This document shows, piece after piece, positions 1 through 64,000 of a stretch of DNA of 64,000 nt (its first letter is position 1; each line of letters begins with the position of its first letter). Source of the stretch: a virus. The DNA is taken from the IMG/VR virus record IMGVR_UViG_3300025872_000037, positions 1 to 64,000 of that record; one strand, 5' to 3'. Both the position numbers and the translations under genes were made by a program. A model generated the notes under the pieces. The model did not search any database and was not told where the DNA came from. It saw only the letters and a list, made by a program, of their open reading frames with translations.

Positions 1-2
1 CT

Positions 3-785
3 GGAGCAAACAGCGTTGTTTATTTTGGTACAAAAGCCTACTATAAATTTACTAGCTCCGGAAACTTTACAATTACTCAAAAGGATAATGCAAATTTATC
101 ATTCGCCTATGACTTAGTTGGAGGCGGTACTAGTGGTGATAGCGGCCAAACTAGAGATAATTCATATGATGACGGATGCGGTGCTGATGGTGGAAATGCT
201 GGAGATGGAGGACCTGTATATAATTATAGCACCAATTTAGCAAATACAAATCTTAATCAGGCATATGCCGTATCAGTAGCCGCTGCGGGATATGGAAACC
301 ATACAACATATCGTAGTGACACGAGTAATTATGGCACATATGCATCCGGAGGTGGAACAAATGGTGGTGCTGGCTGCGGTGATTCTGGAGGAAATGGAAC
401 ATTAGGAGGATATAATACAATATTATCGATTGATTCTGCTGCTAACACAATTCTTGGATTACAAAAATATGTGTATGCCGGCGGCGGAGGAGGTGGAGGA
501 GGCGGATACGATGCTAATACAGGTGGAGGCAAAGCTGGTGGCAGCCGCGCTATGGGCGAAAGTGGATCTGGAGACGGTGGAAACGGTGGAAACGGTACGG
601 CTCAGGGAGGATATCACGGTGAAAATGCTGGTGGTGCTGGGGCGAATAGCGGAGGAGGCGGTGGAGGTGGCGGCGGTGGAGGTGGCTACTCAGTGTGGAC
701 GAATCCAAATTACACCTCATACGGAGGCGCCGGTGGATCTGGCGGGTCTGGTTTTGCGTGGTTCGTTTTGACATATTGCGAATAA
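3..785 (+). CDS. Glycine-rich tail fibre / adhesin, C-terminal part (5' end outside window)
   Basis: The frame is open from the window edge to a TAA, so only the C-terminal ~260 residues are present. The first ~45 residues look like an ordinary beta-rich segment. The rest is extremely glycine-rich, with runs of 4 to 10 Gly interrupted by Asn, Ser, Asp, Ala and Tyr. This composition is known from polyglycine-II sandwich tips of T4-like receptor-binding adhesins (gp38 of phage S16) and from other glycine-rich marine-phage fibres. The inferred role is receptor binding at the fibre tip. Two other frames over the same repeats are open by composition and are shadows. Base composition is more AT-rich than the structural genes downstream, fitting a frequently exchanged host-range gene. 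The exact fibre type cannot be told from this fragment. Confidence 0.75.
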   Translation, partial: GANSVVYFGTKAYYKFTSSGNFTITQKDNANLSFAYDLVGGGTSGDSGQTRDNSYDDGCGADGGNAGDGGPVYNYSTNLANTNLNQAYAVSVAAAGYGNHTTYRSDTSNYGTYASGGGTNGGAGCGDSGGNGTLGGYNTILSIDSAANTILGLQKYVYAGGGGGGGGGYDANTGGGKAGGSRAMGESGSGDGGNGGNGTAQGGYHGENAGGAGANSGGGGGGGGGGGGYSVWTNPNYTSYGGAGGSGGSGFAWFVLTYCE

Positions 786-790
786 TTACT

Positions 791-1327
791 ATGGCTCATT
801 TTGCAAAAATAGAAAAAATAGAAAATAGCGAAAATAACTTATTTAAAGTTATTTCTGTTATTGTTGTTCCAGACGACCAGGAACATAGAGGAGCTGAATT
901 CATTAATACGGATCTCAATATTGATGGTACCTGGATACAATGCAGTTTTAACACAAAAGCTGGTCGCCATTTGGCTGGGAAAACTCCATTTAGGAAAAAT
1001 TATCCACTCCCAGGATGGTTATATGATTCTTCTAAAGATGCTTTTATCCCACCAAAACCACAGAAAAATTCAAGTTTTATATTAGATGAAGATATGTGTA
1101 TCTGGATACCTCCAGTTCCATACCCGCTAGACCGATATTACTATACGTGGAATGAACAAAAATTACAGTGGGAAAAATCACCGAAAGCAATTGCTTTTCC
1201 AGAAAGCTGGGTATGGGATAAGTATGAATTTCGATGGAATCCTCCAGTTCCGTATCCGAGCGATGGTAAAAAATATTATTGGAATGAATCAATTATAAAC
1301 TGGAGTTTAGTTGAATCTAATGCTTGA
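791..1327 (+). CDS. Conserved phage protein next to the fibre gene, repeated W-x-PPVPYP motif
   Basis: A 178-residue protein; the ATG at 791 follows the fibre stop by 5 nt. It starts with a short beta-rich segment (MAHFAKIE...), has a GTWIQ segment in the middle, and then two copies of a tryptophan-proline motif (WIPPVPYP and WNPPVPYP), each followed by a Tyr/Trp-rich YYTWNE or YYWNES stretch. Proteins of this type, with a GTWIQ segment and repeated W-PPVPYP blocks, are familiar beside tail-fibre genes of marine T4-like phages. They may be structural or fibre-associated, but no function is established. The gene is distinctly AT-rich compared with gp13 onward, so it travels with the fibre cassette. 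Confidence 0.7.
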   Translation: MAHFAKIEKIENSENNLFKVISVIVVPDDQEHRGAEFINTDLNIDGTWIQCSFNTKAGRHLAGKTPFRKNYPLPGWLYDSSKDAFIPPKPQKNSSFILDEDMCIWIPPVPYPLDRYYYTWNEQKLQWEKSPKAIAFPESWVWDKYEFRWNPPVPYPSDGKKYYWNESIINWSLVESNA

Positions 1328-1547
1328 GAAAATAAAATATTCATCAACAACTGTCGCTGACGTAATATCAACTGCTGTAATTCAAAATAGACTTCTTTTA
1401 GAAGAACCAGAATTTGCTTCTAGAATTAAAACCTGTAAAAATTGTGAATTTTTCATTCCAGAAACTAGTCGATGTTCTAAATGTGGGTGTTTCATGCAGA
1501 TAAAGGCAAAACTTATTGCTGCAAAATGCCCACTCGATAAGTGGTAA
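1320..1547 (+). CDS. Small Cys4 zinc-ribbon protein
   Basis: A 75-residue protein from the ATG at 1320, overlapping the previous gene by 8 nt. The C-terminal half carries CKNC, then CSKCGCF, then KCPLDKW, a likely zinc-binding cysteine cluster. Small proteins ending in this CxxC...CxxCGC...KCPxxKW pattern recur in T4-like marine phages near tail genes, without known function. A TTG nine bases upstream in frame is a possible alternative start, but ATG is preferred. The gene is AT-rich and marks the end of the compositionally distinct patch; G+C rises abruptly at gp13. Confidence 0.65.
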   Translation: MLEKIKYSSTTVADVISTAVIQNRLLLEEPEFASRIKTCKNCEFFIPETSRCSKCGCFMQIKAKLIAAKCPLDKW

Positions 1548-1556
1548 CATAAAAAC

Positions 1557-2306
1557 ATGGCCTCACCCAATTCCAGACAAACACTCATCGATTACTGCCT
1601 ACGCTCACTCGGACAGCCCGTGATCGAGATCAACATCGATGACGATCAGGTGTCAGACCGCGTGGACGAGGCCATTCAGTTTTACCGCGAGTATCATTCA
1701 GATGCAATCATTCGCCACTATCGAAAGCATCAGCTGACTCAGCAGAACATCACTGACGGATACATTGACATTCCTGATCAGCTACTGTTTGTCTCTCGTA
1801 TCTTTCCCCTGGCAAACAATACCGTATCCTCCTCGGGTATGTGGTCTGCGCGCTATCAGATGCACCTGAATGACGTCTATGACCTTCAGTATGCCGGCGC
1901 TCTGGTCAACTATGAGATGACACGCCAGTTCCTGGAGATGCTGGATATGCAGCTCAACGGCGTTCCACCAGTACGATTTAACCGCCACATGAATCGCCTG
2001 TATATAGATCTTGATTGGGGATATCGTGCCGCGGCGGGAGAATACATTATGGTCGATGCGTACTCTGCGATCGATCCAGAAACATACACCGATATCTACA
2101 ACGATATGTTCCTGAAGAAGTACACCACGGCTCTCATCAAGCGTCAGTGGGGTATCAACCTGAAGAAGTTTGAGGGCATCCAGCTTCCAGGTGGAGTCAC
2201 GATGAACGGGCAGCAAATTTACCAGGAGGCGATCGAAGAGATCAAACAGCTTGAGGACGAGATGGAGTTGAAGTACGAGAAGCCGGTAGACTTCTTCGTG
2301 GGATAA
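1557..2306 (+). CDS. 13: gp13-like neck protein
   Basis: 249 residues; gp13 of T4 is somewhat longer. In T4, gp13 and gp14 form the neck that closes the filled head and offers the joining surface for the tail. The assignment rests on the N-terminal pattern (short leader, then a conserved SLGQPVIEINIDDDQ block with DRVDEAIQFYREYH), which is typical of this family, and on position: first gene of the invariant order 13-14-15-16-17-18-19-20. It is followed after 3 nt by gp14. Expected to be expressed late and translated with its neighbours. Confidence 0.88.
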   Translation: MASPNSRQTLIDYCLRSLGQPVIEINIDDDQVSDRVDEAIQFYREYHSDAIIRHYRKHQLTQQNITDGYIDIPDQLLFVSRIFPLANNTVSSSGMWSARYQMHLNDVYDLQYAGALVNYEMTRQFLEMLDMQLNGVPPVRFNRHMNRLYIDLDWGYRAAAGEYIMVDAYSAIDPETYTDIYNDMFLKKYTTALIKRQWGINLKKFEGIQLPGGVTMNGQQIYQEAIEEIKQLEDEMELKYEKPVDFFVG

Positions 2307-2309
2307 TCC

Positions 2310-3263
2310 ATGGCTCGCAACGTTTATTTCTCTCAGAACGTCAGGTCCGAGCAGAACCTCTACGAGGATCTGATCGTAGAGTCGTTGAAGATTTACGGGC
2401 AGGACTGCTACTATCTGCCGCGTAATATGATTTCTCGTGACATGATTCTGAACGAGGCCGTCGAATCAAAGTTCGATGATGCCTATATGGTTGAGATGTA
2501 CCTCGAGAACGTGGATGGTTTTGAGGGAGATGGAGCTCTCATGACGAAGTTTGGTCTGGAGATTCGTGACCAGGCAACATTCGTGGTTGCCAAGCGTACC
2601 TGGGACAAACTCGTCGGAATCTGGAACAATGGCATCATCTCAACCCGCCCGGCTGAAGGTGACCTGATCTATCTACCTCTCTCAAAGAGCTTCATGGAGA
2701 TTAAGTTTGTAGATCATCAGTCTCCATTCTATCAACTCTCGAAGTTCCCTGTGTACAAGCTACGTTGCGAGCTCTTTGAGTACTCCAACGAGGAAGTCAA
2801 TACTGGAATTCCTGAACTTGATAGACTTGAACAGAAGTTTAGCACCGAATACTTCTTTGAGATTTCTGGTACCGGTCCATTGTTCACGATCGGAGAGGAT
2901 GTCAAGCAGGTTCTGGTTCCAGCCGCTGGCGGAAATCCTGCACAGGAAATCTATGGAAAGATCTTAAAGATCGACAAAGAATCACCGACCGCGGCATATA
3001 AGATCGCCATCGGCGGAATCTCTACCAATACTGGAGAATTTGCCAAGTTCCGTGTCACGACGGGAGCGACGGACAAGTTGATCGGACTCACTTCGGGTGC
3101 ACAGTGGAATATCACTGTGGCCTATGAGATCGATAATACTCAGACCAACCTGACATTCGTAAACAACGCACAGGGAGCACAAAACCGAGCAATGGAAGTG
3201 ACAGCGGACACGATCATCGACTTCACGGAGAGCAATCCATTCGGAGACCCATCAAATGTTTAG
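2310..3263 (+). CDS. 14: gp14-like neck protein
   Basis: 317 residues, slightly longer than T4 gp14. The N-terminal block (ARNVYFSQ... EQNLYEDLIVESLKIYGQD) is characteristic of gp14 proteins of T4-like phages. It forms the head-tail neck with gp13. The stop overlaps the start of gp15 by 8 nt, which suggests translational coupling. A C-terminal beta-rich segment with NTGEFAKF and TGATDKL stretches seems to be the extra length relative to T4. Confidence 0.88.
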   Translation: MARNVYFSQNVRSEQNLYEDLIVESLKIYGQDCYYLPRNMISRDMILNEAVESKFDDAYMVEMYLENVDGFEGDGALMTKFGLEIRDQATFVVAKRTWDKLVGIWNNGIISTRPAEGDLIYLPLSKSFMEIKFVDHQSPFYQLSKFPVYKLRCELFEYSNEEVNTGIPELDRLEQKFSTEYFFEISGTGPLFTIGEDVKQVLVPAAGGNPAQEIYGKILKIDKESPTAAYKIAIGGISTNTGEFAKFRVTTGATDKLIGLTSGAQWNITVAYEIDNTQTNLTFVNNAQGAQNRAMEVTADTIIDFTESNPFGDPSNV

Positions 3264-3999
3264 TGGACACTACTATCACGCCACGATTCGCAAGATGGTG
3301 TCCGTCTTCGGGACGCTCTTCAATAACATTTCCGTGGTTCGCAAAGATGCTACAGGAAAGGTCGTGAACATCACACGGGTTCCTCTGGCCTACGGACCAA
3401 AGCAGAAGTTCCTGGCACGTCTAGATGAACAGCCCGGCCTAGATGATGCTAAAGTTGCTATGAAGCTGCCGCGCATGTCGTTTGAGATCGTCACCTTAAC
3501 CTACGATGCGACCACAAAGATCAATCGTAACAACACATTGACATTTTCGGCGTCTGATCCTGCCAGCCGTAAGGTCATTCGTACTTATGCCCCATACCGC
3601 ATGGGCCTGCAGCTTTCCATCATGGCGAAGAATCAGGATGATGCTCTGCAAGTTCTCGAGCAGATCCTTCCTCACTTTCAGCCGGAGTATACTGTCACCA
3701 TCAAAGATCTGGACGAGCTCAACCTCAAGACCGATGTTCCATTCGTTCTCACCGGTGTACAGATGAATGAGGACTATGAGGGCGACTTCGTTCAGCGCCG
3801 GGCGATCATCTATACTCTGGACTTTGAGACGCGCCTGAGATTCTATGGCCAGGTCAATGATAAGGAAGTCATTCAAAACGTTCTGGTCGATTTTCGTAAT
3901 CCCACGACTCTTGACGGAATGGAACGCCTGGACATCGAGCAGTTGACTCCGACTGGTACGATCACGACTCAGATTATTCCGTTCACGGACTTTAACTAA
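3256..3999 (+). CDS. 15: gp15-like tail sheath terminator / stabiliser
   Basis: 247 residues. In T4, gp15 forms a hexameric ring that caps the tail tube and sheath and joins them to the neck. The N-terminus (FSGHYYHATIRKMVSVFGTLFNNISV) is the family signature: the tail terminator begins by naming its own Tyr/His-rich strand and an FGTLFNN turn. It starts inside the end of gp14 and lies 18 nt before gp16. Length and order match gp15 of other T4-superfamily phages. Confidence 0.9.
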   Translation: MFSGHYYHATIRKMVSVFGTLFNNISVVRKDATGKVVNITRVPLAYGPKQKFLARLDEQPGLDDAKVAMKLPRMSFEIVTLTYDATTKINRNNTLTFSASDPASRKVIRTYAPYRMGLQLSIMAKNQDDALQVLEQILPHFQPEYTVTIKDLDELNLKTDVPFVLTGVQMNEDYEGDFVQRRAIIYTLDFETRLRFYGQVNDKEVIQNVLVDFRNPTTLDGMERLDIEQLTPTGTITTQIIPFTDFN

Positions 4000-4017
4000 T
4001 CCTCTGACCTCTATATC

Positions 4018-4452
4018 ATGGACAAATCAAAAGAGATGATAAAGAGACTGGAGGAGAACCTACCAGAGGTTCCTGTTCCCCCGTCTGACCATGTTCAGGA
4101 CGACTACGAGTTCTCTCGAGAGACGTATCGTAACCTGGTCAGTAAGTCGAACGAGGCGATCGAACAGATGTTGAGTCTGGCCATGCAGTCAGAGCATCCG
4201 CGTGCCTTTGAGGTACTCAGTAACATGCTGAAGAACACATCAGACATGACTGACAAGCTGATGGCGTTGCAGAAGGCCAAGAAAGATATACAGAAGAAAG
4301 ACGAAAAAGTACAATCAGAAAAACCGTCTCTGACTCAGAATAACTTGTTTCTGGGTTCCACTACGGATCTTCAGAAGCACCTCATCTCTCAGCTAAAGGA
4401 ACAAAATGTCGCCGCCGCAGAACAACCAAGGGATGTTCGTCAAGAACGCTGA
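4018..4452 (+). CDS. 16: gp16-like small terminase subunit
   Basis: 144 residues, mostly predicted helix and highly charged, with a central helical pair (RETYRNLVSKSNEAIEQML... DMTDKLMALQKAKKDIQKK) as in T4 gp16. The small terminase recognises DNA and stimulates the gp17 packaging motor. Its 3' end overlaps the gp17 start by 47 nt in another frame, an arrangement also known in T4 16/17. The C-terminal tail is low complexity. Identified mainly by context and helical character rather than by a sharp motif. Confidence 0.85.
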   Translation: MDKSKEMIKRLEENLPEVPVPPSDHVQDDYEFSRETYRNLVSKSNEAIEQMLSLAMQSEHPRAFEVLSNMLKNTSDMTDKLMALQKAKKDIQKKDEKVQSEKPSLTQNNLFLGSTTDLQKHLISQLKEQNVAAAEQPRDVRQER

Positions 4453-6031
4453 ACTTGGGTATCTAGGCAACCCGAGCGTCAAGCGAGACGGAGTCCAGCA
4501 GAAATTCACCGAGATCGAGGTCTCGGAATACCTGAAGTGTATGAAGGATCCGGAGTATTTTGCCCGGACCTACGTGAAAGTGATTTCTCTGGACCGAGGC
4601 CTGGTGGCGTTTGAGCCGTATCCCTATCAGGGAAAGATGTTCGAGCATTTTAACACTCACCGATTCTCCATCGTTCTGGCCTGCCGTCAGTCAGGTAAGT
4701 CGATCTCATCGGTCATCTACCTGCTCTGGTTTGCACTCTTCCAGCCCGACAAGACGATCGCGATCCTGGCCAATAAAGCGGCCACCGCCCGAGAGATGCT
4801 GGCGCGCGTAACCCTGGCGCTGGAGAATCTACCGTTCTTCCTGCAACCCGGTTGCCGAGCTCTCAACAAGGGATCCATCGAGTTCTCGAATAACTCTCGA
4901 ATCATTGCGGCCGCCACGTCCGGCAGTTCGATCCGCGGTCTCTCGGTCAACCTGTTGTTCATGGACGAGTTTGCCTTCGTCGAGAATGCCACGACTTTCT
5001 ATACCTCGACCTATCCCGTCGTTTCATCGGGTAAGACCTCTCGAGTCATCATCACATCGACGGCCAATGGCGTCGGCAACCAGTTTCATAAGATCTGGGA
5101 GGGAGCCGTTCAGGGCATCAATGAGTTCAAGCCATTCCGAGTCGACTGGTGGGATGTACCGGGTCGAGACGAGGAATGGAAGCGCCAGACGGTGGCCAAT
5201 ACCTCTGAGCTGCAGTTCCAGCAAGAGTTCGGAAATTCGTTTCATGGTACCGGAAACACACTGATCAATGCCGAGACCTTGCTATCACTCAAGGCCGAGA
5301 ATCCAATCTATACACAGAATGGGGTCAAGGTGTATGAGAAACCGATATCAGATCACAACTACGTGATGGCGGTTGATGTGGCCAAGGGACGCAACCAGGA
5401 CTTCTCTACCTTCTCTATCGTTGACGTGACTGCCCGCCCATTCAAGGTTGTGGCCACCTATCGTGATGCCCTTGTGTCTCCACTCATTTTCCCTGATACG
5501 ATCTACAAGTATGCTAAGACCTACAATAAGGCATACATCATCGTGGAGAGCAACGACCAGGGATCGGTGGTGTGCAATGGCCTGTATTACGACCTAGAAT
5601 ACGAGAATATGTTCGTGGAGTCGGCGGTCAAGAACGGATCGATCGGTCTGACCACCACCAAGAAGACGAAGCGGATCGGTTGTTCCAATCTGAAGGATCT
5701 GATCGAGGGAAAGAAGCTGATCATTCCGGATGCCGATACGATCCAGGAGCTCAGTACATTTGAGGCGGTCGGATCATCCTATGAGGCCGCCGAGGGTAAT
5801 CACGACGATACGGTCATGGCACTCGTGGTATTTGCCTGGTTCGTGGCGACCGACATCTTCGTGAACATGTCGAGCATGGATATCCGCGACATGTTATACA
5901 ATGAGAGATTGCGCCTGGTGGAGGAAGATGTGGCTCCTGTGGGAATACTCGGGAATCTTGAGAAAAATACCGAGGATGAAGGCCGATTCGTTGACTCGGA
6001 TGGAAACGTTTGGGAAAGTTCGACCTATTAG
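4406..6031 (+). CDS. 17: gp17 large terminase (packaging ATPase and nuclease)
   Basis: 541 residues. The ATPase domain shows Walker A ACRQSGKS near residues 92-99, Walker B LLFMDEFAF, and a coupling motif ITSTANG. The C-terminal RNase H-like nuclease shows the three acidic motifs: DVAKGRNQDFSTF, IVESNDQG and NHDDTVMAL. It packages concatemeric DNA into proheads through the portal gp20 and cuts the end. The ATG at 4406 lies inside gp16. The protein is shorter than T4 gp17 (610 residues), mainly at the N-terminus. Confidence 0.97.
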   Translation: MSPPQNNQGMFVKNAELGYLGNPSVKRDGVQQKFTEIEVSEYLKCMKDPEYFARTYVKVISLDRGLVAFEPYPYQGKMFEHFNTHRFSIVLACRQSGKSISSVIYLLWFALFQPDKTIAILANKAATAREMLARVTLALENLPFFLQPGCRALNKGSIEFSNNSRIIAAATSGSSIRGLSVNLLFMDEFAFVENATTFYTSTYPVVSSGKTSRVIITSTANGVGNQFHKIWEGAVQGINEFKPFRVDWWDVPGRDEEWKRQTVANTSELQFQQEFGNSFHGTGNTLINAETLLSLKAENPIYTQNGVKVYEKPISDHNYVMAVDVAKGRNQDFSTFSIVDVTARPFKVVATYRDALVSPLIFPDTIYKYAKTYNKAYIIVESNDQGSVVCNGLYYDLEYENMFVESAVKNGSIGLTTTKKTKRIGCSNLKDLIEGKKLIIPDADTIQELSTFEAVGSSYEAAEGNHDDTVMALVVFAWFVATDIFVNMSSMDIRDMLYNERLRLVEEDVAPVGILGNLEKNTEDEGRFVDSDGNVWESSTY

Positions 6032-6047
6032 CCCAAAAACAGCTATT

Positions 6048-6055
6048 TATAAATA
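6048..6055 (+). promoter_or_regulatory. T4-type late promoter before gp18
   Basis: A perfect TATAAATA box in the 87-bp gap between gp17 and gp18, 63 nt before the ATG of gp18. T4 late promoters of this sequence are read by RNA polymerase carrying gp55, gp33 and the gp45 clamp. A separate promoter fits the high amount of sheath and tube protein needed. Confidence 0.85.
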
Positions 6056-6118
6056 AAGGCAGCGAATATCCGTATTATGTTTCACATCAAACCCTAACTT
6101 TGAGCATCCTAAAAACTC

Positions 6119-7828
6119 ATGGCATTCCAAGTATCACCCGGAGTTCAAGTCAACGAAATTGACTTGACCAATGTCGTTCCGGCTGTGTCCACCTCAATTG
6201 GTGGATTCACCGGAGCTTTCAACTGGGGTCCTGCCGAAGAGATCCGTACGGTCAGCAGCGAGAAGGAACTCGCCGAGACTTTCGGAACTCCAAACGACAC
6301 GACCGCAAAATCATTTTTCACCGCTGCTTCATTCCTGAAGTATGCCAACGCCCTCAAGGTCGTTCGTGTTGTTCATTCAACTGCACGTAATGCTACCTCG
6401 GGATCCGGTGGTAACTCAGGACTGCTGATCAAAAATCGCGAGGAATACGATAATTCGTATGCCGGCGGTTCAGCCAACGTCGGCGCTTTCGGCGCTCGTT
6501 GCCCAGGAGTTTTAGGAAATTCACTCAAGGTTGAGGTTTGCTCTAGCTCGACAGCATTCACTGGCTGGACATTCGCTGGTGAGTTCGATGGAGCCCCAGG
6601 AACAAGTTTATACGCCGCAAAGTACGGTTCATCTAATGATGAACTGCACATCGTGGTCATCGACGAAGATGGTCTGATCAGCGGAACGAAGGGCACGGTT
6701 CTTGAGAAGTTTGCATATGCTTCTCAAGGATCTGACGCAGTGAAGGATGACGGCACTTCTAACTACTATAAGAACGTCATCAACGCCAACTCAAAGTACA
6801 TCTACTGGCTCGACCTGTTCGACGCGGTTGACGGCGCTGGAACAACCCTTCAGAATTCAGGCGAAGCTGCGAGCGGCGGCATCGCATATGATACGGAGAC
6901 AATAATTCTTCCATTCTCTCTATCTGGAGGTGTGGATGGTACTGCAGCCGGTGCAGCCGAGATCTCGACCGGTATCGACCTCTTCGCTGATGCCGAAACA
7001 GTTGATGTGAATCTGCTGTTCTCGGTCAACGATGCAAATGGTGTTAATACCATTGCAGCAAAGCTGATCTCGATCGCTAATGCCCGTAAGGATGTTGTGG
7101 CCTTCGTTTCTCCTCCAACTGAGGATAGCGTCGGAACCGCCACGCCAACGACCGATGTCAAGGCCTGGGCTGATACGCTGACCTCGACCTCCTATGCTGT
7201 TGTTGACAGTACAGCGCTGAAGATCTACGACAAGTACAATGACGTCTATCGCTGGATCCCAGCCGCCGGACATGTCGCCGGTCTCTGTGCATACACAGAT
7301 AACGTTGCCGATGCCTGGTTCTCACCTGCCGGATTCAATCGTGGCCAGCTCCTCGGAGTCACCAAGATTGCATTCAATCCAAAGCAGGCGGATCGCGATA
7401 CGCTCTACAAGGCACGTATCAATCCGATCGTGAGCTTCCCTGGCCAGGGCACAGTTCTCTACGGAGACAAGACCGCCCTCGCCAAGCCATCGGCCTTCGA
7501 TCGCATCAACGTCCGTCGTCTCTTCATCACCTTGGAGAAGTCAATCTCCACAGCGGCTAAGTTCCAGCTCTTCGAGCTGAACGACGAATTCACCCGCGCA
7601 ATGTTCCGCAACATGGTCGAGCCATTCCTGCGTGACGTTCAGGGCCGTCGTGGTATCACCGACTTCAAGGTCGTCTGTGACGAGACCAACAATACTGGTG
7701 ATGTTATCGACCGCAATGAGTTCCGTGCTGACATCTACATCAAGCCAGCCCGTTCAATCAACTTCATCACTCTGAACTTTATCGCCACTCGCACTGGCGT
7801 TGAGTTCTCCGAGCTGACTGGAAGCTAA
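6119..7828 (+). CDS. 18: gp18 tail sheath protein
   Basis: 569 residues. The N-terminus (AFQVSPGVQVNEIDLTN, then SIGGFTGAFNWGP) and the C-terminal block (FNRGQLLG... ILYKARINPI-like segment, FVVEPFLR-like MVEPFLRDVQGRRGI, ending in FIATRTGVEFSEL) are diagnostic of contractile sheath proteins. The sheath surrounds the gp19 tube and contracts to drive it through the cell envelope. It is about 90 residues shorter than T4 gp18, in the variable outer domains. Transcribed from the late promoter 63 nt upstream, followed by gp19 after 27 nt. Confidence 0.97.
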   Translation: MAFQVSPGVQVNEIDLTNVVPAVSTSIGGFTGAFNWGPAEEIRTVSSEKELAETFGTPNDTTAKSFFTAASFLKYANALKVVRVVHSTARNATSGSGGNSGLLIKNREEYDNSYAGGSANVGAFGARCPGVLGNSLKVEVCSSSTAFTGWTFAGEFDGAPGTSLYAAKYGSSNDELHIVVIDEDGLISGTKGTVLEKFAYASQGSDAVKDDGTSNYYKNVINANSKYIYWLDLFDAVDGAGTTLQNSGEAASGGIAYDTETIILPFSLSGGVDGTAAGAAEISTGIDLFADAETVDVNLLFSVNDANGVNTIAAKLISIANARKDVVAFVSPPTEDSVGTATPTTDVKAWADTLTSTSYAVVDSTALKIYDKYNDVYRWIPAAGHVAGLCAYTDNVADAWFSPAGFNRGQLLGVTKIAFNPKQADRDTLYKARINPIVSFPGQGTVLYGDKTALAKPSAFDRINVRRLFITLEKSISTAAKFQLFELNDEFTRAMFRNMVEPFLRDVQGRRGITDFKVVCDETNNTGDVIDRNEFRADIYIKPARSINFITLNFIATRTGVEFSELTGS

Positions 7829-7855
7829 ACCATCAACTAAAGGAGAACACTTACA

Positions 7856-8383
7856 ATGGCTAATCTAGGAATCAATGATTTCAAGGCAAAGCTAGTCGGT
7901 GGTGGAGCACGCAATAACCTGTTCAAGGTTACCGCGAACTTCCCTGCCTATGCTGCCGGAAATGTTGAGCTTGCGTCCTTCCTCATCAAGTCCGCAGCTC
8001 TTCCATCATCACTCATCGCTCCGATCACGATCCCATTCCGTGGTCGTCAGATTCAAATCGCGGGAGATCGCGTGTTTGAACCATGGGGCGTCACAGTCAT
8101 CAATGACACGGGATTCGAGCTCCGCAATTCCTTCGAGCGCTGGATGAACGGTATCAACCAGCATGCAGCAAACACCGGTCTGACAAATCCTTCGGATTAT
8201 ATGGCTGACCTGGCTGTTGAGCAGCTCAATAAGGACGGCACCGTACTGAAGAAGTACGACTTCCGCGGATGCTGGGTCTCAAACGTCTCCGCAATCGATC
8301 TGAGCTACGACTCAGAGAACACGATCGAGGAGTTCGGTGTCGAGTTCCAGGTCACCTACTGGGAATCAAATACGACTACTTAA
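7856..8383 (+). CDS. 19: gp19 tail tube protein
   Basis: 175 residues, close to the 163 of T4 gp19. It shows the tube-protein pattern: N-terminal NNLFKV strand, SFLIKSAALPSS segment, PFRGRQIQIAGDR strand pair, then the FELRNSFERWMNGINQH helix. It polymerises into the inner tube through which DNA passes. A strong AAAGGAG ribosome-binding site lies 11 nt before the ATG. Read with gp18 from the same late promoter; the transcript probably ends at the hairpin at 8410-8445. Confidence 0.97.
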   Translation: MANLGINDFKAKLVGGGARNNLFKVTANFPAYAAGNVELASFLIKSAALPSSLIAPITIPFRGRQIQIAGDRVFEPWGVTVINDTGFELRNSFERWMNGINQHAANTGLTNPSDYMADLAVEQLNKDGTVLKKYDFRGCWVSNVSAIDLSYDSENTIEEFGVEFQVTYWESNTTT

Positions 8384-8398
8384 TGGTAGTTTTTCCTC

Positions 8399-8406
8399 AA
8401 TAAATA
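8399..8406 (+). promoter_or_regulatory. Late promoter-like box (AATAAATA) before gp20
   Basis: Seven of eight bases match TATAAATA, 68 nt before the gp20 ATG. It sits immediately before a strong hairpin terminator, so a transcript starting here would run straight into the stem; this lowers confidence that it drives gp20 efficiently. Confidence 0.5.
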
Positions 8407-8409
8407 ATT

Positions 8410-8445
8410 GGCGTGGGGGTGTTTTTGGCCCCCACGCCTTTATTC
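8410..8445 (+). terminator. Rho-independent terminator after gp19
   Basis: A perfect 10-bp stem (GGCGTGGGGG at 8410-8419 with CCCCCACGCC at 8429-8438) and a 9-nt loop, followed by TTTATT. It ends the gp18-gp19 transcript. Confidence 0.9.
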
Positions 8446-8474
8446 GTTAAGAAACCCCCACAAAACATCTCGTC

Positions 8475-10058
8475 ATGGCACTCAAATTCTTTGGATTCAC
8501 ATTCGGCAAGGAGGATGACTCCAACGATCGCGAGCTGATCAAGAGGAAGAACCTCGAGAAGCAGGCGGTATCGTTTGTTCCACCGACCTCGGATGATGGA
8601 TCGACTGCCATTGCAGCTGGTGGGTACTATGGTCAGTACTTGGATCTGGAGGGAGATGCGGCGAAGACTGACGTCGATCTCATTCGTAAGTACCGCATTG
8701 CAGCCGAACAGCCGGAGTGTGACATGGCCATTGAGAACATCGTGAATGAGTCGATCATTCATGAGTACAACGAGAATCCGGTCGATCTGAACGTAGATGA
8801 CCTAGAGCAGCCGAGCTCGATCAAAAAGGCAATCAAGGAGGAGTTCGACCACGTTCTCCGCCTACTCAATTTTAACCTGAACGGACAGGATATTTTCCGT
8901 AGATGGTATGTCGATGGTCGTTTGTACTATCACATTATCGTGGACGAAGAGAACCCTCGCAACGGTATCCAGGAGATCCGTGGAGTCGATGCTCTGCGTA
9001 TTCGCAAGGTCCGCGAGATCAAGGAAGAAACCGATCCGGTGACGGGCGCCCGCGTGGTGCGTACTCTGGATGAGTATTACCTTTACCAGGATGGCGGTCT
9101 GCAGAAGTCTGATGTTGGTCTGAAGATCAACAAGGATGCCATCTGCTATATCACATCGGGTATCCTGGACGCTTCGCGTAAGCGTGTTCTTTCCCCTCTG
9201 CACAAGGCACTGAAGCCGGTCAACCAGCTCCGCATGATGGAGGACGCGCTGGTGATCTATCGTCTCTCCCGTGCTCCTGAACGTCGTATCTTCTACATCG
9301 ACGTTGGTAACCTGCCAAAGGGTAAGGCCGAGGAGTACATGCGTACGATCATGAACCAGTATCGCAACAAGCTGGTCTATGATGCCCAGACCGGAGAGAT
9401 TCGTGACGACCGTAAGCATATGTCGATGTTGGAAGACTTCTGGCTGCCTCGCCGCGAGGGCGGCCGCGGTACAGAGATCACCACACTTCCTGGCGGTGAC
9501 AATCTTTCTCAGATCGAGGACATCCTCTTCTTCCAGAAAAAACTCTATCGTTCTCTGAACGTTCCGATCTCTCGCCTGGAACCTGACAACGGTTTCAACC
9601 TGGGTAAGTCATCTGAGATCACTCGCGATGAGGTCAATTTCCAGAAATTCATTGACAAGCTTCGCAAGAAGTTCTCCGCGGTGTTCATGGAGCTCCTGCG
9701 TACCCAGCTTCTTCTCAAGAATGTCATTACCGAGGAAGACTGGGATGAACTGAAGGAGCATATTCGCATTGACTTCCGCAGGGATAACTTCTTCTCGGAA
9801 ATGAAGGATGCCGAGATCCTTGCCGGCCGCATCGAGCAGCTGAATGCCATCACTCCATTCGTTGGAAAGTATTATTCAGAGAACTGGGTTCGTCGCCATG
9901 TCCTTCGCCAGACTGAGGAAGACATTGAGGAGATGACAGAGGAGATGAGTACAGAGGCTGAGGCAGCTGCCCAGCAGATGATGGAGAATCCTCAAGCGGA
10001 TACTGGCTCTGGAGTTGAGGATATCTCTGCGAACGAGACCTTCGACCGATCGGCCTAA
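8475..10058 (+). CDS. 20: gp20 portal protein
   Basis: 527 residues (T4 gp20: 524). Signature stretches include FTFGKEDD near the start, the PECDMAIENIVNESI helix, RRWYVDGRLYYH, GVDALRIRKVR, the APERRIFYIDVGNLP block and RDEVNFQKFIDKLRKKF. The dodecameric portal initiates head assembly, is the docking site for gp17 and later the exit channel. The acidic C-terminal tail is variable. gp20 is the classical marker gene of this phage group. Confidence 0.97.
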   Translation: MALKFFGFTFGKEDDSNDRELIKRKNLEKQAVSFVPPTSDDGSTAIAAGGYYGQYLDLEGDAAKTDVDLIRKYRIAAEQPECDMAIENIVNESIIHEYNENPVDLNVDDLEQPSSIKKAIKEEFDHVLRLLNFNLNGQDIFRRWYVDGRLYYHIIVDEENPRNGIQEIRGVDALRIRKVREIKEETDPVTGARVVRTLDEYYLYQDGGLQKSDVGLKINKDAICYITSGILDASRKRVLSPLHKALKPVNQLRMMEDALVIYRLSRAPERRIFYIDVGNLPKGKAEEYMRTIMNQYRNKLVYDAQTGEIRDDRKHMSMLEDFWLPRREGGRGTEITTLPGGDNLSQIEDILFFQKKLYRSLNVPISRLEPDNGFNLGKSSEITRDEVNFQKFIDKLRKKFSAVFMELLRTQLLLKNVITEEDWDELKEHIRIDFRRDNFFSEMKDAEILAGRIEQLNAITPFVGKYYSENWVRRHVLRQTEEDIEEMTEEMSTEAEAAAQQMMENPQADTGSGVEDISANETFDRSA

Positions 10059-10083
10059 TACCTAGAGTCAAGGCATTTCAACC

Positions 10084-10091
10084 TATAAATA
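10084..10091 (+). promoter_or_regulatory. T4-type late promoter before gp68-like gene
   Basis: A perfect TATAAATA ending 12 nt before the ATG at 10104, in the 45-bp gap after gp20. Likely drives the prohead core genes 68, 21 and 22. Confidence 0.8.
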
Positions 10092-10103
10092 AGACTACGC
10101 AAA

Positions 10104-10559
10104 ATGAGCAGCAATATTTACTCGATGATCGATGCACTACGAACCGGTGACGCCTCTGGCGCACAGGATTCATTTAACCGTGCGATGTCCGAGAAGATCA
10201 ATGCTGCCCTGGACGACCGCAAGATGGCAGTTGCAAGTCAGATCTATAATCAGGCAGTCGAAGAATCCGTTGAACTCTCTGAGGAAGAAGCTATTGATGA
10301 GGCAGCGGTTGACGCCAAGGGCCACAAGAGCTCAACTGGCGGTCTGACCCAAAAGGGAAGAGACCACTACAACCGTAAGACTGGTGGAAATCTTCAGGCG
10401 CCAGTCACAAAGAAGCCTTCAGAACTGAAGAAGGGTAGCAAGGCGTATAACCGCCGCAAGTCTTTCTGCGCACGTATGTCTGGGGTCAAGGGACCTATGA
10501 AGAAACCAAACGGTGAGCCGACGCGCAAGGCTCTCGCCCTCAAGAAGTGGAATTGCTAA
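10104..10559 (+). CDS. 68: gp68-like prohead core protein fused to a DUF6321-type domain
   Basis: 151 residues. The N-terminal ~60 residues (YSMIDALRTGDASGAQDSFNRAMSEKI, DDRKMAVASQIYN) match prohead core proteins of T4-like phages. From about residue 72 there is a separate basic domain: GLTQKGRDHYNRKTGGNLQ, RRKSFCARMSGVKGPMKKP and a C-terminal ALKKWNC. That second domain is recognisable as the short module called DUF6321 in many phage proteins. Expected in the prohead core with gp21 and gp22. Position between gp20 and gp21 equals the 67/68 slot in T4. Confidence 0.75.
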   Translation: MSSNIYSMIDALRTGDASGAQDSFNRAMSEKINAALDDRKMAVASQIYNQAVEESVELSEEEAIDEAAVDAKGHKSSTGGLTQKGRDHYNRKTGGNLQAPVTKKPSELKKGSKAYNRRKSFCARMSGVKGPMKKPNGEPTRKALALKKWNC

Positions 10560-10565
10560 TCTCGC

Positions 10566-11216
10566 ATGAAACTCGTCACCGAATTTAACGACTCAGGACT
10601 ACAATACATCACCGAAGCCGCCGAGGGCGGAATCAAGAAGGTCCGTCTCGAGGGAGTCTTCATGCAGGCTGAAAAGCCGAATCGCAACCGTCGCCGCTAC
10701 CCATTGGGGGTACTGAAGCCGGCGGTTGAGAAGTACATCAATGAGCAGGTTCGTACCGGCCGTGCAGTGGGTGAGCTGAATCACCCAGATGGCCCGACGG
10801 TCAACCTGGATAAAGTTTCACATCGTATTACCGAACTCAAGTGGGACGGTAACAACGTTGTCGGAAAGGCACTGATACTAGACACGCCGATGGGTAAGAT
10901 CGTGAAAGGTTTAATCGAAGGCGGCGTCCAGTTAGGTGTCTCTACTCGTGGTATGGGATCGCTGAAACAGGGCAGAGACGGAATCATGGAGGTCTCGGAT
11001 GATTTTATCCTCTCCACCGTCGACATCGTTCAAGATCCTTCCGCTCCCGATGCTTTCGTCAACGGGATCATGGAGGGCGTCGAATGGGTCTGGGATAATG
11101 GTGTCCTGAAAGCTCAGCAAATTGAAAAGTATGAGACTGAAATTAAGAACGCATCTTCACAGCGTCTCGCAGAGGCGCAGCTGAAGGTTTGGAATGATTT
11201 CCTCTCAAAACTATAA
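10566..11216 (+). CDS. 21: gp21 prohead core protease
   Basis: 216 residues (T4 gp21: 212). A serine protease of the herpesvirus-assemblin-like fold that processes the prohead: it cleaves gp23, core proteins and internal proteins, typically after (L/I)-x-Glu before a small residue. The family blocks GVFMQAEKPNRNRRRYP, AVGELNHPDGPTVNLDKVSHRI (catalytic His), and GVSTRGMGS (catalytic Ser region) are all present. It follows the core protein by 6 nt. Many downstream late proteins carry matching cleavage-like sites. Confidence 0.95.
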   Translation: MKLVTEFNDSGLQYITEAAEGGIKKVRLEGVFMQAEKPNRNRRRYPLGVLKPAVEKYINEQVRTGRAVGELNHPDGPTVNLDKVSHRITELKWDGNNVVGKALILDTPMGKIVKGLIEGGVQLGVSTRGMGSLKQGRDGIMEVSDDFILSTVDIVQDPSAPDAFVNGIMEGVEWVWDNGVLKAQQIEKYETEIKNASSQRLAEAQLKVWNDFLSKL

Positions 11217-11243
11217 CCGCTACATTAGTAGTACACAGCACAC

Positions 11244-12629
11244 ATGTCTAAGAAAATCAAGAAAGGTCAATTCGATCTGATCGAAGACATCACTGTTGAG
11301 GAACTACGCAAGGATGGACTCGTTGAAGAGGTTGCAGTTTCGGGTGAAGAGTCATCCCAAAAGAAAGATGAGACAGGCTCAGAGGCCACGGATGCCGTAA
11401 AGGCAAATGCCGAGACTAAGAGCGCCATTGACGGTTCTGCTCCTGCAGAGGCCGGCAAGGAAGACCACGTCGGTCAGGGACCTGGAAAGGTCGATGAACC
11501 AGAGGAGCAGAAGAAGGCGCAAGCCGCCGCTGATGCTGCAGCTAATGCAGCACCAACAGCCGAACCTCCAAAGACGAAGGCAGGTCTCATCAATGCCGTA
11601 TACCAACAGTTAGTCAACATGAAGACCGAAGAGGTCGCTAATGTCTACAGTACGCTGGCAAACCCAGCACTGCCACCGAAAGCTGAGGAGCCATCTCCAA
11701 TGCAGACGGGTGACAATAGCACCGATAAAGACGAGAAGAAGGAAGCCGCTGGAGATCCTGGTGCCGATGAGGTCCAGTATCCTGCAGCAGAAGCTCAGCC
11801 TTCCGATATGCCTGGCCAAGAAAATGGCGAGGCTGAAAAGGAAACTGAGACAGAGACAGACGATGCCGGTGAACAGGAAAATGACGGAGAGGAAGAAGAC
11901 AAAGACGAGACCAATGAGTCACTGAAGGTTCTTCTGCAGGCTGAAAAGTCACTCACCGAGGATTTCCGTTCGAAGGCCTCAAGTCTGTTCGAATCCGCAG
12001 TCAAGACAAAGGTAGCATCCGAAGTCGCTCTCATCGAGAAGAATTACAACGCTCGCCTGAACGAGGAAGTCGCCACGGTGACCACTCAGCTGGCCGAGAA
12101 GGTTGATTCTTATCTGAACTATGTTGTTCAGACCTGGATGGAAGAGAACAAGGTTGCAGTCGAGTCCGGACTCCGTACTGAGATCGCCGAGAACTTCATT
12201 GGAGCGTTGAAGAACGTCTTCACTGAATCATACATCGAGGTCCCAGAGGGCAAGGAAAACCTGGTTGATACACTCAACACGGAAGTTTCCAAGCTTGAGG
12301 AACAACTGCTCAAGGCCACAGAGTCTAACATGAAGCTCACAGAGTCAGTCGCTAAGCTCGAGCGCACGCAAGTGATCGCAGAGGCTTCGAAGGACCTGGC
12401 TTCAACAGAGGCTGCCAAACTCGTTTCGCTAGTTGAGGATGTTGATTTCGAGAACGCTGAGGTCTTCACAAAGAAGGTCCAGAGCATCAAGGAGTCATAC
12501 TTCCGCAAGCCAGCTGTTAAGTCCCAAACAACCCAAACCGCGGTAGAATCGACGATCACAGAGGATGCTGAACTCAGCCCACTCATGGCCGCCGCTTCCG
12601 CAGCAATTTCACGCACAGTAAAGCCATAA
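11244..12629 (+). CDS. 22: gp22-like prohead scaffold protein, extended
   Basis: 461 residues against 269 in T4. The first ~215 residues are low-complexity, Glu/Ala/Lys-rich and very acidic. The rest is long helix and coiled coil (e.g. SLKVLLQAEKSLTEDFRSKASSLFESAV, LNTEVSKLEEQLLKATES), as expected for the major scaffold, which is degraded by gp21 during maturation. The C-terminal end (LMAAASAAISRT) is typical of the family. Position directly before gp23 supports the call. Confidence 0.88.
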   Translation: MSKKIKKGQFDLIEDITVEELRKDGLVEEVAVSGEESSQKKDETGSEATDAVKANAETKSAIDGSAPAEAGKEDHVGQGPGKVDEPEEQKKAQAAADAAANAAPTAEPPKTKAGLINAVYQQLVNMKTEEVANVYSTLANPALPPKAEEPSPMQTGDNSTDKDEKKEAAGDPGADEVQYPAAEAQPSDMPGQENGEAEKETETETDDAGEQENDGEEEDKDETNESLKVLLQAEKSLTEDFRSKASSLFESAVKTKVASEVALIEKNYNARLNEEVATVTTQLAEKVDSYLNYVVQTWMEENKVAVESGLRTEIAENFIGALKNVFTESYIEVPEGKENLVDTLNTEVSKLEEQLLKATESNMKLTESVAKLERTQVIAEASKDLASTEAAKLVSLVEDVDFENAEVFTKKVQSIKESYFRKPAVKSQTTQTAVESTITEDAELSPLMAAASAAISRTVKP

Positions 12630-12674
12630 GGCTTTCAGCGTAACACGCACACACAGTTAGGAGTAATTACAAAA

Positions 12675-14003
12675 ATGTTCAACTCAGAAAACCTACAAAA
12701 GAAGTGGGCACCAATCCTTGAGCACAAGGATCTGCCTTCCATCAAGGATAACTACCGCAAGGCAGTTACCGCAGTCATCCTCGAGCAGCAAGAGCGCGCC
12801 CTCCGCGAAGAGCGTGCGCAGTCAAGCTTCCAGGCCATCACCGAGACAGCAGCCAACGCCACCACTGGTGGAACAGGCAATCTGGCTAACTGGGATCCAA
12901 TCCTCATCAGCCTCGTTCGTCGCTCGATGCCAAACCTGATCGCTTATGATATCGCTGGCGTCCAGCCAATGAGCGGTCCTACCGGACTGATCTTCGCTAT
13001 GAAGAGCAAGTACTCCACACAAGGTGGAACTGAAGCTCTCTTCAACGAAGCTAATTCCGGATTCTCAGGTTCAGGAACACAGGGCGGAAGCTCTTCCTCA
13101 CTTCCTGGCACCGACACCACACCAGCCGACACAATCGCTGATGACTTCGTTGTTGGTCGCGCAATTACGACAGCTTCTGCTGAAGCTCTCGGTAACACCG
13201 GTTCTGCTTTCGGCGAAATGGCATTCTCGATCGAGAAGGCTACCGTCACAGCTCGTTCACGCGCTCTGAAGGCCGAATACACAATGGAACTCGCTCAGGA
13301 CCTCAAGGCCGTTCACGGTCTCGATGCTGAGTCCGAGCTCGCCAACATCCTCTCGGCTGAAATCCTCGCTGAAATCAATCGCGAAGTTATCCGCACGATC
13401 AACGTCAAGGCCATCCTTGGCGCCCAGAGCTCCAATATCACAGCCGCCGGTACCTTCTCGCTGAAGACCGATGCTGATGGTCGTTGGAACGTTGAAAAGT
13501 TCAAGGGTCTCCTCGTTCAGATCGAGCGCGAAGCCAACCAGATCGCCAAGGCAACACGCCGTGGTAAGGGTAACTTCATCCTCTGCTCATCCGACGTTGC
13601 AACAGCCCTCGCCGCTGCCGGCGTGCTGGATTATGCTCCTGCCCTGAGCACGAACCTCGAGGTTGACGACACTGGCAACACCTTCGCTGGTGTTCTCAAT
13701 GGTCGCACCAAGGTTTACATCGATCCATATGCTACCGATGACTATGTCACGGTTGGATATCGTGGAACGAACCCATACGACGCTGGACTCTTCTACGCCC
13801 CATACGTGCCACTCACGATGGTCCGCGCAGTCGGTCAGTCCGACTTCCAGCCACGCATCGGATTCAAGACCCGCTACGGCATGGTCGCCAATCCGTTTGC
13901 TGAGGCCACAGTCGCTGGAACCCAGACCGACAACGGTCTCGGAACCAACCGCGCCAACCGTTACTTCCGTATCTTCAAGGTCACTGACCTGCTCGACGTC
14001 TAA
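12675..14003 (+). CDS. 23: gp23 major capsid protein
   Basis: 442 residues, HK97 fold, shorter than T4 gp23 (521). The N-terminal delta domain ends around an ITE site near residue 57 (cleavage by gp21 would leave mature protein from about residue 58). Family blocks are seen: NWDPILISLVRRSMPNLIAYDI, GVQPMSGPTGLIFAMKS, EYTMELAQDLKAVHGLDAE and the C-terminal NRYFRIFKV. A TAGGAG ribosome-binding site lies 11 nt before the ATG. A perfect terminator follows the gene. Confidence 0.98.
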   Translation: MFNSENLQKKWAPILEHKDLPSIKDNYRKAVTAVILEQQERALREERAQSSFQAITETAANATTGGTGNLANWDPILISLVRRSMPNLIAYDIAGVQPMSGPTGLIFAMKSKYSTQGGTEALFNEANSGFSGSGTQGGSSSSLPGTDTTPADTIADDFVVGRAITTASAEALGNTGSAFGEMAFSIEKATVTARSRALKAEYTMELAQDLKAVHGLDAESELANILSAEILAEINREVIRTINVKAILGAQSSNITAAGTFSLKTDADGRWNVEKFKGLLVQIEREANQIAKATRRGKGNFILCSSDVATALAAAGVLDYAPALSTNLEVDDTGNTFAGVLNGRTKVYIDPYATDDYVTVGYRGTNPYDAGLFYAPYVPLTMVRAVGQSDFQPRIGFKTRYGMVANPFAEATVAGTQTDNGLGTNRANRYFRIFKVTDLLDV

Positions 14004-14034
14004 TACGTCAGCCGAAGTAACTGATACACTAATT

Positions 14035-14063
14035 GAGGGCCCTCGAAAGGGGGCCCTCTTTTT
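14035..14063 (+). terminator. Rho-independent terminator after gp23
   Basis: Perfect 8-bp stem GAGGGCCC (14035-14042) with GGGCCCTC (14051-14058), loop TCGAAAGG, followed by five T residues. Ends the capsid transcript. Confidence 0.93.
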
Positions 14064-14068
14064 GTGAC

Positions 14069-14076
14069 GATAAATA
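14069..14076 (+). promoter_or_regulatory. Late promoter box (GATAAATA) 5 nt before the gp3-like gene
   Basis: Seven of eight bases match TATAAATA. Only 5 nt separate the box from the ATG at 14082. With T4 spacing the transcript would begin at or next to the start codon. Confidence 0.7.
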
Positions 14077-14081
14077 ATGGC

Positions 14082-14549
14082 ATGAACAATCTCACGCTGA
14101 ATAAAAACCTGCTGTCCCCGAACGGGTTCAAGCTGACGATCGACTCGACCAAGTTTTCAAATACCGAGTACTTCTGCATTTCCTCGCCTCTGCCTTCTGT
14201 TTCTGCCACCGAGGCAAATTCCCCATTTCGTAATAAACAGAACTCATATCCCGGAGAAAAGGTGATCTATGCACCACTAGATATCCGATACATGGTCACG
14301 GAGAACATGGATAATTACATCGAGCTGTTTAACTGGATGGTGGATAACGCGAACACCGGCACAATCAACGCGTACGATATCACTCTGCACATTCTGACCA
14401 GCAGCAACAATGTGATACGCCAGGTTCGATTTGTTGAGGCATTTCCAGTCTCGATCGGAGCAATCGACTTCCATACGCAGAACACTGACGTGGAGTATGT
14501 CATCGCTGATGCCTCATTTCAGTATTCCCATTTCTACTTTCTGAAGTAA
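14082..14549 (+). CDS. gp3-like tail completion / tail-tube-like protein
   Basis: 155 residues from ATG 14082. A GTG at 14064 in frame would put the start inside the late promoter box, so ATG is preferred. The pattern NLLSPNGFKLTID near the N-terminus, PGEKVIYAPLDIRYMV and ENMDNYIELFNWMVDN belongs to a tube-like (gp19-fold) family that, in marine T4-like phages, lies between gp23 and uvsY and is usually annotated as gp3, the tail completion and sheath stabiliser protein. Family membership is fairly clear; the precise equivalence to T4 gp3 is inferred. Confidence 0.7.
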   Translation: MNNLTLNKNLLSPNGFKLTIDSTKFSNTEYFCISSPLPSVSATEANSPFRNKQNSYPGEKVIYAPLDIRYMVTENMDNYIELFNWMVDNANTGTINAYDITLHILTSSNNVIRQVRFVEAFPVSIGAIDFHTQNTDVEYVIADASFQYSHFYFLK

Positions 14550-14575
14550 GATAGATACTTACAGTCCATTATATT

Positions 14576-15022
14576 ATGATCAACATTGAAGAGATCCACG
14601 AGATGTGGAAAAAAGATTCCGTCATCGATGACCTAAACCTCGATGAGGCGTCAAAACAAACCGCCCGACTGCATGCGAAATATCTGGAGCTCCTGTCAAC
14701 CGCTAAGCTCAGATTGAAGAAGTTTGAGCTTGACCAGAAGACTCTGCTGCGAGACAAGTGGCTTCACTTCAACGGCAAGCTAGACAAGGAGACCATCGAC
14801 AAGTATGGTTGGCCGTACGATCCATTCAATGGCCTGAAGATCATGAAGTCCGACATGGACTACTACTTCAATTCTGATCCTGAACTGCAGAAGTCAGAGG
14901 CTCAGATCATTTACCTCAAGACTTTGGTCGAAACTCTTCAGGAGATCCTAGACTCCGTGAAGTGGCGGCATAGCCATATAAAAAATATGATCGAATGGAA
15001 AAAGTTCACGAGCGGTGTCTGA
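14576..15022 (+). CDS. uvsY: UvsY recombination mediator
   Basis: 148 residues (T4 UvsY: 137). UvsY is a hexameric mediator that displaces gp32 from single-stranded DNA and loads the UvsX recombinase. The block MINIEEIHEMWKKDSVID at the N-terminus, the central LLRDKWLHFNGKL and the C-terminal VKWRHSHIKNMIEWKKF are characteristic. uvsY next to uvsW is the normal T4 order, here interrupted by a homing endonuclease gene. Confidence 0.95.
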   Translation: MINIEEIHEMWKKDSVIDDLNLDEASKQTARLHAKYLELLSTAKLRLKKFELDQKTLLRDKWLHFNGKLDKETIDKYGWPYDPFNGLKIMKSDMDYYFNSDPELQKSEAQIIYLKTLVETLQEILDSVKWRHSHIKNMIEWKKFTSGV

Positions 15023-15038
15023 GGTAAAACATCCTGGG

Positions 15039-15046
15039 TATAAATA
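15039..15046 (+). promoter_or_regulatory. T4-type late promoter 5 nt before the homing endonuclease gene
   Basis: Perfect TATAAATA; 5 nt (CACTT) separate it from the ATG at 15052. A late start here would give a leaderless mRNA. Free-standing homing endonuclease genes in T4-like phages often carry their own late promoter. Confidence 0.8.
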
Positions 15047-15051
15047 CACTT

Positions 15052-15636
15052 ATGCCCTTCTTCATTTACTGCGCAACCAATCGGATTAACGGAAAGAAAT
15101 ATGTTGGCTACACTGATAATTTTGAACGTAGAAAAAACCAGCATCTGTGGGAAGCCGAGCGTGATCCGCAGTGGCACTTCCACAGAGCAATTGCAAAATA
15201 CGGCAAGGATGCCTTCGATTGGCAAATCCTAGAAGAGAGCAATGATCAGGAGTATACACTTCGTGTTCTGGAAGAATTCCATATCAGGCAGCAAAATTCC
15301 CATGCCTATGACGGGCACGGATATAATTATTCCTACGGCGGAAGTGGAGCGGGAAGACCTGTGACAGAAGAACGTAAGAAAAAAATAAGCGAGACGCTAA
15401 AACGCAAGGGAATAAACTTTGTTAAAACCGGGGCGACTGAAGCTGCTAGACTAGCAGTATTGGGAACCAAGCAATCTAAAGAACACAAGCAGAAAAAAGC
15501 TAAAGCCATATCTAAAAGCGTCACGATAGATGGTGTCACGTATTCGTCTGGAAGAGAAGCCGCTAAATTATTGGGCGTGGCTCCTTCAACAATATCATCA
15601 TGGGTAAAATCTGGAAAAGCCACCAAACATGTCTGA
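15052..15636 (+). CDS. Free-standing GIY-YIG homing endonuclease (Seg-like) with NUMOD domains
   Basis: 194 residues. The N-terminal domain has the GIY-YIG core in the form FIYCATN then YVGYT about ten residues later, with a following ERRKNQHL helix and a glutamate helix (VLEEFHI). The middle (GRPVTEERKKKISETLK and KEHKQKKAKAIS) matches NUMOD3-type DNA-binding repeats; the C-terminus (VTIDGVTYSSGREAAKLLG, STISSWVKSG) matches NUMOD1. Such genes insert beside their cleavage site and spread by DNA repair. It sits between uvsY and uvsW, overlaps the uvsW start by 8 nt and is more AT-rich than both, so it is a recent arrival. Confidence 0.92.
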   Translation: MPFFIYCATNRINGKKYVGYTDNFERRKNQHLWEAERDPQWHFHRAIAKYGKDAFDWQILEESNDQEYTLRVLEEFHIRQQNSHAYDGHGYNYSYGGSGAGRPVTEERKKKISETLKRKGINFVKTGATEAARLAVLGTKQSKEHKQKKAKAISKSVTIDGVTYSSGREAAKLLGVAPSTISSWVKSGKATKHV

Positions 15637-17158
15637 AATTCTCAAAGTTAAAAAGAAGAATGAAGTGTTTGTAACCATCGAATGCGAACCATCTACTGCA
15701 TATGAATTAACAGATTTTTTTACATTTATGGTCCCAGGGGCAAAGTTCATGCCGGCCTACAAGAACAAGTTCTGGGATGGCAAGATCCGTTTGTTCGATT
15801 CTCGAGCCAAGACGCTGTACGGGGGCCTGATACCATACCTCGATGAATTTGCAGAGGTTCGTGGTTGCACGCTCGAGCACGTCGATTCTGATTACTACGG
15901 AAGAGCCGATGCCCAGGCGTATCTAGATCTGGATGCTGTCAAGACCTTTACGGATACCTTACAGCTTTATGCTAACGGAAAAGCGATCGAGCCCCGAGAC
16001 TACCAGCTCGAGGCGATTCATCACGCGCTGGTTCATTACCGTTCTCTTCTGCTCAGTCCTACAGCATCCGGTAAATCGCTCATCATCTACTGCCTGATCC
16101 GGTATTTCCTGGAGGAGAATCCATCTAAAAAGGTTTTGCTCATCGTCCCGACAACGTCCCTGGTCGAACAGATGTTCACCGACTTCAAGGACTATTCAAC
16201 TCTGGACGAGAGCTGGGACAATGAGACGGAGTGCCATCGAATCTACTCCGGCAAAGAAAAGATGGATATCAACTCTCGTGTGGTCATTACGACCTGGCAG
16301 TCCATCTACAAGATGGATGCTCGGTGGTTCGAACCATACGGAATGGTCGTGGGAGACGAGGCACACACGTTCAAGGCAAAATCGTTGAGTTCCATCATGG
16401 AAAAGTTACGGGATGCCAAGTACCGTATCGGTACGACCGGAACCTTGGATGGCACACAGACTCATAAATTAGTTCTCGAGGGATTGTTTGGCCCAGTTCA
16501 CCGTGTCACGACCACGAAGGAGCTGATGGATTCGAATGCTCTGGCACAACTCTCGATCGATGTTCTGCTCATGAAGTATTCCGATCTGGTTTGTCAGGAC
16601 ACAAAGAAATACGATTACCAGCAGGAGATCGACTTTATCATAGGTCACCAGGGAAGAAATAAGTTCATTCGAAATCTCGCTATGGCTCAGGATGGAAATA
16701 CCCTGATCCTGTACAACTACGTGGAGAAACATGGCAAACCGTTGTACCAGATGATCGACGAGAAGCTCAACGAACTCCCTCGTAGGACTCGTCAACTGTT
16801 CTTCGTTTCTGGTGACGTTGAAACCGATGAGCGTGAAAGAATCCGTGCCATCACTGAGAAGGAGAAGGATGCGATCATTGTGGCATCCATGGGTACGTTT
16901 TCCACCGGTATAAATATCAGAAACCTGCACAACATCATCTTCGCGTCACCATCCAAATCTCAAATAAGAATACTTCAGTCAATCGGCAGAGGCCTCAGAA
17001 AATCAGATGATGGAAGACCCACAAAGGTGTTTGACATCGCTGATGATCTTCACTGGAAGAAACATAGAAATTACACGCTGAACCACGCTGCCGAGAGAAT
17101 CAAACTGTACGGCTCAGAGAAATTCACATTTAAGATCCACGAGGTACCAATTCAATGA
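15629..17158 (+). CDS. uvsW: UvsW ATP-dependent DNA/RNA helicase
   Basis: 509 residues (T4 UvsW: 503). A superfamily-2 helicase that unwinds branched DNA and R-loops and helps switch from origin to recombination-dependent replication. The N-terminal domain has the conserved ELTDFFTFMVPGAKFMP block with WDGKIRLFD. Motor motifs: Walker A SPTASGKS at residues 143-150, DEAH at 243-246, GTTGTLDG, and the C-terminal ILQSIGRGLRK. The first ~110 bp are unusually AT-rich, like the adjacent homing endonuclease gene. It ends in an ATGA overlap with the next gene. Confidence 0.96.
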   Translation: MSEILKVKKKNEVFVTIECEPSTAYELTDFFTFMVPGAKFMPAYKNKFWDGKIRLFDSRAKTLYGGLIPYLDEFAEVRGCTLEHVDSDYYGRADAQAYLDLDAVKTFTDTLQLYANGKAIEPRDYQLEAIHHALVHYRSLLLSPTASGKSLIIYCLIRYFLEENPSKKVLLIVPTTSLVEQMFTDFKDYSTLDESWDNETECHRIYSGKEKMDINSRVVITTWQSIYKMDARWFEPYGMVVGDEAHTFKAKSLSSIMEKLRDAKYRIGTTGTLDGTQTHKLVLEGLFGPVHRVTTTKELMDSNALAQLSIDVLLMKYSDLVCQDTKKYDYQQEIDFIIGHQGRNKFIRNLAMAQDGNTLILYNYVEKHGKPLYQMIDEKLNELPRRTRQLFFVSGDVETDERERIRAITEKEKDAIIVASMGTFSTGINIRNLHNIIFASPSKSQIRILQSIGRGLRKSDDGRPTKVFDIADDLHWKKHRNYTLNHAAERIKLYGSEKFTFKIHEVPIQ

Positions 17159-17547
17159 CATTCGACGACATCGGAGTAGTTCTTAAACTGGTCTCCGGAG
17201 AAACGGTGATCTGCCAGGTTGTTTCGGATACTGACAAGAATCTTCTCATCAAAGATCCGTACATCATCAATGTGATCACCGAAAAGAGTGCTGATGGCAT
17301 CAAGGCCTCAACGTTTTACTCAGATTGGTTCTTAGGTTCTGCTACTCGTGTGCACATGATTCGCAAGGACCATATCATCTCTGCTGCACTGCCAGATGAA
17401 AATCTCACTACGCATTATGGTGAATTGATAGGGATCCGTGATCTCAAATCAGGCGAGTCACCTGCACCAGCTGAGAAGAAACAACCTAAATCATTCTGGG
17501 ATAACCTGAACTTTGGCCAGGATGGCCTAGACTACCGGAACAACTGA
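17155..17547 (+). CDS. Conserved T4-like phage protein, possibly Sm-like fold
   Basis: 130 residues, starting in an ATGA overlap with the uvsW stop, so probably translationally coupled. The N-terminal 70 residues (GVVLKLVSGETVICQVVSD, LLIKDPYIINVI) alternate in the manner of a small Sm-like beta-barrel, and similar short proteins lie at this place in other marine T4-like phages. The tail is Pro/Lys-rich and ends in a WDNLNFG motif. Function unknown; the Sm-like idea is a guess from the strand pattern. Confidence 0.6.
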   Translation: MTFDDIGVVLKLVSGETVICQVVSDTDKNLLIKDPYIINVITEKSADGIKASTFYSDWFLGSATRVHMIRKDHIISAALPDENLTTHYGELIGIRDLKSGESPAPAEKKQPKSFWDNLNFGQDGLDYRNN

Positions 17548-17600
17548 TATACTGCCCCCTCTGTCCAAGGCAGTTACAAAATACCGGATATCGAGGTCGG

Positions 17601-17660
17601 TGTAAAATAGATAGTTGGCCAAAGCTTTCTATTTTACAATTGGTGCAGGTTAGTTAGTGT
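17601..17660 (+). promoter_or_regulatory. Early-type promoter with 10-bp inverted repeat before gp55
   Basis: A perfect inverted repeat has arms TGTAAAATAG (17601-17610) and CTATTTTACA (17629-17638). The right arm contains a TTTACA -35 box (17633-17638) followed after 16 nt by TAGTGT (17655-17660) as -10. The layout fits an early promoter whose -35 lies in an operator. Confidence 0.6.
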
Positions 17661-17688
17661 TATGGTGAGGATGGAAATATCATGACGA

Positions 17689-18297
17689 ATGACAACTGAA
17701 ACTGACACACTAATCAAACCTCCCGTGAAGAAATCAAAACGGGAAGGCGAACACTATGTGAACAACCGTGAATTCTCACAGGCTGTTCTCGAGTATGTGC
17801 AGTCCGTAAGGGCTGCCGAGAAGGACTCAAAGGAAGTTCCACGGATCACAGAGTACATCGGCCGTTGCTTTCTCAAGATCGCCGAGGGTCTTTCTCACAA
17901 GCCTAATTTCATTCGTTACACCTATCGTGAAGAGATGGTCATGGATGCTGTGGAGAATTGCATCAAGGCCATCATGAATTACAACATTGCTGCCACGACT
18001 CGCACCGGGTACCCGAATGCCTTTGCGTACTTCACGCAGATCTGCTACTATGCCTTCATTCGCCGTATCATGAAGGAGAAGAAGCAGCAGGACATTAAGT
18101 TTAAGTTCATCGAGCACGCCGGTCTTGAGGATTTCATGTCTAACACCGAGGATGAATTTGGCGGAGCAATCATTCAAGATGCTGGCTTCATCAACGTCCT
18201 CAAGAAGCGTATCGATCGGAAGAACGAAGTGGACAAGAAGATCAAAGAGTTCAAGAAGAAACACAAGTCAAAGTCTCAGCTTGACATGATATGCTGA
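17689..18297 (+). CDS. 55: gp55 sigma factor for late transcription
   Basis: 202 residues (T4 gp55: 185). gp55 replaces sigma70 on host RNA polymerase and recognises the TATAAATA late box. The region-2-like core is seen: ITEYIGRCFLKIAEGLS, FIRYTYREEMVMDAVENCIKAI and NAFAYFTQICYYAFIRRI with the following KKEKK-type basic helix. The C-terminus is lysine-rich. Its gene overlaps the gp47 start by 7 nt. It is the trans-acting factor for the late promoters listed in this window. Confidence 0.96.
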   Translation: MTTETDTLIKPPVKKSKREGEHYVNNREFSQAVLEYVQSVRAAEKDSKEVPRITEYIGRCFLKIAEGLSHKPNFIRYTYREEMVMDAVENCIKAIMNYNIAATTRTGYPNAFAYFTQICYYAFIRRIMKEKKQQDIKFKFIEHAGLEDFMSNTEDEFGGAIIQDAGFINVLKKRIDRKNEVDKKIKEFKKKHKSKSQLDMIC

Positions 18298-19355
18298 TTG
18301 CAGTTCTCAACGACACACACTGCGGAGTTCGTAATTCCTCCGACGTTTTCTTGGACTACTTCGCCAAGTTTTATGGCGAAGTATTCTTCCCGTACTGCGA
18401 GAAGCATGGGATCAAGCAGATCCTTCACCTGGGGGACTATTACGATCATCGGAAGTTCATCAACTTCAAGGCGCTGAACCATAACCGCAAGACGTTCCTG
18501 GAACCAATGTGTGAACTGGGGATGACGATGGACATCATTCCTGGTAACCATGACGTGGTCTACAAGAATACGAATGAGCTCTGCTCGTTGAAAGAACTTC
18601 TGGGATACTTCCTGGAGAACGTCAACATCGTGATGCAGCCAAAGGTCATGAACTATGACGGCTGCAATGTGGCTCTTCTCCCATGGATCAATCCAGAGAA
18701 CCATGCAGAGTCGATGAAGTTCGTGGAGACGTGCAATGCCTCGATCCTCGGCGGTCACCTCGAACTGAATGGTTTCGATATGATGAAGGGTGTTCAGTCT
18801 CACGGCGGAATGGATCCTGCGCTGTTCTCTCGCTTTGAGCAGGTCTGGTCAGGACACTTCCATACCAAGTCGAAGAAGGGCAACATCCACTATTTAGGAA
18901 CTCAGTTCGAGATGACCTGGGCAGACGAGGGCGACTGGAAGTATTTCCACGTGTTCGATACGGCCACACGGGAGCTTCACGAGATCCGCAATCCTCACGA
19001 GATCTACTGCAAGTTCATCTACAACGATGCACGACTCGACCCGGACACCATCGACGTAACCGATGCCAAGGGTAAGTTCGTGAAGGTCGTCGTGGCGAAC
19101 AAGACTGACTTCTTCAAGTTCGACCGCTTTATCGATCGCCTGCAGAAACAGGATCCGTTCGAATTGAAGATTGCCGAGAGCTATGACGAATTCAGCGGAG
19201 ACCGTATTTCCTCTGATGCTGTTGATGCCATCACCGATACCGCCACGCTGATGGATACATATGTTGATGCAGTTGAAACTGAACTGAACAAGGACACGAT
19301 TAAAATCAAGCTTCGCGAACTGTACGCAGAGGCACAAAATCTTGAGGCCGTTTAA
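18291..19355 (+). CDS. 47: gp47 recombination nuclease subunit (Mre11/SbcD-like)
   Basis: 354 residues (T4 gp47: 339). A calcineurin-type metallophosphoesterase that, with gp46, resects DNA ends for recombination-dependent replication. Metal-binding motifs: NDTHCG (D8, H10), LGDYYDH, PGNHD, and the later WSGHFHTKS. It overlaps gp55 by 7 nt and is followed after 3 nt by gp46, as in T4. Confidence 0.96.
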   Translation: MLIAVLNDTHCGVRNSSDVFLDYFAKFYGEVFFPYCEKHGIKQILHLGDYYDHRKFINFKALNHNRKTFLEPMCELGMTMDIIPGNHDVVYKNTNELCSLKELLGYFLENVNIVMQPKVMNYDGCNVALLPWINPENHAESMKFVETCNASILGGHLELNGFDMMKGVQSHGGMDPALFSRFEQVWSGHFHTKSKKGNIHYLGTQFEMTWADEGDWKYFHVFDTATRELHEIRNPHEIYCKFIYNDARLDPDTIDVTDAKGKFVKVVVANKTDFFKFDRFIDRLQKQDPFELKIAESYDEFSGDRISSDAVDAITDTATLMDTYVDAVETELNKDTIKIKLRELYAEAQNLEAV

Positions 19356-19358
19356 GGC

Positions 19359-21077
19359 ATGGCAATTACATTTCGTCATATTAAGTGGAAGAACTTCCTC
19401 TCCACGGGGGATGACTTTACCGAGATAAACCTGGACAACCGTTCGTCCACTCTAGTGGTCGGACCAAACGGGGCAGGTAAGTCCACGATGCTTGATGCTC
19501 TCTCGTTCGCTCTCTTCGGAAAGCCACATCGAGACATCAACAAGCCACAGCTCGTGAACTCGATCAATGGAAAGAACTGTGAAGTCGAGGTTGCGTTTAC
19601 TGTAGGAAAAACAGAGTTTCTAGTTCGACGTGGAATCAAACCCAGCATCTTTGAGATCTGGCAGAATGGGAAGATGGTGAACCAGGAATCGCATGCGATG
19701 GACTACCAGAAGGTTCTGGAGCAGAATATACTCAAGCTCAACCACAAGTCCTTCCATCAGATCGTGGTTCTCGGATCCTCGTCCTTCATCCCGTTCATGC
19801 AGCTTCCGGCTCAGCACCGGCGAGAAGTGATCGAGGATCTGCTGGACATCAATGTGTTCACGAAGATGAACACGATCCTCAAAGAGAAGTCTGCACAGCT
19901 TCGGGACAAGCTAGGAGCAACTGCTCATGAGGCCGATGTCAATGACCGTACGATCTCGATGCAACACAAGTTCATCGATGAGATCAAACATCGCAATGCC
20001 GATAACGTCAAGAAGAATCTGAAGAAGATTGAGGAACACACTCAAATCGTTCAGCAACTTCAGGCCAAAAACGAAGAGCTTCAGGCAGAGGCCGATCGAG
20101 TTCCAAACGACATACGTTCTTCGCTGAAGAAGACCGAGGAAAAGAGACAGGCCCTGCTGTCCTATCAGGCCCAGATCAAGTCGAACATGCAGAGGGTGGT
20201 TAAGGATGCAAAGTTCTACGAAAACCACGATAACTGCCCCACATGCTCGCAGATGCTTGTTCCTACATTTAAAGCCGAGAAGCTTCATGCCTGCAAAGAA
20301 TCTGCCAGAGAATTGACCGATGGTCAGGCAAAACTCGCAGAAGAACTGAAGAAGGTCGAAGATTCTCTTGGAGAGATCTCTACCACGATGAACCGTCTGG
20401 ACGAAATCCAACAGCTCATTCGGACTAACCGTTCTCAGATTCAACTTCATACCAAATACATCTCAGAGTTCCAGCAGGAAAATGCAGAGATGAAAGACGC
20501 CAGCCTCGAGGAGGCCGAGAAGAAACTCGAGGAACTCCTGGACCTGAAGGAAAATCTGTCCACGCAGAAATCAATCTACTACGAGCAAGGCGCCTACAAC
20601 CAAGCAATGTCCGAGATGCTGAAGGATACCGGCATCAAGACGAAGATCATTCGCCAGTACTTGCCGGTGATGAACAAGCTCATCAACCAGTACCTGCAGA
20701 CTCTCGACTTCTTTGTCTCGTTCAACCTGGACGAAGCGTTCGAGGAGACGATCAAGTCTCGCTACCGCGATGACTTCTCGTATCCATCTTTCTCTGAGGG
20801 AGAGAAGCAGCGAATCGACCTTGCTCTTCTTTTCACGTGGCGTCAGATTGCCAAGATGAAGAACTCGGTGAGCACGAACCTGCTGGTTCTAGACGAGACC
20901 TTTGATTCCTCGATGGATGCCGATGGTGTGGAGAACCTCATGAAGATCCTGAAGACCCTAGATGCCGGTACCTCAGTCTTCATCATCTCTCACAAGACCG
21001 ATGCTCTGGACAGCAAGTTCCCGAACAAAATCGAGTTTGAGAAGGTCAAAAACTTCTCGCAGATCAAACAAAAATAA
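19359..21077 (+). CDS. 46: gp46 recombination nuclease subunit (Rad50/SbcC-like)
   Basis: 572 residues (T4 gp46: 560). ABC-type ATPase with Walker A GPNGAGKST near residue 35, long coiled-coil arms, a zinc hook CPTC near residue 293, ABC signature SFSEGEKQRIDLAL and Walker B LLVLDETFD. It forms the end-processing complex with gp47. Preceded by gp47 with 3 nt between them. Confidence 0.97.
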   Translation: MAITFRHIKWKNFLSTGDDFTEINLDNRSSTLVVGPNGAGKSTMLDALSFALFGKPHRDINKPQLVNSINGKNCEVEVAFTVGKTEFLVRRGIKPSIFEIWQNGKMVNQESHAMDYQKVLEQNILKLNHKSFHQIVVLGSSSFIPFMQLPAQHRREVIEDLLDINVFTKMNTILKEKSAQLRDKLGATAHEADVNDRTISMQHKFIDEIKHRNADNVKKNLKKIEEHTQIVQQLQAKNEELQAEADRVPNDIRSSLKKTEEKRQALLSYQAQIKSNMQRVVKDAKFYENHDNCPTCSQMLVPTFKAEKLHACKESARELTDGQAKLAEELKKVEDSLGEISTTMNRLDEIQQLIRTNRSQIQLHTKYISEFQQENAEMKDASLEEAEKKLEELLDLKENLSTQKSIYYEQGAYNQAMSEMLKDTGIKTKIIRQYLPVMNKLINQYLQTLDFFVSFNLDEAFEETIKSRYRDDFSYPSFSEGEKQRIDLALLFTWRQIAKMKNSVSTNLLVLDETFDSSMDADGVENLMKILKTLDAGTSVFIISHKTDALDSKFPNKIEFEKVKNFSQIKQK

Positions 21078-21128
21078 GGTTTAAGTTGTTGATGGTGAAG
21101 AGTTTGCAAACAAAAGCAAACTGAGTTA

Positions 21129-21156
21129 TTTACACCAGCACCGGTCGTGCTAGGAT
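21129..21156 (+). promoter_or_regulatory. Early promoter before the VWA gene
   Basis: TTTACA (21129-21134), 16-nt spacer, TAGGAT (21151-21156), 6 nt before the ATG at 21163. This is the window's recurring early promoter form. Confidence 0.8.
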
Positions 21157-21162
21157 TCTGTC

Positions 21163-23406
21163 ATGATGAATTCCACTGCACAGGGCACGCTGGCCCGACT
21201 GCTCTCGAAGGAGAACATCACGATCCAGCACGGCAACTTTCAGACCGCCTTCTTTGACGTGGAGTCCCGCACCCTTGGCCTCCCCATCTGGCAGAACAAG
21301 GGCAAAGACGTCTACGATCTGCTCGTCGGCCACGAGGTTGGCCACGCTCTGTTCACCCCCACCGACTTCCACAAGGATATGCGGGGTGCTCGGCAGGATT
21401 ACATCAATCTCGTCGAGGATGTTCGCATCGAGCGGATGATCCAAAACCAGTATCCTGGCCTGATCTCCTGCTTCGCTCGAGGCTATGCTGACCTTGCTGC
21501 CGCCGACTTCTTTGGCATCAACAAGACCGGTACTGGCAAGCTCAATCTTCCTGACCGCCTCAACATCAAATTCAAGCTTCGGAATCTGATCGACATTTAC
21601 TTTAGCCCCGACGAGCTCAAGATCAAAGCGCAGATCGAAGCTGCTCAGACGTGGGATGAGGTCGTTCAGGCCGCCCTCGATCTCGAGAAGTTCGTCAAAG
21701 AGGCTGCCGCTAAACAGCAGGAGCCACAGATTCCTCAGCCCCCGCAGCCCCAGTCTCAGGATGGCCGCGAGGAGAGCGAAGGCGAACAGTCTAGCCAGCA
21801 GGAGCAGAGCTCGGATTCCTCCAAGGATACCGCAGAGACCTCCGCGGAGGATGACTCGGACGATTCTTCGTCTGATGACAAGAAGGGCGACTCGATGCAG
21901 AATGATTCTGACGAGAAAGGCGAGCAGACGTCTGAGAAGCCTGATCCTCAGGACGCAAGTGGCGCCAAGGACACGGCCGAGAAAACCGAGCAGGAAGGTA
22001 CTTCTAGCAGCACGGACAAGCCTACCGACTTCGCCAATCCGGATACGAATCTGGATGTCTCAACTCAGCGCAGCTTCGATCTCAACGCTGAGAAGCTTCT
22101 GGACAAATCGAAGGAGACCCTTCAGACCTGCTTCGCCAAGGCCCCGACGCGCGCCGAGTGCATGGAGAACATCATGCCCTACGATGAGCTTAAGACTCGC
22201 CGTATGCGGAGCGTTTATTTCTCCGAGTCTTTTAACAACCCCGTGGCCCGCGAGAGGTTCAACGACTTCCTCAAGGCCAATCGGAAGGTCATCGGTATGA
22301 TGGTCAAGGAGTTTGACCTCCGTAAGTCTGCCCATCAGTATTCTCGAGCCACGACGTCCAAGACTGGTTCGCTCGACCTCAATCGCCTGCATGCCTATCG
22401 TACGAGCGATGATGTGTTCCTCAGCGTCACCAAGCTGGCCAACGCCAAGAATCATGGAATGGTGATGTTCGTGGACTACTCTGGCTCGATGGCTCGGGTG
22501 CTTCCCTCTGTCCTGAAGCACCTCATCAACATGGCTCTCTTCTGCCGTCAGGCCGGTATCCCCTTCAAGGTGTATGGATTCACGAGTGACATTTCGCAGC
22601 GAAACAAGTCGGTCGAGTACGCTACGGTCATCGGTGGCGGTACGGATAAAGTCCTCGTTTCCAATACGATTCTCCTCGATCTGGTCAACTCTGATCTTAG
22701 CAAGACGGAGTTCAATGATGCCATCTATAGCATGTGGCTCCGCGCGCAGAACGATTCCTGCAAGTCTGGTGTCGAGACACTTGGCAGTACTCCTCTCAAC
22801 GAGACGATCGTGATCGCTCACGATATCATCAAGGATTTCCGTGCTCAGCACAACTTTGACAAGGTCACCGCGATCTTCCTGACCGACGGTGCCGGTAATC
22901 CTCTCCGCGTCGGTCTATCCAATGTGAGGTTTGACAACCGAGTCGGTTCTCCTAGTGTTCTTGGCTATCAGCTCTATGCCAAGACCTCGTTCAAGATCCA
23001 CGGTCGAGTCCTCACTGCGGACCATGGTAATATGACCGAAAAGCTGCTCGAGAACCTTAAGATCACGACCGGCTGTGATACGATGGGCTTCTTTATCCCT
23101 GCCGGCCGCTGGGTGCTCAACAACACGATCGCTGCAGCCATCCGCCGTATGAAGAACTGGAACACGCTGATGCCGAAGTACGAGCAGTCCTACAAGGAAG
23201 ATGGTTTCCTCTCTCTTCCTGGTGCCTATGGCTACGACAGCTTCTTCATCGTGGGATCTGGCAATGACCTCGACATCGAGGACGAGGAGCTAGAGATCAC
23301 GCCTGACATGACGCGCAGCAAGATCGCTCGCCAGTTCAAGAATTTCTCTGCCTCTAAGAAGGGCAATCGCATCTTCGTGACGAAGTTCTCAGAGGCTGTT
23401 GCCTAA
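21163..23406 (+). CDS. VWA-domain protein with HEXXH metallopeptidase motif (CobT-like)
   Basis: 747 residues. An N-terminal HEVGH motif (residues 57-61) followed by an NLVEDVRIER helix looks like a zincin active site; the EDxRIE part also resembles CobT. Residues ~190-300 are an acidic, Ser/Glu/Asp-rich linker. The C-terminal half is a von Willebrand A domain with an intact metal-ion site, DYSGS at 438-442. Proteins of this type occur beside CobS-like ATPases in T4-like cyanophages and are annotated as peptidase or CobT-like. VWA proteins commonly partner with MoxR-type AAA+ ATPases, and one lies directly downstream. The substrate is unknown. Confidence 0.82.
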   Translation: MMNSTAQGTLARLLSKENITIQHGNFQTAFFDVESRTLGLPIWQNKGKDVYDLLVGHEVGHALFTPTDFHKDMRGARQDYINLVEDVRIERMIQNQYPGLISCFARGYADLAAADFFGINKTGTGKLNLPDRLNIKFKLRNLIDIYFSPDELKIKAQIEAAQTWDEVVQAALDLEKFVKEAAAKQQEPQIPQPPQPQSQDGREESEGEQSSQQEQSSDSSKDTAETSAEDDSDDSSSDDKKGDSMQNDSDEKGEQTSEKPDPQDASGAKDTAEKTEQEGTSSSTDKPTDFANPDTNLDVSTQRSFDLNAEKLLDKSKETLQTCFAKAPTRAECMENIMPYDELKTRRMRSVYFSESFNNPVARERFNDFLKANRKVIGMMVKEFDLRKSAHQYSRATTSKTGSLDLNRLHAYRTSDDVFLSVTKLANAKNHGMVMFVDYSGSMARVLPSVLKHLINMALFCRQAGIPFKVYGFTSDISQRNKSVEYATVIGGGTDKVLVSNTILLDLVNSDLSKTEFNDAIYSMWLRAQNDSCKSGVETLGSTPLNETIVIAHDIIKDFRAQHNFDKVTAIFLTDGAGNPLRVGLSNVRFDNRVGSPSVLGYQLYAKTSFKIHGRVLTADHGNMTEKLLENLKITTGCDTMGFFIPAGRWVLNNTIAAAIRRMKNWNTLMPKYEQSYKEDGFLSLPGAYGYDSFFIVGSGNDLDIEDEELEITPDMTRSKIARQFKNFSASKKGNRIFVTKFSEAVA

Positions 23407-23445
23407 GTGGTTAGAACACCAACAACTTATACCGCAACAAATCTG

Positions 23446-23474
23446 TGTACGAGAGCCGCGAAATAGTGTAGAAT
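23446..23474 (+). promoter_or_regulatory. Possible early promoter before the CobS-like gene
   Basis: TGTACG (23446-23451), 17-nt spacer, TAGAAT (23469-23474), 29 nt before the ATG at 23504. The -35 is poor. A CAACAACTTA stretch at 23420-23429 resembles part of the operator-like repeat seen at three other early promoters. Confidence 0.4.
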
Positions 23475-23503
23475 GTCTGCGTAGTTTGATTTCTTCTTAG
23501 ATC

Positions 23504-24679
23504 ATGAAAGACACATCCCTCAAGATTATCTCGGTCCTGTCCGAGAAGTACCCTGACCAAGTTCAGTTCCGCCGTAAGCAGATCGATGACGTAGCCGTAG
23601 AGCTCGGCTTCGGTTTCAAGGGTGCAGCCGAACTCATCGGCGACGAGTTCAAGGTTTCTCGTGGCCTTTACGACCTCACTCGAGTCATCAAGAAGTCCAC
23701 GGAGCCGCTTCCTCAAAAGCCGGTCGCTGCAACTCCTGTCATGAAGCTTTCGGCTGCGATCTCCTCGACAATCAACGAGGACTCGTACGTCCCTTCGCAG
23801 GACGAGACCTACGTACCATGGGGTGCCTACTCTGACGTGGCCCAGATCATCAAGGCCAAAACTTTCTATCCGATCTATATCGCTGGCCTCTCTGGCAATG
23901 GCAAGACCATGATGGTCGAACAAGCCTGTGCCTCTCTCGGCCGCGAGTACATCCGAGTCCAAATTTCCCCGGAGACAGACGAAGACGACCTCATCGGTGG
24001 TTTCCGACTTCTCAATGGCGATACGGTGTTTGCCAAAGGTCCGGTCATCAAGGCCATGGAACGAGGCGCCATCTTACTCGTCGATGAGATCGATCGAGCG
24101 ACCAACAAAATCATGTGCTTGCAGGGTGTTCTTGAGGGCAAGCCTGTTTTGATTAAGAAGACCGGTGAAGTGATTCATCCGTCTCCGGGGTTCAATGTTA
24201 TCGCGACGGCCAACACAAAGGGCAAGGGCTCTGACGATGGCCGATTTGTGGCAGCCACCATTATCGACGAGGCGTTCCTCGAGCGGTTTGTGGCCACCAT
24301 CGAGCAGCCTTACGCCGCATTCGCCACGGAGAAGAAGATTGTCCTCCGCCACATGGAGAAGTACGGCCGCCGTGACGAGGACTTCGCTGAGAAGCTCTGC
24401 ACGTGGGCAGAGGTCATTCGCAAGACCTTTGCCGATGATGGCGTTGACGAGGTCATCTCGACCCGACGTCTCTGCCACATCGCCCATTCCTACAAGATCT
24501 TCGAGGATCGCCTCAAGGCTGTTCAGATGTGCATCAGTCGCTTCGATCTCGATACCAAAACTGCGTTCTTGGATCTTTACACGAAGATCGATCCGATGGT
24601 TCAGCCGGTTCGCGAACCGTCAGTAACTCCGGCTGATGCTCCGGTTACCGCGGAGGCAGCAAACGCAGCCTCCTTCTAA
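23504..24679 (+). CDS. CobS/MoxR-type AAA+ ATPase
   Basis: 391 residues. An N-terminal ~70-residue helical domain, a linker, then an AAA+ core: Walker A GLSGNGKT (128-135), Walker B LLVDEID (191-197), sensor-1 ATANTKGKG and an IDEAFLERF block. Close relatives in cyanophages are called CobS because of similarity to the cobaltochelatase ATPase subunit. No CobN-like catalytic subunit is in the window, so cobalamin synthesis is not supported. Pairing with the upstream VWA/HEXXH protein points to a MoxR-VWA remodelling pair. Ends in an Ala/Pro-rich tail. Confidence 0.85.
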   Translation: MKDTSLKIISVLSEKYPDQVQFRRKQIDDVAVELGFGFKGAAELIGDEFKVSRGLYDLTRVIKKSTEPLPQKPVAATPVMKLSAAISSTINEDSYVPSQDETYVPWGAYSDVAQIIKAKTFYPIYIAGLSGNGKTMMVEQACASLGREYIRVQISPETDEDDLIGGFRLLNGDTVFAKGPVIKAMERGAILLVDEIDRATNKIMCLQGVLEGKPVLIKKTGEVIHPSPGFNVIATANTKGKGSDDGRFVAATIIDEAFLERFVATIEQPYAAFATEKKIVLRHMEKYGRRDEDFAEKLCTWAEVIRKTFADDGVDEVISTRRLCHIAHSYKIFEDRLKAVQMCISRFDLDTKTAFLDLYTKIDPMVQPVREPSVTPADAPVTAEAANAASF

Positions 24680-24695
24680 TTCCCAGCAAATCCTG

Positions 24696-24723
24696 TTTAC
24701 AAAAACAGGAAACAGTTTAGGAT
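24696..24723 (+). promoter_or_regulatory. Early promoter before the winged-helix gene
   Basis: TTTACA (24696-24701), 16 nt, TAGGAT (24718-24723). The -35 lies in a small hairpin (CCTGTTT...AAACAGG). The ATG is 68 nt downstream. Confidence 0.8.
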
Positions 24724-24790
24724 CGTTGCATGGTGAGTGATCCGCACCATGCAACTTAAAACAAAGATGGATCATTGAAAACATAATACC

Positions 24791-25030
24791 ATGGCTAAGA
24801 CCAACACAAACCAGAAGACGCGTATGATCAAGTTCCTTGCTAACGGCAAGGAGTTCACCATCACTGAGCTCGAGCGCCGCCTCGCGATTGCCAATCCTTC
24901 GGCAGTCGTTGCGCAGCTCCGTGACGAGGGTCACGTCATCTGGACCAACCGTCATAAGGACAAGAAGACCGGTCGCCGTATCTTCAAGTACCGCTATGAC
25001 ACCGCTCGTAGCGCTCAGAACCTCCGCTAA
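24791..25030 (+). CDS. Small winged-helix DNA-binding protein
   Basis: 79 residues. The sequence fits a winged helix-turn-helix: helix 1 TRMIKFLANGK, helix 2 TITELERRLAI, recognition helix PSAVVAQLRDEG, and a wing HVIWTNRHKDKKTGRRIFKYR. Small proteins like this are conserved upstream of the clamp gene in marine T4-like phages. A role as a transcriptional regulator is inferred from fold and from its own early promoter. A second protein of similar build is at 46801-47157. Confidence 0.65.
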   Translation: MAKTNTNQKTRMIKFLANGKEFTITELERRLAIANPSAVVAQLRDEGHVIWTNRHKDKKTGRRIFKYRYDTARSAQNLR

Positions 25031-25045
25031 GTTCTAGGCTACAAC

Positions 25046-25077
25046 ATTGGCTGTAGGGCAAAAATCCTACAGCCAAT
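25046..25077 (+). terminator. Strong 12-bp hairpin between the winged-helix gene and gp45
   Basis: Perfect stem ATTGGCTGTAGG (25046-25057) with CCTACAGCCAAT (25066-25077), 8-nt loop. It is followed by CCACTTTTATCC, not a clean T run, so it may act as a leaky terminator or protect the upstream mRNA, letting some transcription reach gp45. Confidence 0.6.
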
Positions 25078-25092
25078 CCACTTTTATCCATC

Positions 25093-25764
25093 ATGGTACT
25101 CTCACAAAACACAATCGAGATCCTCAAAAACTTCGCGGCCATCAACCCAAATCTGCTGTTCAAGCAGGGATCCATCGTGGATACGGTCTCGGACGCAAAG
25201 ACCATGATGGGATCTGCAAAAATCGCAGAGGTGATGCCACAAGAATTTGGCATCTACGATCTGAACGAGTTCCTATCTATCCTCACGCTAGTTGATCAAC
25301 CTCAGCTTGAGTTCGGAAAGACATCGGTCACAATTCGTGATGGCAACACATCCATCGAATACCGGTATGCAGCCCTCGACACCCTCACGGTACCTACGAG
25401 GAGAGTGTCTATGCCAGCGCCTGAGGTAGTTCTAAATCTGACGTCAGATTCTATGAATCGCCTGAAGAAGGCGGCATCTGTGTTAGGCCACAGCTCGATC
25501 CAACTCGAGGGCAAAAATGGTAGGATTTCAGCGAACATTGTCAATCCGAAGGACAAGAGTTCGAATAAATACACGATTGTGGTGGACGAGAAGAATGCTT
25601 GCACCAAGGTCTTCTCGCTCATCATACCCATCAGCCACCTAAAAATGATGACGGGTGATTACGTGGTCTCGTTCAGTTCTAAATTGATCAGCCACTTCAA
25701 GAACACCAGTATTCCAGTTGAATACTGGATCGCTCTTGAAAAAGAGTCGACGTTCGGTTCCTAA
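25093..25764 (+). CDS. 45: gp45 sliding clamp
   Basis: 223 residues (T4 gp45: 228). Trimeric DNA clamp that tethers the gp43 polymerase and, in late transcription, activates gp55-RNA polymerase. Recognised by the N-terminal LSQNTIEILKNFAAINPNLL block, the FGIYDLNEFLSIL segment, and the two-domain clamp pattern. First gene of the 45-44-62-regA cluster, as in T4, though two small genes intervene before gp44. Confidence 0.95.
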   Translation: MVLSQNTIEILKNFAAINPNLLFKQGSIVDTVSDAKTMMGSAKIAEVMPQEFGIYDLNEFLSILTLVDQPQLEFGKTSVTIRDGNTSIEYRYAALDTLTVPTRRVSMPAPEVVLNLTSDSMNRLKKAASVLGHSSIQLEGKNGRISANIVNPKDKSSNKYTIVVDEKNACTKVFSLIIPISHLKMMTGDYVVSFSSKLISHFKNTSIPVEYWIALEKESTFGS

Positions 25765-25794
25765 GAAGTCGAACAAACCTAGGTACAACACAAC

Positions 25795-26079
25795 ATGGAA
25801 AACCAAGCAGATACAACCAACGCTACCGCTCCTGAAGCGGGTCAAACCAACACACCTCCGCAGCTCGGTCTTAACGATCTGGCCGCAGTGGTTCAAATGA
25901 TCGACGTATGCTCCAAACGCGGAGCATTCGAGGGTCCTGAGCTCTCCGCAATCGGCACGCTCCGTACTCGTTTCGTCGAGTTCCTGAAGGCTAATACCCC
26001 GAAGGATCAGCAGGGTGGAGCAGCCGCTCCAGCCGGCGGTGTTGAAACCGTTCCAGGCGCCGCTCTTCCACAGAGCTAA
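25795..26079 (+). CDS. Conserved small helical protein downstream of gp45
   Basis: 94 residues. A conserved middle helix pair (LNDLAAVVQMIDVCSKRGAFEGPELSAIG followed by LRTRFVEFLKA, written here in parts) sits between low-complexity Thr/Ala/Pro/Gly-rich ends. The same small protein is found after the clamp gene in other marine T4-like phages. Function is unknown; the position suggests a replication-associated accessory factor. It precedes a terminator. Confidence 0.6.
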   Translation: MENQADTTNATAPEAGQTNTPPQLGLNDLAAVVQMIDVCSKRGAFEGPELSAIGTLRTRFVEFLKANTPKDQQGGAAAPAGGVETVPGAALPQS

Positions 26080-26105
26080 CGGATAGCAAATCCGATCGGA
26101 CTTTT

Positions 26106-26140
26106 GGCGCGTAGTCTGTAAAGAACGCGCCTTCTTTTTT
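26106..26140 (+). terminator. Rho-independent terminator after the gp45 unit
   Basis: 7-bp stem GGCGCGT (26106-26112) with ACGCGCC (26125-26131), 12-nt loop, followed by TTCTTTTTT. Confidence 0.85.
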
Positions 26141-26154
26141 GACCAATTTTTATC

Positions 26155-26409
26155 ATGAGCAACATCCCTACATCTATTGAAGATCGCGCAGCGATCCGTA
26201 AAGCCCTCGACCAGATCTCTGAGGAGTATACCAACATCGAGACGTCTCGTTCTCAGATCAAGGAGATCCTGAACGCACTCGAGGACAAGTACAAGACTCC
26301 GAAGAAGACCATGTCCAAGGTAGCGAAGCTCTACCACAAACAGAGCGTCTCCGAGTTCGAATCCGAAGCATCAGAAATCAAGGCGATTTACAAGACCATC
26401 GTTTCGTGA
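26155..26409 (+). CDS. DsbA-like double-stranded DNA-binding protein
   Basis: 84 residues, all helix. The pattern DQISEEYTNIETSRSQIKEI followed by SKVAKLYHKQSVSEFE resembles the small T4 DsbA family (89 residues in T4), which binds dsDNA and stimulates late transcription. It starts 14 nt after the upstream terminator and runs straight into gp44. The KxAxLYHKQ segment is the best family marker. Assignment is moderate because the protein is short. Confidence 0.6.
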   Translation: MSNIPTSIEDRAAIRKALDQISEEYTNIETSRSQIKEILNALEDKYKTPKKTMSKVAKLYHKQSVSEFESEASEIKAIYKTIVS

Positions 26410-26422
26410 TTTGATTGTCCCC

Positions 26423-27379
26423 ATGAAGGAAGCAGACTCGAATCGTGAACATCTGTGGGTCGAGAAGTATCGGCCCACAACCATTTCTGACTGTGTTCTG
26501 CCTGAACATCTGAAGAAAACGTTTCAGGGAGTAGTTGACTCCGGTGAGTTGCACAACATGCTTCTCACTGGAACTGCAGGTCTTGGCAAAACCACAGTGG
26601 CTCGTGCGCTGTGCAACGAGCTGAATCTGGACTACATCCTGATCAACGGATCTGAAGAATCAGGAATCGACACGCTCAGAAACAAGATCAAGCAGTTTGC
26701 TTCCTCAGTTTCTCTCACGAGTGACAACCACAAGGTAGTTATCCTTGACGAGGCAGACTACCTGAATCCTCAGTCGACTCAACCAGCCCTTCGTGGATTC
26801 ATCGAGGAGTTCTCAAACAATTGCAGGTTCATCCTGACATGCAACTTCAAGAATCGGATCATTGAACCCCTGCACTCTCGCTGTGCCGTTATTGAGTTCA
26901 ATACCAGCAAAAAGCAGCTTGTTGACGTTGCAGCAAAGTTCTACAAGAGGCTGATTCACATTCTGAAGACCGAGAAGGTCGAGTTTGACGATAAGGTCCT
27001 GATCGAGCTCGTCATGAAGCACGCGCCAGACTGGCGTCGTATCATCAACGAGTGTCAGCGTTACAGCTCTTCAGGGAAGATCGATACCGGTCTTCTCTCG
27101 AACCTTAGTGACGTTAACATCTCGATCCTCATGAAATCCCTGAAGGAAAAGGACTTCAAGTCCATGCGTGCCTGGGTATCGAACAACATCGACACTGAAC
27201 CTGCTGCAATCTTCCGAAAAGTATTTGACAACATGGTCGAGTATGCGAAGCCTCAGTCAGTTCCTCAGGTTGTTCTCATTCTGGCAGAATACCAGTACAA
27301 GGATGCCTTCGTGGCAGATCATGAGCTCAACATGGTTGCATGCATGACCGAACTGATGGCATCGATCGAATGGAAATGA
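26423..27379 (+). CDS. 44: gp44 clamp loader large subunit
   Basis: 318 residues from ATG 26423 (T4 gp44: 319); an upstream TTG at 26411 is less likely. AAA+ ATPase: Walker A GTAGLGKT (50-57), Walker B DEAD (109-112), sensor and arginine-finger region LHSRC. Four gp44 with one gp62 load the gp45 clamp. The C-terminal end (LMASIEWK) matches T4 (ACEMQWK). The stop forms an ATGA overlap with the next small gene. Confidence 0.96.
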   Translation: MKEADSNREHLWVEKYRPTTISDCVLPEHLKKTFQGVVDSGELHNMLLTGTAGLGKTTVARALCNELNLDYILINGSEESGIDTLRNKIKQFASSVSLTSDNHKVVILDEADYLNPQSTQPALRGFIEEFSNNCRFILTCNFKNRIIEPLHSRCAVIEFNTSKKQLVDVAAKFYKRLIHILKTEKVEFDDKVLIELVMKHAPDWRRIINECQRYSSSGKIDTGLLSNLSDVNISILMKSLKEKDFKSMRAWVSNNIDTEPAAIFRKVFDNMVEYAKPQSVPQVVLILAEYQYKDAFVADHELNMVACMTELMASIEWK

Positions 27380-27600
27380 ACTGGCCAAACACGCTCCCTC
27401 ACAAAGCCTTTGGATCCATGGTTTGCGTCATGGCGCCAGCAGATCGTAAACTCACTGTAGGAAAGCGCTATGCCATACTTGATATGGATCCCGTGGCTCT
27501 CGGCCCAGGCGAATCGCGCTTTGATTACTACGTCCAGGATGACAACGAACTTTATGTTTGGGTTCAGCCTGAATGCTTCGCGGACTTCATTTCCAGGTGA
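27376..27600 (+). CDS. Small protein between gp44 and gp62
   Basis: 74 residues from ATG 27376, which overlaps the gp44 stop as ATGA; an in-frame ATG at 27370 is also possible. The protein (MNWPNTLPHKAFGSMVCVM, KRYAILDMDP, YYVQDDNELYVWV) has the short-strand pattern of an SH3-like barrel. T4 has no gene between 44 and 62, so this is an insertion into the clamp-loader operon, kept in register by start/stop overlaps on both sides. Function unknown. Confidence 0.6.
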   Translation: MNWPNTLPHKAFGSMVCVMAPADRKLTVGKRYAILDMDPVALGPGESRFDYYVQDDNELYVWVQPECFADFISR

Positions 27601-27992
27601 ACTTCTTCGACTATCTCAATAGCATCAACCATTCGAAGGAAAATCTGATGGTTGACTCTGTATCCGAGAACGCCTACAATAGCTTCATGGTGAACCGTGG
27701 GCTATCGTATTTCTCGGATACGGTCCTATTGGCAAATGAGATGAATCGGCTGCATCATGCAGATAAGCCTCTCCAGTATTCGTTTTTGATAAATACGGTG
27801 AGAAAGAATAAACGCTTCAGCAAATGGATTAAACCCCAGGAAACTGAAGACCTCATGATTGTCAAAGAATACTATGGCTACAGTAATGAAAAGGCTAGGT
27901 CTGCTTTGTCGATCCTGAGTGCAGCACAAATAAGCGAACTCAAATCTAAAATCGACAAAGGTGGAAAATCAGGAAATAAAGCCTCAGGCTAG
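27597..27992 (+). CDS. 62: gp62 clamp loader small subunit
   Basis: 131 residues from GTG 27597, overlapping the previous stop as GTGA. It is shorter than T4 gp62 (187), as in cyanophages. Matching blocks: FFDYLNSINHSKENLM, YNSFMVNRGLSYFSDTVLLANEMN, KRFSKWIKPQ and the C-terminal AQISELKSKIDKGG. It forms the 4:1 clamp loader with gp44. The three overlapping genes 44-small-62 suggest coupled translation to set the subunit ratio. Confidence 0.9.
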   Translation: MNFFDYLNSINHSKENLMVDSVSENAYNSFMVNRGLSYFSDTVLLANEMNRLHHADKPLQYSFLINTVRKNKRFSKWIKPQETEDLMIVKEYYGYSNEKARSALSILSAAQISELKSKIDKGGKSGNKASG

Positions 27993-28032
27993 CACTCAGA
28001 TCGACGAAACTCCGGTCGAGTGGACTCCTGCA

Positions 28033-28416
28033 ATGATGCTTGAGGTCACGCTGAGTCAGCCTGATGACTTCCTGAAAATCCGAGAGACGCTGACCAGAAT
28101 CGGTGTCGCCTCCAGAAAAGAGACAAACAAGCTTTACCAGTCTTGCCACATCCTGCACAAGCAGGGCCGTTATTTCATAGTTCACTTCAAGGAATTGTTC
28201 TTGCTGGATGGTAAGCCTTCAAATCTGAACGTGAACGATGTTCAGAGGCGAAACACAATTGCCACTCTTCTTTCAGACTGGGGACTGGCTTCCATCGTGA
28301 ATACCGAACAGTGCCGGGAAAAAGCACCGTTACGCCAGATTAAGATCATTCCTCACAAAGAGAAGAATCAGTGGGAACTGCTGCCGAAGTATTCTATCGG
28401 CAACACGAAATCCTGA
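28033..28416 (+). CDS. regA: RegA translational repressor
   Basis: 127 residues from ATG 28033, where similarity to T4 RegA (122 residues) begins (MLEVTLSQPDDFLKIRETLTRIGVA). An in-frame GTG at 27961 would add 24 residues inside gp62 and is less likely. Other conserved blocks: LYQSCHILHKQGRYFIVHFKELF, RRNTIATLLSDWGL, and LLPKYSIGN at the end. RegA binds early mRNAs at their start regions and blocks translation. Position after gp62 equals T4. Confidence 0.94.
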   Translation: MMLEVTLSQPDDFLKIRETLTRIGVASRKETNKLYQSCHILHKQGRYFIVHFKELFLLDGKPSNLNVNDVQRRNTIATLLSDWGLASIVNTEQCREKAPLRQIKIIPHKEKNQWELLPKYSIGNTKS

Positions 28417-28422
28417 TAAATA
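28415..28422 (+). promoter_or_regulatory. Late promoter-like box (GATAAATA) before hsp20
   Basis: Seven of eight bases match TATAAATA, overlapping the regA stop and 90 nt before the Hsp20 ATG. The intervening leader has GCCG/CGGC and GGTGCCC/GGGGCCGG elements that could fold, and ends in a strong AGGAGG ribosome-binding site (28499-28504). Confidence 0.55.
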
Positions 28423-28512
28423 AATTTGCCGGCAATACCGTCGGCAACCATCGGTGCCCTTTTGGGGCCGGTGGAAGTTAGTTAACCTTGCTATCATTAG
28501 GAGGAAAGTCAG

Positions 28513-28971
28513 ATGACAACGTATACTACCAATAATGCGTCATTCACATTCCCACGTTCAAACTTCGTGGGATTCGAACGTCTGTTCGATGAGTTGTCCC
28601 GTAATACGGTGAACAACACGAACAACTACCCGCCGCACAACATTGTTCAGATCGACGAGGATAATTTCCTCATCGAGATTGCGGTTGCGGGGTTCAAGCA
28701 TGAGAATCTGGATATCCAATTGAAGGATTCGATTCTCACTGTCACCGGAAAGAAGGAGGATACTCGTACGTATTCTCACAAGGGAATCTCTTCCCGTGAG
28801 TTCGTGCGTACCTTCACTCTGGGTGAACACGTTCAGGTGAACGGAGCAGATCTCGAGGATGGCATTCTGGCCATCAAGCTCGAGCGCGTGATTCCAGAGG
28901 AAGAGCGCCCGCGAAAGATCGAGATTGGAGCAGAGACAAAGAAAACAAAGAAGTCATTCCTGAAAGATTGA
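28513..28971 (+). CDS. Hsp20 small heat-shock protein
   Basis: 152 residues. The alpha-crystallin domain is clear: PPHNIVQIDEDNFLIEIAVAG, then LDIQLKDSILTVTGKKED, FVRTFTLGEHVQVNGADLEDGILAIKLER, and a C-terminal basic tail. Phage Hsp20 genes are a hallmark of T4-like cyanophages and relatives and are thought to aid folding of virion proteins. A consensus AGGAGG Shine-Dalgarno lies 8 nt before ATG. It is flanked by a late-type box upstream and a terminator downstream, so it is probably its own unit. Confidence 0.95.
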   Translation: MTTYTTNNASFTFPRSNFVGFERLFDELSRNTVNNTNNYPPHNIVQIDEDNFLIEIAVAGFKHENLDIQLKDSILTVTGKKEDTRTYSHKGISSREFVRTFTLGEHVQVNGADLEDGILAIKLERVIPEEERPRKIEIGAETKKTKKSFLKD

Positions 28972-28992
28972 CATTGATTCATTGAGAATGAC

Positions 28993-29021
28993 ACGGCGGC
29001 TGGAAACGGCCGCCGTTTTTT
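28993..29021 (+). terminator. Rho-independent terminator after hsp20
   Basis: Perfect 8-bp stem ACGGCGGC (28993-29000) with GCCGCCGT (29009-29016), 8-nt loop, followed by a T run that leads into the next promoter. Confidence 0.92.
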
Positions 29022-29022
29022 G

Positions 29023-29050
29023 TTTACTTTTGTACCGGTCGTGTTAGGGT
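29023..29050 (+). promoter_or_regulatory. Early promoter before gp43
   Basis: TTTACT (29023-29028), 16 nt, TAGGGT (29045-29050), 7 nt before the ATG at 29058. The spacer shares ACCGGTCGTG with the promoter at 21129. Confidence 0.75.
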
Positions 29051-29057
29051 ATTGAGT

Positions 29058-31640
29058 ATGACGTTCTACACAAATGTCCTTTCGAAGGACGGTAAGATCC
29101 TGTACCGAGGTTACGAGGACGGATCTCGAGTCAAAAAGAAGATCAATTTTCAGCCCACCCTTTTCAAGGAGGCGGCCAAGCAGTTTGAGGATAGCACCTG
29201 GGTTTCTCTGGATGGAAAGAAGCTACGCGAGGTGCAGTACGCCTCGATCAAGGAAGCATATCAGGACAAGAAGATGTGCGAGGATCTCAAGATCCCACTC
29301 TGGGGCAACACGAGATTCGTTTCTCAGTTCATCCAAAAACAGTTTCCTGGAAACATTCTCTTTCAGCGTGATCTGATCCAGGTGGTCAGCATAGACATCG
29401 AGACTCGTTCCGACAACGGGTTTCCGAACGTTGAGACCGGTGACCAAGAGATCTTGTCCATCGCCCTGAAGAACAACAAAGAGGATTGCTTCCATCTGTG
29501 GTGCATGAAAGCCTATGATGAGACCAATTCCTCTGTCAAGGCGAAGGTCGAGGTTCACCAATTCGTAAACGAGAAGGCCATGTTGATGGACTTCCTCAAA
29601 TGGTGGTTCAACCCGAAGAATACTCCAGACATTGTGACTGGCTGGAACAGCCGTCTCTTTGACGTGGCGTATCTGTATGCTCGTATCCGCGGCGTCCTAG
29701 GTGAAGAGCTCGCACTCCATCTTTCACCCTGGAAGATGTGCGAGGAAGAAAAGATCTCGTTCAAGGGGCGATCCCGTGAAGCGACCTTCATCGATCTCCT
29801 GGGTATTTCACAGCTAGACTATCTGGATCTCTTCAAGAAGTTCACGACTCACACCTACGGAAACCAAGAGTCCTACAAGCTGTCTCACATCGCCAAGGTG
29901 GTTCTGGGTGACGACAAGATCCAGTATGATGGCACGCTTCAGGAGCTTTACGATAACGATCCTCAGACCTTCTTCAATTACAACTTGAAGGACGTTGAGC
30001 TGATTGAACGCTTCGAGGACAAGCTCGGCCTGATCACTCTGGCACTCACCATAGCGTACATCGGTGGTGTCAATTACATCGACACTCTCGGCACGACCGC
30101 AATATGGGACTCGATCATCTACCGAGACCTGTGCAAGAGGAACGTGACCATACCTGCATTCATTGAGGAGAGAAAGCGGGTCCCGTACCCGGGCGGATAC
30201 GTGAAGGACGTGGCCGTGGGCAAGCACAATTGGGTTTGCTCGTTCGACGTGAACTCGATGTACCCGAATCTGTTCGTACAGTACAACATGTCTCCCGAGA
30301 CCATCATCGGTGGACAGGGTGACATTACGCCTGGCATCGATCCGGACATGTTGCTGTCAGACAGACCATTCACTCCGGTCCATAACAACATCATGGCAGC
30401 AAATGGTGTTCACTTCAGGTCAGACGTTCAAGGAGTGATTCCTCGGTTGGTCGACGAGATCTACAATCAGCGTGTCAGCCTGAAGCAGGCCATGCTGGCC
30501 GAAAAGAAGAAGCTTGAGACACTTCCGAAGTCCGACAAGGAAGCTCGTCGCCAGTGTGAGCGCGAGATCTCTCGACTGGAGAATCACCAAATCGCCGTCA
30601 AGATCCTTCTGAACAGTCTCTACGGTGCGTGCGGCAACATCTACTTCAGGTACTTTGATCTGCGGGTGGCCGAGGGAATCACTCTCACTGGTCAGACAGC
30701 CATTCGAGCGGCGGAGAAGGCCGTCAATGCCTTCATGAACAAAACTCTGAAGACCGAGGGTAAGGACTACGTGATCGCGATCGATACCGATTCTTTGTAC
30801 GTCTCAATGGACAAACTCGTACAGAAGTTTGATCCGAAGAATCCTTGCAAGTTCCTCGATGAGTTCTGCAAGAAGGCAGTCGAACCGGTTCTGGAGGAAG
30901 CAATGCAGAATCTGGCCACAAAGACGTTCTGCCCGAAGAATCGTATGGTGATGAAGCGAGAGGCCATTGCTGATCGTGCCATCTGGACGGCCAAGAAGCA
31001 TTACATCCTGAACGTCCTGAACAACGAAGGCGTCCAGTATGCCGAGCCGAAGATCAAGATGATGGGAATCGAGGCGGTCAAGTCTTCGACTCCCGAGATC
31101 TGCCGTGATGAGATGGGCAACATGTTCAAGCTCATCATGAGCGGAACTGAGGAAGACGTAAAGAAGGCCCTGTCAGAGTTTCGATCGAAGTTCATGGCTA
31201 TGCCTGTTGATGAGATCTCTTTCCCTCGTGGTATCAGTGACATCGAGAAGTGGATGCCACGAAACAAGAAGCAGATCGATGAGCCGAGTCTCTTCGACGA
31301 ACAAGTGATCTCAAATCGAATCTACGAGAAGGGAACTCCGATCCATGTCCGAGGCGCTCTTCTTTACAATAATCTGGTCAGAAAGAATCGTCTCACCAAG
31401 AAGTACCCACTCATCCGAGAGGGTGACAAGATCAAGTTTGTCTACCTGGCAGAACCGAATCCGATTCACGAGAACGTCATCTCTTTCCCCGAATCTCTTC
31501 CGAAGGAGTTCAAGCTAGACAATTTTGTGGACCGCGAGGTCCAGTTCGAGAAAACGTTTCTTGATCCCCTCGATCCAATCTTTAAGGCGATTCGAATGAA
31601 TCCTACCAAGGAAGTGACTCTCGAACAATTCTTCACTTGA
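29058..31640 (+). CDS. 43: gp43 DNA polymerase (family B)
   Basis: 860 residues from ATG 29058 (T4 gp43: 898); a TTG two codons earlier lies against the -10 box and is unlikely. Exonuclease motif I is DIE at residues 113-115. Polymerase motifs: A FDVNSMYPNLF, B KILLNSLYGACGN, C IDTDSLYV. The C-terminal segment ends in a short clamp-binding-like TLEQFFT. Replicates the genome with gp45, gp44/62 and gp41. Single uninterrupted gene without the intein or split found in some relatives. Confidence 0.98.
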   Translation: MTFYTNVLSKDGKILYRGYEDGSRVKKKINFQPTLFKEAAKQFEDSTWVSLDGKKLREVQYASIKEAYQDKKMCEDLKIPLWGNTRFVSQFIQKQFPGNILFQRDLIQVVSIDIETRSDNGFPNVETGDQEILSIALKNNKEDCFHLWCMKAYDETNSSVKAKVEVHQFVNEKAMLMDFLKWWFNPKNTPDIVTGWNSRLFDVAYLYARIRGVLGEELALHLSPWKMCEEEKISFKGRSREATFIDLLGISQLDYLDLFKKFTTHTYGNQESYKLSHIAKVVLGDDKIQYDGTLQELYDNDPQTFFNYNLKDVELIERFEDKLGLITLALTIAYIGGVNYIDTLGTTAIWDSIIYRDLCKRNVTIPAFIEERKRVPYPGGYVKDVAVGKHNWVCSFDVNSMYPNLFVQYNMSPETIIGGQGDITPGIDPDMLLSDRPFTPVHNNIMAANGVHFRSDVQGVIPRLVDEIYNQRVSLKQAMLAEKKKLETLPKSDKEARRQCEREISRLENHQIAVKILLNSLYGACGNIYFRYFDLRVAEGITLTGQTAIRAAEKAVNAFMNKTLKTEGKDYVIAIDTDSLYVSMDKLVQKFDPKNPCKFLDEFCKKAVEPVLEEAMQNLATKTFCPKNRMVMKREAIADRAIWTAKKHYILNVLNNEGVQYAEPKIKMMGIEAVKSSTPEICRDEMGNMFKLIMSGTEEDVKKALSEFRSKFMAMPVDEISFPRGISDIEKWMPRNKKQIDEPSLFDEQVISNRIYEKGTPIHVRGALLYNNLVRKNRLTKKYPLIREGDKIKFVYLAEPNPIHENVISFPESLPKEFKLDNFVDREVQFEKTFLDPLDPIFKAIRMNPTKEVTLEQFFT

Positions 31641-31643
31641 TAA

Positions 31644-31672
31644 TTTACTTTGTCCGTTAACCATCATATCAT
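31644..31672 (+). promoter_or_regulatory. Possible early promoter after gp43
   Basis: TTTACT (31644-31649), 17 nt, TATCAT (31667-31672), 6 nt before the ATG at 31679. It begins 3 nt after the gp43 stop. Confidence 0.6.
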
Positions 31673-31678
31673 ACCAAC

Positions 31679-32035
31679 ATGCCAAATCATAATTCATCAT
31701 TCACGTTCAGTTATACTACCGAGGGTTACCAAGGTATCAACTATTCATCTCCTCCTCGCACAATTACATTTGATGTCGAGCGCGCAGAGGATCTTACACA
31801 CGCAGAATTATGCGAATGTTTCCAGGACTTTCTGAAGGCCTGCGGCTATATGTTAGACAACGGCACGATTGAGTTCGTTCCGTTCTCAGATGAGCCAGAT
31901 ATCCGTGAGGAAGATTACAACTACGAGCCGGCCCAACCTGAAGTTCAGGAAGATCCAAACCAGCAAAAGTTTGATTTCGCCAATAACGAAAACGTAGACA
32001 CCACTGGTTACGACCCAACACGCGGCGCCGTATGA
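31679..32035 (+). CDS. Hypothetical acidic protein
   Basis: 118 residues, not recognised. The N-terminus is Ser/Tyr/Thr-rich and strand-like (SSFTFSYTTEGYQGINYS), the middle has a helix with Cys residues (LTHAELCECFQDFLKACGYML), and the C-terminal third is acidic and Asn/Gln/Pro-rich. The last codons overlap the next start (ATGA at 32032). The base composition of this gene and the next is lower in G+C than gp43, suggesting they arrived together. Confidence 0.6.
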   Translation: MPNHNSSFTFSYTTEGYQGINYSSPPRTITFDVERAEDLTHAELCECFQDFLKACGYMLDNGTIEFVPFSDEPDIREEDYNYEPAQPEVQEDPNQQKFDFANNENVDTTGYDPTRGAV

Positions 32036-32430
32036 GCAACGACTGGGTACAAGATATCGCTGATATGCACCGCAAGTTCGGTGTCAATGATGCAGTACGC
32101 AAGATGGATGCTGATAAGCTAAAAGCATTTTTGGAGTTTCGCATTCGTTTCCTACAAGAAGAACTTGACGAGATGCGAAACGCCGACGATCCTGAAGAAG
32201 TAACGGACGCGCTGATTGATCTATGCGTTGTTGCCATCGGAACAATGGATGCTTTGGATATCAACGCTCATATTGCTTGGGATGAGGTGCATCGTGCAAA
32301 TATGTCTAAGCAAGTTGGCATCAAGGATTCACGTCCGAACCCGCTTGGCTTGCCAGACTTAATTAAGCCAAAAGGTTGGATTGCTCCATTTCATACTGGT
32401 AATATCGGTTTGCTTGAAAAGCTTAAGTGA
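32032..32430 (+). CDS. MazG-like all-alpha NTP pyrophosphohydrolase
   Basis: 132 residues. The metal-binding pattern of the all-alpha NTP-PPase superfamily is seen: EExxE in LQEELDEM (E43, E44, E47) and a following D/ExxxD helix in TDALIDLCVVAIGT (D59, D63). Enzymes of this superfamily hydrolyse (d)NTPs to NMPs; T4 gp56 dCTPase belongs to it. A substrate of dCTP would suit a 5-hydroxymethyl-dCTP-using phage but is only a guess; HisE- or MazG-type activity on other NTPs is possible. Starts in ATGA overlap and ends in GTGA overlap with the next gene. Confidence 0.7.
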   Translation: MSNDWVQDIADMHRKFGVNDAVRKMDADKLKAFLEFRIRFLQEELDEMRNADDPEEVTDALIDLCVVAIGTMDALDINAHIAWDEVHRANMSKQVGIKDSRPNPLGLPDLIKPKGWIAPFHTGNIGLLEKLK

Positions 32431-33377
32431 AGCACTCACTGACAGTTTTCGATTCGATCTTCGACAACAAGACATCCAAGCGGATGGATTTTGCCGAGTG
32501 GACCGATCTCGAGAAAGTACTTTATCGCCTGAGCAAAATGCCAGGTTATAAGGCAAAAAGGGGAGAGATGAAAAAATCATCCTCACTCATCTCTCCCGCA
32601 ATCTATCAGCCCAACTCGACCCGAGCCAACGCGAACGTCATCGCATGGGCGGGTTGGGCTGCTCTGGATGTTGACTCCTACGAGGGTGATATGCAGACTG
32701 GCCTGGCTCAGTACCAGGACTATCATTTCGTCTGTTACTCGACTGCGTCCTCAACTATAGAGAAGCCGAAGTTCCGTCTCGTCTTTCCTCTGGTTCGTCA
32801 TGTTCCGGCTGAAAGCATACGTCACTTCTGGTATGCGCTGAACAAGCAGTTTAATTCCATCGGAGACGAACAGGCAAAGGATCTGAGTCGTATGTACTAC
32901 GTTCCTGCTCAGTATCCTGGTGCCAACAACTTCATCTTCACGAACTCTGGTAAGTGGATCGATCCTGACCAGCTCATGGCTCGGCACACCTATCTGCAGA
33001 AGACGAACGGCAGCATCCTCGATGGAATCCCTCAGGCCATGAGGGATGCACTGATGGAGGCCAGGAAGGAAAGGATGACGAATCGAGACGTTCGTTGGAC
33101 GTCCTATCGTGATTGCCCATTCGTCAACAAGAAGCTCATCGGAGAGTACCGGAACATCTCTGGGATCGACGGTTCTGGTCGGTACCGTATGATCTACAAG
33201 ATCATGACCAGCATCGCGTGTAATGCGGTCAAACGGAAGTACCCGATATCCCCAGAGGAGATCTCGAGCATGGTTCGTCAGCTAGACGAAGAGACCTCGA
33301 GGATCTACCAACGGCGGCCTCTGCATGTGGAAGCCGAGCGTGCAATCGAGTACGCCTATGCCCATGCAGATCAATAA
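32427..33377 (+). CDS. PrimPol-like (archaeo-eukaryotic primase fold) protein
   Basis: 316 residues, GTG start overlapping the previous stop. An AEP-type catalytic core is suggested by ALDVDSY (D81, D83), followed by VCYSTASS and KFRLVFPL (about 115-122), then RMYYVPAQYPGANNF and a GKWIDPDQL turn. This order matches RepB/PrimPol-like domains of plasmids and phages. The usual histidine of motif II is not evident. The C-terminal third is helical, with RDVRWTSYRDCPFVN. No helicase domain is attached; gp41 is separate. Role could be primase, repair synthesis or a relic; the T4-type primase gp61 is not in the window. Confidence 0.6.
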   Translation: MKHSLTVFDSIFDNKTSKRMDFAEWTDLEKVLYRLSKMPGYKAKRGEMKKSSSLISPAIYQPNSTRANANVIAWAGWAALDVDSYEGDMQTGLAQYQDYHFVCYSTASSTIEKPKFRLVFPLVRHVPAESIRHFWYALNKQFNSIGDEQAKDLSRMYYVPAQYPGANNFIFTNSGKWIDPDQLMARHTYLQKTNGSILDGIPQAMRDALMEARKERMTNRDVRWTSYRDCPFVNKKLIGEYRNISGIDGSGRYRMIYKIMTSIACNAVKRKYPISPEEISSMVRQLDEETSRIYQRRPLHVEAERAIEYAYAHADQ

Positions 33378-33388
33378 GTTATGGTGCA

Positions 33389-33449
33389 TTGGTAATCAAC
33401 AACTTAGGTAATTCTTAGTTGTTTACCTTTGCAAGGAATTTGCTAGGAT
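33389..33449 (+). promoter_or_regulatory. Early promoter with operator-like palindrome, copy 1
   Basis: A near-perfect palindrome has arms AACAACT (33398-33404) and AGTTGTT (33417-33423). The right arm overlaps the -35 TTTACC (33422-33427); a 16-nt spacer leads to TAGGAT (33444-33449). The first 31 nt (33389-33419) are identical to 47280-47310. Confidence 0.8.
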
Positions 33450-33455
33450 ATTGGC

Positions 33456-33863
33456 ATGATGATTAACCAACTCGACAAGCAGACCCTCAAGACGATTCGT
33501 GCCGAGCTCGACCTCGCCATGAAGAACATCGAGAACCGGTACGGCGTGGTCCTTCGGACCGGCACCTGCCGCTTCACGTCCGAAGCCGCCACGATGAAGA
33601 TCGAGATCGCCACCCGCGGTGCTGCTGGCGAGGTGGTCGACACCGAGCTTGCCAACCTTCGCCGGAATCTGGCGTACCTCGGCCTGCGCGACGAGAACGT
33701 CGGCCAGACCTTTACCTACGGTGGCAAGACCTACAAGCTGACCGGCTACAAGCCGAAGCGTTACGCGAAGCCGTATCGCCTGCAGTGCCTCAACGACGGC
33801 AAGACCTACGTTGCTCCGGCGGACATGGTTCGTCGTGGCCTCGGTCTAGCCGTCCAGCCCTGA
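33456..33863 (+). CDS. Hypothetical protein, conserved in T4-like phages
   Basis: 135 residues. The N-terminal half has an alpha/beta pattern (LDKQTLKTIRAELDLAMKNI, RYGVVLRTGTCRF, TMKIEIATR). The C-terminal half contains GQTFTYGGKTYKLTGYKPKR and YRLQCLNDGKTYVAPADMVRRGL, like a small barrel that could bind nucleic acid. I recognise the type from phage genomes but no function. It is headed by an operator-containing early promoter, and is much G+C-richer than the next gene. Confidence 0.65.
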   Translation: MMINQLDKQTLKTIRAELDLAMKNIENRYGVVLRTGTCRFTSEAATMKIEIATRGAAGEVVDTELANLRRNLAYLGLRDENVGQTFTYGGKTYKLTGYKPKRYAKPYRLQCLNDGKTYVAPADMVRRGLGLAVQP

Positions 33864-33865
33864 GT

Positions 33866-34459
33866 ATGCGAGTCAAGCTCACCCCTGAATCGGTCTCCTT
33901 TGCTATCGCAGAGGGGACCGAGATCTTTAAGAATTCTCGCAGCCTCAATTACCGAGACACGGAGCAGATAAAGATTAACAATTCCTTGCGAGGCGCATTC
34001 GGCCAACAAGCCTTCATTGAAGCGACGGGAGGCCGTCGCGTAACAGTTGAGGAGTGTCCAGCCTTTGCGTATGACGTGAAAGCCTCTAACGAGGCGATCC
34101 ACGCGTACTGTGGGTGGACTCTGCCGCTCGAGATGGACGCGGCGCGAGTTGAGGTAAAGACGAGCCGGATTGGCGGCCTCACGAAATGGATATCCTTCAA
34201 CGACCAAATGTTCAAGCACGTCACTAGGTGTGCAACCGCAGGGATGCTCGACTATGTGATCTTCTACGGAGTCCAGAACGAGGACCTGAAGAACTATGAG
34301 GCCGATGTTAGCCTTCTCGGAATTATTTCTGCCAAGGTTCTAACTCAGCAATTCACGGGCCCAGACAGGGAACGCCGACCATCGCTTCAAAACAAAGGAG
34401 ATTCGTTTCTTAATAAGAATAGCATCAACCGACAGAATCTCGGCCATATCTTTTTGTGA
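33866..34459 (+). CDS. Possible PD-(D/E)XK nuclease
   Basis: 197 residues from ATG 33866, 2 nt after the previous stop. A candidate nuclease core is seen: GAFGQQAFIEATGG helix, then AFAYDVKAS, then MDAARVEVKTS with D91 and E96-x-K98, then a helix with ISFNDQMFKHV and DYVIFYG strand. The (D)-(E)xK spacing fits PD-(D/E)XK enzymes (e.g. restriction-like nucleases). The last ~40 residues are polar. Not a recognised T4 gene. The call is fold-level only. Confidence 0.45.
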   Translation: MRVKLTPESVSFAIAEGTEIFKNSRSLNYRDTEQIKINNSLRGAFGQQAFIEATGGRRVTVEECPAFAYDVKASNEAIHAYCGWTLPLEMDAARVEVKTSRIGGLTKWISFNDQMFKHVTRCATAGMLDYVIFYGVQNEDLKNYEADVSLLGIISAKVLTQQFTGPDRERRPSLQNKGDSFLNKNSINRQNLGHIFL

Positions 34460-34487
34460 TTTACAACCGCAACCATCTGTTTAGGAT
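34460..34487 (+). promoter_or_regulatory. Early promoter before the modification/nucleotide island
   Basis: TTTACA (34460-34465), 16 nt, TAGGAT (34482-34487), 9 nt before the ATG at 34497. From here genes run to 39509 with overlaps or very short gaps and no other promoter of this form, so it probably drives the whole island. Confidence 0.82.
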
Positions 34488-34496
34488 CTGACACCT

Positions 34497-35000
34497 ATGA
34501 AGGAATCAATTAAAATCTTGCACGAGTGTGCTGAACTGCAGCTCAAGAAGTCCAATGACTACCAGAATCCAAATTCCACGATCCGCCAAGCGGACTACTA
34601 TCCTCGCGGATTCGCTTCTATCCTGGACATCATCCATACCAAGGTCCTCCGCATGCGCTCGGTCCTCGAGGCCATGGAGAATGACCCAAACTACAATCCC
34701 AACTTTGAGTCGCTTGAAGATTCAGCCAAAGACCTGATCAACTACGCCTCATTCGCCGCTGCGTTCATTCGTGGTGGTATCGATGGCCAGGATCCGAAGC
34801 GTGACTTCTTGAATCGCCCTCGGAAGACTACGACTGGCACCATTAAGATAACTAGCTACGGGCCGCCAAGCGGCCAGCCATTCAATCCTCCTCCGGCAGG
34901 TAGTGTCTACCTGGACTGTAATACACCAGCCCAAGGAAACCTGACCGTCACCGGCACAGAAAACTCTCAGACAAAGTATTTCACCAATGCTAACAGTTAA
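34497..35000 (+). CDS. Nmad1/DUF1599-like protein (nucleotide-modification-associated)
   Basis: 167 residues. The first ~100 residues match an all-alpha NTPase-like module: KKSNDYQNP near the start, SILDIIHTKVLRMRSVLE, and EDSAKDLINYASFAAAF. This pattern (ndY...iKvlRm...e.i.Dlinya) is what the Nmad1/DUF1599 family shows; members occur in phages with modified bases. The C-terminal ~65 residues are Pro/Gly/Thr-rich and probably disordered. It overlaps the gp42 start by 14 nt, so the two are coupled. Role inferred as a nucleotide-pool or modification helper. Confidence 0.6.
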   Translation: MKESIKILHECAELQLKKSNDYQNPNSTIRQADYYPRGFASILDIIHTKVLRMRSVLEAMENDPNYNPNFESLEDSAKDLINYASFAAAFIRGGIDGQDPKRDFLNRPRKTTTGTIKITSYGPPSGQPFNPPPAGSVYLDCNTPAQGNLTVTGTENSQTKYFTNANS

Positions 35001-35652
35001 AGACATCCGCCAACACTTCAAGGATGCTCTGACCCGTGAGGACTTCGTCATCGACAAGTCCGGTGTCAAGACCATCGAGATGGTCGGCGCCTCATTCCTG
35101 GCGAACGAGGATGCCATTTTCGGTGACGTCAATTGGGACTATGTCCGCCGTGAGATCCAGTGGTATGACAGCATGTCAAAGAAGGTCGCGGACATTCCTG
35201 GAGGTGCACCTAAAGTTTGGCAGGCTGTAGCCTCCAGCAAAGGAGAGATCAACTCCAACTATGGTTGGTGCATCTATTCCTCGGACAATCATAAGCAATA
35301 CTGGTCGGTGATGCTCGAGCTGCTGGCGAATCCAAACAGCCGCAGAGCCGTCATGATCTACACGCGTCCTACGATGCATTCTGATTATTGCCGAGATAAC
35401 ATGTCTGACTTCATGTGCACCAATGCGGTTCAGTACATGATTCGCAACAATGACCTTCATGCCGTGGTTCAGATGCGGTCCAATGATGTCGTCTTTGGTT
35501 ACAAGAACGACCGAGCCTGGCAACACGAAGTGATGGGTCGTCTTCTCGATGATCTGAACTCGAAGGGCGATAACCGCTATGGAATGGGAACTCTGACCTG
35601 GCAGGTCGGATCACTCCACGTCTACGAGCGCCACTTCAACCTCATTCAATGA
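34987..35652 (+). CDS. 42: gp42 dCMP hydroxymethylase
   Basis: 221 residues (T4 gp42: 246; the extra T4 residues are at the C-terminus). Thymidylate-synthase fold that makes 5-hydroxymethyl-dCMP with methylenetetrahydrofolate. Very close to T4 gp42 in the blocks DFVIDKSGVKTIE, VASSKGEINSNYGW, SRRAVMIYTRP, SDFMCTNAVQY (catalytic C144) and QMRSNDVVFGYKND. The last residue of that block, D175, takes the place of the Asn that selects dUMP in thymidylate synthase; Asp is the mark of dCMP specificity. ThyX elsewhere in the window supplies dTMP. Followed by dCMP deaminase with a 4-nt overlap. Confidence 0.93.
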   Translation: MLTVKDIRQHFKDALTREDFVIDKSGVKTIEMVGASFLANEDAIFGDVNWDYVRREIQWYDSMSKKVADIPGGAPKVWQAVASSKGEINSNYGWCIYSSDNHKQYWSVMLELLANPNSRRAVMIYTRPTMHSDYCRDNMSDFMCTNAVQYMIRNNDLHAVVQMRSNDVVFGYKNDRAWQHEVMGRLLDDLNSKGDNRYGMGTLTWQVGSLHVYERHFNLIQ

Positions 35653-36293
35653 ACTGTAACAAGTGGGACAACCGCTACCTGAGCCTGGCCAGAGAGGTCG
35701 GTTCGTGGTCCAAAGATCCTTCTCGCAAGATCGGAGCAGTGGCAATCGGAACCTGGGGCCAGGTTCTGTCACAGGGTTACAACGGTTTCCCACGCGGCAT
35801 TGAAGATACCGAGGACCGCCTGAACGATCGCCCGACAAAATACCGGTACGTCGTTCATGCGGAGATGAATGCCATCTACAACGCCAGTTTTAGCGGTGCG
35901 ATGTTGGCCGGTGCAACCATGTACGTGCACGGGCTTCCTATCTGTTCAGAGTGCGCGAAGGGAATCATACAGGTAGGAATCGGCCGCGTGGTCATACCGA
36001 GGCAGGAAGTACCAGATAACTGGAAAGAATCCTGTGAGTTCACCCGAACACTTTTTCATGAAGCAAAAATTCAGCTCGACGAAGTCGATTTCACCGAGAC
36101 TCATAGTTGTCGGAATGAACCCAGCGAAAACCCGTGGGAACCGGTCAAGATCTCCATCACTCCGGAGACTGGACGTATGGATGGATCGCCTGAAGATCCA
36201 GAGGTACTCGTTCATCAACAGCTCGCAGGCGCAAAAACCAAGGCTGTCAAATCTAGACCTGAATACTTTGGCCTTGACAAAAGGCTACGATAA
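35649..36293 (+). CDS. cd: dCMP deaminase with unusual C-terminal extension
   Basis: 214 residues; the enzymatic part covers about the first 150. Zinc and catalytic motifs: HAEMNAIYN (His-Ala-Glu) and PICSECAKGI (C-x2-C). It converts dCMP to dUMP and is normally regulated by dCTP/dTTP. From about residue 137 the frame overlaps the UDG-like gene in another frame for 236 nt; the extension (e.g. NEPSENPWEPVKISI) has no obvious relation to deaminases. Either a true overlap or a frameshift that lost the original stop. Starts in ATGA overlap with gp42. Confidence 0.88.
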   Translation: MNCNKWDNRYLSLAREVGSWSKDPSRKIGAVAIGTWGQVLSQGYNGFPRGIEDTEDRLNDRPTKYRYVVHAEMNAIYNASFSGAMLAGATMYVHGLPICSECAKGIIQVGIGRVVIPRQEVPDNWKESCEFTRTLFHEAKIQLDEVDFTETHSCRNEPSENPWEPVKISITPETGRMDGSPEDPEVLVHQQLAGAKTKAVKSRPEYFGLDKRLR

Positions 36294-36450
36294 GGTCATT
36301 GCCCTTGGCGGGTTTGCCTCGCGAGCGCTGGATCGGATATCGGTCCAGCATTTTACTTTACCTCACCCGAGTCCTCTGAATCGAAAACTCAACGATCCAA
36401 AGTTTGAGGCCGCGGCGCTTGAAAAATGCTATAACTACCTGTACGCATGA
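36058..36450 (+). CDS. Uracil-DNA glycosylase superfamily protein
   Basis: 130 residues from ATG 36058; an in-frame GTG at 36034 is the alternative. The two UDG-fold signatures are present: RLIVVGMNPAKTRG near the start and LPHPSPLNRKLND near the end, with VIALGGFASRALD between. Such minimal UDG-like proteins are common in marine T4-like phages. The canonical catalytic Asp/Asn after the first motif is not obvious, so substrate may differ from uracil. In this island it might act on a modified or intermediate base; that is inference. The final 4 nt overlap the next gene. Confidence 0.72.
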   Translation: MKQKFSSTKSISPRLIVVGMNPAKTRGNRSRSPSLRRLDVWMDRLKIQRYSFINSSQAQKPRLSNLDLNTLALTKGYDKVIALGGFASRALDRISVQHFTLPHPSPLNRKLNDPKFEAAALEKCYNYLYA

Positions 36451-37613
36451 AAATTGAAATGACCCCTTACTACGACGAGTTCCTTCGCTACTTTAATCTG
36501 GCAAAGGATCAGCAGGCCAAGTGTAACCTTGGCATTATTCCTTACAAGGAATCTGAAATGGGAGATGCTCTTCTCGAGAACGTCGAACTGTACGATGTGG
36601 TGGAACGTAAGTACGCCGGTTTCTCTCAGATCGTCAATGACGTATTCTATGGATGGGCAGAGGAACATCCATACTGGCACAAGATGAAAGATGGCCACCA
36701 TAGCAAGCAGCGGAAAATCGTGGCCACGAACTGGACCGGTAAACAGAAGGTCTTCGGTCTAGAGGAATGGCTGTACGTCTTCCTGTTGCACCGAGTCTGC
36801 GGATCAGGAATCAATTACTCTCACAAACCATCAGGTTACCACAATACCCTACTCTTCGAACTTCACAAGTGCAATACGATCGAAGAAATGGTGGAGATGG
36901 TAAAGACGTATCCAAAGTCATTCTACACCTCGGTGGGATATCAGTTCCCGGCATTTCCAAAACCACATGCCGGGTCGGGGTACAAGCGAGGCGGTGATTA
37001 TTACTTGGCCGAATTTGCTCCGAGGTTGGTCAGGGACTTCGCAAAATTTTTGCAGGAAGCTCCTTCCCAGAAGGATCTGAGAGTATTGGGAGAATGGCTA
37101 TTTGCCTGGAACAAGAAGAATGGTCTGCGGGCCTACCGCTTCCAGTATGCCGCCTTCATTGCCGATGTCGCGGACTGGTTCCCTCAGTTCGTCAATCGGA
37201 CCAGCCATTTCTACTACGGTTCGAATGCCGTCGAGTGCATCTCGTACCTGGCAAAGCCGATGGGGCGACTGAAGGAGGAACAATTCTTGGATGCCGTGAT
37301 GGACAGAATCTATCTGGACACTGGATCGGTTCCCTACAATGCCGAAGACGTGTGCTGTGACTTCATCCGCTGGGTTGAGAATTATGTTCGTCCTGGAGCA
37401 GACTATGGCCACCTGGATCGAGACAAATTGTGGTCTTCTCACCGAATCACCGATCACCCGTACGGGCGCCAGAAGCCAATGCTTGAACTTGGTCTCATCA
37501 AATCTTTCAACGATTTGGATGTACACCCGTCCGACGACTATATACTGTCTAGGGCTGCAATGACTGTTACGGAATACAAGAACAAAGTGAAGGAACTTTA
37601 TGGCGCACGATAA
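36447..37613 (+). CDS. Uncharacterised island protein, possibly related to base-hypermodifying transferases
   Basis: 388 residues, mostly helical. A conserved-looking core contains FLLHRVCGSGINY (R116, G119-S-G121), SGYHNTLLFEL (about 129-139), a YRFQYAAFIADVADWFP helix and YYGSNAVECISYL. The pattern R-x2-GSG ... HxNT ... a DL-type helix ... G-x-x-A recalls the helical family first described as alpha-glutamyl/putrescinyl-thymine pyrophosphorylases (HMUDK_hel and related amino acid:DNA transferases). I cannot confirm that by alignment. Context is the stronger argument: it lies between gp42/deaminase/UDG and a PLP enzyme, like hypermodification loci. It overlaps the PLP gene by 14 nt. Confidence 0.5.
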   Translation: MKIEMTPYYDEFLRYFNLAKDQQAKCNLGIIPYKESEMGDALLENVELYDVVERKYAGFSQIVNDVFYGWAEEHPYWHKMKDGHHSKQRKIVATNWTGKQKVFGLEEWLYVFLLHRVCGSGINYSHKPSGYHNTLLFELHKCNTIEEMVEMVKTYPKSFYTSVGYQFPAFPKPHAGSGYKRGGDYYLAEFAPRLVRDFAKFLQEAPSQKDLRVLGEWLFAWNKKNGLRAYRFQYAAFIADVADWFPQFVNRTSHFYYGSNAVECISYLAKPMGRLKEEQFLDAVMDRIYLDTGSVPYNAEDVCCDFIRWVENYVRPGADYGHLDRDKLWSSHRITDHPYGRQKPMLELGLIKSFNDLDVHPSDDYILSRAAMTVTEYKNKVKELYGAR

Positions 37614-38487
37614 TCATGTCGTTGACGGAATCAACAAAGACCTGAAAGGATTGTCCTGGGCCGATGCCAAGGACTATTACCTAGGTCTTTGCGAAGGCTG
37701 GAAACCGTACAATCCGCCACCAGTTGTGGTGGAGCACGATGGTGTACAGGTGGTACGCGACGATCTGATCGTTGGTACGAAGACTCGCGCCGGAGATCTA
37801 CTGGCAGCCAAGGCGCCGCTCAAGACGATCGTGTACTGCCAGCCGCGTGTGGGTCTGGCCGGCGTTTCGATCGCCGATGTGGCCAAGAGGCACAACAAGA
37901 ACGTTGTTCTGTTCATGCCTTCCTCGAAGGAGATCTCTCGCCATCAGGCTTGTTGCATCGAGCGCGGTGCCACGGCATACTTCGAACGCATTGCTGCCAT
38001 GCCGAACCTGAATCGGAAGGCCGAGATGTGGGCCAAAGAGAACGGCGCATTCTTCGTTCCTCTCGGCCTCAAACACGAGTTAGCCACCGCTGGTATCGTT
38101 CACGCAGCCTCGATGATTCCGGAACCAGATGAAGTCTATGTGGCCATCTCGACCGGAGTGCTCTCTCGTGCCCTGCAGATCGCCTGGCCGAACGCAAAGT
38201 TCCACTGTGTGGCTGTGGCTCGTAATCTCAAGGAAGGTGAACTTGGCCGTGCCGAAGTCATCACCGAACCTCTGGACTTTACTGTAGCCGAGAAGAAGGA
38301 GAACCTGCCGCCGTTCCCGACGGTCAATACGTACGATGCGAAAGTCTGGAAGTACGTCCCGAAGAATGTCCGCGGAAAGAAGATCCTCATGTGGAACGTC
38401 GGTACCGAACCGGTTCTGAAAGACGAGACCATAATTCAGAAGACGAAGTCCTATCGTGACTGGGCAAAGAAGGAATCTAAAGGATGA
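37600..38487 (+). CDS. PLP-dependent enzyme, fold type II (tryptophan synthase beta / D-cysteine desulfhydrase-like)
   Basis: 295 residues. The N-terminal catalytic block VVRDDLIVGTKTRAGDLLAA corresponds to the KxDDL..G.K.R motif of this fold, with K61 as the likely Schiff-base lysine. Further: AGVSIADVAKRHNKNVVLFMP, a GATAYFERI segment, and STGVLSRALQIAWP as the phosphate-binding glycine-region equivalent. Enzymes of this class act on amino acids (elimination, beta-replacement, decarboxylation-like). In thymine-hypermodifying phages a PLP enzyme acts on amino acids attached to DNA bases. A similar job here, on hydroxymethylcytosine, is inferred from neighbours. Overlaps both flanking genes. 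Confidence 0.75.
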   Translation: MAHDNHVVDGINKDLKGLSWADAKDYYLGLCEGWKPYNPPPVVVEHDGVQVVRDDLIVGTKTRAGDLLAAKAPLKTIVYCQPRVGLAGVSIADVAKRHNKNVVLFMPSSKEISRHQACCIERGATAYFERIAAMPNLNRKAEMWAKENGAFFVPLGLKHELATAGIVHAASMIPEPDEVYVAISTGVLSRALQIAWPNAKFHCVAVARNLKEGELGRAEVITEPLDFTVAEKKENLPPFPTVNTYDAKVWKYVPKNVRGKKILMWNVGTEPVLKDETIIQKTKSYRDWAKKESKG

Positions 38488-39509
38488 AATCAGTACTCGT
38501 AACTACTCCGATGGCTCCGATCTCGGAGCGCATCAGCTCTCATCGCGCCGCTCAGGCCGTGATCTATGCTGACCAGATTGCATCCAAGGGATATGACGTC
38601 ACGATCAACTTTGGCGGCAAGATCGACAACTACAATGACTGGGATATCCTGGCCGTTTACCACGGTAACGACTGGGGTGGTACGGTCAATATGTTCGGCG
38701 GCGTAAAGGCCTACGCGGCGATCGATCAGATCGTTAACCTATCGAAGTTCAAGGGAGAAGTATGGTCACTGGCAATCGATTTCCCAGACTATGCCGGGAT
38801 GATCAAGCCACGAGTGGACAAAGAACCAGACGCCCATCCAGCCTGGAAGAACGTCGACTGGGAAAATCTATCGAAGATGGTGACTTCGAGCTTGAAGATC
38901 CATACGAACGATTTTGTTGAATCGGGAAAACTTGCCTTCGGAGATTCACATGCGATCTCGATGTACCGTACAGGGTGGGAAGTCAACTCCGTACCGTTCA
39001 AGACTTTATATGGAGCTCTGGATATGGGACTCAAGGAATTTGTTATTGACGACGAGTACCAAGAGCTTGAGGTCTACTTCGGCAACATTGACATTCGTCA
39101 CCACCTGCTTCGTCAGCCAGATCCGAAGAAAGCGACTCAAGAACTCGTGTGCCGGTACGTCAAGCAGGCAAAGGAACTCAGAGAATCTGTCAAGGCCGAT
39201 GTGATTCGTATCTGGGAACCGCTGCCCATCGAGAACGAATCTCGCAAGTTGCCTAAGACCGGTTACTACAAGGGAACTCCGTTCTACGGATCCTGGACAG
39301 AGCGTAACGAGATCCGCAAGGTTTTTGTGGAAGAACTTCTGTCGAATTCTATCGACGGCGTGGATATTTTCCGATGGACCGACAAGCTCCTCAACGAAAA
39401 GGGAGAGCTTGATTTCGAGGCCATGGAGAAACCACAGTCCGTTCATCTTTCTCGTGCCTCCTATCCGCACTGGAGTGGAAAAGAGTGGAACGATTCTCAG
39501 ACAAAATAA
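38484..39509 (+). CDS. SGNH/GDSL-like protein with N-terminal alpha/beta domain
   Basis: 341 residues. Residues 1-140 (VLVTTPMAPISERISSHRAAQAV, NFGGKIDNYNDWDILAVYHGNDWGG) look like a Rossmann-type domain, perhaps glycosyltransferase-like. From residue 150 there is an SGNH pattern: AFGDSHA (S155), YFGNIDIRHH, and a terminal HLSRASYPHW that could supply the catalytic His. SGNH enzymes are esterases, deacylases or acyltransferases. It is the last gene of the island and is coupled to the PLP gene by an ATGA overlap. Specific role unknown; acyl or sugar transfer in base modification is a hypothesis. Confidence 0.55.
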   Translation: MKSVLVTTPMAPISERISSHRAAQAVIYADQIASKGYDVTINFGGKIDNYNDWDILAVYHGNDWGGTVNMFGGVKAYAAIDQIVNLSKFKGEVWSLAIDFPDYAGMIKPRVDKEPDAHPAWKNVDWENLSKMVTSSLKIHTNDFVESGKLAFGDSHAISMYRTGWEVNSVPFKTLYGALDMGLKEFVIDDEYQELEVYFGNIDIRHHLLRQPDPKKATQELVCRYVKQAKELRESVKADVIRIWEPLPIENESRKLPKTGYYKGTPFYGSWTERNEIRKVFVEELLSNSIDGVDIFRWTDKLLNEKGELDFEAMEKPQSVHLSRASYPHWSGKEWNDSQTK

Positions 39510-39511
39510 GA

Positions 39512-39540
39512 TTTACAACCGTCACGAAATGTGACATGAT
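39512..39540 (+). promoter_or_regulatory. Early promoter before uvsX
   Basis: TTTACA (39512-39517), 17 nt, CATGAT (39535-39540), 6 nt before the ATG at 39547. The -10 is weaker than at the other early promoters. Confidence 0.6.
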
Positions 39541-39546
39541 ACCTTT

Positions 39547-40626
39547 ATGTCATCACTGTTATCTAAGCTTAAGAAAAACTCAAAGATCGATCAGACCGAC
39601 GTGCTGGACAAGTCCGAACTCTTCAATGATAAGGACATGATTCCCACGGATATCCCGATGCTCAATGTGGCACTCTCGGGTTCTCTGGATGGCGGCCTTA
39701 CCTCTGGCCTGACGGTCCTCGCCGGTCCATCGAAGCACTTCAAGTCGAGCTACTCGCTCATCATGGCCTCTGCGTATCTTAAGAAGTACCCAGAAGCCGT
39801 CATGCTTTTCTACGATTCTGAGTTCGGTTCTCCACAACAGTACTTCAAGACCTTCGGTATCGATCCGTCTCGAGTTCTTCACACTCCTGTCACAAATGTC
39901 GAGGAGCTGAAGTTCGATCTGGTCAATCAGCTGAATGGCCTGGAGCGTGGAGAGAAGGTCATCGTGATCATCGACTCGATCGGTAACTTGGCCTCGAAGA
40001 AGGAAGTCGAGGATGCAATGAACGAGAAGTCGGTGGCTGATATGTCTCGAGCTAAGGCTCTCAAGGGTCTGTTCCGTATGGTCACTCCGTACCTGACTCT
40101 CAAGAACATCCCGCTCGTGGCCATCAATCATAGCTACAAGACGATCGAGATGTACTCGAAGGACGTCATGTCCGGTGGTACCGGCATCTACTATTCTGCC
40201 AATGCAGTCTGGATGCTTGGTCGCCAGCAGGACAAGGATGACGATGGTCTGCACGGCTATCACTTCGTGATCAACATCGACAAGTCTCGCTTCGTGAAGG
40301 AGAAGTCAAAGATTCCGATCTCGGTCTCATTCAACGGTGGCGTTGAGAAGTACTCTGGTCTTCTCGAGACCGCGCTGCTCGGTGGCTTCGTGACGAAGCC
40401 TTCGGCTGGTTGGTACCAGCGCAAGGGCGACGAGAACAAGTACCGCGAGAAGGATACATACGCAGCTGAGTTCTGGGATCCGCTTCTCAACTCGAGCGAC
40501 TTCAAGGAGTTCATCAAGGGCCACTTCACCGTTGGCTATCGTTCTATCTTAGATAATGAGGAAGCAAAGATCACCAAGTCAAACCTAAAAAATCTATCAG
40601 TTGAGGACGAAGAGGATGAAGAATAA
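39547..40626 (+). CDS. uvsX: UvsX RecA-like recombinase
   Basis: 359 residues (T4 UvsX: 391). Forms filaments on ssDNA for strand exchange, with UvsY as mediator. Walker A is GPSKHFKS (60-67), the T4-type variant rich in Lys/His/Phe. Other blocks: LFYDSEFGSPQQYF, VIIDSIGNLASKKE, VAINHSYKTIEMYSKDVMSGGTGIYYSAN. The acidic C-terminus (VEDEEDEE) regulates DNA binding in this family. It overlaps the next gene's ATG by 11 nt. Confidence 0.97.
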   Translation: MSSLLSKLKKNSKIDQTDVLDKSELFNDKDMIPTDIPMLNVALSGSLDGGLTSGLTVLAGPSKHFKSSYSLIMASAYLKKYPEAVMLFYDSEFGSPQQYFKTFGIDPSRVLHTPVTNVEELKFDLVNQLNGLERGEKVIVIIDSIGNLASKKEVEDAMNEKSVADMSRAKALKGLFRMVTPYLTLKNIPLVAINHSYKTIEMYSKDVMSGGTGIYYSANAVWMLGRQQDKDDDGLHGYHFVINIDKSRFVKEKSKIPISVSFNGGVEKYSGLLETALLGGFVTKPSAGWYQRKGDENKYREKDTYAAEFWDPLLNSSDFKEFIKGHFTVGYRSILDNEEAKITKSNLKNLSVEDEEDEE

Positions 40627-40981
40627 GATCACCTCTAAATCTTACAAGCTTCTCGACAGCGAGAATGAAACGTATGCCGTACGAATCCTTGACAAAAAGT
40701 ACGAGGATGTTATCATCCAATACGGAAAGATTTCTCTCAAGGTCAACGAAGACTCCGAGACTGCAACGTTGAGCTATAAGTTCAGCATCGTCGATTGCCC
40801 AGATAAATTTATCAAAGAAGATCTGGAACACGACAAGAACTTCAATACATACGTCGGAGACATTCTAACGTTCATCATCCAAAGCGCATTCGATACCGGT
40901 AACTATACCTTCGGCGACGGAAAATCCTCTGATGTCAAATCAACTACAGACAACGATTCTTCAGAAAATCGTAAACGATGA
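40616..40981 (+). CDS. Conserved protein between uvsX and gp41
   Basis: 121 residues from ATG 40616, inside the end of uvsX. The first ~70 residues are beta-rich (SYKLLDSENETYAVRILDKKYEDVIIQYGKIS written in part), the centre has an IKEDLEHDKNFNTYVGDILTFII helix and the tail is Ser/Asp/Lys-rich. The same small gene lies between uvsX and gp41 in other marine T4-like phages, so it may assist the primosome or recombination, but nothing is known. It overlaps the gp41 start by 50 nt. Confidence 0.65.
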   Translation: MKNKITSKSYKLLDSENETYAVRILDKKYEDVIIQYGKISLKVNEDSETATLSYKFSIVDCPDKFIKEDLEHDKNFNTYVGDILTFIIQSAFDTGNYTFGDGKSSDVKSTTDNDSSENRKR

Positions 40982-42293
40982 GAAGTTTTGCAGGAAAGTT
41001 CTGCCATTCATCAAGACTGAGTACTTCGATTCTGCACACAAGTGCGTCTATCGGTTAGTACTCGACTTCATCACGAAGTACAACAAGCTGCCGACTCGTG
41101 CAGCTCTGGACATCGACTTCCAGAACAAGGCAGAGACGTCTGAGGATCTGTATCCAAAGGCGGTCTCGATCCTTGAATCTCTGGATCAGAATCCTCAAGT
41201 AGAAGAAACATGGTTGCTAGAGAACACGGAGAAGTGGTGCAAAGACCGCGCCGTGTTCCTGGCCATCATGGAATCCATCGAGATCATCGATGGCAAGAAG
41301 AAGGATCTCTCGAAGGATGCGATTCCTGACATCCTTCACAAGGCTCTGGGAATCAACTTCGACAATTCTGTCGGACATGATTACCTGCAGGACTTTGAGA
41401 AGCGGTATGACTTCTATCATCGTGTCGAGGATCGTCTGCCGTTCGACCTTGAGCTGTTCAACACCATCACCAAGGGTGGGGTTCCTCGCAAGACGCTGAA
41501 CATCGCACTCGCAGGCACTGGTGTCGGCAAATCTCTGTTCATGTGCCACGTGGCTGCTTCTGCTCTAGCTCAGGGTAAGAATGTCCTTTACATCACTCTC
41601 GAAATGTCAGAGGAACGCATCGCTGAACGTATCGATGCCAACCTCATGAACATCCAGATCGATCAACTCTCATCTCTGAGTAAAGGTATGTTTGCCGATA
41701 AGGTCACTCGCATTGCAGGTACCACGGTCGGCAAGCTCATCATCAAGGAATACCCGACAGCATCAGCTCACACTGGGCACTTTCGTGCCTTGCTGAATGA
41801 ACTGAAGCTGAAGAAGGACGTTGTTCCAGATGTGATCTTCGTGGACTACCTGAACATCTGCGCCTCCTCTCGAATGAAGGGCCTAGGTGGTTCGATCAAT
41901 ACCTACTCACTCATCAAGGCTATTGCCGAGGAGCTTCGTGGTCTGGCGGTCGAGTTCAACGTGCCGATCTTCTCTGCAACCCAGACCACTCGATCTGGTT
42001 TCAGCAACACCGACCTCGAGCTTACTGACACGTCCGAGTCATTCGGTCTTCCTGCCACGGCCGACTTCATGTTTGCCTTGATCACCACCGAGGAGCTTGA
42101 GAAGCTTGGCCAGATGATGGTCAAGCAGCTAAAGAACCGGTACAATGACCCGAGTGCCAACAAGAGGTTCATCATCGGTGTTGACCGGTCCAAGATGAAG
42201 CTGTACGATGTGGAGGACAAAGCCCAGACCCTTTCCAAGGAAGCCACGGTCCGTGGTGGATCCAAGGATTTTAGTGATTTCACCATACAATAA
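40932..42293 (+). CDS. 41: gp41 replicative DNA helicase
   Basis: 453 residues (T4 gp41: 475). DnaB-family hexameric helicase that unwinds the fork and works with primase. N-terminal helical domain 1-150; RecA-like core with Walker A AGTGVGKS (194-201), VLYITLEMSEERIAERID, DVIFVDYLNICASSR (Walker B) and SATQTTRSGFSNTDLELTDTSESFGLP, written here in parts. Its start lies within the preceding small gene, so the three genes uvsX-small-41 form one translationally linked unit. Confidence 0.96.
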   Translation: MSNQLQTTILQKIVNDEKFCRKVLPFIKTEYFDSAHKCVYRLVLDFITKYNKLPTRAALDIDFQNKAETSEDLYPKAVSILESLDQNPQVEETWLLENTEKWCKDRAVFLAIMESIEIIDGKKKDLSKDAIPDILHKALGINFDNSVGHDYLQDFEKRYDFYHRVEDRLPFDLELFNTITKGGVPRKTLNIALAGTGVGKSLFMCHVAASALAQGKNVLYITLEMSEERIAERIDANLMNIQIDQLSSLSKGMFADKVTRIAGTTVGKLIIKEYPTASAHTGHFRALLNELKLKKDVVPDVIFVDYLNICASSRMKGLGGSINTYSLIKAIAEELRGLAVEFNVPIFSATQTTRSGFSNTDLELTDTSESFGLPATADFMFALITTEELEKLGQMMVKQLKNRYNDPSANKRFIIGVDRSKMKLYDVEDKAQTLSKEATVRGGSKDFSDFTIQ

Positions 42294-42296
42294 GTG

Positions 42297-42324
42297 TTTA
42301 CAAACCACCAAAACATGCTAGGAT
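42297..42324 (+). promoter_or_regulatory. Early promoter after gp41
   Basis: TTTACA (42297-42302), 16 nt, TAGGAT (42319-42324), 9 nt before the ATG at 42334. Likely drives the ten-plus overlapping genes to 46709. Confidence 0.82.
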
Positions 42325-42333
42325 TCTAAGATC

Positions 42334-42927
42334 ATGGGAATGTTCGACACAGTCAGCTGGGCGGATCCGCTTCCTTTCTCCGAGGAAATGGTCACCCATG
42401 GGCTGAACAAAAACAACTGGTCCTTCCAGACGAAGGACTTCGACTGTTCGATGGACAACTACGTCGTACAGGGCAACCAACTTTTCATCGTGAAATACCG
42501 AGACGAGAAGTGGATTGCGGGCGATCCGAAGGCCAAGAACCTATCAGATCGATTTGGTTACATGGATCGTACGGGAGAATACCTAGATCCGGTAAAAGTT
42601 ACCACAACTGCCAGAGTCTACGACTTCCTGCAGGAGTCCGAATGGAATCGTCTACCGGTCTCTGGGTACGATTACTGGGTCGAATTTGAGGTCGTCTTCA
42701 TCGACGGAAAGGTCGACTCGGTTACTCTGGTGAAGTTCACAACGGAGGATAACTCCGAGAGAAAGCAACGAGACAAGGAGTTTCGAGAGTCTCTGATACG
42801 CGAACAGGCTCGCTGGAGGAATCGGTTCTTCTTTGGTACTCGTCCGTACCGTTTTGTTAGCCGTTACATCCGCAGAGCACTCAATTCAACCGCAGATTTC
42901 TTGTACAGACTTTCCAACAAAATATGA
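42334..42927 (+). CDS. Conserved phage protein, MGMFDTV family
   Basis: 197 residues. The opening MGMFDTVSWADPLPF and the WSFQTKDFDCSMDNYVVQGNQLF stretch belong to a family found in many proteobacterial phages; a FQTKDxDC motif is its hallmark. A beta-rich N-terminal domain (to ~130) is followed by a basic, arginine-rich helical tail. Function is unknown in all members I know. First gene of a tightly packed early operon; overlaps the next start by 4 nt (ATGA). Confidence 0.7.
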   Translation: MGMFDTVSWADPLPFSEEMVTHGLNKNNWSFQTKDFDCSMDNYVVQGNQLFIVKYRDEKWIAGDPKAKNLSDRFGYMDRTGEYLDPVKVTTTARVYDFLQESEWNRLPVSGYDYWVEFEVVFIDGKVDSVTLVKFTTEDNSERKQRDKEFRESLIREQARWRNRFFFGTRPYRFVSRYIRRALNSTADFLYRLSNKI

Positions 42928-43217
42928 GCACAAATCAAAAGAAAGACGCTGAGCAACTCAAGGTCTTTAATTCTCCGATCTACCGCCGCCGCATCAAACG
43001 CATGGTGGAGATGGCCAAGACCGTCCGTGGGATCCACGGCAAGATCCCGAAGGGTGATCTTCCAAAGCTCAAGGAGACAGCTTCTCAGAAGGAGAAGGAT
43101 CTTCGTGCCCAGAAACAGGCATATCGCCTGAACATCGACGTGCTGCATTATTTTGCGGCCACGATGGTGTCTCACCGCCCGACCGATGTCGGTCCATCCG
43201 AGCAATCCGATGCCTAA
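42924..43217 (+). CDS. Hypothetical basic helical protein
   Basis: 97 residues, Lys/Arg-rich and mostly helical (SPIYRRRIKRMVEMAKTVRG, LPKLKETASQKEKDLRAQKQAY). Not recognised. ATGA overlap with the gene before and an 8-nt overlap with the gene after. The charge suggests nucleic-acid contact, which is only a guess. Confidence 0.55.
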   Translation: MSTNQKKDAEQLKVFNSPIYRRRIKRMVEMAKTVRGIHGKIPKGDLPKLKETASQKEKDLRAQKQAYRLNIDVLHYFAATMVSHRPTDVGPSEQSDA

Positions 43218-43497
43218 GGTCGTCATCAACGCCAACTACGGTGGCTTCTTCATCTCGGACGAGGCTCTCGCCAGAATTCGAGAGCTGAAGGGAGGCATAT
43301 CTGAATCAGACTTCCTCAAGGAGCCCCTTCGTAGAGACGACAGAGATTTGGTCACTGTCGTTGAGGAGATGCAGAATAAAGCGTGTGGTAACTGGTCTGA
43401 ATTAAAGGTCGTCGAAGTTCCTGATGACGTTGAGTGGGAAATTCAAGAATATGACGGCTGGGAATGGGTAGCTGAAAAACACAGAACATGGCACTGA
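43210..43497 (+). CDS. Conserved small phage protein (MPKVVINANYGGF family)
   Basis: 95 residues from ATG 43210. The sequence pattern (VVINANYGGFFISDEALARI, RDDRDLVTVVEEM, ACGNWSELKVVEVPDDVEWEIQEYDG, ending WVAEKHRTWH, given in parts) is one of the most widespread small phage proteins of unknown function. The sheet-helix order is compact. Overlaps the preceding gene by 8 nt and the next small membrane gene by 10 nt. Confidence 0.75.
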   Translation: MPKVVINANYGGFFISDEALARIRELKGGISESDFLKEPLRRDDRDLVTVVEEMQNKACGNWSELKVVEVPDDVEWEIQEYDGWEWVAEKHRTWH

Positions 43498-43661
43498 CAT
43501 ACATCAAAACGCTGGCTCCAATCTGGAACGTCATCGTTGCTGTCCTGAACTTCATGGCCTTCATCTGGCTGGCATCGTTTGTTTTCATCGTTATCTTTTT
43601 TCTTTATCACTGGGTCACCGGTAAACCAATTTCAATGGACTATGATGGTCCTGATTTCTGA
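43488..43661 (+). CDS. Small membrane protein
   Basis: 57 residues. Two hydrophobic stretches (IWNVIVAVLNFMAFIWLASF and VFIVIFFLYHW) form one long or two short membrane segments, with a polar C-terminus (GKPISMDYDGPDF). Supported as a gene by an ATG inside the previous gene and an ATGA overlap with the next, the same coupling as its neighbours. Function unknown; possibilities are membrane modification or exclusion. Confidence 0.6.
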   Translation: MALTYIKTLAPIWNVIVAVLNFMAFIWLASFVFIVIFFLYHWVTGKPISMDYDGPDF

Positions 43662-43966
43662 TGAGCTACAAGATCTTTCTCGGCACTCAAAATCCTCCAG
43701 ATTCTTCGTGGGTTCAACTGCGAAGCTTTTTGGACTTCAAGGTCGCTGTTGCGGCCCGGGGAATCCCAGAAGAAGTGTCATTTGATTATGAACTCGATGG
43801 AGAAGGAAATGGATATGACGCAGCCGCCTGGTTAATCAACCACTGCGTGACATTCTCCATGATTTTTCCAAGGTATTCGGTTGCCTGCAAAATTCCTGCT
43901 CAGTGCGAGAAGATTGAGATGCTCATCAGAAGCTTTAACTCGTACCGCCAGAGCACAATCAAATGA
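43661..43966 (+). CDS. Possible cREC-like (cyclic-phosphate processing receiver) protein
   Basis: 101 residues. The pattern LGTQNPP...WVQLRSFLDFKVAVAARGIPEEVSFDYEL followed by GNGYDAAAWLINH matches in outline the receiver-like domain called cREC, whose members read xSFDHDLxxxxxGYDxAxWL. The usual histidine after Asp is Tyr here and the HSxNP motif is missing, so it may be degenerate. Starts in ATGA overlap; stop overlaps the phosphodiesterase start by 4 nt, suggesting joint function. Confidence 0.45.
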   Translation: MSYKIFLGTQNPPDSSWVQLRSFLDFKVAVAARGIPEEVSFDYELDGEGNGYDAAAWLINHCVTFSMIFPRYSVACKIPAQCEKIEMLIRSFNSYRQSTIK

Positions 43967-44649
43967 AGATTGTCTGCATATCAGACACCCATGGTCGGCA
44001 TCTTGACATGCCGTTACCAGATGGTGATGCCATTATTCATGCCGGAGATTTCTGCTCCCATGGCAGCTACTACGACTGCGTACGTTTCTTTGGATGGTTC
44101 GGGAATCTCCCGTACGAACACAAGATCTGCATTGCCGGAAACCATGATCTTTGGATGGAGAGAGCGTCTCGGTCAGATCTCGATCCGATCATTCCACCGT
44201 CGGTCCGTTATCTTAACGATTCCGGAACTACGATCAATGGGATCAACTTCTGGGGATCTCCGGTCCAGCCGAGGTTCTACAATTGGGCTTTCAATCGTGA
44301 TCGTGGAGAAGACATCAAGAAACATTGGGATCGTATCCCAAATGATACGCACGTCCTCATCACTCACGGGCCCGCTCACGGCCACTGTGATACAGTCTAT
44401 CAGGTCACTCCGGCGGGAATGATGGCGGAGAATACTGGCTGCATGGATCTCCGCGCCACAATTGAAAACATTCGGCCTCACGCACATGTTTTTGGCCACA
44501 TTCACTGCGGATACGGAATGGAATGCAGCGAATCTACTGTATTCCTGAATTGTTCAGTCTGTGATGAATCCTACCGCGCAGTCAATCGTCCGTTCATTCT
44601 AGATCTAAACCCAGACGGCTCTGTCTTTGGAGCCTACGAAGCACTATGA
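43963..44649 (+). CDS. MPPED-type metallophosphodiesterase
   Basis: 228 residues. Calcineurin-type motifs in order: ISDTHGRH (D8, H10), IIHAGDF, IAGNHDLWM, LITHGPAHGHCD, and VFGHIHCGYG. The detail PDGDAIIHAGDF ... WFGNLPYEHKICIAGNHD is close to the MPPED1/MPPED2 and class III cyclic-nucleotide phosphodiesterase family rather than to DNA nucleases. Known members act on cyclic nucleotides or phosphodiesters. A role in removing host signalling nucleotides is a reasonable hypothesis. Coupled on both sides by 4-nt overlaps. Confidence 0.85.
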   Translation: MKIVCISDTHGRHLDMPLPDGDAIIHAGDFCSHGSYYDCVRFFGWFGNLPYEHKICIAGNHDLWMERASRSDLDPIIPPSVRYLNDSGTTINGINFWGSPVQPRFYNWAFNRDRGEDIKKHWDRIPNDTHVLITHGPAHGHCDTVYQVTPAGMMAENTGCMDLRATIENIRPHAHVFGHIHCGYGMECSESTVFLNCSVCDESYRAVNRPFILDLNPDGSVFGAYEAL

Positions 44650-44876
44650 AAATCGCAATCCTACTCTTACTTTCAATCTGGTCCATTGCAGGAATCTTTC
44701 TGTACCTTTCAATGTTCGACTCGACGAACCAGGTCAAGCCCTGGAAATCGGTGGTGAACGTAATTGTGTCCGGCCCAATCATGATCGCAATCACGCTGCT
44801 ATCTCTGGTCATCGGTGTCCTTGCCGAGACATGGGAATGGTTCAGCCGTAAATACAGAACCTGGCTATTCAACTAA
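44646..44876 (+). CDS. Small membrane protein with two transmembrane helices
   Basis: 76 residues. Segments IAILLLLSIWSIAGIFLYL and VIVSGPIMIAITLLSLVIGV are clear membrane helices; the loop between them and the C-terminal tail (ETWEWFSRKYRTW) are charged. ATGA overlap with the phosphodiesterase gene. No recognised family. Could be a membrane effector of the early operon. Confidence 0.65.
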   Translation: MKIAILLLLSIWSIAGIFLYLSMFDSTNQVKPWKSVVNVIVSGPIMIAITLLSLVIGVLAETWEWFSRKYRTWLFN

Positions 44877-44877
44877 C

Positions 44878-45579
44878 ATGACCCTTACAAGAGATTTTCT
44901 TTTTAACGCGGACGAACACGTCAAAAAAGACGTGTCGACCTACGATGCATATGTCGCACTTCCGAAATCTGAGCGTGAACGCAGGGTCTCATTCTGGATC
45001 ACTCCATGGTATAAGACTCCATGGTCATACACCTGGAACCCTCTTGAAGAGGAGTGCGAGGCCACGAAGATCGACCGTTTCCTGAGGAAAAATTATCCCA
45101 TCCAATTCTTCGTTCGCGAATTGGCCACAGATATAAAATACTGGTGGAGAGATAAGAAGTGGGCCGTCATCTCGTTCTATCGAGACTGGGTACCAGGCCG
45201 CCGAGCCGATATGAGGAAGAAGGTTTTTCCTCGTCATTATACCGACCTCGTGGATATGATCGTGACGTTCCACCTGCAGGTGCTCATCGAGTTCGTCGAA
45301 CGAGAGGAAGCTCTCCTCAATAATGATTACACCACAAACGAAACCGATCAGCAGTTTGCTGCCGAGCTTCGCGAGTGCTATGAGTACGCGAGTGCCGGCC
45401 GCGCGAAGATGACGAAGGCGATCGATGCTGAGGCTAATCGAGCATTTAACGAGTCTCGAGAGAATGGCGCGAACTCATCCACTTACAAGAAATTAACCGA
45501 GATGGAAAATGAAGTCATGGACTACGATACAAAGGTCTGTGAATGGGTTGTGAAAAACCGTAACCGTCTCTGGGTATAA
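44878..45579 (+). CDS. Hypothetical charged protein, possibly a conserved phage family
   Basis: 233 residues from ATG 44878, 1 nt after the preceding stop. Trp/Tyr-rich N-terminal half (SFWITPWYKTPWSYTWNPLEEE, KYWWRDKKWAVISFYRDWVPGRRADMRKK, given in parts) and a helical C-terminal half (ECYEYASAGRAKMTKAIDAEA). The PWY..PW and W-rich segments recur in hypothetical proteins of large myophages, but I can assign no role. Confidence 0.6.
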   Translation: MTLTRDFLFNADEHVKKDVSTYDAYVALPKSERERRVSFWITPWYKTPWSYTWNPLEEECEATKIDRFLRKNYPIQFFVRELATDIKYWWRDKKWAVISFYRDWVPGRRADMRKKVFPRHYTDLVDMIVTFHLQVLIEFVEREEALLNNDYTTNETDQQFAAELRECYEYASAGRAKMTKAIDAEANRAFNESRENGANSSTYKKLTEMENEVMDYDTKVCEWVVKNRNRLWV

Positions 45580-45582
45580 AAT

Positions 45583-46017
45583 ATGACAAACGACCAAGAT
45601 ACTGATGTCCCGTTCAACACAGACGAGGATCCGTTTCCCAGTGCCATCTGGGACAAAGCTGCCGATGATGCTGCAAAGCGTTATGCTGAGGCTGTACGAG
45701 ACGAGATCTACGAACTAGACGGGTCACAAATCGGAAAGGTCAACTTCAGCCACGAGATGGTCGCAAGTTCTGATCAAAAGAAGAAGGCCAGGTCAATAGT
45801 GATTCGGTCCGACTTCGGGGCGGTTCTCGTTTTACCGGACTTCAAGAAGAAGTCCGCCTCCGCCACGATCCTGAACCTTGGAGTCATTCGTGCCATGAAG
45901 CAGGAAGGGTACACATCAGAATATATCCAGGAGAACGGCAAGATCTATGGCGACGTCAGGCCTTTCGATAAAAAGAACGTTGAGCTATTCGCCTATTACC
46001 TGACCCATAAAATATGA
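45583..46017 (+). CDS. Hypothetical protein before thyX
   Basis: 144 residues, acidic N-terminus (TNDQDTDVPFNTDEDPFP), then a helix (WDKAADDAAKRYAEAVRDEIYEL) and a mixed C-terminal half with strand-like SIVIRSDFGAVLVLPDF. Not recognised. The stop overlaps the thyX start by 4 nt (ATGA). Confidence 0.6.
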   Translation: MTNDQDTDVPFNTDEDPFPSAIWDKAADDAAKRYAEAVRDEIYELDGSQIGKVNFSHEMVASSDQKKKARSIVIRSDFGAVLVLPDFKKKSASATILNLGVIRAMKQEGYTSEYIQENGKIYGDVRPFDKKNVELFAYYLTHKI

Positions 46018-46709
46018 TCTTTGACCATCAAACCGTACGGCTCATCAGCCACACGAAATCGGTCTCCAATGGTCCTGCTGCGATGGATATGCAGGAACTC
46101 GTGGCCTTCTGCGCTCGGGTCAGCAATCCAGCAAACCAGAACAACCTGGAGACATCCGAGAAGCTTGTTCGTTACCTGATCAAACACCGCCACTGGTCTC
46201 CTCTGGAGATGGTCTCGGCCACGGTCGAGATCAACACCACTCGTGACATCGCCCGGCAGATCCTGAGGCATCGTTCGTTTTCGTTTCAGGAGTTCTCTCA
46301 GCGCTATGCCGATCCGACCGCCGCTCTGGAGATGGTGGTCCGTGAGGCCAGGTTGCAGGACAAGAAGAACCGCCAGAATTCGGTTTCAACAGATGACCAG
46401 AACCTCATGATCTGGTGGAAGGAACGGCAGAAAGATCTCATCGAGCTGTCGGAGAGCATCTACAAGGATGCCACTGCCCGTGGAATCGCCAAGGAACAGG
46501 CTCGAGCGATCCTCCCTGAGGGTTGCACGATGTCTCGGATCTACATGGCCGGAACGCTGCGCAGCTTCGTTCACTTCATTGACGTCCGATCTGCCAATGG
46601 GACTCAGGCCGAATGTGCAGACGTGGCCCGAAAGACCGCAGAGGTTCTCAGGCCGGTTTTCCCAATGGTCCTGGAGTTTGTTCAATCTCAAGCCGTTGAT
46701 GGCCAATGA
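46014..46709 (+). CDS. thyX: ThyX flavin-dependent thymidylate synthase
   Basis: 231 residues. The ThyX signature RHRSFSFQEFSQRY (85-98) fits RHRxxSxxExSxRY; the FAD- and dUMP-binding helices (e.g. KEQARAILPEG and GTLRSFVHFIDVR) follow in the usual order. It methylates dUMP to dTMP using FADH2, and so supplies thymidine while the ThyA-fold enzyme in this genome (gp42) works on dCMP. Last gene of the operon that begins at 42334. ThyX is common in marine and alphaproteobacterial phages. Confidence 0.95.
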   Translation: MIFDHQTVRLISHTKSVSNGPAAMDMQELVAFCARVSNPANQNNLETSEKLVRYLIKHRHWSPLEMVSATVEINTTRDIARQILRHRSFSFQEFSQRYADPTAALEMVVREARLQDKKNRQNSVSTDDQNLMIWWKERQKDLIELSESIYKDATARGIAKEQARAILPEGCTMSRIYMAGTLRSFVHFIDVRSANGTQAECADVARKTAEVLRPVFPMVLEFVQSQAVDGQ

Positions 46710-46745
46710 GTTCTGAGAAAAAAGAAAAAACACCTCACAATTTGT

Positions 46746-46773
46746 TTTACATCGAGCAGTTTCTAGTTAGGAT
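46746..46773 (+). promoter_or_regulatory. Early promoter before the second winged-helix-like gene
   Basis: TTTACA (46746-46751), 16 nt, TAGGAT (46768-46773), 27 nt before the ATG at 46801. Confidence 0.8.
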
Positions 46774-46800
46774 GGTTCTCGTTAAACTGATTCATTCATT

Positions 46801-47157
46801 ATGAATACCAACAACAGCAATAGTCAGAACACGGCCGCCTCGACTCCCAAGTCCTCGAAGGCCTCGAATAAGTCCGCCAATACGGCTACGACCACTGCCA
46901 CCGCTTCGGCTCCCGCCCGCGGTCTCCGCAAGCCTGAGGTCGTTGCGATGCTCAAGAATTTCAAGTTCCCGAGCGAGCCGTTCACCATCAAGCAGGCCTG
47001 CACCGCTCTCGGTGCCGATCACTGGTTGATCCACAACTACGTCAAGGCCAATGGCAAGATCGTCGGCGACGCGCCGAAGTCTGCCGGTCCGAACGGCAAG
47101 GCTCGCGGTAAGGCCGCAAAGCTCTATCAGCTCCCCGCTGACAAGCTGGTCTTCTGA
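46801..47157 (+). CDS. Putative helix-turn-helix protein with disordered N-terminus
   Basis: 118 residues. Residues 1-45 are Ser/Thr/Asn/Ala-rich and disordered. From about 41 the domain (LRKPEVVAMLKNFKFPSEPFTIKQACTAL, DHWLIHNYVKANGKIVG, given in parts) has the helix-turn-helix-plus-wing layout seen in the smaller protein at 24791. A small transcription or DNA-packaging regulator is a plausible guess. Followed by a hairpin that could terminate transcription. Confidence 0.6.
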   Translation: MNTNNSNSQNTAASTPKSSKASNKSANTATTTATASAPARGLRKPEVVAMLKNFKFPSEPFTIKQACTALGADHWLIHNYVKANGKIVGDAPKSAGPNGKARGKAAKLYQLPADKLVF

Positions 47158-47211
47158 CCAACCGGCGCGCGGTGGCGCCTCATAATGTCCACCCCTCTTT
47201 TTCATCATCAG

Positions 47212-47257
47212 AATGGCTGGTTACCTAAGTTATTGGTGGCCAGCCATTTCTGCTTTT
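47212..47257 (+). terminator. Hairpin terminator after the winged-helix-like gene
   Basis: Perfect 9-bp stem AATGGCTGG (47212-47220) with CCAGCCATT (47240-47248), followed by TCTGCTTTT. The 19-nt loop begins with TTACCTAAGTT, the reverse complement of the core of the operator-like repeat. Confidence 0.65.
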
Positions 47258-47279
47258 GTGAATCTATTTTCTGCGCGTG

Positions 47280-47340
47280 TTGGTAATCAACAACTTAGGT
47301 AATTCTTAGTAGTTCACTTTTTCTGGGTATTTGCTAGTAT
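47280..47340 (+). promoter_or_regulatory. Early promoter with operator-like palindrome, copy 2
   Basis: Arms AACAACT (47289-47295) and AGTAGTT (47308-47314, one mismatch), then -35 TTCACT (47313-47318), 16 nt, and -10 TAGTAT (47335-47340). Same cassette as at 33389 and 47661. Confidence 0.8.
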
Positions 47341-47346
47341 TTCCTC

Positions 47347-47658
47347 ATGATGAAAAACACCACCCAGAACGAGATGATCAACGGCTGGAACATGAGCCTG
47401 TTCCACTATCACGGCGGCTACCTCTCCTACGGTGAGCTCGTGTTTCAGACCAAGTTCGTGGCTCGGTTCAAGTACAACAAGCGTGACCGTCTTGGCTTCC
47501 AGAAGTTCCTGGTGAACAACTTCACTCCCCTCGAGTACTTCACCCGCCTGATGACGCAGGCTCCCCTCGACATCCTCAAGTCCGCTGGCTACGTCAGCGC
47601 TAGCGAGAAGCGCCTACAGAAACAAAAAGCTTGGTTGTCGTTCTCCAGCGCCCTCTGA
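47347..47658 (+). CDS. Hypothetical protein under operator copy 2
   Basis: 103 residues. Aromatic-rich N-terminus (WNMSLFHYHGGYLSYGELVFQTKF) with strand-like pattern, then a basic helical part (KYNKRDRLGFQKFLVNNF, LEYFTRLM). Not recognised. Start ATG at 47347 lies 6 nt after the -10 box; a second ATG follows at once. Shares promoter and first leader bases with the next gene but not protein sequence. Confidence 0.6.
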   Translation: MMKNTTQNEMINGWNMSLFHYHGGYLSYGELVFQTKFVARFKYNKRDRLGFQKFLVNNFTPLEYFTRLMTQAPLDILKSAGYVSASEKRLQKQKAWLSFSSAL

Positions 47659-47660
47659 CC

Positions 47661-47715
47661 ATCAACAACTTAGGTAATTCTTAGTTGTTTACTCCAGACC
47701 ACAATTTGCTAGTAT
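47661..47715 (+). promoter_or_regulatory. Early promoter with operator-like palindrome, copy 3
   Basis: Arms AACAACT (47664-47670) and AGTTGTT (47683-47689), -35 TTTACT (47688-47693), 16 nt, -10 TAGTAT (47710-47715). The stretch TTTGCTAGTATTTCCTCATG is identical to that before the previous gene. Confidence 0.82.
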
Positions 47716-47721
47716 TTCCTC

Positions 47722-47928
47722 ATGATGAAACTCACCAAAAAGCTCCCGAACGGTCGCCTGCAAGTCAACAAGTCCGCGGTCATTGCCCGCCTCAAGCAGC
47801 TCCGCAAGGAGCGTAAGGACACCGATCTCCCTGGCCTCCTGCCGGTCTCCGACCGCGAGGTCGTTCGTGAGGCGTCCGAGATGACTCGGTATAACGCCGA
47901 CAAGTTCATCAACACCTCCGAGGACTGA
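47722..47928 (+). CDS. Small hypothetical protein under operator copy 3
   Basis: 68 residues, basic and helical in the middle (AVIARLKQLRKERKDTDL), ending acidic (NADKFINTSED). No family recognised. Its separate promoter, identical in layout to that of the previous gene, suggests an early regulator-controlled product. Confidence 0.55.
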   Translation: MMKLTKKLPNGRLQVNKSAVIARLKQLRKERKDTDLPGLLPVSDREVVREASEMTRYNADKFINTSED

Positions 47929-47969
47929 GATCCCTCCTTCTGAACAGAAACCTCAAACAACTTTAGACC

Positions 47970-48209
47970 ATGAGCTACAAGAATTGGACCTACACTCCCT
48001 GGGATGACAACGACGGTGATTGCACCAAGATCTGGCATGACTTCACCCACGCGGATGGACGCAGGGTCTCCTGTGACTTCAACCCCTACTCGCGGATGAC
48101 CGCCGAGGATATCCGTCTCTGGTTCGACCTCGGTATGCCTGATCGGATCGACAGCGGTCCGCTGGACAGCTTCGACCTCAACGTCCTCTGGAAGGAAGCC
48201 CATCCGTGA
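47970..48209 (+). CDS. Small conserved acidic protein
   Basis: 79 residues. Trp/Asp-rich (YKNWTYTPWDDNDGDCTKIWHDF) and ends with a helix (SFDLNVLWKEAHP). Similar short W/D-rich proteins occur in other T4-like phages, without function. It has no promoter of its own and lies 41 nt after the preceding gene. Confidence 0.55.
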   Translation: MSYKNWTYTPWDDNDGDCTKIWHDFTHADGRRVSCDFNPYSRMTAEDIRLWFDLGMPDRIDSGPLDSFDLNVLWKEAHP

Positions 48210-48228
48210 CCGCCGATACCACTAACCT

Positions 48229-48453
48229 ATGAAACTCGATCCTCTCGACATGCTGATGGCAGTCATCACGGCCATCTGTATCTCGTTCCTTGTATCCCTT
48301 CTCATGGCGCTGCCTGTGATGTGGATCTGGAACTCTACGTTCCCAGACCTGTTCCGATTCCCAGAGATCTCCTGGTGGACCGCCTGGAAGATCTCCGTCC
48401 TCTGTTCGTTTCTCTTTAAGACCAGCATTAGCACAAAGTCCGACAACTCGTAA
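48229..48453 (+). CDS. Small membrane protein
   Basis: 74 residues with a strong membrane helix (MLMAVITAICISFLVSLLMA and onward) and a second hydrophobic region (WWTAWKISVLCSFLF). The tail is Ser/Lys-rich. Unknown function; the second two-helix membrane protein of this early region. Confidence 0.6.
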   Translation: MKLDPLDMLMAVITAICISFLVSLLMALPVMWIWNSTFPDLFRFPEISWWTAWKISVLCSFLFKTSISTKSDNS

Positions 48454-48456
48454 CCA

Positions 48457-48618
48457 ATGAAACCGTACCAGTTCGATATCGTTCAGGAATCATCCTACTC
48501 GATCGCCGAGGAACGTATGATGTCGATCCATGAGGATCCTCATCAGCCGTGGTCTTCCCGTTCTGCTGCGGTAGAGGACGAATTGCCGGTCCAGGAGACC
48601 ATATCCGATGGCTGCTGA
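48457..48618 (+). CDS. Small hypothetical protein (53 residues)
   Basis: A short frame starting 3 nt after the membrane protein stop and overlapping the metallopeptidase start by 11 nt. The product (MKPYQFDIVQESSYSIAEER and an acidic remainder) resembles no known family. The overlaps and codon choice match real neighbours, so it is probably translated. Confidence 0.5.
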   Translation: MKPYQFDIVQESSYSIAEERMMSIHEDPHQPWSSRSAAVEDELPVQETISDGC

Positions 48619-49105
48619 GGTGCTGGTCACCGGTGGGTCAAAGTTCCAGCGCAAACTCCTACACGAGGCCTGCGATTACTATGTGACCCGTCTACTCGGT
48701 TACCAGATCTCTCGAGAGATCGTCGTGGTCGTCAAGATTCGAAAGAATCTGATGGAGCAGGAAAACTCAAAGGCAGACTGCATCTGGGATGATGACGAAG
48801 ATATGCCTCGGGAGTTTGAGATCCGTCTAGATGCTGATCTGACGATCATGGCGATGCTTCGGTGCCTGGCTCATGAGTGCGTTCATGTGGCACAGTACGC
48901 CTCCGGCAAGATGAAGGACACTAACTCGATTCAGGTCATTAAGTGGAAGGGCAAGAAGATCGATCGAAGAGGGATAGACTATTTTGATCTCCCGTGGGAG
49001 CTCGAGGCCTACGGACAAGAGTTCGGCCTAATGGATCGGTTCATCAATGCCAAAGGATACGCAAAGAAGAAGTGGTACAACGATCCTGACTTTTCTACTT
49101 CTTGA
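48608..49105 (+). CDS. Zincin-type metallopeptidase-like protein
   Basis: 165 residues. The motif LAHECVHVAQY has an HExxH zinc site (H89, E90, H93); a further WELEAYGQE helix near 132-140 may provide the third ligand. This arrangement fits minigluzincin/SprT-like small phage proteins. Residues 40-75 are acidic. A peptidase or an inactive structural relative are both possible. Its 3' end overlaps the convergent minus-strand gene by 11 nt. Confidence 0.7.
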   Translation: MAAEVLVTGGSKFQRKLLHEACDYYVTRLLGYQISREIVVVVKIRKNLMEQENSKADCIWDDDEDMPREFEIRLDADLTIMAMLRCLAHECVHVAQYASGKMKDTNSIQVIKWKGKKIDRRGIDYFDLPWELEAYGQEFGLMDRFINAKGYAKKKWYNDPDFSTS

Positions 49106-50366
49106 GTTTGAAGCCGATCTTGTTTCCGCCAGGATTTGCTACGTTCGAATGATACTCAAAGATGAATTCACTCTCGGCAAATCCTCTGAGCTCATACTCA
49201 ACCGAGCTGGCCGAGAGGTGAATATAAAGCTGCTGAATGTCGTTCGTTCGAACGATGTCTGTCAGAAATGACGTGTATTTTGGATTCTTGTTGACCTCGT
49301 CAACCAGAGCATAGGCCATCGGAGACAGTATGGCGCCAGATTTTCTCTGGCCGGGAGAATTCCATACCGATACCAGAGTCTCAAGCTTTCCAGCTCTGCC
49401 GATCTTCGAGTAGAAGTTTTTGTCCAGAGCCTTAAACGCCGACTCCCCGTCCTTGAATACCTTCATCCATTCCTCGATCTCCTTGTCCTTATATTCCTTC
49501 TCCCCGATAAGCTTTCCGACGAGGTCATATAGAGGGGATCCGATGGCTTTTGCTGCCATGACGATTCCATCCGTTCCAGAATTTTCTGAGATGGCGCCTA
49601 TGAAGTTATAGATCTTGCGATCATCCGGATTTGTAAAGTTTTTCCCCCTGAGCATTTCCCAGACCGAAGAGATAGACGGTGCAGCACCGCCACCAGCCTT
49701 TGCTGATACTGGAACCTTCAGTTTGTTCTTCAGAATCGCATAGTAGTCCACGAGCTTCTGATTGCTCTTGGATGGAAACTCGATCGCCACAACCTCGTCT
49801 TCCTTGTCGTAGTTATTCAGGAACCACCAAGCTCCGCTGATCTCTCCAAAATCTTTTGCGACGATGGCGATGTCTTTGTCCGAGAGTTTAGCCTTTGGTA
49901 GAGCTGCTTTGTTCTTAGAGCTATTGTTTAGCACCTCAAGCATGAACTCCTTGGCATGAGGAGCAACCATTGCGTTGTTCTTGATCGCCTTCTCGACCTC
50001 ACGAATGAAGCTCGCCCTTGGTATGGTCTTTCCTCCGAGACCCAGACCGTCAGGAGTCAGCATCTTGTTTCCGATGGTCTTGACGTTATCTGTACTGCCA
50101 GACCTAGGTTTCACCCCAGGTTTCTGGAGCATGTCAAACTTGACTCTGACCTTATGAGTCTTTCCGCCGAACTTATAGGTCACAACCGGTTTGCCATCGT
50201 AGTCTTTTGTCGATGGAACTGTGACTTCCTGTCCAGCATTCAGCTTGCCTACGACCTTCGACTGAACCTTCTCATCGAAGGCCTCAGTGTCTTTCTTAAT
50301 GATGGTCGTTACATCCCCGGCAAATTTGTAATACTTTTCCCAGGCAGCTTTTCCAGTTGTCGCCAT
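49095..50366 (-). CDS. Hypothetical late protein
   Basis: 423 residues on the minus strand. The N-terminal part (WEKYYKFAGDVTTIIKKDTEAF) is helical, followed by a beta-rich segment (YKFGGKTHKVRVKF), then a long helical body (PHAKEFMLEVLNN, FGEISGAWWFLNNYDKE) and a C-terminal part with SAILSPMAYALVDEVN-like stretches. It follows the nucleotidyltransferase gene with a 1-nt overlap and shares the late transcription unit from 52223, so it is probably a virion or late assembly protein. I recognise no family. Confidence 0.65.
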   Translation of the reverse strand: MATTGKAAWEKYYKFAGDVTTIIKKDTEAFDEKVQSKVVGKLNAGQEVTVPSTKDYDGKPVVTYKFGGKTHKVRVKFDMLQKPGVKPRSGSTDNVKTIGNKMLTPDGLGLGGKTIPRASFIREVEKAIKNNAMVAPHAKEFMLEVLNNSSKNKAALPKAKLSDKDIAIVAKDFGEISGAWWFLNNYDKEDEVVAIEFPSKSNQKLVDYYAILKNKLKVPVSAKAGGGAAPSISSVWEMLRGKNFTNPDDRKIYNFIGAISENSGTDGIVMAAKAIGSPLYDLVGKLIGEKEYKDKEIEEWMKVFKDGESAFKALDKNFYSKIGRAGKLETLVSVWNSPGQRKSGAILSPMAYALVDEVNKNPKYTSFLTDIVRTNDIQQLYIHLSASSVEYELRGFAESEFIFEYHSNVANPGGNKIGFKLKK

Positions 50367-50980
50367 TATTTGATGCCCATGCCTTTTCTCACGTCATGGA
50401 ACATCTCATCCTTGTGAGCTGCACTCATCTTTGACGGAGCTCCGGCATGGAATTGTTTCTTGTTTCCTGTTGATGCATGCTCGCGCATCTTACTGGCCGA
50501 AATGCCGCTTACACCCTCTGAGTCCGGGTCACGTTCTCCGGCCGAGTGAACCGTGATTGACTTGAAGTGGTAGAACCCATGGTCGGTCTTCTTACCGTTG
50601 TATTTGTGCAGAACGGCGTGCATATCTTTGGCTCGGTCTGATCCAGCCACAACATGCAGGTGCTCGACGCCCTTGGAATGAAGGTCGACGGCGTGGTGCA
50701 GAAGACTTGGCTTCTCTTTACTGGAGGTCGAGAGATTCGTGCCAGGAAAAGCCCTCTTCGCGTGCTTCAGCTTTTGGGACGGGCTCAGGGGATTCTTCTT
50801 CGGGTCGTGTGAGTGAGACATGATGACCTCATGACTGGCGCCATGTTTCTTCGCGACGTCATGAACCTTGTTGATCAGTGCCTCGTGTCCATTCGTGATT
50901 GGATTCATTCGAACGAATGACATCACGTGGTGCTTACCAGTCGATTCCTGTTCCGTGACGAATTGAAGAAATCTTTTCAC
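50366..50980 (-). CDS. Nucleotidyltransferase (NMNAT/cytidylyltransferase superfamily), probable head-packaged enzyme
   Basis: 204 residues, minus strand. HxGH-type adenylyl/cytidylyltransferase fold: FVRMNPITNGHEALI (TNGH in place of HxGH) and, late, SGISASKMREH, the ISxSxxR motif that binds the nucleotide. The N-terminus (MKRFLQFVTEQ) resembles T4 capsid-targeting sequences such as MKTYQEFIAEA of internal proteins, ending in Glu like gp21 cleavage sites. Thus it may be packaged and injected; that is inference. A second, related enzyme is at 53040. The middle gene of the late minus-strand operon. Confidence 0.75.
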   Translation of the reverse strand: MKRFLQFVTEQESTGKHHVMSFVRMNPITNGHEALINKVHDVAKKHGASHEVIMSHSHDPKKNPLSPSQKLKHAKRAFPGTNLSTSSKEKPSLLHHAVDLHSKGVEHLHVVAGSDRAKDMHAVLHKYNGKKTDHGFYHFKSITVHSAGERDPDSEGVSGISASKMREHASTGNKKQFHAGAPSKMSAAHKDEMFHDVRKGMGIK

Positions 50981-50982
50981 CG

Positions 50983-52209
50983 TTAGACCTTTCCAAATTT
51001 CTTGACCTTGAGTAGATTCGACCTGGCAAACTCTGCGCGATTGACCAGCTTTGTCGGCTCGGTCTGCCCCTTGAACTTATGGTTCACCACGAATCCCTCT
51101 GGCTTTGAGCGGGTGTCACCGATGTGGTGGGTGAGTCCACCCTCATGCTTCTCGAGGTTCTTCACCAGAACGTTCTTGGCCTGTTGAAGGTGATGGTGCA
51201 TGCTCAGGAGATTATTGTAGTGCCCCTCGTTCTTCTTGATGTGCTCGATGTGACCGGCACCCTCTGCACGCTTCTTCTCCTGGTTGGCCGGAGTCTTGAG
51301 CTTGCTGGCCTGTCTCTCGTAGTGGCCTGCGATGTGTTGCTGAAGACCCTGAGCCGTTGGCTTCTCTCCGGTACGAACGGTATGGTTGATGTACGTGCTC
51401 AGGTGACTGAAGTCTCCCTGATGCTTGGCGGTTGCCTTGTACATTGCTGACCCATGGTTGTCGTGGATCTTCTTGGCCGCAGCCATGTGCTGGTGAAAGG
51501 CGACCTGATCCTTGTGGGGATATTCGACCTTCGAGGTGTCGTGCTCGGCGGTCTTGAAATGAACGTCTGGGTGAGAGCCAAAACTCTTCGTGTCCGGATG
51601 AGGACTCACCGACATGTGCTCGACACCCTTCTTCGTAGGATGTGGCTTGTACTGCTGGTGAACGACGACACCGATCTTTGACTTCTTCACCTTCTCGGCC
51701 TCGGCACCATGAGCGGTGTAGGTGATCGTGTTCGGAGTGAAAGAGACCGATCCGTCCTTGTTGTGCTTGTGATCCTCTGCGGTGTGCATCACGTCTCCCT
51801 GGTAGACTCCAGTCTTTGGTGCAACCTTTGGCAGGTGATGGAGAGCCGACTTCAGTTTGCTGACCAGACCAGGAGCGTGTCCATGGTTCTTCTCGATGTC
51901 GGCGTTGCTGTAATTGATCTTCGGATTCTTGTTGAATGCCGACTTGGTCGCCACAAAGAACTTCTTCGTCTCCGGATGGTGACCGAAGACCAGAGACGGG
52001 GATCCGTCGTACTTCATGGTCAGATCGCTGCTGTGCTTTCCGGCCTTCATGTGCTCGTGAGCCTGAGTGAGGGCGCCGTGGGCATGTTCGAAACCAGCAG
52101 ATCCATGCAAGATCGGACGGTCCTCTGGGTGATGGATGTGTGTCAGCTGTTGCGGATTCGATGCCTCAAGCAGCTCTGTAAATTCAGAAAAGGGTACGAT
52201 CGTGGCCAT
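50983..52209 (-). CDS. Ligase-like nucleotidyltransferase (DUF6267-like), probable head-packaged protein
   Basis: 408 residues, minus strand. A covalent-nucleotidyltransferase signature is seen: LTMKYDGSPSLVFG (KxDG, K66-D68-G69) as motif I, then FFVATKSAFNK, GVYQGDVMH, and near the C-terminus EGFVVNHKFK and TKLVNRAEF (motif IV/V-like). The body is His-rich with many Ala/His helices. Similar KxDG proteins of marine T4-like phages fall in DUF6267. The N-terminus (ATIVPFSEFTELLEASN) has a gp21-type cleavage site, LLEA. Late promoter 6 nt before the ATG. Whether it joins RNA, DNA or caps a substrate is unknown. Confidence 0.65.
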   Translation of the reverse strand: MATIVPFSEFTELLEASNPQQLTHIHHPEDRPILHGSAGFEHAHGALTQAHEHMKAGKHSSDLTMKYDGSPSLVFGHHPETKKFFVATKSAFNKNPKINYSNADIEKNHGHAPGLVSKLKSALHHLPKVAPKTGVYQGDVMHTAEDHKHNKDGSVSFTPNTITYTAHGAEAEKVKKSKIGVVVHQQYKPHPTKKGVEHMSVSPHPDTKSFGSHPDVHFKTAEHDTSKVEYPHKDQVAFHQHMAAAKKIHDNHGSAMYKATAKHQGDFSHLSTYINHTVRTGEKPTAQGLQQHIAGHYERQASKLKTPANQEKKRAEGAGHIEHIKKNEGHYNNLLSMHHHLQQAKNVLVKNLEKHEGGLTHHIGDTRSKPEGFVVNHKFKGQTEPTKLVNRAEFARSNLLKVKKFGKV

Positions 52210-52215
52210 TCCCCA

Positions 52216-52223
52216 TATTTATA
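52216..52223 (-). promoter_or_regulatory. T4-type late promoter of the minus-strand operon
   Basis: Perfect TATAAATA on the minus strand, 6 nt before the ATG at 52209. Expected transcription start is at or next to the start codon. Confidence 0.85.
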
Positions 52224-52240
52224 CTATGGAAATGCCTAAA

Positions 52241-52270
52241 AGAAAACGGGGCGGATTTTGCCCGCCCCGT
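52241..52270 (-). terminator. Minus-strand terminator after the lipoprotein gene
   Basis: Perfect 9-bp stem (ACGGGGCGG at 52246-52254 with CCGCCCCGT at 52262-52270 on the plus strand). On the minus strand it is followed by TTTTCT, so it ends the lipoprotein transcript. Confidence 0.85.
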
Positions 52271-52300
52271 GTTAAGGTAAAAGCTTTTACCCTGTGAGGG

Positions 52301-52609
52301 TTATTTGGCCGGAGCTGCAGGGGCCGGTGCAACGATGTCCGAGACACCCTTGACCATTCCACCGACGAGATCCAAACCTCCGCCAACGATTGCTCCGCCG
52401 CCGGAGACGACCTTACCGGCCGCATTGGAAGCAACGCCGAGAGAACGACCGACATCGGCCGCACCATTACCGACGACGTTACCAACGCCACCGATGGCTG
52501 CCTGTCCCATTCCCTTGGCTGAGTTATAGGTAGCATCGACTGTACCGCATCCGGACAGGAGTGCAATGGCCGAAGCAAGAAGAACTGAGGTGAGTTTGAT
52601 GTTTTTCAT
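52301..52609 (-). CDS. Small phage lipoprotein
   Basis: 102 residues, minus strand, from ATG 52609 (an ATG three codons upstream is also possible). The N-terminus MKNIKLTSVLLASAIALLSGC is a lipoprotein signal with lipobox LLSGC; cleavage leaves an N-terminal lipid-modified Cys. The mature part is Gly/Ala/Val-rich, of amphipathic gly-zipper type, ending in an Ala/Pro tail. Phage lipoproteins of this kind can block superinfection or aid lysis. It has its own late promoter and a terminator, so it is a monocistronic late unit. Confidence 0.75.
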   Translation of the reverse strand: MKNIKLTSVLLASAIALLSGCGTVDATYNSAKGMGQAAIGGVGNVVGNGAADVGRSLGVASNAAGKVVSGGGAIVGGGLDLVGGMVKGVSDIVAPAPAAPAK

Positions 52610-52617
52610 ACGGAGCA

Positions 52618-52625
52618 TATTTATC
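52618..52625 (-). promoter_or_regulatory. Late promoter (GATAAATA) of the lipoprotein gene
   Basis: Seven of eight bases match TATAAATA on the minus strand, 8 nt before the ATG at 52609. It stands back to back with the plus-strand box at 52640. Confidence 0.75.
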
Positions 52626-52639
52626 CAAAACGGTTCCTC

Positions 52640-52647
52640 TATAAATA
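52640..52647 (+). promoter_or_regulatory. T4-type late promoter of the plus-strand internal-protein operon
   Basis: Perfect TATAAATA, 60 nt before the ATG at 52708. Divergent from the minus-strand box only 14 nt away. Drives the unit from 52708 to about 58775. Confidence 0.85.
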
Positions 52648-52707
52648 GATTTCTATATCACTCCTTGCAAAATCGTTTGCATCGAAAATGGGAAACTCGA
52701 AACAATC

Positions 52708-53043
52708 ATGCTAAGCTTCAAAGACTTTACTCCAGTACAGTATACCGGCGGTGAGACCGAAATGCAGGATCGGTACGCATTCAAGCGTCACCATGGCATC
52801 GTCGGTGAGGCAGAGGATGCCGAGAAGGCATCGACTCCTGGACCAAAGACAAAGATTTCAGTGACGCGTCCTATCGGCCACAAGATCGCCGATATCGGAC
52901 CTGGTGGAACGGAGCATAACGTCCAGACAAAGGACTGGCCAGAGCGTACCTCATCCGAGACAATCTCTAAGATTCGCGGACGTATCAAGGAGAATCGCGA
53001 GCGTCGTGCCAAGCACAAGGAGCAGAACAGCGATCGGTCATGA
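52708..53043 (+). CDS. Hypothetical late protein with capsid-targeting-like N-terminus
   Basis: 111 residues. N-terminus MLSFKDFTPVQYTGGETE begins like T4 capsid-targeting peptides (hydrophobic-F-x-x-F). The middle contains VGEAEDAEKAS with a gp21-like E/A junction, and the C-terminus is basic and helical (SKIRGRIKENRERRAKHKE). Function unknown. First gene of the operon; overlaps the nucleotidyltransferase start by 4 nt. Confidence 0.6.
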   Translation: MLSFKDFTPVQYTGGETEMQDRYAFKRHHGIVGEAEDAEKASTPGPKTKISVTRPIGHKIADIGPGGTEHNVQTKDWPERTSSETISKIRGRIKENRERRAKHKEQNSDRS

Positions 53044-53957
53044 TCAAATCGTTCTCTCAGTTCCTTTCTGAGGACGCTCCAAAGGAGGTCGTCTTTGCAT
53101 TTGGTCGGTTCAATCCTCCGACCGTTGCACATGAGGCCTTGCTCGAGAAGGTAGCAGATCTCGCCAAGGGCGGTCGTACCTATCGAATCTATTCTTCCAA
53201 GGTCGAGGATCCAAAGAACAATCCGCTGCCGCTGACCGAGAAGGTCAAGTTCATGCGGAAAATGTACCCCCGTCATGCCCGCAGCATCGTCTCGGATACC
53301 GACATCTCTTCTCCACTGCAGGTCTGCACGAAGCTGTACGAACAGGGATTCCGTAAGGTGACTCTGGTCGTCACCGAGAGCAATGTTGCTGAGTTCAAGG
53401 CTCTCCTGAACGGAAACAATGGCCATGAGGGTTCACATGGATTCTACTTCTTCAAGGAAGGAGTCTCGGTTGTTTCATCCGGTCTAAAGGATCCAGATTC
53501 GACCGTTCTGACCGAATCCAAAGTACACGCAGCGATCAGCGCCAATGACCTCGAGCTCTTCACGAAGAGCCTGCCAGCCGGATTCGCTGAGGCCAGAGAG
53601 CTGTTCAATGCCGTCCGTACCGGCATGGGTCTGAGAGAGACGAAGAATTTCCGCAAGCACGTACAGCTTGCACCCGTATCGGAACGCCGTGAGGCCTATG
53701 TGGCCGGCGAGCTGTTCCAGGTCGGAGACGACGTCGTTCTGAAAGAATCCAGTGAGGTCGGCAAGATCTCACATCGTGGCACGAACTACCTGATCGTCTC
53801 CATGCACGACGGCCGCAAGGTCCGTAAGTGGCTGAACGGCGTCGAGTTACTCGAGAAGAAAGCCCCTGAGGTCGTCGAGCTTGAGACAAAGATCGTCATT
53901 GAAAGAGATCCATCAATACCTGGCAAACCAATCTCAAAACTTAGAAACCTGTCCTGA
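53040..53957 (+). CDS. Nucleotidyltransferase (cytidylyltransferase-like) fused to a C-terminal SH3-like part
   Basis: 305 residues. The N-terminus MIKSFSQFLSEDAP matches the capsid-targeting form seen in T4 internal proteins. The enzyme domain has FAFGRFNPPTVAHEALL (TVAH as HxGH equivalent), a YSSKVEDPKNNPLPLTEKV segment and a basic later helix. Residues ~220-270 (AGELFQVGDDVVLKESSEVG, YLIVSMHDGRKVRKWLNGVEL, given in parts) look like a KOW/SH3 barrel. Related enzymes in marine T4-like phages are called nucleotidyltransferases with no proven substrate. ATGA-coupled to neighbours. Confidence 0.75.
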   Translation: MIKSFSQFLSEDAPKEVVFAFGRFNPPTVAHEALLEKVADLAKGGRTYRIYSSKVEDPKNNPLPLTEKVKFMRKMYPRHARSIVSDTDISSPLQVCTKLYEQGFRKVTLVVTESNVAEFKALLNGNNGHEGSHGFYFFKEGVSVVSSGLKDPDSTVLTESKVHAAISANDLELFTKSLPAGFAEARELFNAVRTGMGLRETKNFRKHVQLAPVSERREAYVAGELFQVGDDVVLKESSEVGKISHRGTNYLIVSMHDGRKVRKWLNGVELLEKKAPEVVELETKIVIERDPSIPGKPISKLRNLS

Positions 53958-55828
53958 TGAAAAACCTGAAGAAGATCCGCGAAGAACATGGCGCCGGTGA
54001 GTGGGGAACACCCGAGCTCACCAAGAAATACCAGGACGAGACACCTGGACAGACCGTCAAGGAGGCGAAGTTCAAGGTCACGTTCATGCACAAGCACCCA
54101 GAGGGTCAGAAGCAGCATGACTATGTGGTCTCAGCTCCTCATCAAAATGCAGCCGACAAGAAGGCCATCGAGCTGCATCGCAAGGCACATCCATCCGGTG
54201 ATTTCCACATGTGGAACTCCGAGGAGCTGTACGAAGAAGGACTGAAGGACGCTTGCTGGAAAGGCTACGAGGCCATCGGAATGAAGATGAAGAATGGCCG
54301 CAAAGTTCCAAACTGCGTACCGAAGGAAGGTCATACCGAGGATGCCCAGGCCGCCCATCAGGCAGCTCATGCGGCGCTGAAGAAGGACGACATCGAGACC
54401 TACCACAAGGAGATGGACAAGAAGTTTGCTGCCCATCAGGCAGCCGAGAAGGAAGCGGCCAAGAAGCCGGTCAAGACGTTCGAGGCCACAGAATTCAAGG
54501 CCGATGAAGGCCTACTGGCACGTATCAAGAAGGACCACGAGGAACTCAAGAACAAATCCACGAAAGAAGTTCTCGCTGTTCACCAGGGACAACATCGAGT
54601 TCGTTCGAACTATACGGCAGCAGAGATCGGCGGAAAGCATGCCATGATCGGTGACATCCTTCGCAATCGCCATGGATCGAAGCACGTCGATCACTATTTC
54701 AGCCAGAAAGAAGACACCGAGGAGAAGAATCTCAAGATCACCAAACACGAGAAGATGGCCGTTGAGGCATCAAAGCGCGGTGACAAGCAGGCACAGCAAT
54801 ATCACCTGGCAATCGTCTCGAAGCTCAAGAACGAATCCGTCGCGGTGAACGAAGAGGCCGGTCAAACGCACCGGGTCGACGTTATGATGGATGATCCGAA
54901 GAAGGGCGAGATCGTTCGTGGCGTCTACCAGACCCACAAGGCAAAACTCCTGAAGAGAGTCCATGTCCAGGCAAACGATCCAAAGGACGCCGAGGCAAAG
55001 GCACACGCCCACTTCACGAAGCAAGGATTCAACGTCCATAGTGCCAAGCACCATTCGGTCGTACAGGAGAGCACAGAGATCTCCGAGGCCGCTACTGGAG
55101 ATGAAAAGACACAGAAGCACCTAGTGACCGTCACAGTGACGGATCCTCAACACTCCATGCAGACCAAGCGCAAGGAGAAGATCATGAAACGCGTGAAGGT
55201 CTCCGCAAAAGATCCGAAGGATGCCGTTGCCAAGGCCGAGGCTCACTATAAGAAGCACGGCTTCAAGGTCCATGATTCACTGCACCACTCGGTCGTTCAG
55301 GAAAGCCTGGACACTGATGAGATCGTGGATTCTACAGAAGAGCCATCCAACGACCAGCAATTACTTTCGATGGCCCGCGGTCAACTGTCAGAGATCGCTG
55401 ATATGGCCAAGGAACTTGTGGATTCTATGGATGAGACCGATGACCTCGAGCCATGGATGAACGCAAAAATAACCACGGCGTATGTCAACCTCGACGACGT
55501 CCATTCCTTCATTGCATATGGCGACGAGTATTCAACAGACAACGATTCTGAAAAAGAAAAAGGTGAGCTCGGAGAAGCAGCCGGAGAGATCGATTCGGAA
55601 GAGAAAGCGCAGATCGCCAAGATGCAAACCCTCATCCGACTCGGAATGCTCAACATCGCAGAGCTCCCCATCGCCCTCAGAGTGATGAAGAAGCTGGCAT
55701 CCGATCAGCAGATTAACATGGTAGAGGACCGAAAGATGCTGCTCAAGCTTCTCTCAGAACTTATCGAACTGGTGACGGAGGACGACACAGTCTTCCGCCG
55801 CGTCAAGATGAACGTTCAAAAGTCCTAA
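53957..55828 (+). CDS. Large modular late protein with tandem repeats (probable internal head protein)
   Basis: 623 residues, Lys/Glu/His/Ala-rich. Modules in order: an N-terminal helix; a segment containing ACWKGYEAIGMKMKNGRKVP, a motif common in phage internal/structural proteins; helical His/Ala-rich part; two tandem repeats around residues 320-380 and 395-455, each ending in HSVVQES (repeat cores KRVHVQANDPKDAEAKA and KRVKVSAKDPKDAVAKA); and a C-terminal domain (LLSMARGQLSEIADMAKEL, PWMNAKITTAYVNLDDVHSF). Many Glu-Ala/Glu-Ser junctions resemble gp21 sites. Probably cut in the prohead. Starts 1 nt into the previous stop. Confidence 0.65.
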   Translation: MKNLKKIREEHGAGEWGTPELTKKYQDETPGQTVKEAKFKVTFMHKHPEGQKQHDYVVSAPHQNAADKKAIELHRKAHPSGDFHMWNSEELYEEGLKDACWKGYEAIGMKMKNGRKVPNCVPKEGHTEDAQAAHQAAHAALKKDDIETYHKEMDKKFAAHQAAEKEAAKKPVKTFEATEFKADEGLLARIKKDHEELKNKSTKEVLAVHQGQHRVRSNYTAAEIGGKHAMIGDILRNRHGSKHVDHYFSQKEDTEEKNLKITKHEKMAVEASKRGDKQAQQYHLAIVSKLKNESVAVNEEAGQTHRVDVMMDDPKKGEIVRGVYQTHKAKLLKRVHVQANDPKDAEAKAHAHFTKQGFNVHSAKHHSVVQESTEISEAATGDEKTQKHLVTVTVTDPQHSMQTKRKEKIMKRVKVSAKDPKDAVAKAEAHYKKHGFKVHDSLHHSVVQESLDTDEIVDSTEEPSNDQQLLSMARGQLSEIADMAKELVDSMDETDDLEPWMNAKITTAYVNLDDVHSFIAYGDEYSTDNDSEKEKGELGEAAGEIDSEEKAQIAKMQTLIRLGMLNIAELPIALRVMKKLASDQQINMVEDRKMLLKLLSELIELVTEDDTVFRRVKMNVQKS

Positions 55829-55832
55829 TAAC

Positions 55833-56135
55833 ATGTCATCACGGAAAGCAGAAGCAGTCGTAGATCAGCGCCTCGATCGCATCGAGTCTAAGATCGACAA
55901 GTTATCCGAGGCGATCGTCTCGATCGCGAGAGCAGAGGAGAAACTGATTCAACTTGAGAACGACAAGAAGTTCCTCATGGAACGCATGTTGAACATTGAG
56001 GAGAGAGTCGCAGATACAGAGAGAAGGACAGAGGAGCACAGTTCAGCAATTTCAATCATCCAACGTATTACCTGGATCGTGGTCTCAACAGTCGTTGCAG
56101 GCGCGGCCGGTGCATACATCCACTTCGGTAAATAA
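55833..56135 (+). CDS. Coiled-coil protein with C-terminal membrane helix (XhlA/holin-like)
   Basis: 100 residues. Residues 10-70 form a heptad coiled coil (LDRIESKIDKLSEAIVSIA, LIQLENDKKFLMERMLNIEERV in part), followed by one membrane helix near the C-terminus (IIQRITWIVVSTVVAGAAGAYI). This layout equals the XhlA-type accessory of holin systems and small membrane-anchored phage proteins. Involvement in lysis is possible but no other lysis gene is close. Lies 4 nt after the previous stop. Confidence 0.6.
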   Translation: MSSRKAEAVVDQRLDRIESKIDKLSEAIVSIARAEEKLIQLENDKKFLMERMLNIEERVADTERRTEEHSSAISIIQRITWIVVSTVVAGAAGAYIHFGK

Positions 56136-56150
56136 GAAGAACCAACAATC

Positions 56151-58340
56151 ATGAAGTCAATCCTATCAGTCGCAGAGGCATACGCAAAGATGTCGGAGGA
56201 CTCCCAGAATCTGGCAGCCACCAACGCCGCACAGGCACAACAGAAGCAGGAGGATCAACCAGAGATTCCATCCTGGGTCCCTGGCAACATTCCTGGTGAA
56301 AAGAAGAAGGAATTCGCAGAGGCCGCCAAGAAGGCCTGGGAATCCGACAATACTCAGTTTGACTTCGACGGCCGTACCTACAAGATCACCGAGAAGCGTC
56401 ATGGCAATCAGGACAAGCTCGATGTCAATAACAACGGCAAGATCGACGCCGATGATCTCGCGGCTCTCCGTTCCGGTGAAAAAGAGGCAAACGAGGAACT
56501 CGTCGGAAACCAGCACAAGCTTGATGTCAACAAGAATGGAAAGATTGACGGAGATGATCTGGCTGCCCTGCGCGCCGGTAAGAAACCGACGAATGAGCAC
56601 CACTTCGAGAACGAGACGGAGACTCCTGGTCAGACCCAATATCCTGGATCTGATATGAAAGATACCAATGGAAACGGCGAGATCGACGGAGAAGACAAGG
56701 CCGAGATGCCAGACAAAGAGGAAAACGACGAAGGCCTGGAGGAGAGTGTCCGCCTGAAGAAGTCACAGGATATGCTGAAGGTCGCCCATGGCGCAATGTC
56801 CCGTGACGAGTACAAGAAGAAGTGGGCACATCTCAAGAAGCCAAAGAACAAGCTCGCTGGCCCTGGCGGTCTGTACAAGAACCTTGTCAAGGAAGGCGAA
56901 GAAAACCCAACCGACAAGCTCACTATCGACGTTCCTGCAATGATCCGCGCTCTGGAGAAATCCCGCGAGGACTTCAAGTCTGATGCCGACATCCATAATT
57001 TTGTTCAGGATCTTCTCAAGAAGAAAGACCAGGAAGTCAAGACAAATGACCTGCCAGGTGAGCCAGTCAAGGAAGCCCTGGATCCAAAAGCCGATGCAGG
57101 AGAATGGATCAGCGACTTCGTGCACAGCACGAATCCAAAGTTCGATGGTAAGTCACCAGAAAAACGCAAGGAGATGGCCCTGGCCGCTTACTACCAGGCG
57201 CGCCGTGATGCCGGCCTCAAGGAAGAGGTCATGACTGAGGCAACTGCCACGGATCTCAGCAAGAAAGCACACGCCCTCTCGGCTGCAGCAAACACAGCGA
57301 AGGATCACAAGGCCGCTGCAAATGCTCACTATAAGGCAGCCGAGGCATTACGCCGCCACACGACTGCCAATGCCGCAAAGACAGGAGCGAAGGCAGACGC
57401 TGCTCACGATGCTGCACTTAAACACGAAGAACTCGGTGACAAACACCTCGAAAAAGCTATGACAAAGAAAGAATCAACACAGATTAACGAGAACGTCGCC
57501 GGTGACGCCCGCGCGGTCGACTTGACCACAGCGGCAAATCAGGCCTCTGCTCTGGCTCACTCGACTCCATCAGAGGCTGGAGCCCTGGCGCATCACGATG
57601 CCGCCACGAAGGCGCATCAACATGCTGCCGATCACTACCGCGTCTATGCTCACCATGCCGGAGATCCTGAGCTTCGTCGCGCAGCTGAGATTCACCACAA
57701 GTTCCATACGGATATGGCTCAGCATCATACCCTGAAGGGCGTCAGCCTGAGCATGGACGACAAACCGGCAAACAACGTGAATCGTTATGCTTCCGGACAT
57801 GTTGAGGAAAGCACAGCCGTCAACGAAGCATTGGCCCATGACGAAAACATCAGCAAGAAGGCACACGACCTCTCTGCAGTAGCAAAGAAGTCAAACACTC
57901 CTAGCGATCACCTCGAGGCAATGAAGGCACACAATACTGCTCAACTTCATCATGCCAAGCTCTATCACAGCGCTGCACAAAAGAAGGATTCAGCAGCAAA
58001 GGATGTTCACGCTAAAGCATATCACGACCATAAGATGGCAGCCGATCTTCACCATGATACAGCACAATTCATTGCTGTTACAAAGGGCAGCGTCAAGGAA
58101 GGTACTGCTGCTGATGCCAAAGGCGGCCCTGAGGTCATGGACGTTGCTACCAAGAAGATGAAGGATGAGGCAGATAAGAACGTCAAGGCTGAGGAAGCAC
58201 CTTATACCAACAAGGCAGACGGATCAGAGGAAGTTACTCCTGCTGAAAAGCCAAAGGCCAATCCTTCTCCAATGCCAACTCTGACCAAGGAACAAGCACT
58301 GCGTTCTGTCGCTGATGCATACGTTGCAATGCAGAAATAA
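56151..58340 (+). CDS. Large late protein with EF-hand-like repeats and His/Ala-rich modules
   Basis: 729 residues. N-terminus (SILSVAEAYAKMSED) is amphipathic. Residues ~85-190 contain three calcium-loop-like repeats: DVNNNGKIDADDL, DVNKNGKIDGDDL and DTNGNGEIDGED, fitting the D-x-N-x-N/D-G-x-I-x-x-x-D loop of dockerin/EF-hand. A SDFVHSTNPKFDGKSPEKR module follows, as in other T4-like phages. From residue ~360 come three imperfect His/Ala-rich modules, each after a Glu-Ala or Glu-Asn junction (TEATATDLSKKAHALSAAA; QINENVAGD; VNEALAHDE). Probably an internal protein cut by gp21. Confidence 0.65.
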   Translation: MKSILSVAEAYAKMSEDSQNLAATNAAQAQQKQEDQPEIPSWVPGNIPGEKKKEFAEAAKKAWESDNTQFDFDGRTYKITEKRHGNQDKLDVNNNGKIDADDLAALRSGEKEANEELVGNQHKLDVNKNGKIDGDDLAALRAGKKPTNEHHFENETETPGQTQYPGSDMKDTNGNGEIDGEDKAEMPDKEENDEGLEESVRLKKSQDMLKVAHGAMSRDEYKKKWAHLKKPKNKLAGPGGLYKNLVKEGEENPTDKLTIDVPAMIRALEKSREDFKSDADIHNFVQDLLKKKDQEVKTNDLPGEPVKEALDPKADAGEWISDFVHSTNPKFDGKSPEKRKEMALAAYYQARRDAGLKEEVMTEATATDLSKKAHALSAAANTAKDHKAAANAHYKAAEALRRHTTANAAKTGAKADAAHDAALKHEELGDKHLEKAMTKKESTQINENVAGDARAVDLTTAANQASALAHSTPSEAGALAHHDAATKAHQHAADHYRVYAHHAGDPELRRAAEIHHKFHTDMAQHHTLKGVSLSMDDKPANNVNRYASGHVEESTAVNEALAHDENISKKAHDLSAVAKKSNTPSDHLEAMKAHNTAQLHHAKLYHSAAQKKDSAAKDVHAKAYHDHKMAADLHHDTAQFIAVTKGSVKEGTAADAKGGPEVMDVATKKMKDEADKNVKAEEAPYTNKADGSEEVTPAEKPKANPSPMPTLTKEQALRSVADAYVAMQK

Positions 58341-58356
58341 TTAACCACCATTCGTC

Positions 58357-58692
58357 ATGGCCTCACTATTCGATAAAATCAAACGAGCCCTAGGCTTCTA
58401 TCCTGAGGTCAACTACGGCTCATTCTACAAGATCGAGGAGAAGACAGGTGAACCTATCAAGGTCACCTATTCTCCTGCTCCAGCTCCGGTTGATCCTCCT
58501 CCAGCCCCAGAGCCAGAGATTCCAGAATCTTTGAGCTCGCAGGAGGCTGCAGTCGACACGAAGGATGATGGCATCGATCTGACGGCCATGACGAAGGCTG
58601 AACTGATTCAGTTTGGCACCGAGAGAGGCATCTCTGTCAATTCCAGGATGAAGAAGCAGGAGATCATCGACGCCATTAATTCTAAACTTTAA
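58357..58692 (+). CDS. Small protein with C-terminal HeH/SAP-like helix-hairpin
   Basis: 111 residues. N-terminal helix (SLFDKIKRALGFYPEVNYG), a central proline-rich linker (PAPAPVDPPPAPEPEIPES), and a C-terminal DLTAMTKAELIQFGTERGI...KKQEIIDAINSKL segment that looks like a HeH/SAP helix-extended-helix, a domain used for DNA contact. Head-packaged DNA-associated protein is a guess from context. Stop overlaps the next tiny frame (TAATG). Confidence 0.6.
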   Translation: MASLFDKIKRALGFYPEVNYGSFYKIEEKTGEPIKVTYSPAPAPVDPPPAPEPEIPESLSSQEAAVDTKDDGIDLTAMTKAELIQFGTERGISVNSRMKKQEIIDAINSKL

Positions 58693-58775
58693 TGGCTAAA
58701 AAAGCAAAAAAGTTTGTGGCCTACAAGCGCAGGCCATCAGGAAAGAACAAATATAAAGCTGGCAGATTCATTTAA
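58692..58775 (+). CDS. Very small basic protein (27 residues)
   Basis: A 27-residue frame (MAKKAKKFVAYKRRPSGKN plus eight residues) whose ATG uses the last A of the previous stop. Eleven of 27 residues are Lys or Arg. It could be a DNA-binding micro-protein such as some phage head-core peptides. Weak support because of size. Confidence 0.4.
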   Translation: MAKKAKKFVAYKRRPSGKNKYKAGRFI

Positions 58776-58794
58776 GTATTTCATAGCGGTACCT

Positions 58795-58802
58795 CATAAA
58801 TA
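58795..58802 (+). promoter_or_regulatory. Late promoter (CATAAATA) 5 nt before the 58808 gene
   Basis: Seven of eight bases match TATAAATA; 5 nt (CCGCT) separate it from the ATG at 58808. Expected transcript starts at the ATG. Confidence 0.7.
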
Positions 58803-58807
58803 CCGCT

Positions 58808-59176
58808 ATGAAACTTTTTGATGAACTGACAGAGGATAATTTCACGCTCTTTGCAGCCAAGCACTACAGCAACCCGCAGTGCCTAGATATCGCCGAGTTC
58901 GAGGAGGATATTGCAAGATTTAAGTATGTCAAACGTCTCCTGAGACGGTATAATCAGTCAGGAGACCTGCAAGAAAGACTGATCTTAAATCACCTGATCA
59001 TCATCTCCAATGTCTTTGGAATCAGTGCAGCAAACAAGATGCTGTTCCACAAGATTGAAGAAGAGCTCTGGCCGGCACTCAAAACATTTTTAGTTTACCT
59101 CAACTATCTTCCAGAAAACGAAAAGGTTGAGATTCCACTCGACCAGAACATTGTCAAAGTCCTCAGAAGCATATGA
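58808..59176 (+). CDS. Conserved T4-like phage protein (MKLFDEL family)
   Basis: 122 residues. The opening MKLFDELTEDNFTLFAAKHYSNP and the later FKYVKRLLRRY and LNHLIIISNVFGI helices are highly conserved in marine T4-like phages. All-helical. The N-terminal LFDELTED resembles the LFDEDTT start of T4 Alt, which is packaged in the head. Function unknown. It has its own late promoter and overlaps the following gene by 4 nt. Confidence 0.78.
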   Translation: MKLFDELTEDNFTLFAAKHYSNPQCLDIAEFEEDIARFKYVKRLLRRYNQSGDLQERLILNHLIIISNVFGISAANKMLFHKIEEELWPALKTFLVYLNYLPENEKVEIPLDQNIVKVLRSI

Positions 59177-59523
59177 ACCCCCAAGTCCTTCAATCACTCG
59201 CCTCTGCCTACTCAGAGGTAACAGAGGCCTATAATCTGAGCAAGGGCCACAAGGTGTATCACGATGCAGCATCCGCTGAGTTTGCCAAGCACTACGTGAA
59301 GGGTCACAAGGGAGAACACACTCCTGGTGCACCAACAGAGAAGCACGAGAAGGACTCCGAGGAATTTCACAATACGTACAGCTCACAGCATGTCCGTACC
59401 GGTTTCGGTGGTTCCGGAACATCCGTCTACACCCATAAACAGTCCGGGGATAAGTTCCAGGTTGTCCGCCGTGCAAATGGCCAGGGATTCGACGGTACCG
59501 ACCACAACATCACAAAACTGTGA
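59173..59523 (+). CDS. Hypothetical late protein
   Basis: 116 residues. N-terminus (QSLASAYSEVTEAYNLSKG) is like that of other candidate internal proteins here. The middle is His/Lys-rich (KHYVKGHKGEHTPGAP), and the C-terminus is strand-like, Gly-rich (RTGFGGSGTSVYTHKQSGDKF). Not recognised. ATGA start overlap with the gene before. Confidence 0.58.
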   Translation: MNPQVLQSLASAYSEVTEAYNLSKGHKVYHDAASAEFAKHYVKGHKGEHTPGAPTEKHEKDSEEFHNTYSSQHVRTGFGGSGTSVYTHKQSGDKFQVVRRANGQGFDGTDHNITKL

Positions 59524-59888
59524 TGAAAACGGTTCGGAAACTCCGTGAGGATGGAACTCCTGCAGGTGGAGCTCCTGGCATGTCTTCCCCGGCAAATGTT
59601 ACGGGAGATTCCCCGAACATGGCGATGCCACCATCAATGGTACCTGGGCCGGTGATTCGCCGCAAGTACCGCCAGTTTGACCTGGAACCAGAGACTTTTC
59701 GAAAGTTTGAGAAGGGAAAGATGAAGTTCGAGAGATGGTCCCGTTTCCTGGATCTCAGCAATGAGAACCATAAAGCCATCTACGATTACGCATACAGCAA
59801 TCGTGGCAGGGACCATACAATCGTCATTCGTGATAGCAACACCGGAGCACTTCGTGCGATTCGCCGCCGTCCACACAACGGCGAGTGA
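59523..59888 (+). CDS. Hypothetical late protein with Pro/Gly-rich N-terminus
   Basis: 121 residues from ATG 59523, overlapping the previous stop. Residues 1-45 are Gly/Pro/Met-rich (GGAPGMSSPANVTG). The rest (RRKYRQFDLEPETFRKFEKGKMKFERW, LRAIRRRP, in part) is basic and helical. No family known to me. It ends the late cluster; the next region has an early-type promoter. Confidence 0.55.
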   Translation: MKTVRKLREDGTPAGGAPGMSSPANVTGDSPNMAMPPSMVPGPVIRRKYRQFDLEPETFRKFEKGKMKFERWSRFLDLSNENHKAIYDYAYSNRGRDHTIVIRDSNTGALRAIRRRPHNGE

Positions 59889-59890
59889 AC

Positions 59891-59984
59891 GATGTAAAAG
59901 TGCCCAGGTATAGATAAGGTCACTGATTTTTTCAGGCCGTAAGTCACTTTACGGTTTACATCTGACGCACTGTGCAGTACAGTG
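59891..59984 (+). promoter_or_regulatory. Early-type promoter with nested dyads before nrdB
   Basis: -35 TTTACA (59955-59960), 17 nt, -10 TACAGT (59978-59983). Around it are three inverted repeats: GATGTAAA (59891-59898) with TTTACATC (59955-59962); CCGTAA (59937-59942) with TTACGG (59949-59954); and CACTGT (59968-59973) with ACAGTG (59979-59984) over the -10. This suggests repressor control. Confidence 0.6.
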
Positions 59985-60026
59985 TTGGTCGGCTAAATTT
60001 ATTCATTCTGCGCGTATCCTACCACT

Positions 60027-61001
60027 ATGATCTTCGAGGAACAGATCTCTCGTAAACCTGACCATTATCCATGGACTGAAGAGTTCATCACAGCCATGCA
60101 CAACGGCTTCTGGACCGACAAGGAGTTTAATTTCCAGAGTGATGTGCAGGACTTCAAGACGGAACTCACCCCTCAGGAACGAGAGATGATCTCCCGATGC
60201 CTCTCGGCGATCGGCCAGATCGAGGTCGCGGTCAAGACATTCTGGGCAAAGCTCGGAGAGAACCTTCCTCACCCTTCCATCACAGACCTGGGCTACGTGA
60301 TGGCCAACGTCGAGGTGATCCACAACAATGCCTACGAGCGTCTTCTCCGAGTGCTGGAGATGGAGCACATCTTCGAGGAGAACCTAAAGCTAGACATCAT
60401 TCAGGGCCGTGTCCAGTACCTCCGCAAGTACCTCAAGAAGCACTACAAGGATGCCCGCAAGCAGTACGTCTATTCCTTGATCCTTTTCACCCTGTACGTG
60501 GAGAACGTGTCCCTGTTCAGCCAGTTCTACACCATCAATTGGTTCAACCGTTATCGGAACGTCCTGAAGGATACGGCACAGCAGGTCGCCTATACCTCCA
60601 AGGAAGAGCTGATCCATGCCTTAGTTGGCATCAAGCTCGTCAACACCATCCGCCAGGAACATCCTGAGCTGTTTGACGAGGAGCTCATCGAACGCATCCG
60701 CCATGAGTGCGAGGAGGCCTATAAGGCAGAGGCTCGCATCATTGACTGGTCGGTGAATGGCTATAAGGGAGACGGTCTCAACTCTGATATCCTGAAGGAA
60801 TTCATCAAGAACCGCCTGAATGATTCTTTGGTCCAGATCGGCATCAAGCCGGTCTTTGAGAACCTAGACCAGAAACTCCTGGAGCAGACGACATGGTTCG
60901 ATGAGGACGTGCTGGGCAATACCGCCACAGATTTCTTCTTCAAGCGGCCGGTGGAATACTCGAAGAAGTCCCAATCGTTCTCATCATCTGATCTTTTCTA
61001 A
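60027..61001 (+). CDS. nrdB: NrdB ribonucleotide reductase, beta (radical) subunit
   Basis: 324 residues. A ferritin-like R2 protein that supplies the radical for NrdA. Metal-site features: VEVIHNNAYERLL has the E-x2-H pair with a Tyr four residues after the His, in the place of the radical Tyr; YVENVSLFSQF and KEELIHALVG give the other Glu and E-x2-H. The first acidic ligand was not pinned down. The C-terminal tail ends SSDLF as in proteins that dock to R1. It precedes nrdA by 3 nt, in the order B-A rather than T4's A-B. Confidence 0.95.
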   Translation: MIFEEQISRKPDHYPWTEEFITAMHNGFWTDKEFNFQSDVQDFKTELTPQEREMISRCLSAIGQIEVAVKTFWAKLGENLPHPSITDLGYVMANVEVIHNNAYERLLRVLEMEHIFEENLKLDIIQGRVQYLRKYLKKHYKDARKQYVYSLILFTLYVENVSLFSQFYTINWFNRYRNVLKDTAQQVAYTSKEELIHALVGIKLVNTIRQEHPELFDEELIERIRHECEEAYKAEARIIDWSVNGYKGDGLNSDILKEFIKNRLNDSLVQIGIKPVFENLDQKLLEQTTWFDEDVLGNTATDFFFKRPVEYSKKSQSFSSSDLF

Positions 61002-61004
61002 ATC

Positions 61005-62654
61005 ATGAATCAACGTTACTATTGGCTCAACGAGGACTCGCGCCTCTTCCTGGAACGCGGTTACCTGGCCCAAGGTCAGACGCCTGAACAGCGAGTTCGC
61101 CAGATCGCAGAGGCCGCCGAGACGATCCTGAGAATCGATGGCTTTGCGAACAAGTTCGAGGACTACATGTCCCGTGGGTGGTACTCCCTGTCATCACCCA
61201 TCTGGGCAAACTTTGGAATCCAGCGTGGATTGCCAATCTCATGCTTCGGATCATACATCTGTGACAAGCTCGAGTGCATCCTTGAGAAGACCGCAGAGGT
61301 CGGAATGATGACGAAGATGGGTGGCGGCACATCTGCCTATTTTGGCGGCCTCCGTGCCCGTGGGTCAGATATCTCGACCGGAGGAAAGTCCTCTGGACCG
61401 GTCCACTTCATGGAGATGTTCGAGACCACGACCAACGTGGTGTCCCAGTCAAACGTGCGTCGTGGATCCTTTGCGGCCTATCTGCCAGTCGAGCACCCTG
61501 ATGTTCTCGAGTTCCTGCAGATTCGCAGTGAAGGCCATGCTATTCAGAACCTATCGATCGGCATCACGGTGACAGATGAATGGATGCGGTCAATGGTTGC
61601 CGGGGATGAAAGCAAGCGCAAGATCTGGGGCAAGATCATACAGAAACGATTTGAGTCTGGCTATCCATACATCCTCTTCACGGATGCGGTCAACGGAAAT
61701 GCTCCTCAGGTCTACAAGGACAAGGGCAAAAAGATCGTGGCCAGCAACCTTTGCTCTGAGATTGCACTCTCCTCGACCGAGGACGAATCGTTCGTCTGCA
61801 ATCTGTCCTCGATGAATCTCCTGCACTACGATGAGTGGAAGGATACTGATGCTCCAGAGGTCATGACCTATTTCCTCGATGCCGTGATGACCGAGTTTAT
61901 CCGCAAGGTCTCAGGAATGCCTTTTATGCAGGCACCATACCGTTTTGCAGTGAACCAGCGTGCTCTCGGAATCGGCGTGTTGGGCTGGCATTCTTACCTG
62001 CAGTCCAAGATGATTCCTTTCGAGTCGTTCGAGGCAAAGCTTCTCAACGTTCAGATCCACAAGCTCCTGCGCGACAAGACTCAGTCCGCCAGTCGAAAGA
62101 TGGCCACCGAGTACGGTGAACCGGAACTCCTCAGGGGATACGGTCTACGTAACGTCACGACGCTGGCGATTGCTCCTACCACATCCTCGAGCTTCATCCT
62201 GGGCCAGGTTTCTCCATCGATCGAGCCGCTCAATTCCAACTACTTCGTGAAGGATCTCTCCAAGGGTAAGTTCACCTACAAGAATCCTTACCTCGAGACG
62301 GTTCTGGAAAAGCACGGCAAGAACGACCGAAACACCTGGCAGACTATCCTCGTCAGAGGTGGATCCGTTCAACACCTCGACTTCCTCTCGGAAAACGAGA
62401 AGGACGTCTTCAAGACCTTCGGTGAGATCTCACAGAAAGAGATCGTCATTCAGGCCGCGGCTCGTCAGAAGTACATCGATCAGAGCCAGAGCCTGAACCT
62501 GATGATTCATCCGAAGACTTCCCCGAAAGACGTCAATCAACTTCTCATTTTTGCCTGGGAGCAGGGCGTCAAGAGCCTTTACTACCAGCGCGGAACCAAT
62601 CCTGCCCAGGAACTTGGGCGTAACCTGTTGCACTGTGCATCCTGCGAAGCATGA
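61005..62654 (+). CDS. nrdA: NrdA ribonucleotide reductase, alpha (catalytic) subunit, short form
   Basis: 549 residues, about 200 shorter than E. coli NrdA, lacking the N-terminal ATP-cone. Active-site parts: SSPIWANFG, MGGGTSAYFGGLRARG, NLCSEIALSS (catalytic N-x-C-x-E), PFMQAPYRF and a SLYYQRG radical-transfer Tyr pair. C-terminal CASC is the redox pair reduced by glutaredoxin/thioredoxin. Without the cone, allosteric shut-down by dATP is probably lost, as is common in phage enzymes. Makes dNDPs from NDPs for replication. Confidence 0.96.
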   Translation: MNQRYYWLNEDSRLFLERGYLAQGQTPEQRVRQIAEAAETILRIDGFANKFEDYMSRGWYSLSSPIWANFGIQRGLPISCFGSYICDKLECILEKTAEVGMMTKMGGGTSAYFGGLRARGSDISTGGKSSGPVHFMEMFETTTNVVSQSNVRRGSFAAYLPVEHPDVLEFLQIRSEGHAIQNLSIGITVTDEWMRSMVAGDESKRKIWGKIIQKRFESGYPYILFTDAVNGNAPQVYKDKGKKIVASNLCSEIALSSTEDESFVCNLSSMNLLHYDEWKDTDAPEVMTYFLDAVMTEFIRKVSGMPFMQAPYRFAVNQRALGIGVLGWHSYLQSKMIPFESFEAKLLNVQIHKLLRDKTQSASRKMATEYGEPELLRGYGLRNVTTLAIAPTTSSSFILGQVSPSIEPLNSNYFVKDLSKGKFTYKNPYLETVLEKHGKNDRNTWQTILVRGGSVQHLDFLSENEKDVFKTFGEISQKEIVIQAAARQKYIDQSQSLNLMIHPKTSPKDVNQLLIFAWEQGVKSLYYQRGTNPAQELGRNLLHCASCEA

Positions 62655-62833
62655 AGATTGAAAAAGAATGCAATTGTTGCGGGGCTCTGTACTCCATACT
62701 CTTTACGGAGCTCCCGCAGGAACTTGATCCTGAATTTGAAGATCAGGAGATGGACGAGGAATCTGAGTTTTACCCAGAGTTCTGTCCTTTCTGTGGATCT
62801 CACGAATCTGACGAAGACGAGGACGAAGACTGA
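62651..62833 (+). CDS. Small acidic Cys4 zinc-finger protein
   Basis: 60 residues, ATGA overlap with nrdA. Two CxxC pairs (CNCCGALYS near the start; FCPFCGSHES near the end) form a probable zinc ribbon; the linker and tail are extremely acidic (PEFEDQEMDEESEF, DEDEDED). Similar small zinc-ribbon proteins follow nrd genes in other marine T4-like phages. Function unknown. Confidence 0.6.
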   Translation: MKIEKECNCCGALYSILFTELPQELDPEFEDQEMDEESEFYPEFCPFCGSHESDEDEDED

Positions 62834-62844
62834 TACATAGTACC

Positions 62845-63261
62845 ATGTGGTACTATCGTGGTGAACTATTTGATCCAAAGCCAGAGGAACTTGATCCGAA
62901 GAAAACGATCGGATTCGTCTATCTCATCACGAACCTGGTGAATGGCCGGCTTTACGTCGGCAAGAAACTCTTTTTCTCCTCGAAGAGCAAGCAGGTCAAG
63001 GGAAAGAAAAAGAAGTTCAAGGCTGAGTCTGACTGGAGATCCTACTACGGATCGAACGCTGCGATTCAGGAGGACGTCAAGGATCTGGGTCCTGGTAGCT
63101 TCAAGAGGGAGATCCTTTACCTCTGCTCCTCGAAGTCTGAGTGTTCCTATTGGGAGGCCTACGAGCAGTTCACCCGTAAGGCCATCCTGGACCAGAAGTA
63201 CTACAACGACTGGCTGACCTGTAAGATCACCAGGAAGCACCTCAAAAATCTGCAATTTTGA
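62845..63261 (+). CDS. GIY-YIG-like protein, probable endonuclease family
   Basis: 138 residues. The core IGFVYLITNLVNGRLYVGKK shows a VYL-x11-YVG arrangement of GIY-YIG domains, followed by SDWRSYYGSNAAIQEDV, REILYLC and the Glu-containing EAYEQFTRKAIL helix. Unlike the homing endonuclease at 15052 it is short, has no NUMOD domain, and has base composition like its neighbours, so it is a resident gene found widely in T4-like marine phages. DNA cleavage role inferred. Confidence 0.65.
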   Translation: MWYYRGELFDPKPEELDPKKTIGFVYLITNLVNGRLYVGKKLFFSSKSKQVKGKKKKFKAESDWRSYYGSNAAIQEDVKDLGPGSFKREILYLCSSKSECSYWEAYEQFTRKAILDQKYYNDWLTCKITRKHLKNLQF

Positions 63262-63263
63262 TG

Positions 63264-63292
63264 TTTACATCTGCCCTCTCCTGGGGTAGTAT
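63264..63292 (+). promoter_or_regulatory. Early promoter before rnh
   Basis: TTTACA (63264-63269), 17 nt, TAGTAT (63287-63292), 9 nt before the ATG at 63302. Confidence 0.75.
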
Positions 63293-63301
63293 GTCTGGAC
63301 A

Positions 63302-64000
63302 ATGATCATCGTAGATTACTCTGGCGTGGCCATCGCTAACCTGTTTGCCATGCGTATCTCGGTCTCCGAGGGATTAGTTCGTCATTGCATCCTGAACTCC
63401 CTGAGACTTTACAATGCGAAGTACCGTCGGGAATACGGCCAGATGGTTCTGGCCTGTGACGGCGGTGGCACCTGGCGTCGCGAGATGTTCCCTCAGTACA
63501 AGGCTTCCCGCAAGGCCGCCCGTGAGTCGGGGGACATCGACTGGAAGGAATTCTTCCGGATCCTCGGCAATGTTCGAGACGAGATTCGCGAGAACCTCCC
63601 CTTCAAGGTCGTACACCTGCAGGGAGTCGAGGCCGATGACATCATCGCCACGCTCACCGATAGCACCCAGGAGTTTGGAAAGCATGAGCCGGTCATGATC
63701 ATTTCCTCCGATAAGGACTTCGTTCAGCTCCATCGGTACAAGAATGTTCGTCAGTACAGCCCGATGGCCAAGGAGTTCGTCAAGGAGAAGGATCCGGTTC
63801 GTTACCTGCAGGAGCACGTTCTGCGTGGCGATACTGGTGACGGTGTTCCGAATGTTCTTTCTCCGGATGATGTGTTTGTCTCCGGTGGCCGTCAGACACC
63901 TCTTCGTGCCAAACTCATGGATGAGTGGATCTCTAACTGGGATTCACTGCAGACCAAGATGACGGCTGAGCAATATCGCAATTTCCAGCGCAATCAAGCT
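63302..64000 (+). CDS. rnh: RNase H (5'-3' FEN-like nuclease), N-terminal part
   Basis: Open to the window end, 233 residues visible of ~300. The 5'-nuclease family motifs are MIIVDYSGVAI (first Asp), ACDGGGTWRREMFPQYKASRK, VEADDIIATLT, IISSDKDFVQLH and RGDTGDGVPNV, matching T4 Rnh in order. It removes RNA primers and processes flaps on the lagging strand. The last two motifs are the metal-binding Asp pairs. The 3' end is outside. Confidence 0.93.
   Translation, partial: MIIVDYSGVAIANLFAMRISVSEGLVRHCILNSLRLYNAKYRREYGQMVLACDGGGTWRREMFPQYKASRKAARESGDIDWKEFFRILGNVRDEIRENLPFKVVHLQGVEADDIIATLTDSTQEFGKHEPVMIISSDKDFVQLHRYKNVRQYSPMAKEFVKEKDPVRYLQEHVLRGDTGDGVPNVLSPDDVFVSGGRQTPLRAKLMDEWISNWDSLQTKMTAEQYRNFQRNQA

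Follow-up and report, generated by a model that had tools for sequence, protein, structure and literature searches.

The gene cassette we investigated is probably an operon that hypermodifies hydroxymethylcytosine (hmC) in the DNA of an uncultured T4-like myovirus; from the sequences we put the probability of this reading at about 0.72. Its genes likely provide for the synthesis of hm-dCMP, the incorporation of hm-dCTP and a hypermodification of hmC by a group other than glucose. The window, that is, the whole stretch of DNA that was analysed, comprises the first 64 kb of a viral record of 128,087 bases, in which UvsX, a DnaB-type helicase, DNA polymerase, tail sheath and head scaffold were matched in PHROGs. 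The first-pass annotation had described one promoter followed by seven packed genes, and this layout holds: all seven plus-strand ORFs are present at the coordinates it gave, neighbours overlap or almost abut, and the motif ATTTACAACC lies upstream of the first. Motif counts identify a promoter-like element ahead of the operon (ATTTACAACC ... TAGGAT, 34459..34487, plus strand) and a repeat of its motif in front of uvsX (39511..39520, plus strand), which marks the operon end. The window contains two copies of ATTTACAACC (34459 and 39511), compared to 0.14 expected; the motif is absent from the remaining 64 kb of the record, and both copies are also present in L006, a close relative. The paired copies flanking the seven genes suggest that the transcription unit likely spans 34459-39509. 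The seven-gene operon is confirmed as real, with a gene order that did not arise by chance.

The base from which the pathway starts is expected to be hmC. The second gene (34987..35652, plus strand; PF00303/phrog_160) very probably encodes a dCMP hydroxymethylase of the T4 type, with 59% identity to T4 gp42 and 59-62% to the T-even enzymes as a group. In this protein the catalytic Cys (C144) and the KND-motif Asp are conserved; we take D179 to be the dCMP-specificity Asp of T4 gp42, and the M6 hydroxymethylase differs from gp42 at the specificity Asp. At the sequence level, the nucleophile and the specificity Asp bear out the earlier proposal that gp42 is the source of hm-dCMP. A ThyX is encoded separately (46014..46709, plus strand; PF02511, E 2.1e-41), and since it supplies dTMP, gp42 is dispensable as a thymidylate synthase. 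The specificity Asp and the separate ThyX disfavor gp42 as a thymidylate synthase or dUMP enzyme, and a dUMP hydroxymethylase giving hmU was not found: the sole PF00303 member in the record, and its only thymidylate-synthase-fold protein, is the dCMP-type gp42. The combination of a dCMP-type gp42 with a separate ThyX is the reason to expect hmC as the starting base.

The operon begins with a nucleotide-modification-associated protein, Nmad1 (DUF1599; 34497..35000, plus strand), for which PF07659 matches 8 of 10 family members, with E 7e-7 for the best member and E 0.0017, under the cut-off, for the window copy. gp42 is followed by a dCMP deaminase (35649..36293, plus strand; PF00383, E 2.4e-17) and a UDG-superfamily protein (36058..36450, plus strand, with an alternative GTG start at 36034; PF03167, E 8.8e-6, above the cut-off). 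Upstream of the operon, a PRA-PH/MazG-like pyrophosphohydrolase (32032..32430, plus strand; PF01503, E 4.1e-8) is a candidate for the clearance of dCTP. A T4-type hm-dCMP kinase (DNMK) was searched for and none was found.

The sixth gene (37600..38487, plus strand; phrog_7093, E 1e-37) encodes a PLP fold-II enzyme that is, as judged by profile comparison, homologous to gp52 of the thymidine-hypermodifying Pseudomonas phage M6. In hhalign the family profile aligns with M6 gp52 end to end, including a common C-terminal motif (E 5.7e-8), with a score of 58.7 versus at most 22.8 for controls consisting of unrelated ORFs and shuffles; the PLP lysine, K61, is invariant in the family. In M6-like phages the PLP enzyme is part of the thymidine-hypermodification cassette (PMC9476957), and the tie to thymine-hypermodifying phages that had been drawn from the fold is thus placed within one family. 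A PLP relative in a Microcystis phage adjoins ParB genes and has 155 relatives of its own in viral contigs, and the family thus extends beyond thymine modification; some members come from phages in which no modification is known.

The last gene of the operon (38484..39509, plus strand) encodes a protein of two parts. The first-pass annotation called it SGNH-like, which describes the C-terminal domain but is incomplete as a full account, because the N-terminal domain resembles T4 beta-glucosyltransferase (beta-GT). The predicted structure is confident (pLDDT 89). In the PDB fold search, the hits to its C-terminal part, at E about 1e-5 and probability 1.00, were hydrolases and acyltransferases of the SGNH type, among them sugar O-acetylesterases and the O-acetyltransferase PatB. 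S155 (the Ser of GDS), N201 (block III) and H321 (the C-terminal His) are retained down to 26% identity, and GDSH, GNID and the C-terminal His are kept in the homologues from 44RR, Aes012 and PTm1; the usual Asp of SGNH block V is missing, with Q318 in its place. For the N-terminal domain, 17 of 28 family members match PF09198 (T4 beta-glucosyltransferase; best E 5e-4, with the window copy under the curated cut-off), and hhalign against beta-GT gives a P of 1.5e-4 and a score of 38.2 versus at most 29.5 in controls. D99 aligns with the catalytic Asp of beta-GT, which we take to be Asp100, and varies among homologues. The UDP-glucose-binding C-terminal domain of beta-GT was not found in the protein, whose C-terminal half is SGNH. 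The SGNH half rules out a plain glucosyltransferase, as the beta-GT-like half rules out an SGNH protein alone. In T4 the gene order is 42, beta-gt, segA, uvsX, and here 42 is followed at some distance by the 38484 gene and then uvsX; the 38484 gene occupies the T4 beta-gt position. The earlier statement that no T4-type glucosyltransferase is recognised therefore stands with respect to the sugar-binding half, which has been replaced, but not with respect to the N-terminal domain.

The 388-residue protein encoded at 36447..37613 (plus strand) had been listed as an uncharacterised helical protein, and we consider it probably ADDT-like (ADDT, amino acid:DNA transferase). It has no Pfam or PHROG match. 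Its AlphaFold model is almost entirely helical (pLDDT 69), and its structural neighbours in BFVD include proteins named as ADDTs, one of them 63% identical and carrying an automatic name, another 11% identical at a probability of 1.00. A profile comparison with known ADDTs aligned the C-terminal motif alone, with a score of 27.5 compared to a null maximum of 27.4, and none of 60 column shuffles reached this score. The Pfam ADDT family (PF18724) scored over the cut-off in 0 of 24 members of the helical family and was not detected in the record or six relatives, while the M6 positive control was detected; the helical-protein profile gave no match to M6 gp51 or gp55 taken singly, and the PDB fold search with the model gave nothing usable. 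The ADDT assignment thus draws on a low-confidence model, a borderline match between profiles and an automatic name carried by the 63%-identical neighbour.

The gene order is retained in dozens of environmental contigs. A search of viral contigs with the helical protein gave 285 relatives, and the loci of the best 80 were read. Of these, 62 had sufficient flanking sequence, and in every one the helical gene is followed by PLP and SGNH genes. Upstream, counted over 53 of the best 80 loci, gp42 is present in 45, Nmad1 in 44, the UDG-like gene in 41 and the deaminase in 25; these loci share ancestry, and the counts do not represent independent events. Three larger records of this group without gp42 near the cassette carry it about 13 kb away, and gp42 is present in 8 of 8 tested records (six reached via the helical gene, two via an extra companion gene). 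An extra gene of about 340 codons lies between the helical and PLP genes in 43 of the 62 relatives. Comparisons gave no support for a second ADDT or a paralogue, with limited power, as the same comparison also missed the link between ADDT and PF18723-type proteins, and we leave this gene unnamed. No relatives of the helical protein were found among deposited phages, and this version of the cassette is therefore known here from environmental sequence only.

The SGNH protein has a different distribution. Proteins of the 38484 type are encoded in 43 records, mostly of Aeromonas T4-like phages, and the homologues from 44RR, avDM9 and Aes012 are 26-33% identical across almost the full window protein, in phages that also have gp42. 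The versions in 44RR and avDM9 are fusions whose added C-terminal part gives weak matches (E 0.0036 and 0.0022) to PF18723, the helical-domain family of M6 gp55; in 44RR this part is probably a helical domain of the thymidine-hypermodification kind. A sodium-solute transporter, annotated as a galactose transporter, lies beside the 44RR homologue; a UDP-galactopyranose mutase and an unnamed protein are neighbours of the Aes012 homologue, which suggests that in that branch the SGNH protein may serve a sugar-modified hmC. PTm1 has the SGNH protein and, as its sole gp42-like match, a weak one. Neither a PLP gene nor a helical gene of the window type was found in 44RR, avDM9 or Aes012. In PMC2993671, 44RR, 31 and 25 are listed as phages with gene 42 but no glucosyltransferase, and the means by which they protect their hmC is left open. 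The fate of hmC in such phages now becomes testable, and since 44RR, in which gp42 is present, has been cultured, the SGNH branch is directly accessible.

If the cassette does hypermodify hmC, gp42 would, by homology, produce 5-hydroxymethyl-dCMP; the deaminase and Nmad1 would be its partners in the nucleotide pool, ThyX would handle dTMP, and hm-dCTP would replace dCTP during incorporation. After replication, the SGNH protein and the ADDT-like protein would turn the hydroxymethyl group into an amino-acid or amine adduct, with the beta-GT-like domain gripping hmC in the DNA. By analogy with M6, the PLP enzyme might then remodel this adduct, probably by decarboxylation. The product may shield the phage's DNA against nucleases of the host, the role that glucose plays in T4. 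The exact chemistry of the adduct formation and remodelling is a working guess, and a tentative one.

Thymine hypermodification is started by the 5-hmdU DNA kinase (HMUDK), which activates hmU. Searches for this kinase (PF18748) in the record and six large relatives gave no match, while the M6 control was detected, and the simple transfer of thymine logic to hmC that had been envisaged is not supported in that form. A ParB-type kinase as activator was likewise rejected, as no ParB was found in the record. The missing HMUDK is the main gap in the scheme and counts against it; it is also why the SGNH domain is worth considering as an activating enzyme, one that would make an O-acyl ester as a substitute for the kinase. 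Alternatively, the SGNH domain may cap the final amine: in PaMx11 an acetyltransferase is annotated two genes past the ADDT, which makes a capping role as possible as activation. The most specific version of the scheme, in which an SGNH domain on a DNA-binding domain derived from beta-GT O-acylates hmC in place of the kinase, the ADDT-like protein adds an amino acid and the PLP enzyme remodels it, is in our view unlikely to be right in all its parts; if it were true, a related logic would account for the hmC modification of 44RR-type Aeromonas phages.

Two other explanations compete with hypermodification of the base by amino-acid chemistry. The hmC may be glycosylated by the beta-GT-like protein or by a GT2 glycosyltransferase, with the SGNH domain acylating or trimming the sugar and the helical and PLP proteins modifying the sugar or its precursor. 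A beta-GT-like domain in the T4-like gene position fits this idea, as do the sugar-active enzymes and PatB among the SGNH fold matches, the galactose-related genes near the 44RR and Aes012 homologues and the GT2 encoded elsewhere in the record, at 84467. However, SGNH has replaced the nucleotide-sugar half of beta-GT, D99 is not conserved, no nucleotide-sugar enzyme is found within the cassette, and the PLP enzyme groups with M6 gp52 in one family, all of which makes a sugar pathway quite improbable here. It is also conceivable that gp42, the deaminase and Nmad1 just make and guard hmC, and that the helical, PLP and SGNH proteins function in counter-defence or amino-acid metabolism and leave the base untouched. 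The failure to find a base-activating enzyme, the occurrence of the PLP family beyond the known hypermodifying phages and the weak gp42-like match in the SGNH-bearing PTm1 would all agree with this. Nevertheless, we consider it improbable, given the unbroken association of PLP and SGNH with the helical gene (62 of 62 loci among the best 80 of 285) and of the set with gp42, the homology of the PLP enzyme to M6 gp52, the fusion of the 44RR SGNH protein to a PF18723-like part and the beta-GT-like domain of the 38484 protein. Hypermodification of hmC thus remains the preferred reading.

Amino-acid chemistry on hydroxymethyl bases is known from thymine, and the routes known for hmC are glycosylation and carbamoylation. 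Both the cassette and the M6/SN1 system have a hydroxymethylase for a pyrimidine, a helical protein (probably ADDT-like in the cassette) and PLP fold-II enzymes that are homologous; however, M6 starts from hmU, uses the HMUDK kinase and a radical SAM enzyme, and its cluster, which comprises ADDT, PLP, radical SAM, kinase and helical-domain genes (PMC9476957), has no annotated SGNH protein. With T4 the cassette shares gp42 and the order of 42, a beta-GT-like gene and uvsX, whereas SGNH here replaces the sugar-binding half of beta-GT and the helical and PLP genes are added. The first-pass interpretation is largely borne out, but cytosine hypermodification as such is already known, which qualifies its suggestion that thymine-type logic on hmC would be new. 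Carbamoylation of hmC to 5-carbamoyloxymethylcytosine is a non-sugar hypermodification described by MetaGPA, in which thymidylate-synthase-fold, dCMP deaminase and PRA-PH genes co-occur with modified cytosine (PMC8670742); the PRA-PH-like protein at 32032, the deaminase and gp42 resemble these companions, but the operon has ADDT-like, PLP and SGNH proteins, and carbamoyltransferase domains (PF02543/PF16861) gave no match among the seven cassette proteins. CmoA, CmoX and CmoY produce 5-carboxymethylcytosine-glycine (5cxmC-glycine) in phage DNA (PMC12783734), and an amino acid joined to cytosine is also what we propose for the operon; that system, however, uses C5-carboxymethylation by a methyltransferase homologue and an ATP-dependent amide ligase, in contrast to hmC made by gp42. 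The Aeromonas T4-likes share the SGNH protein homologue and gp42, and differ by the helical-domain fusion (44RR, avDM9) or a nearby UDP-galactopyranose mutase (Aes012). A new DNA-modifying SGNH or amino acid:DNA enzyme, if found, would also have practical value as a reagent to label hmC. Among open-licence papers, the combination of ADDT-like, PLP and SGNH proteins on hmC appears to be undescribed, and this environmental cassette points to amino-acid chemistry of the thymine type on hmC.

Between the helical and PLP genes, 43 of the 62 relatives with enough flanking sequence encode a conserved protein of about 340 aa (7106-8143 in the environmental viral locus L016), for which a search of the window's own record returned no match. 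The cassette is followed in 11 of these 62 by a C5-cytosine methyltransferase homologue (PF00145), located at 10087-11286 in L016 and at 6737-7933 in a further locus, L049. Within the window's cassette, the dCMP deaminase reading frame overlaps the UDG-like gene by about 236 bases (36058-36293). Because the deaminase stops sooner in more distant relatives, the long end that overlaps the UDG-like gene looks lineage-specific. The second half of the record also codes for a GT2-type glycosyltransferase (record positions 84467-85216).

PLP fold-II-like proteins are also found outside the cassette. In Microcystis phage Mae-JY30 a small protein of this kind adjoins ParB/sulfiredoxin genes, close to terminase (6384-8702, stretch L004); its family, annotated as 'DNA modification methylase', is common, with 155 relatives in viral contigs. 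The T4-like Aeromonas phage Aes012, which carries gp42, groups together a UDP-galactopyranose mutase, an unnamed protein and the homologue of the cassette's SGNH protein (1773-5047, stretch L251), and this grouping in a gp42-bearing phage suggests another modification of hmC.
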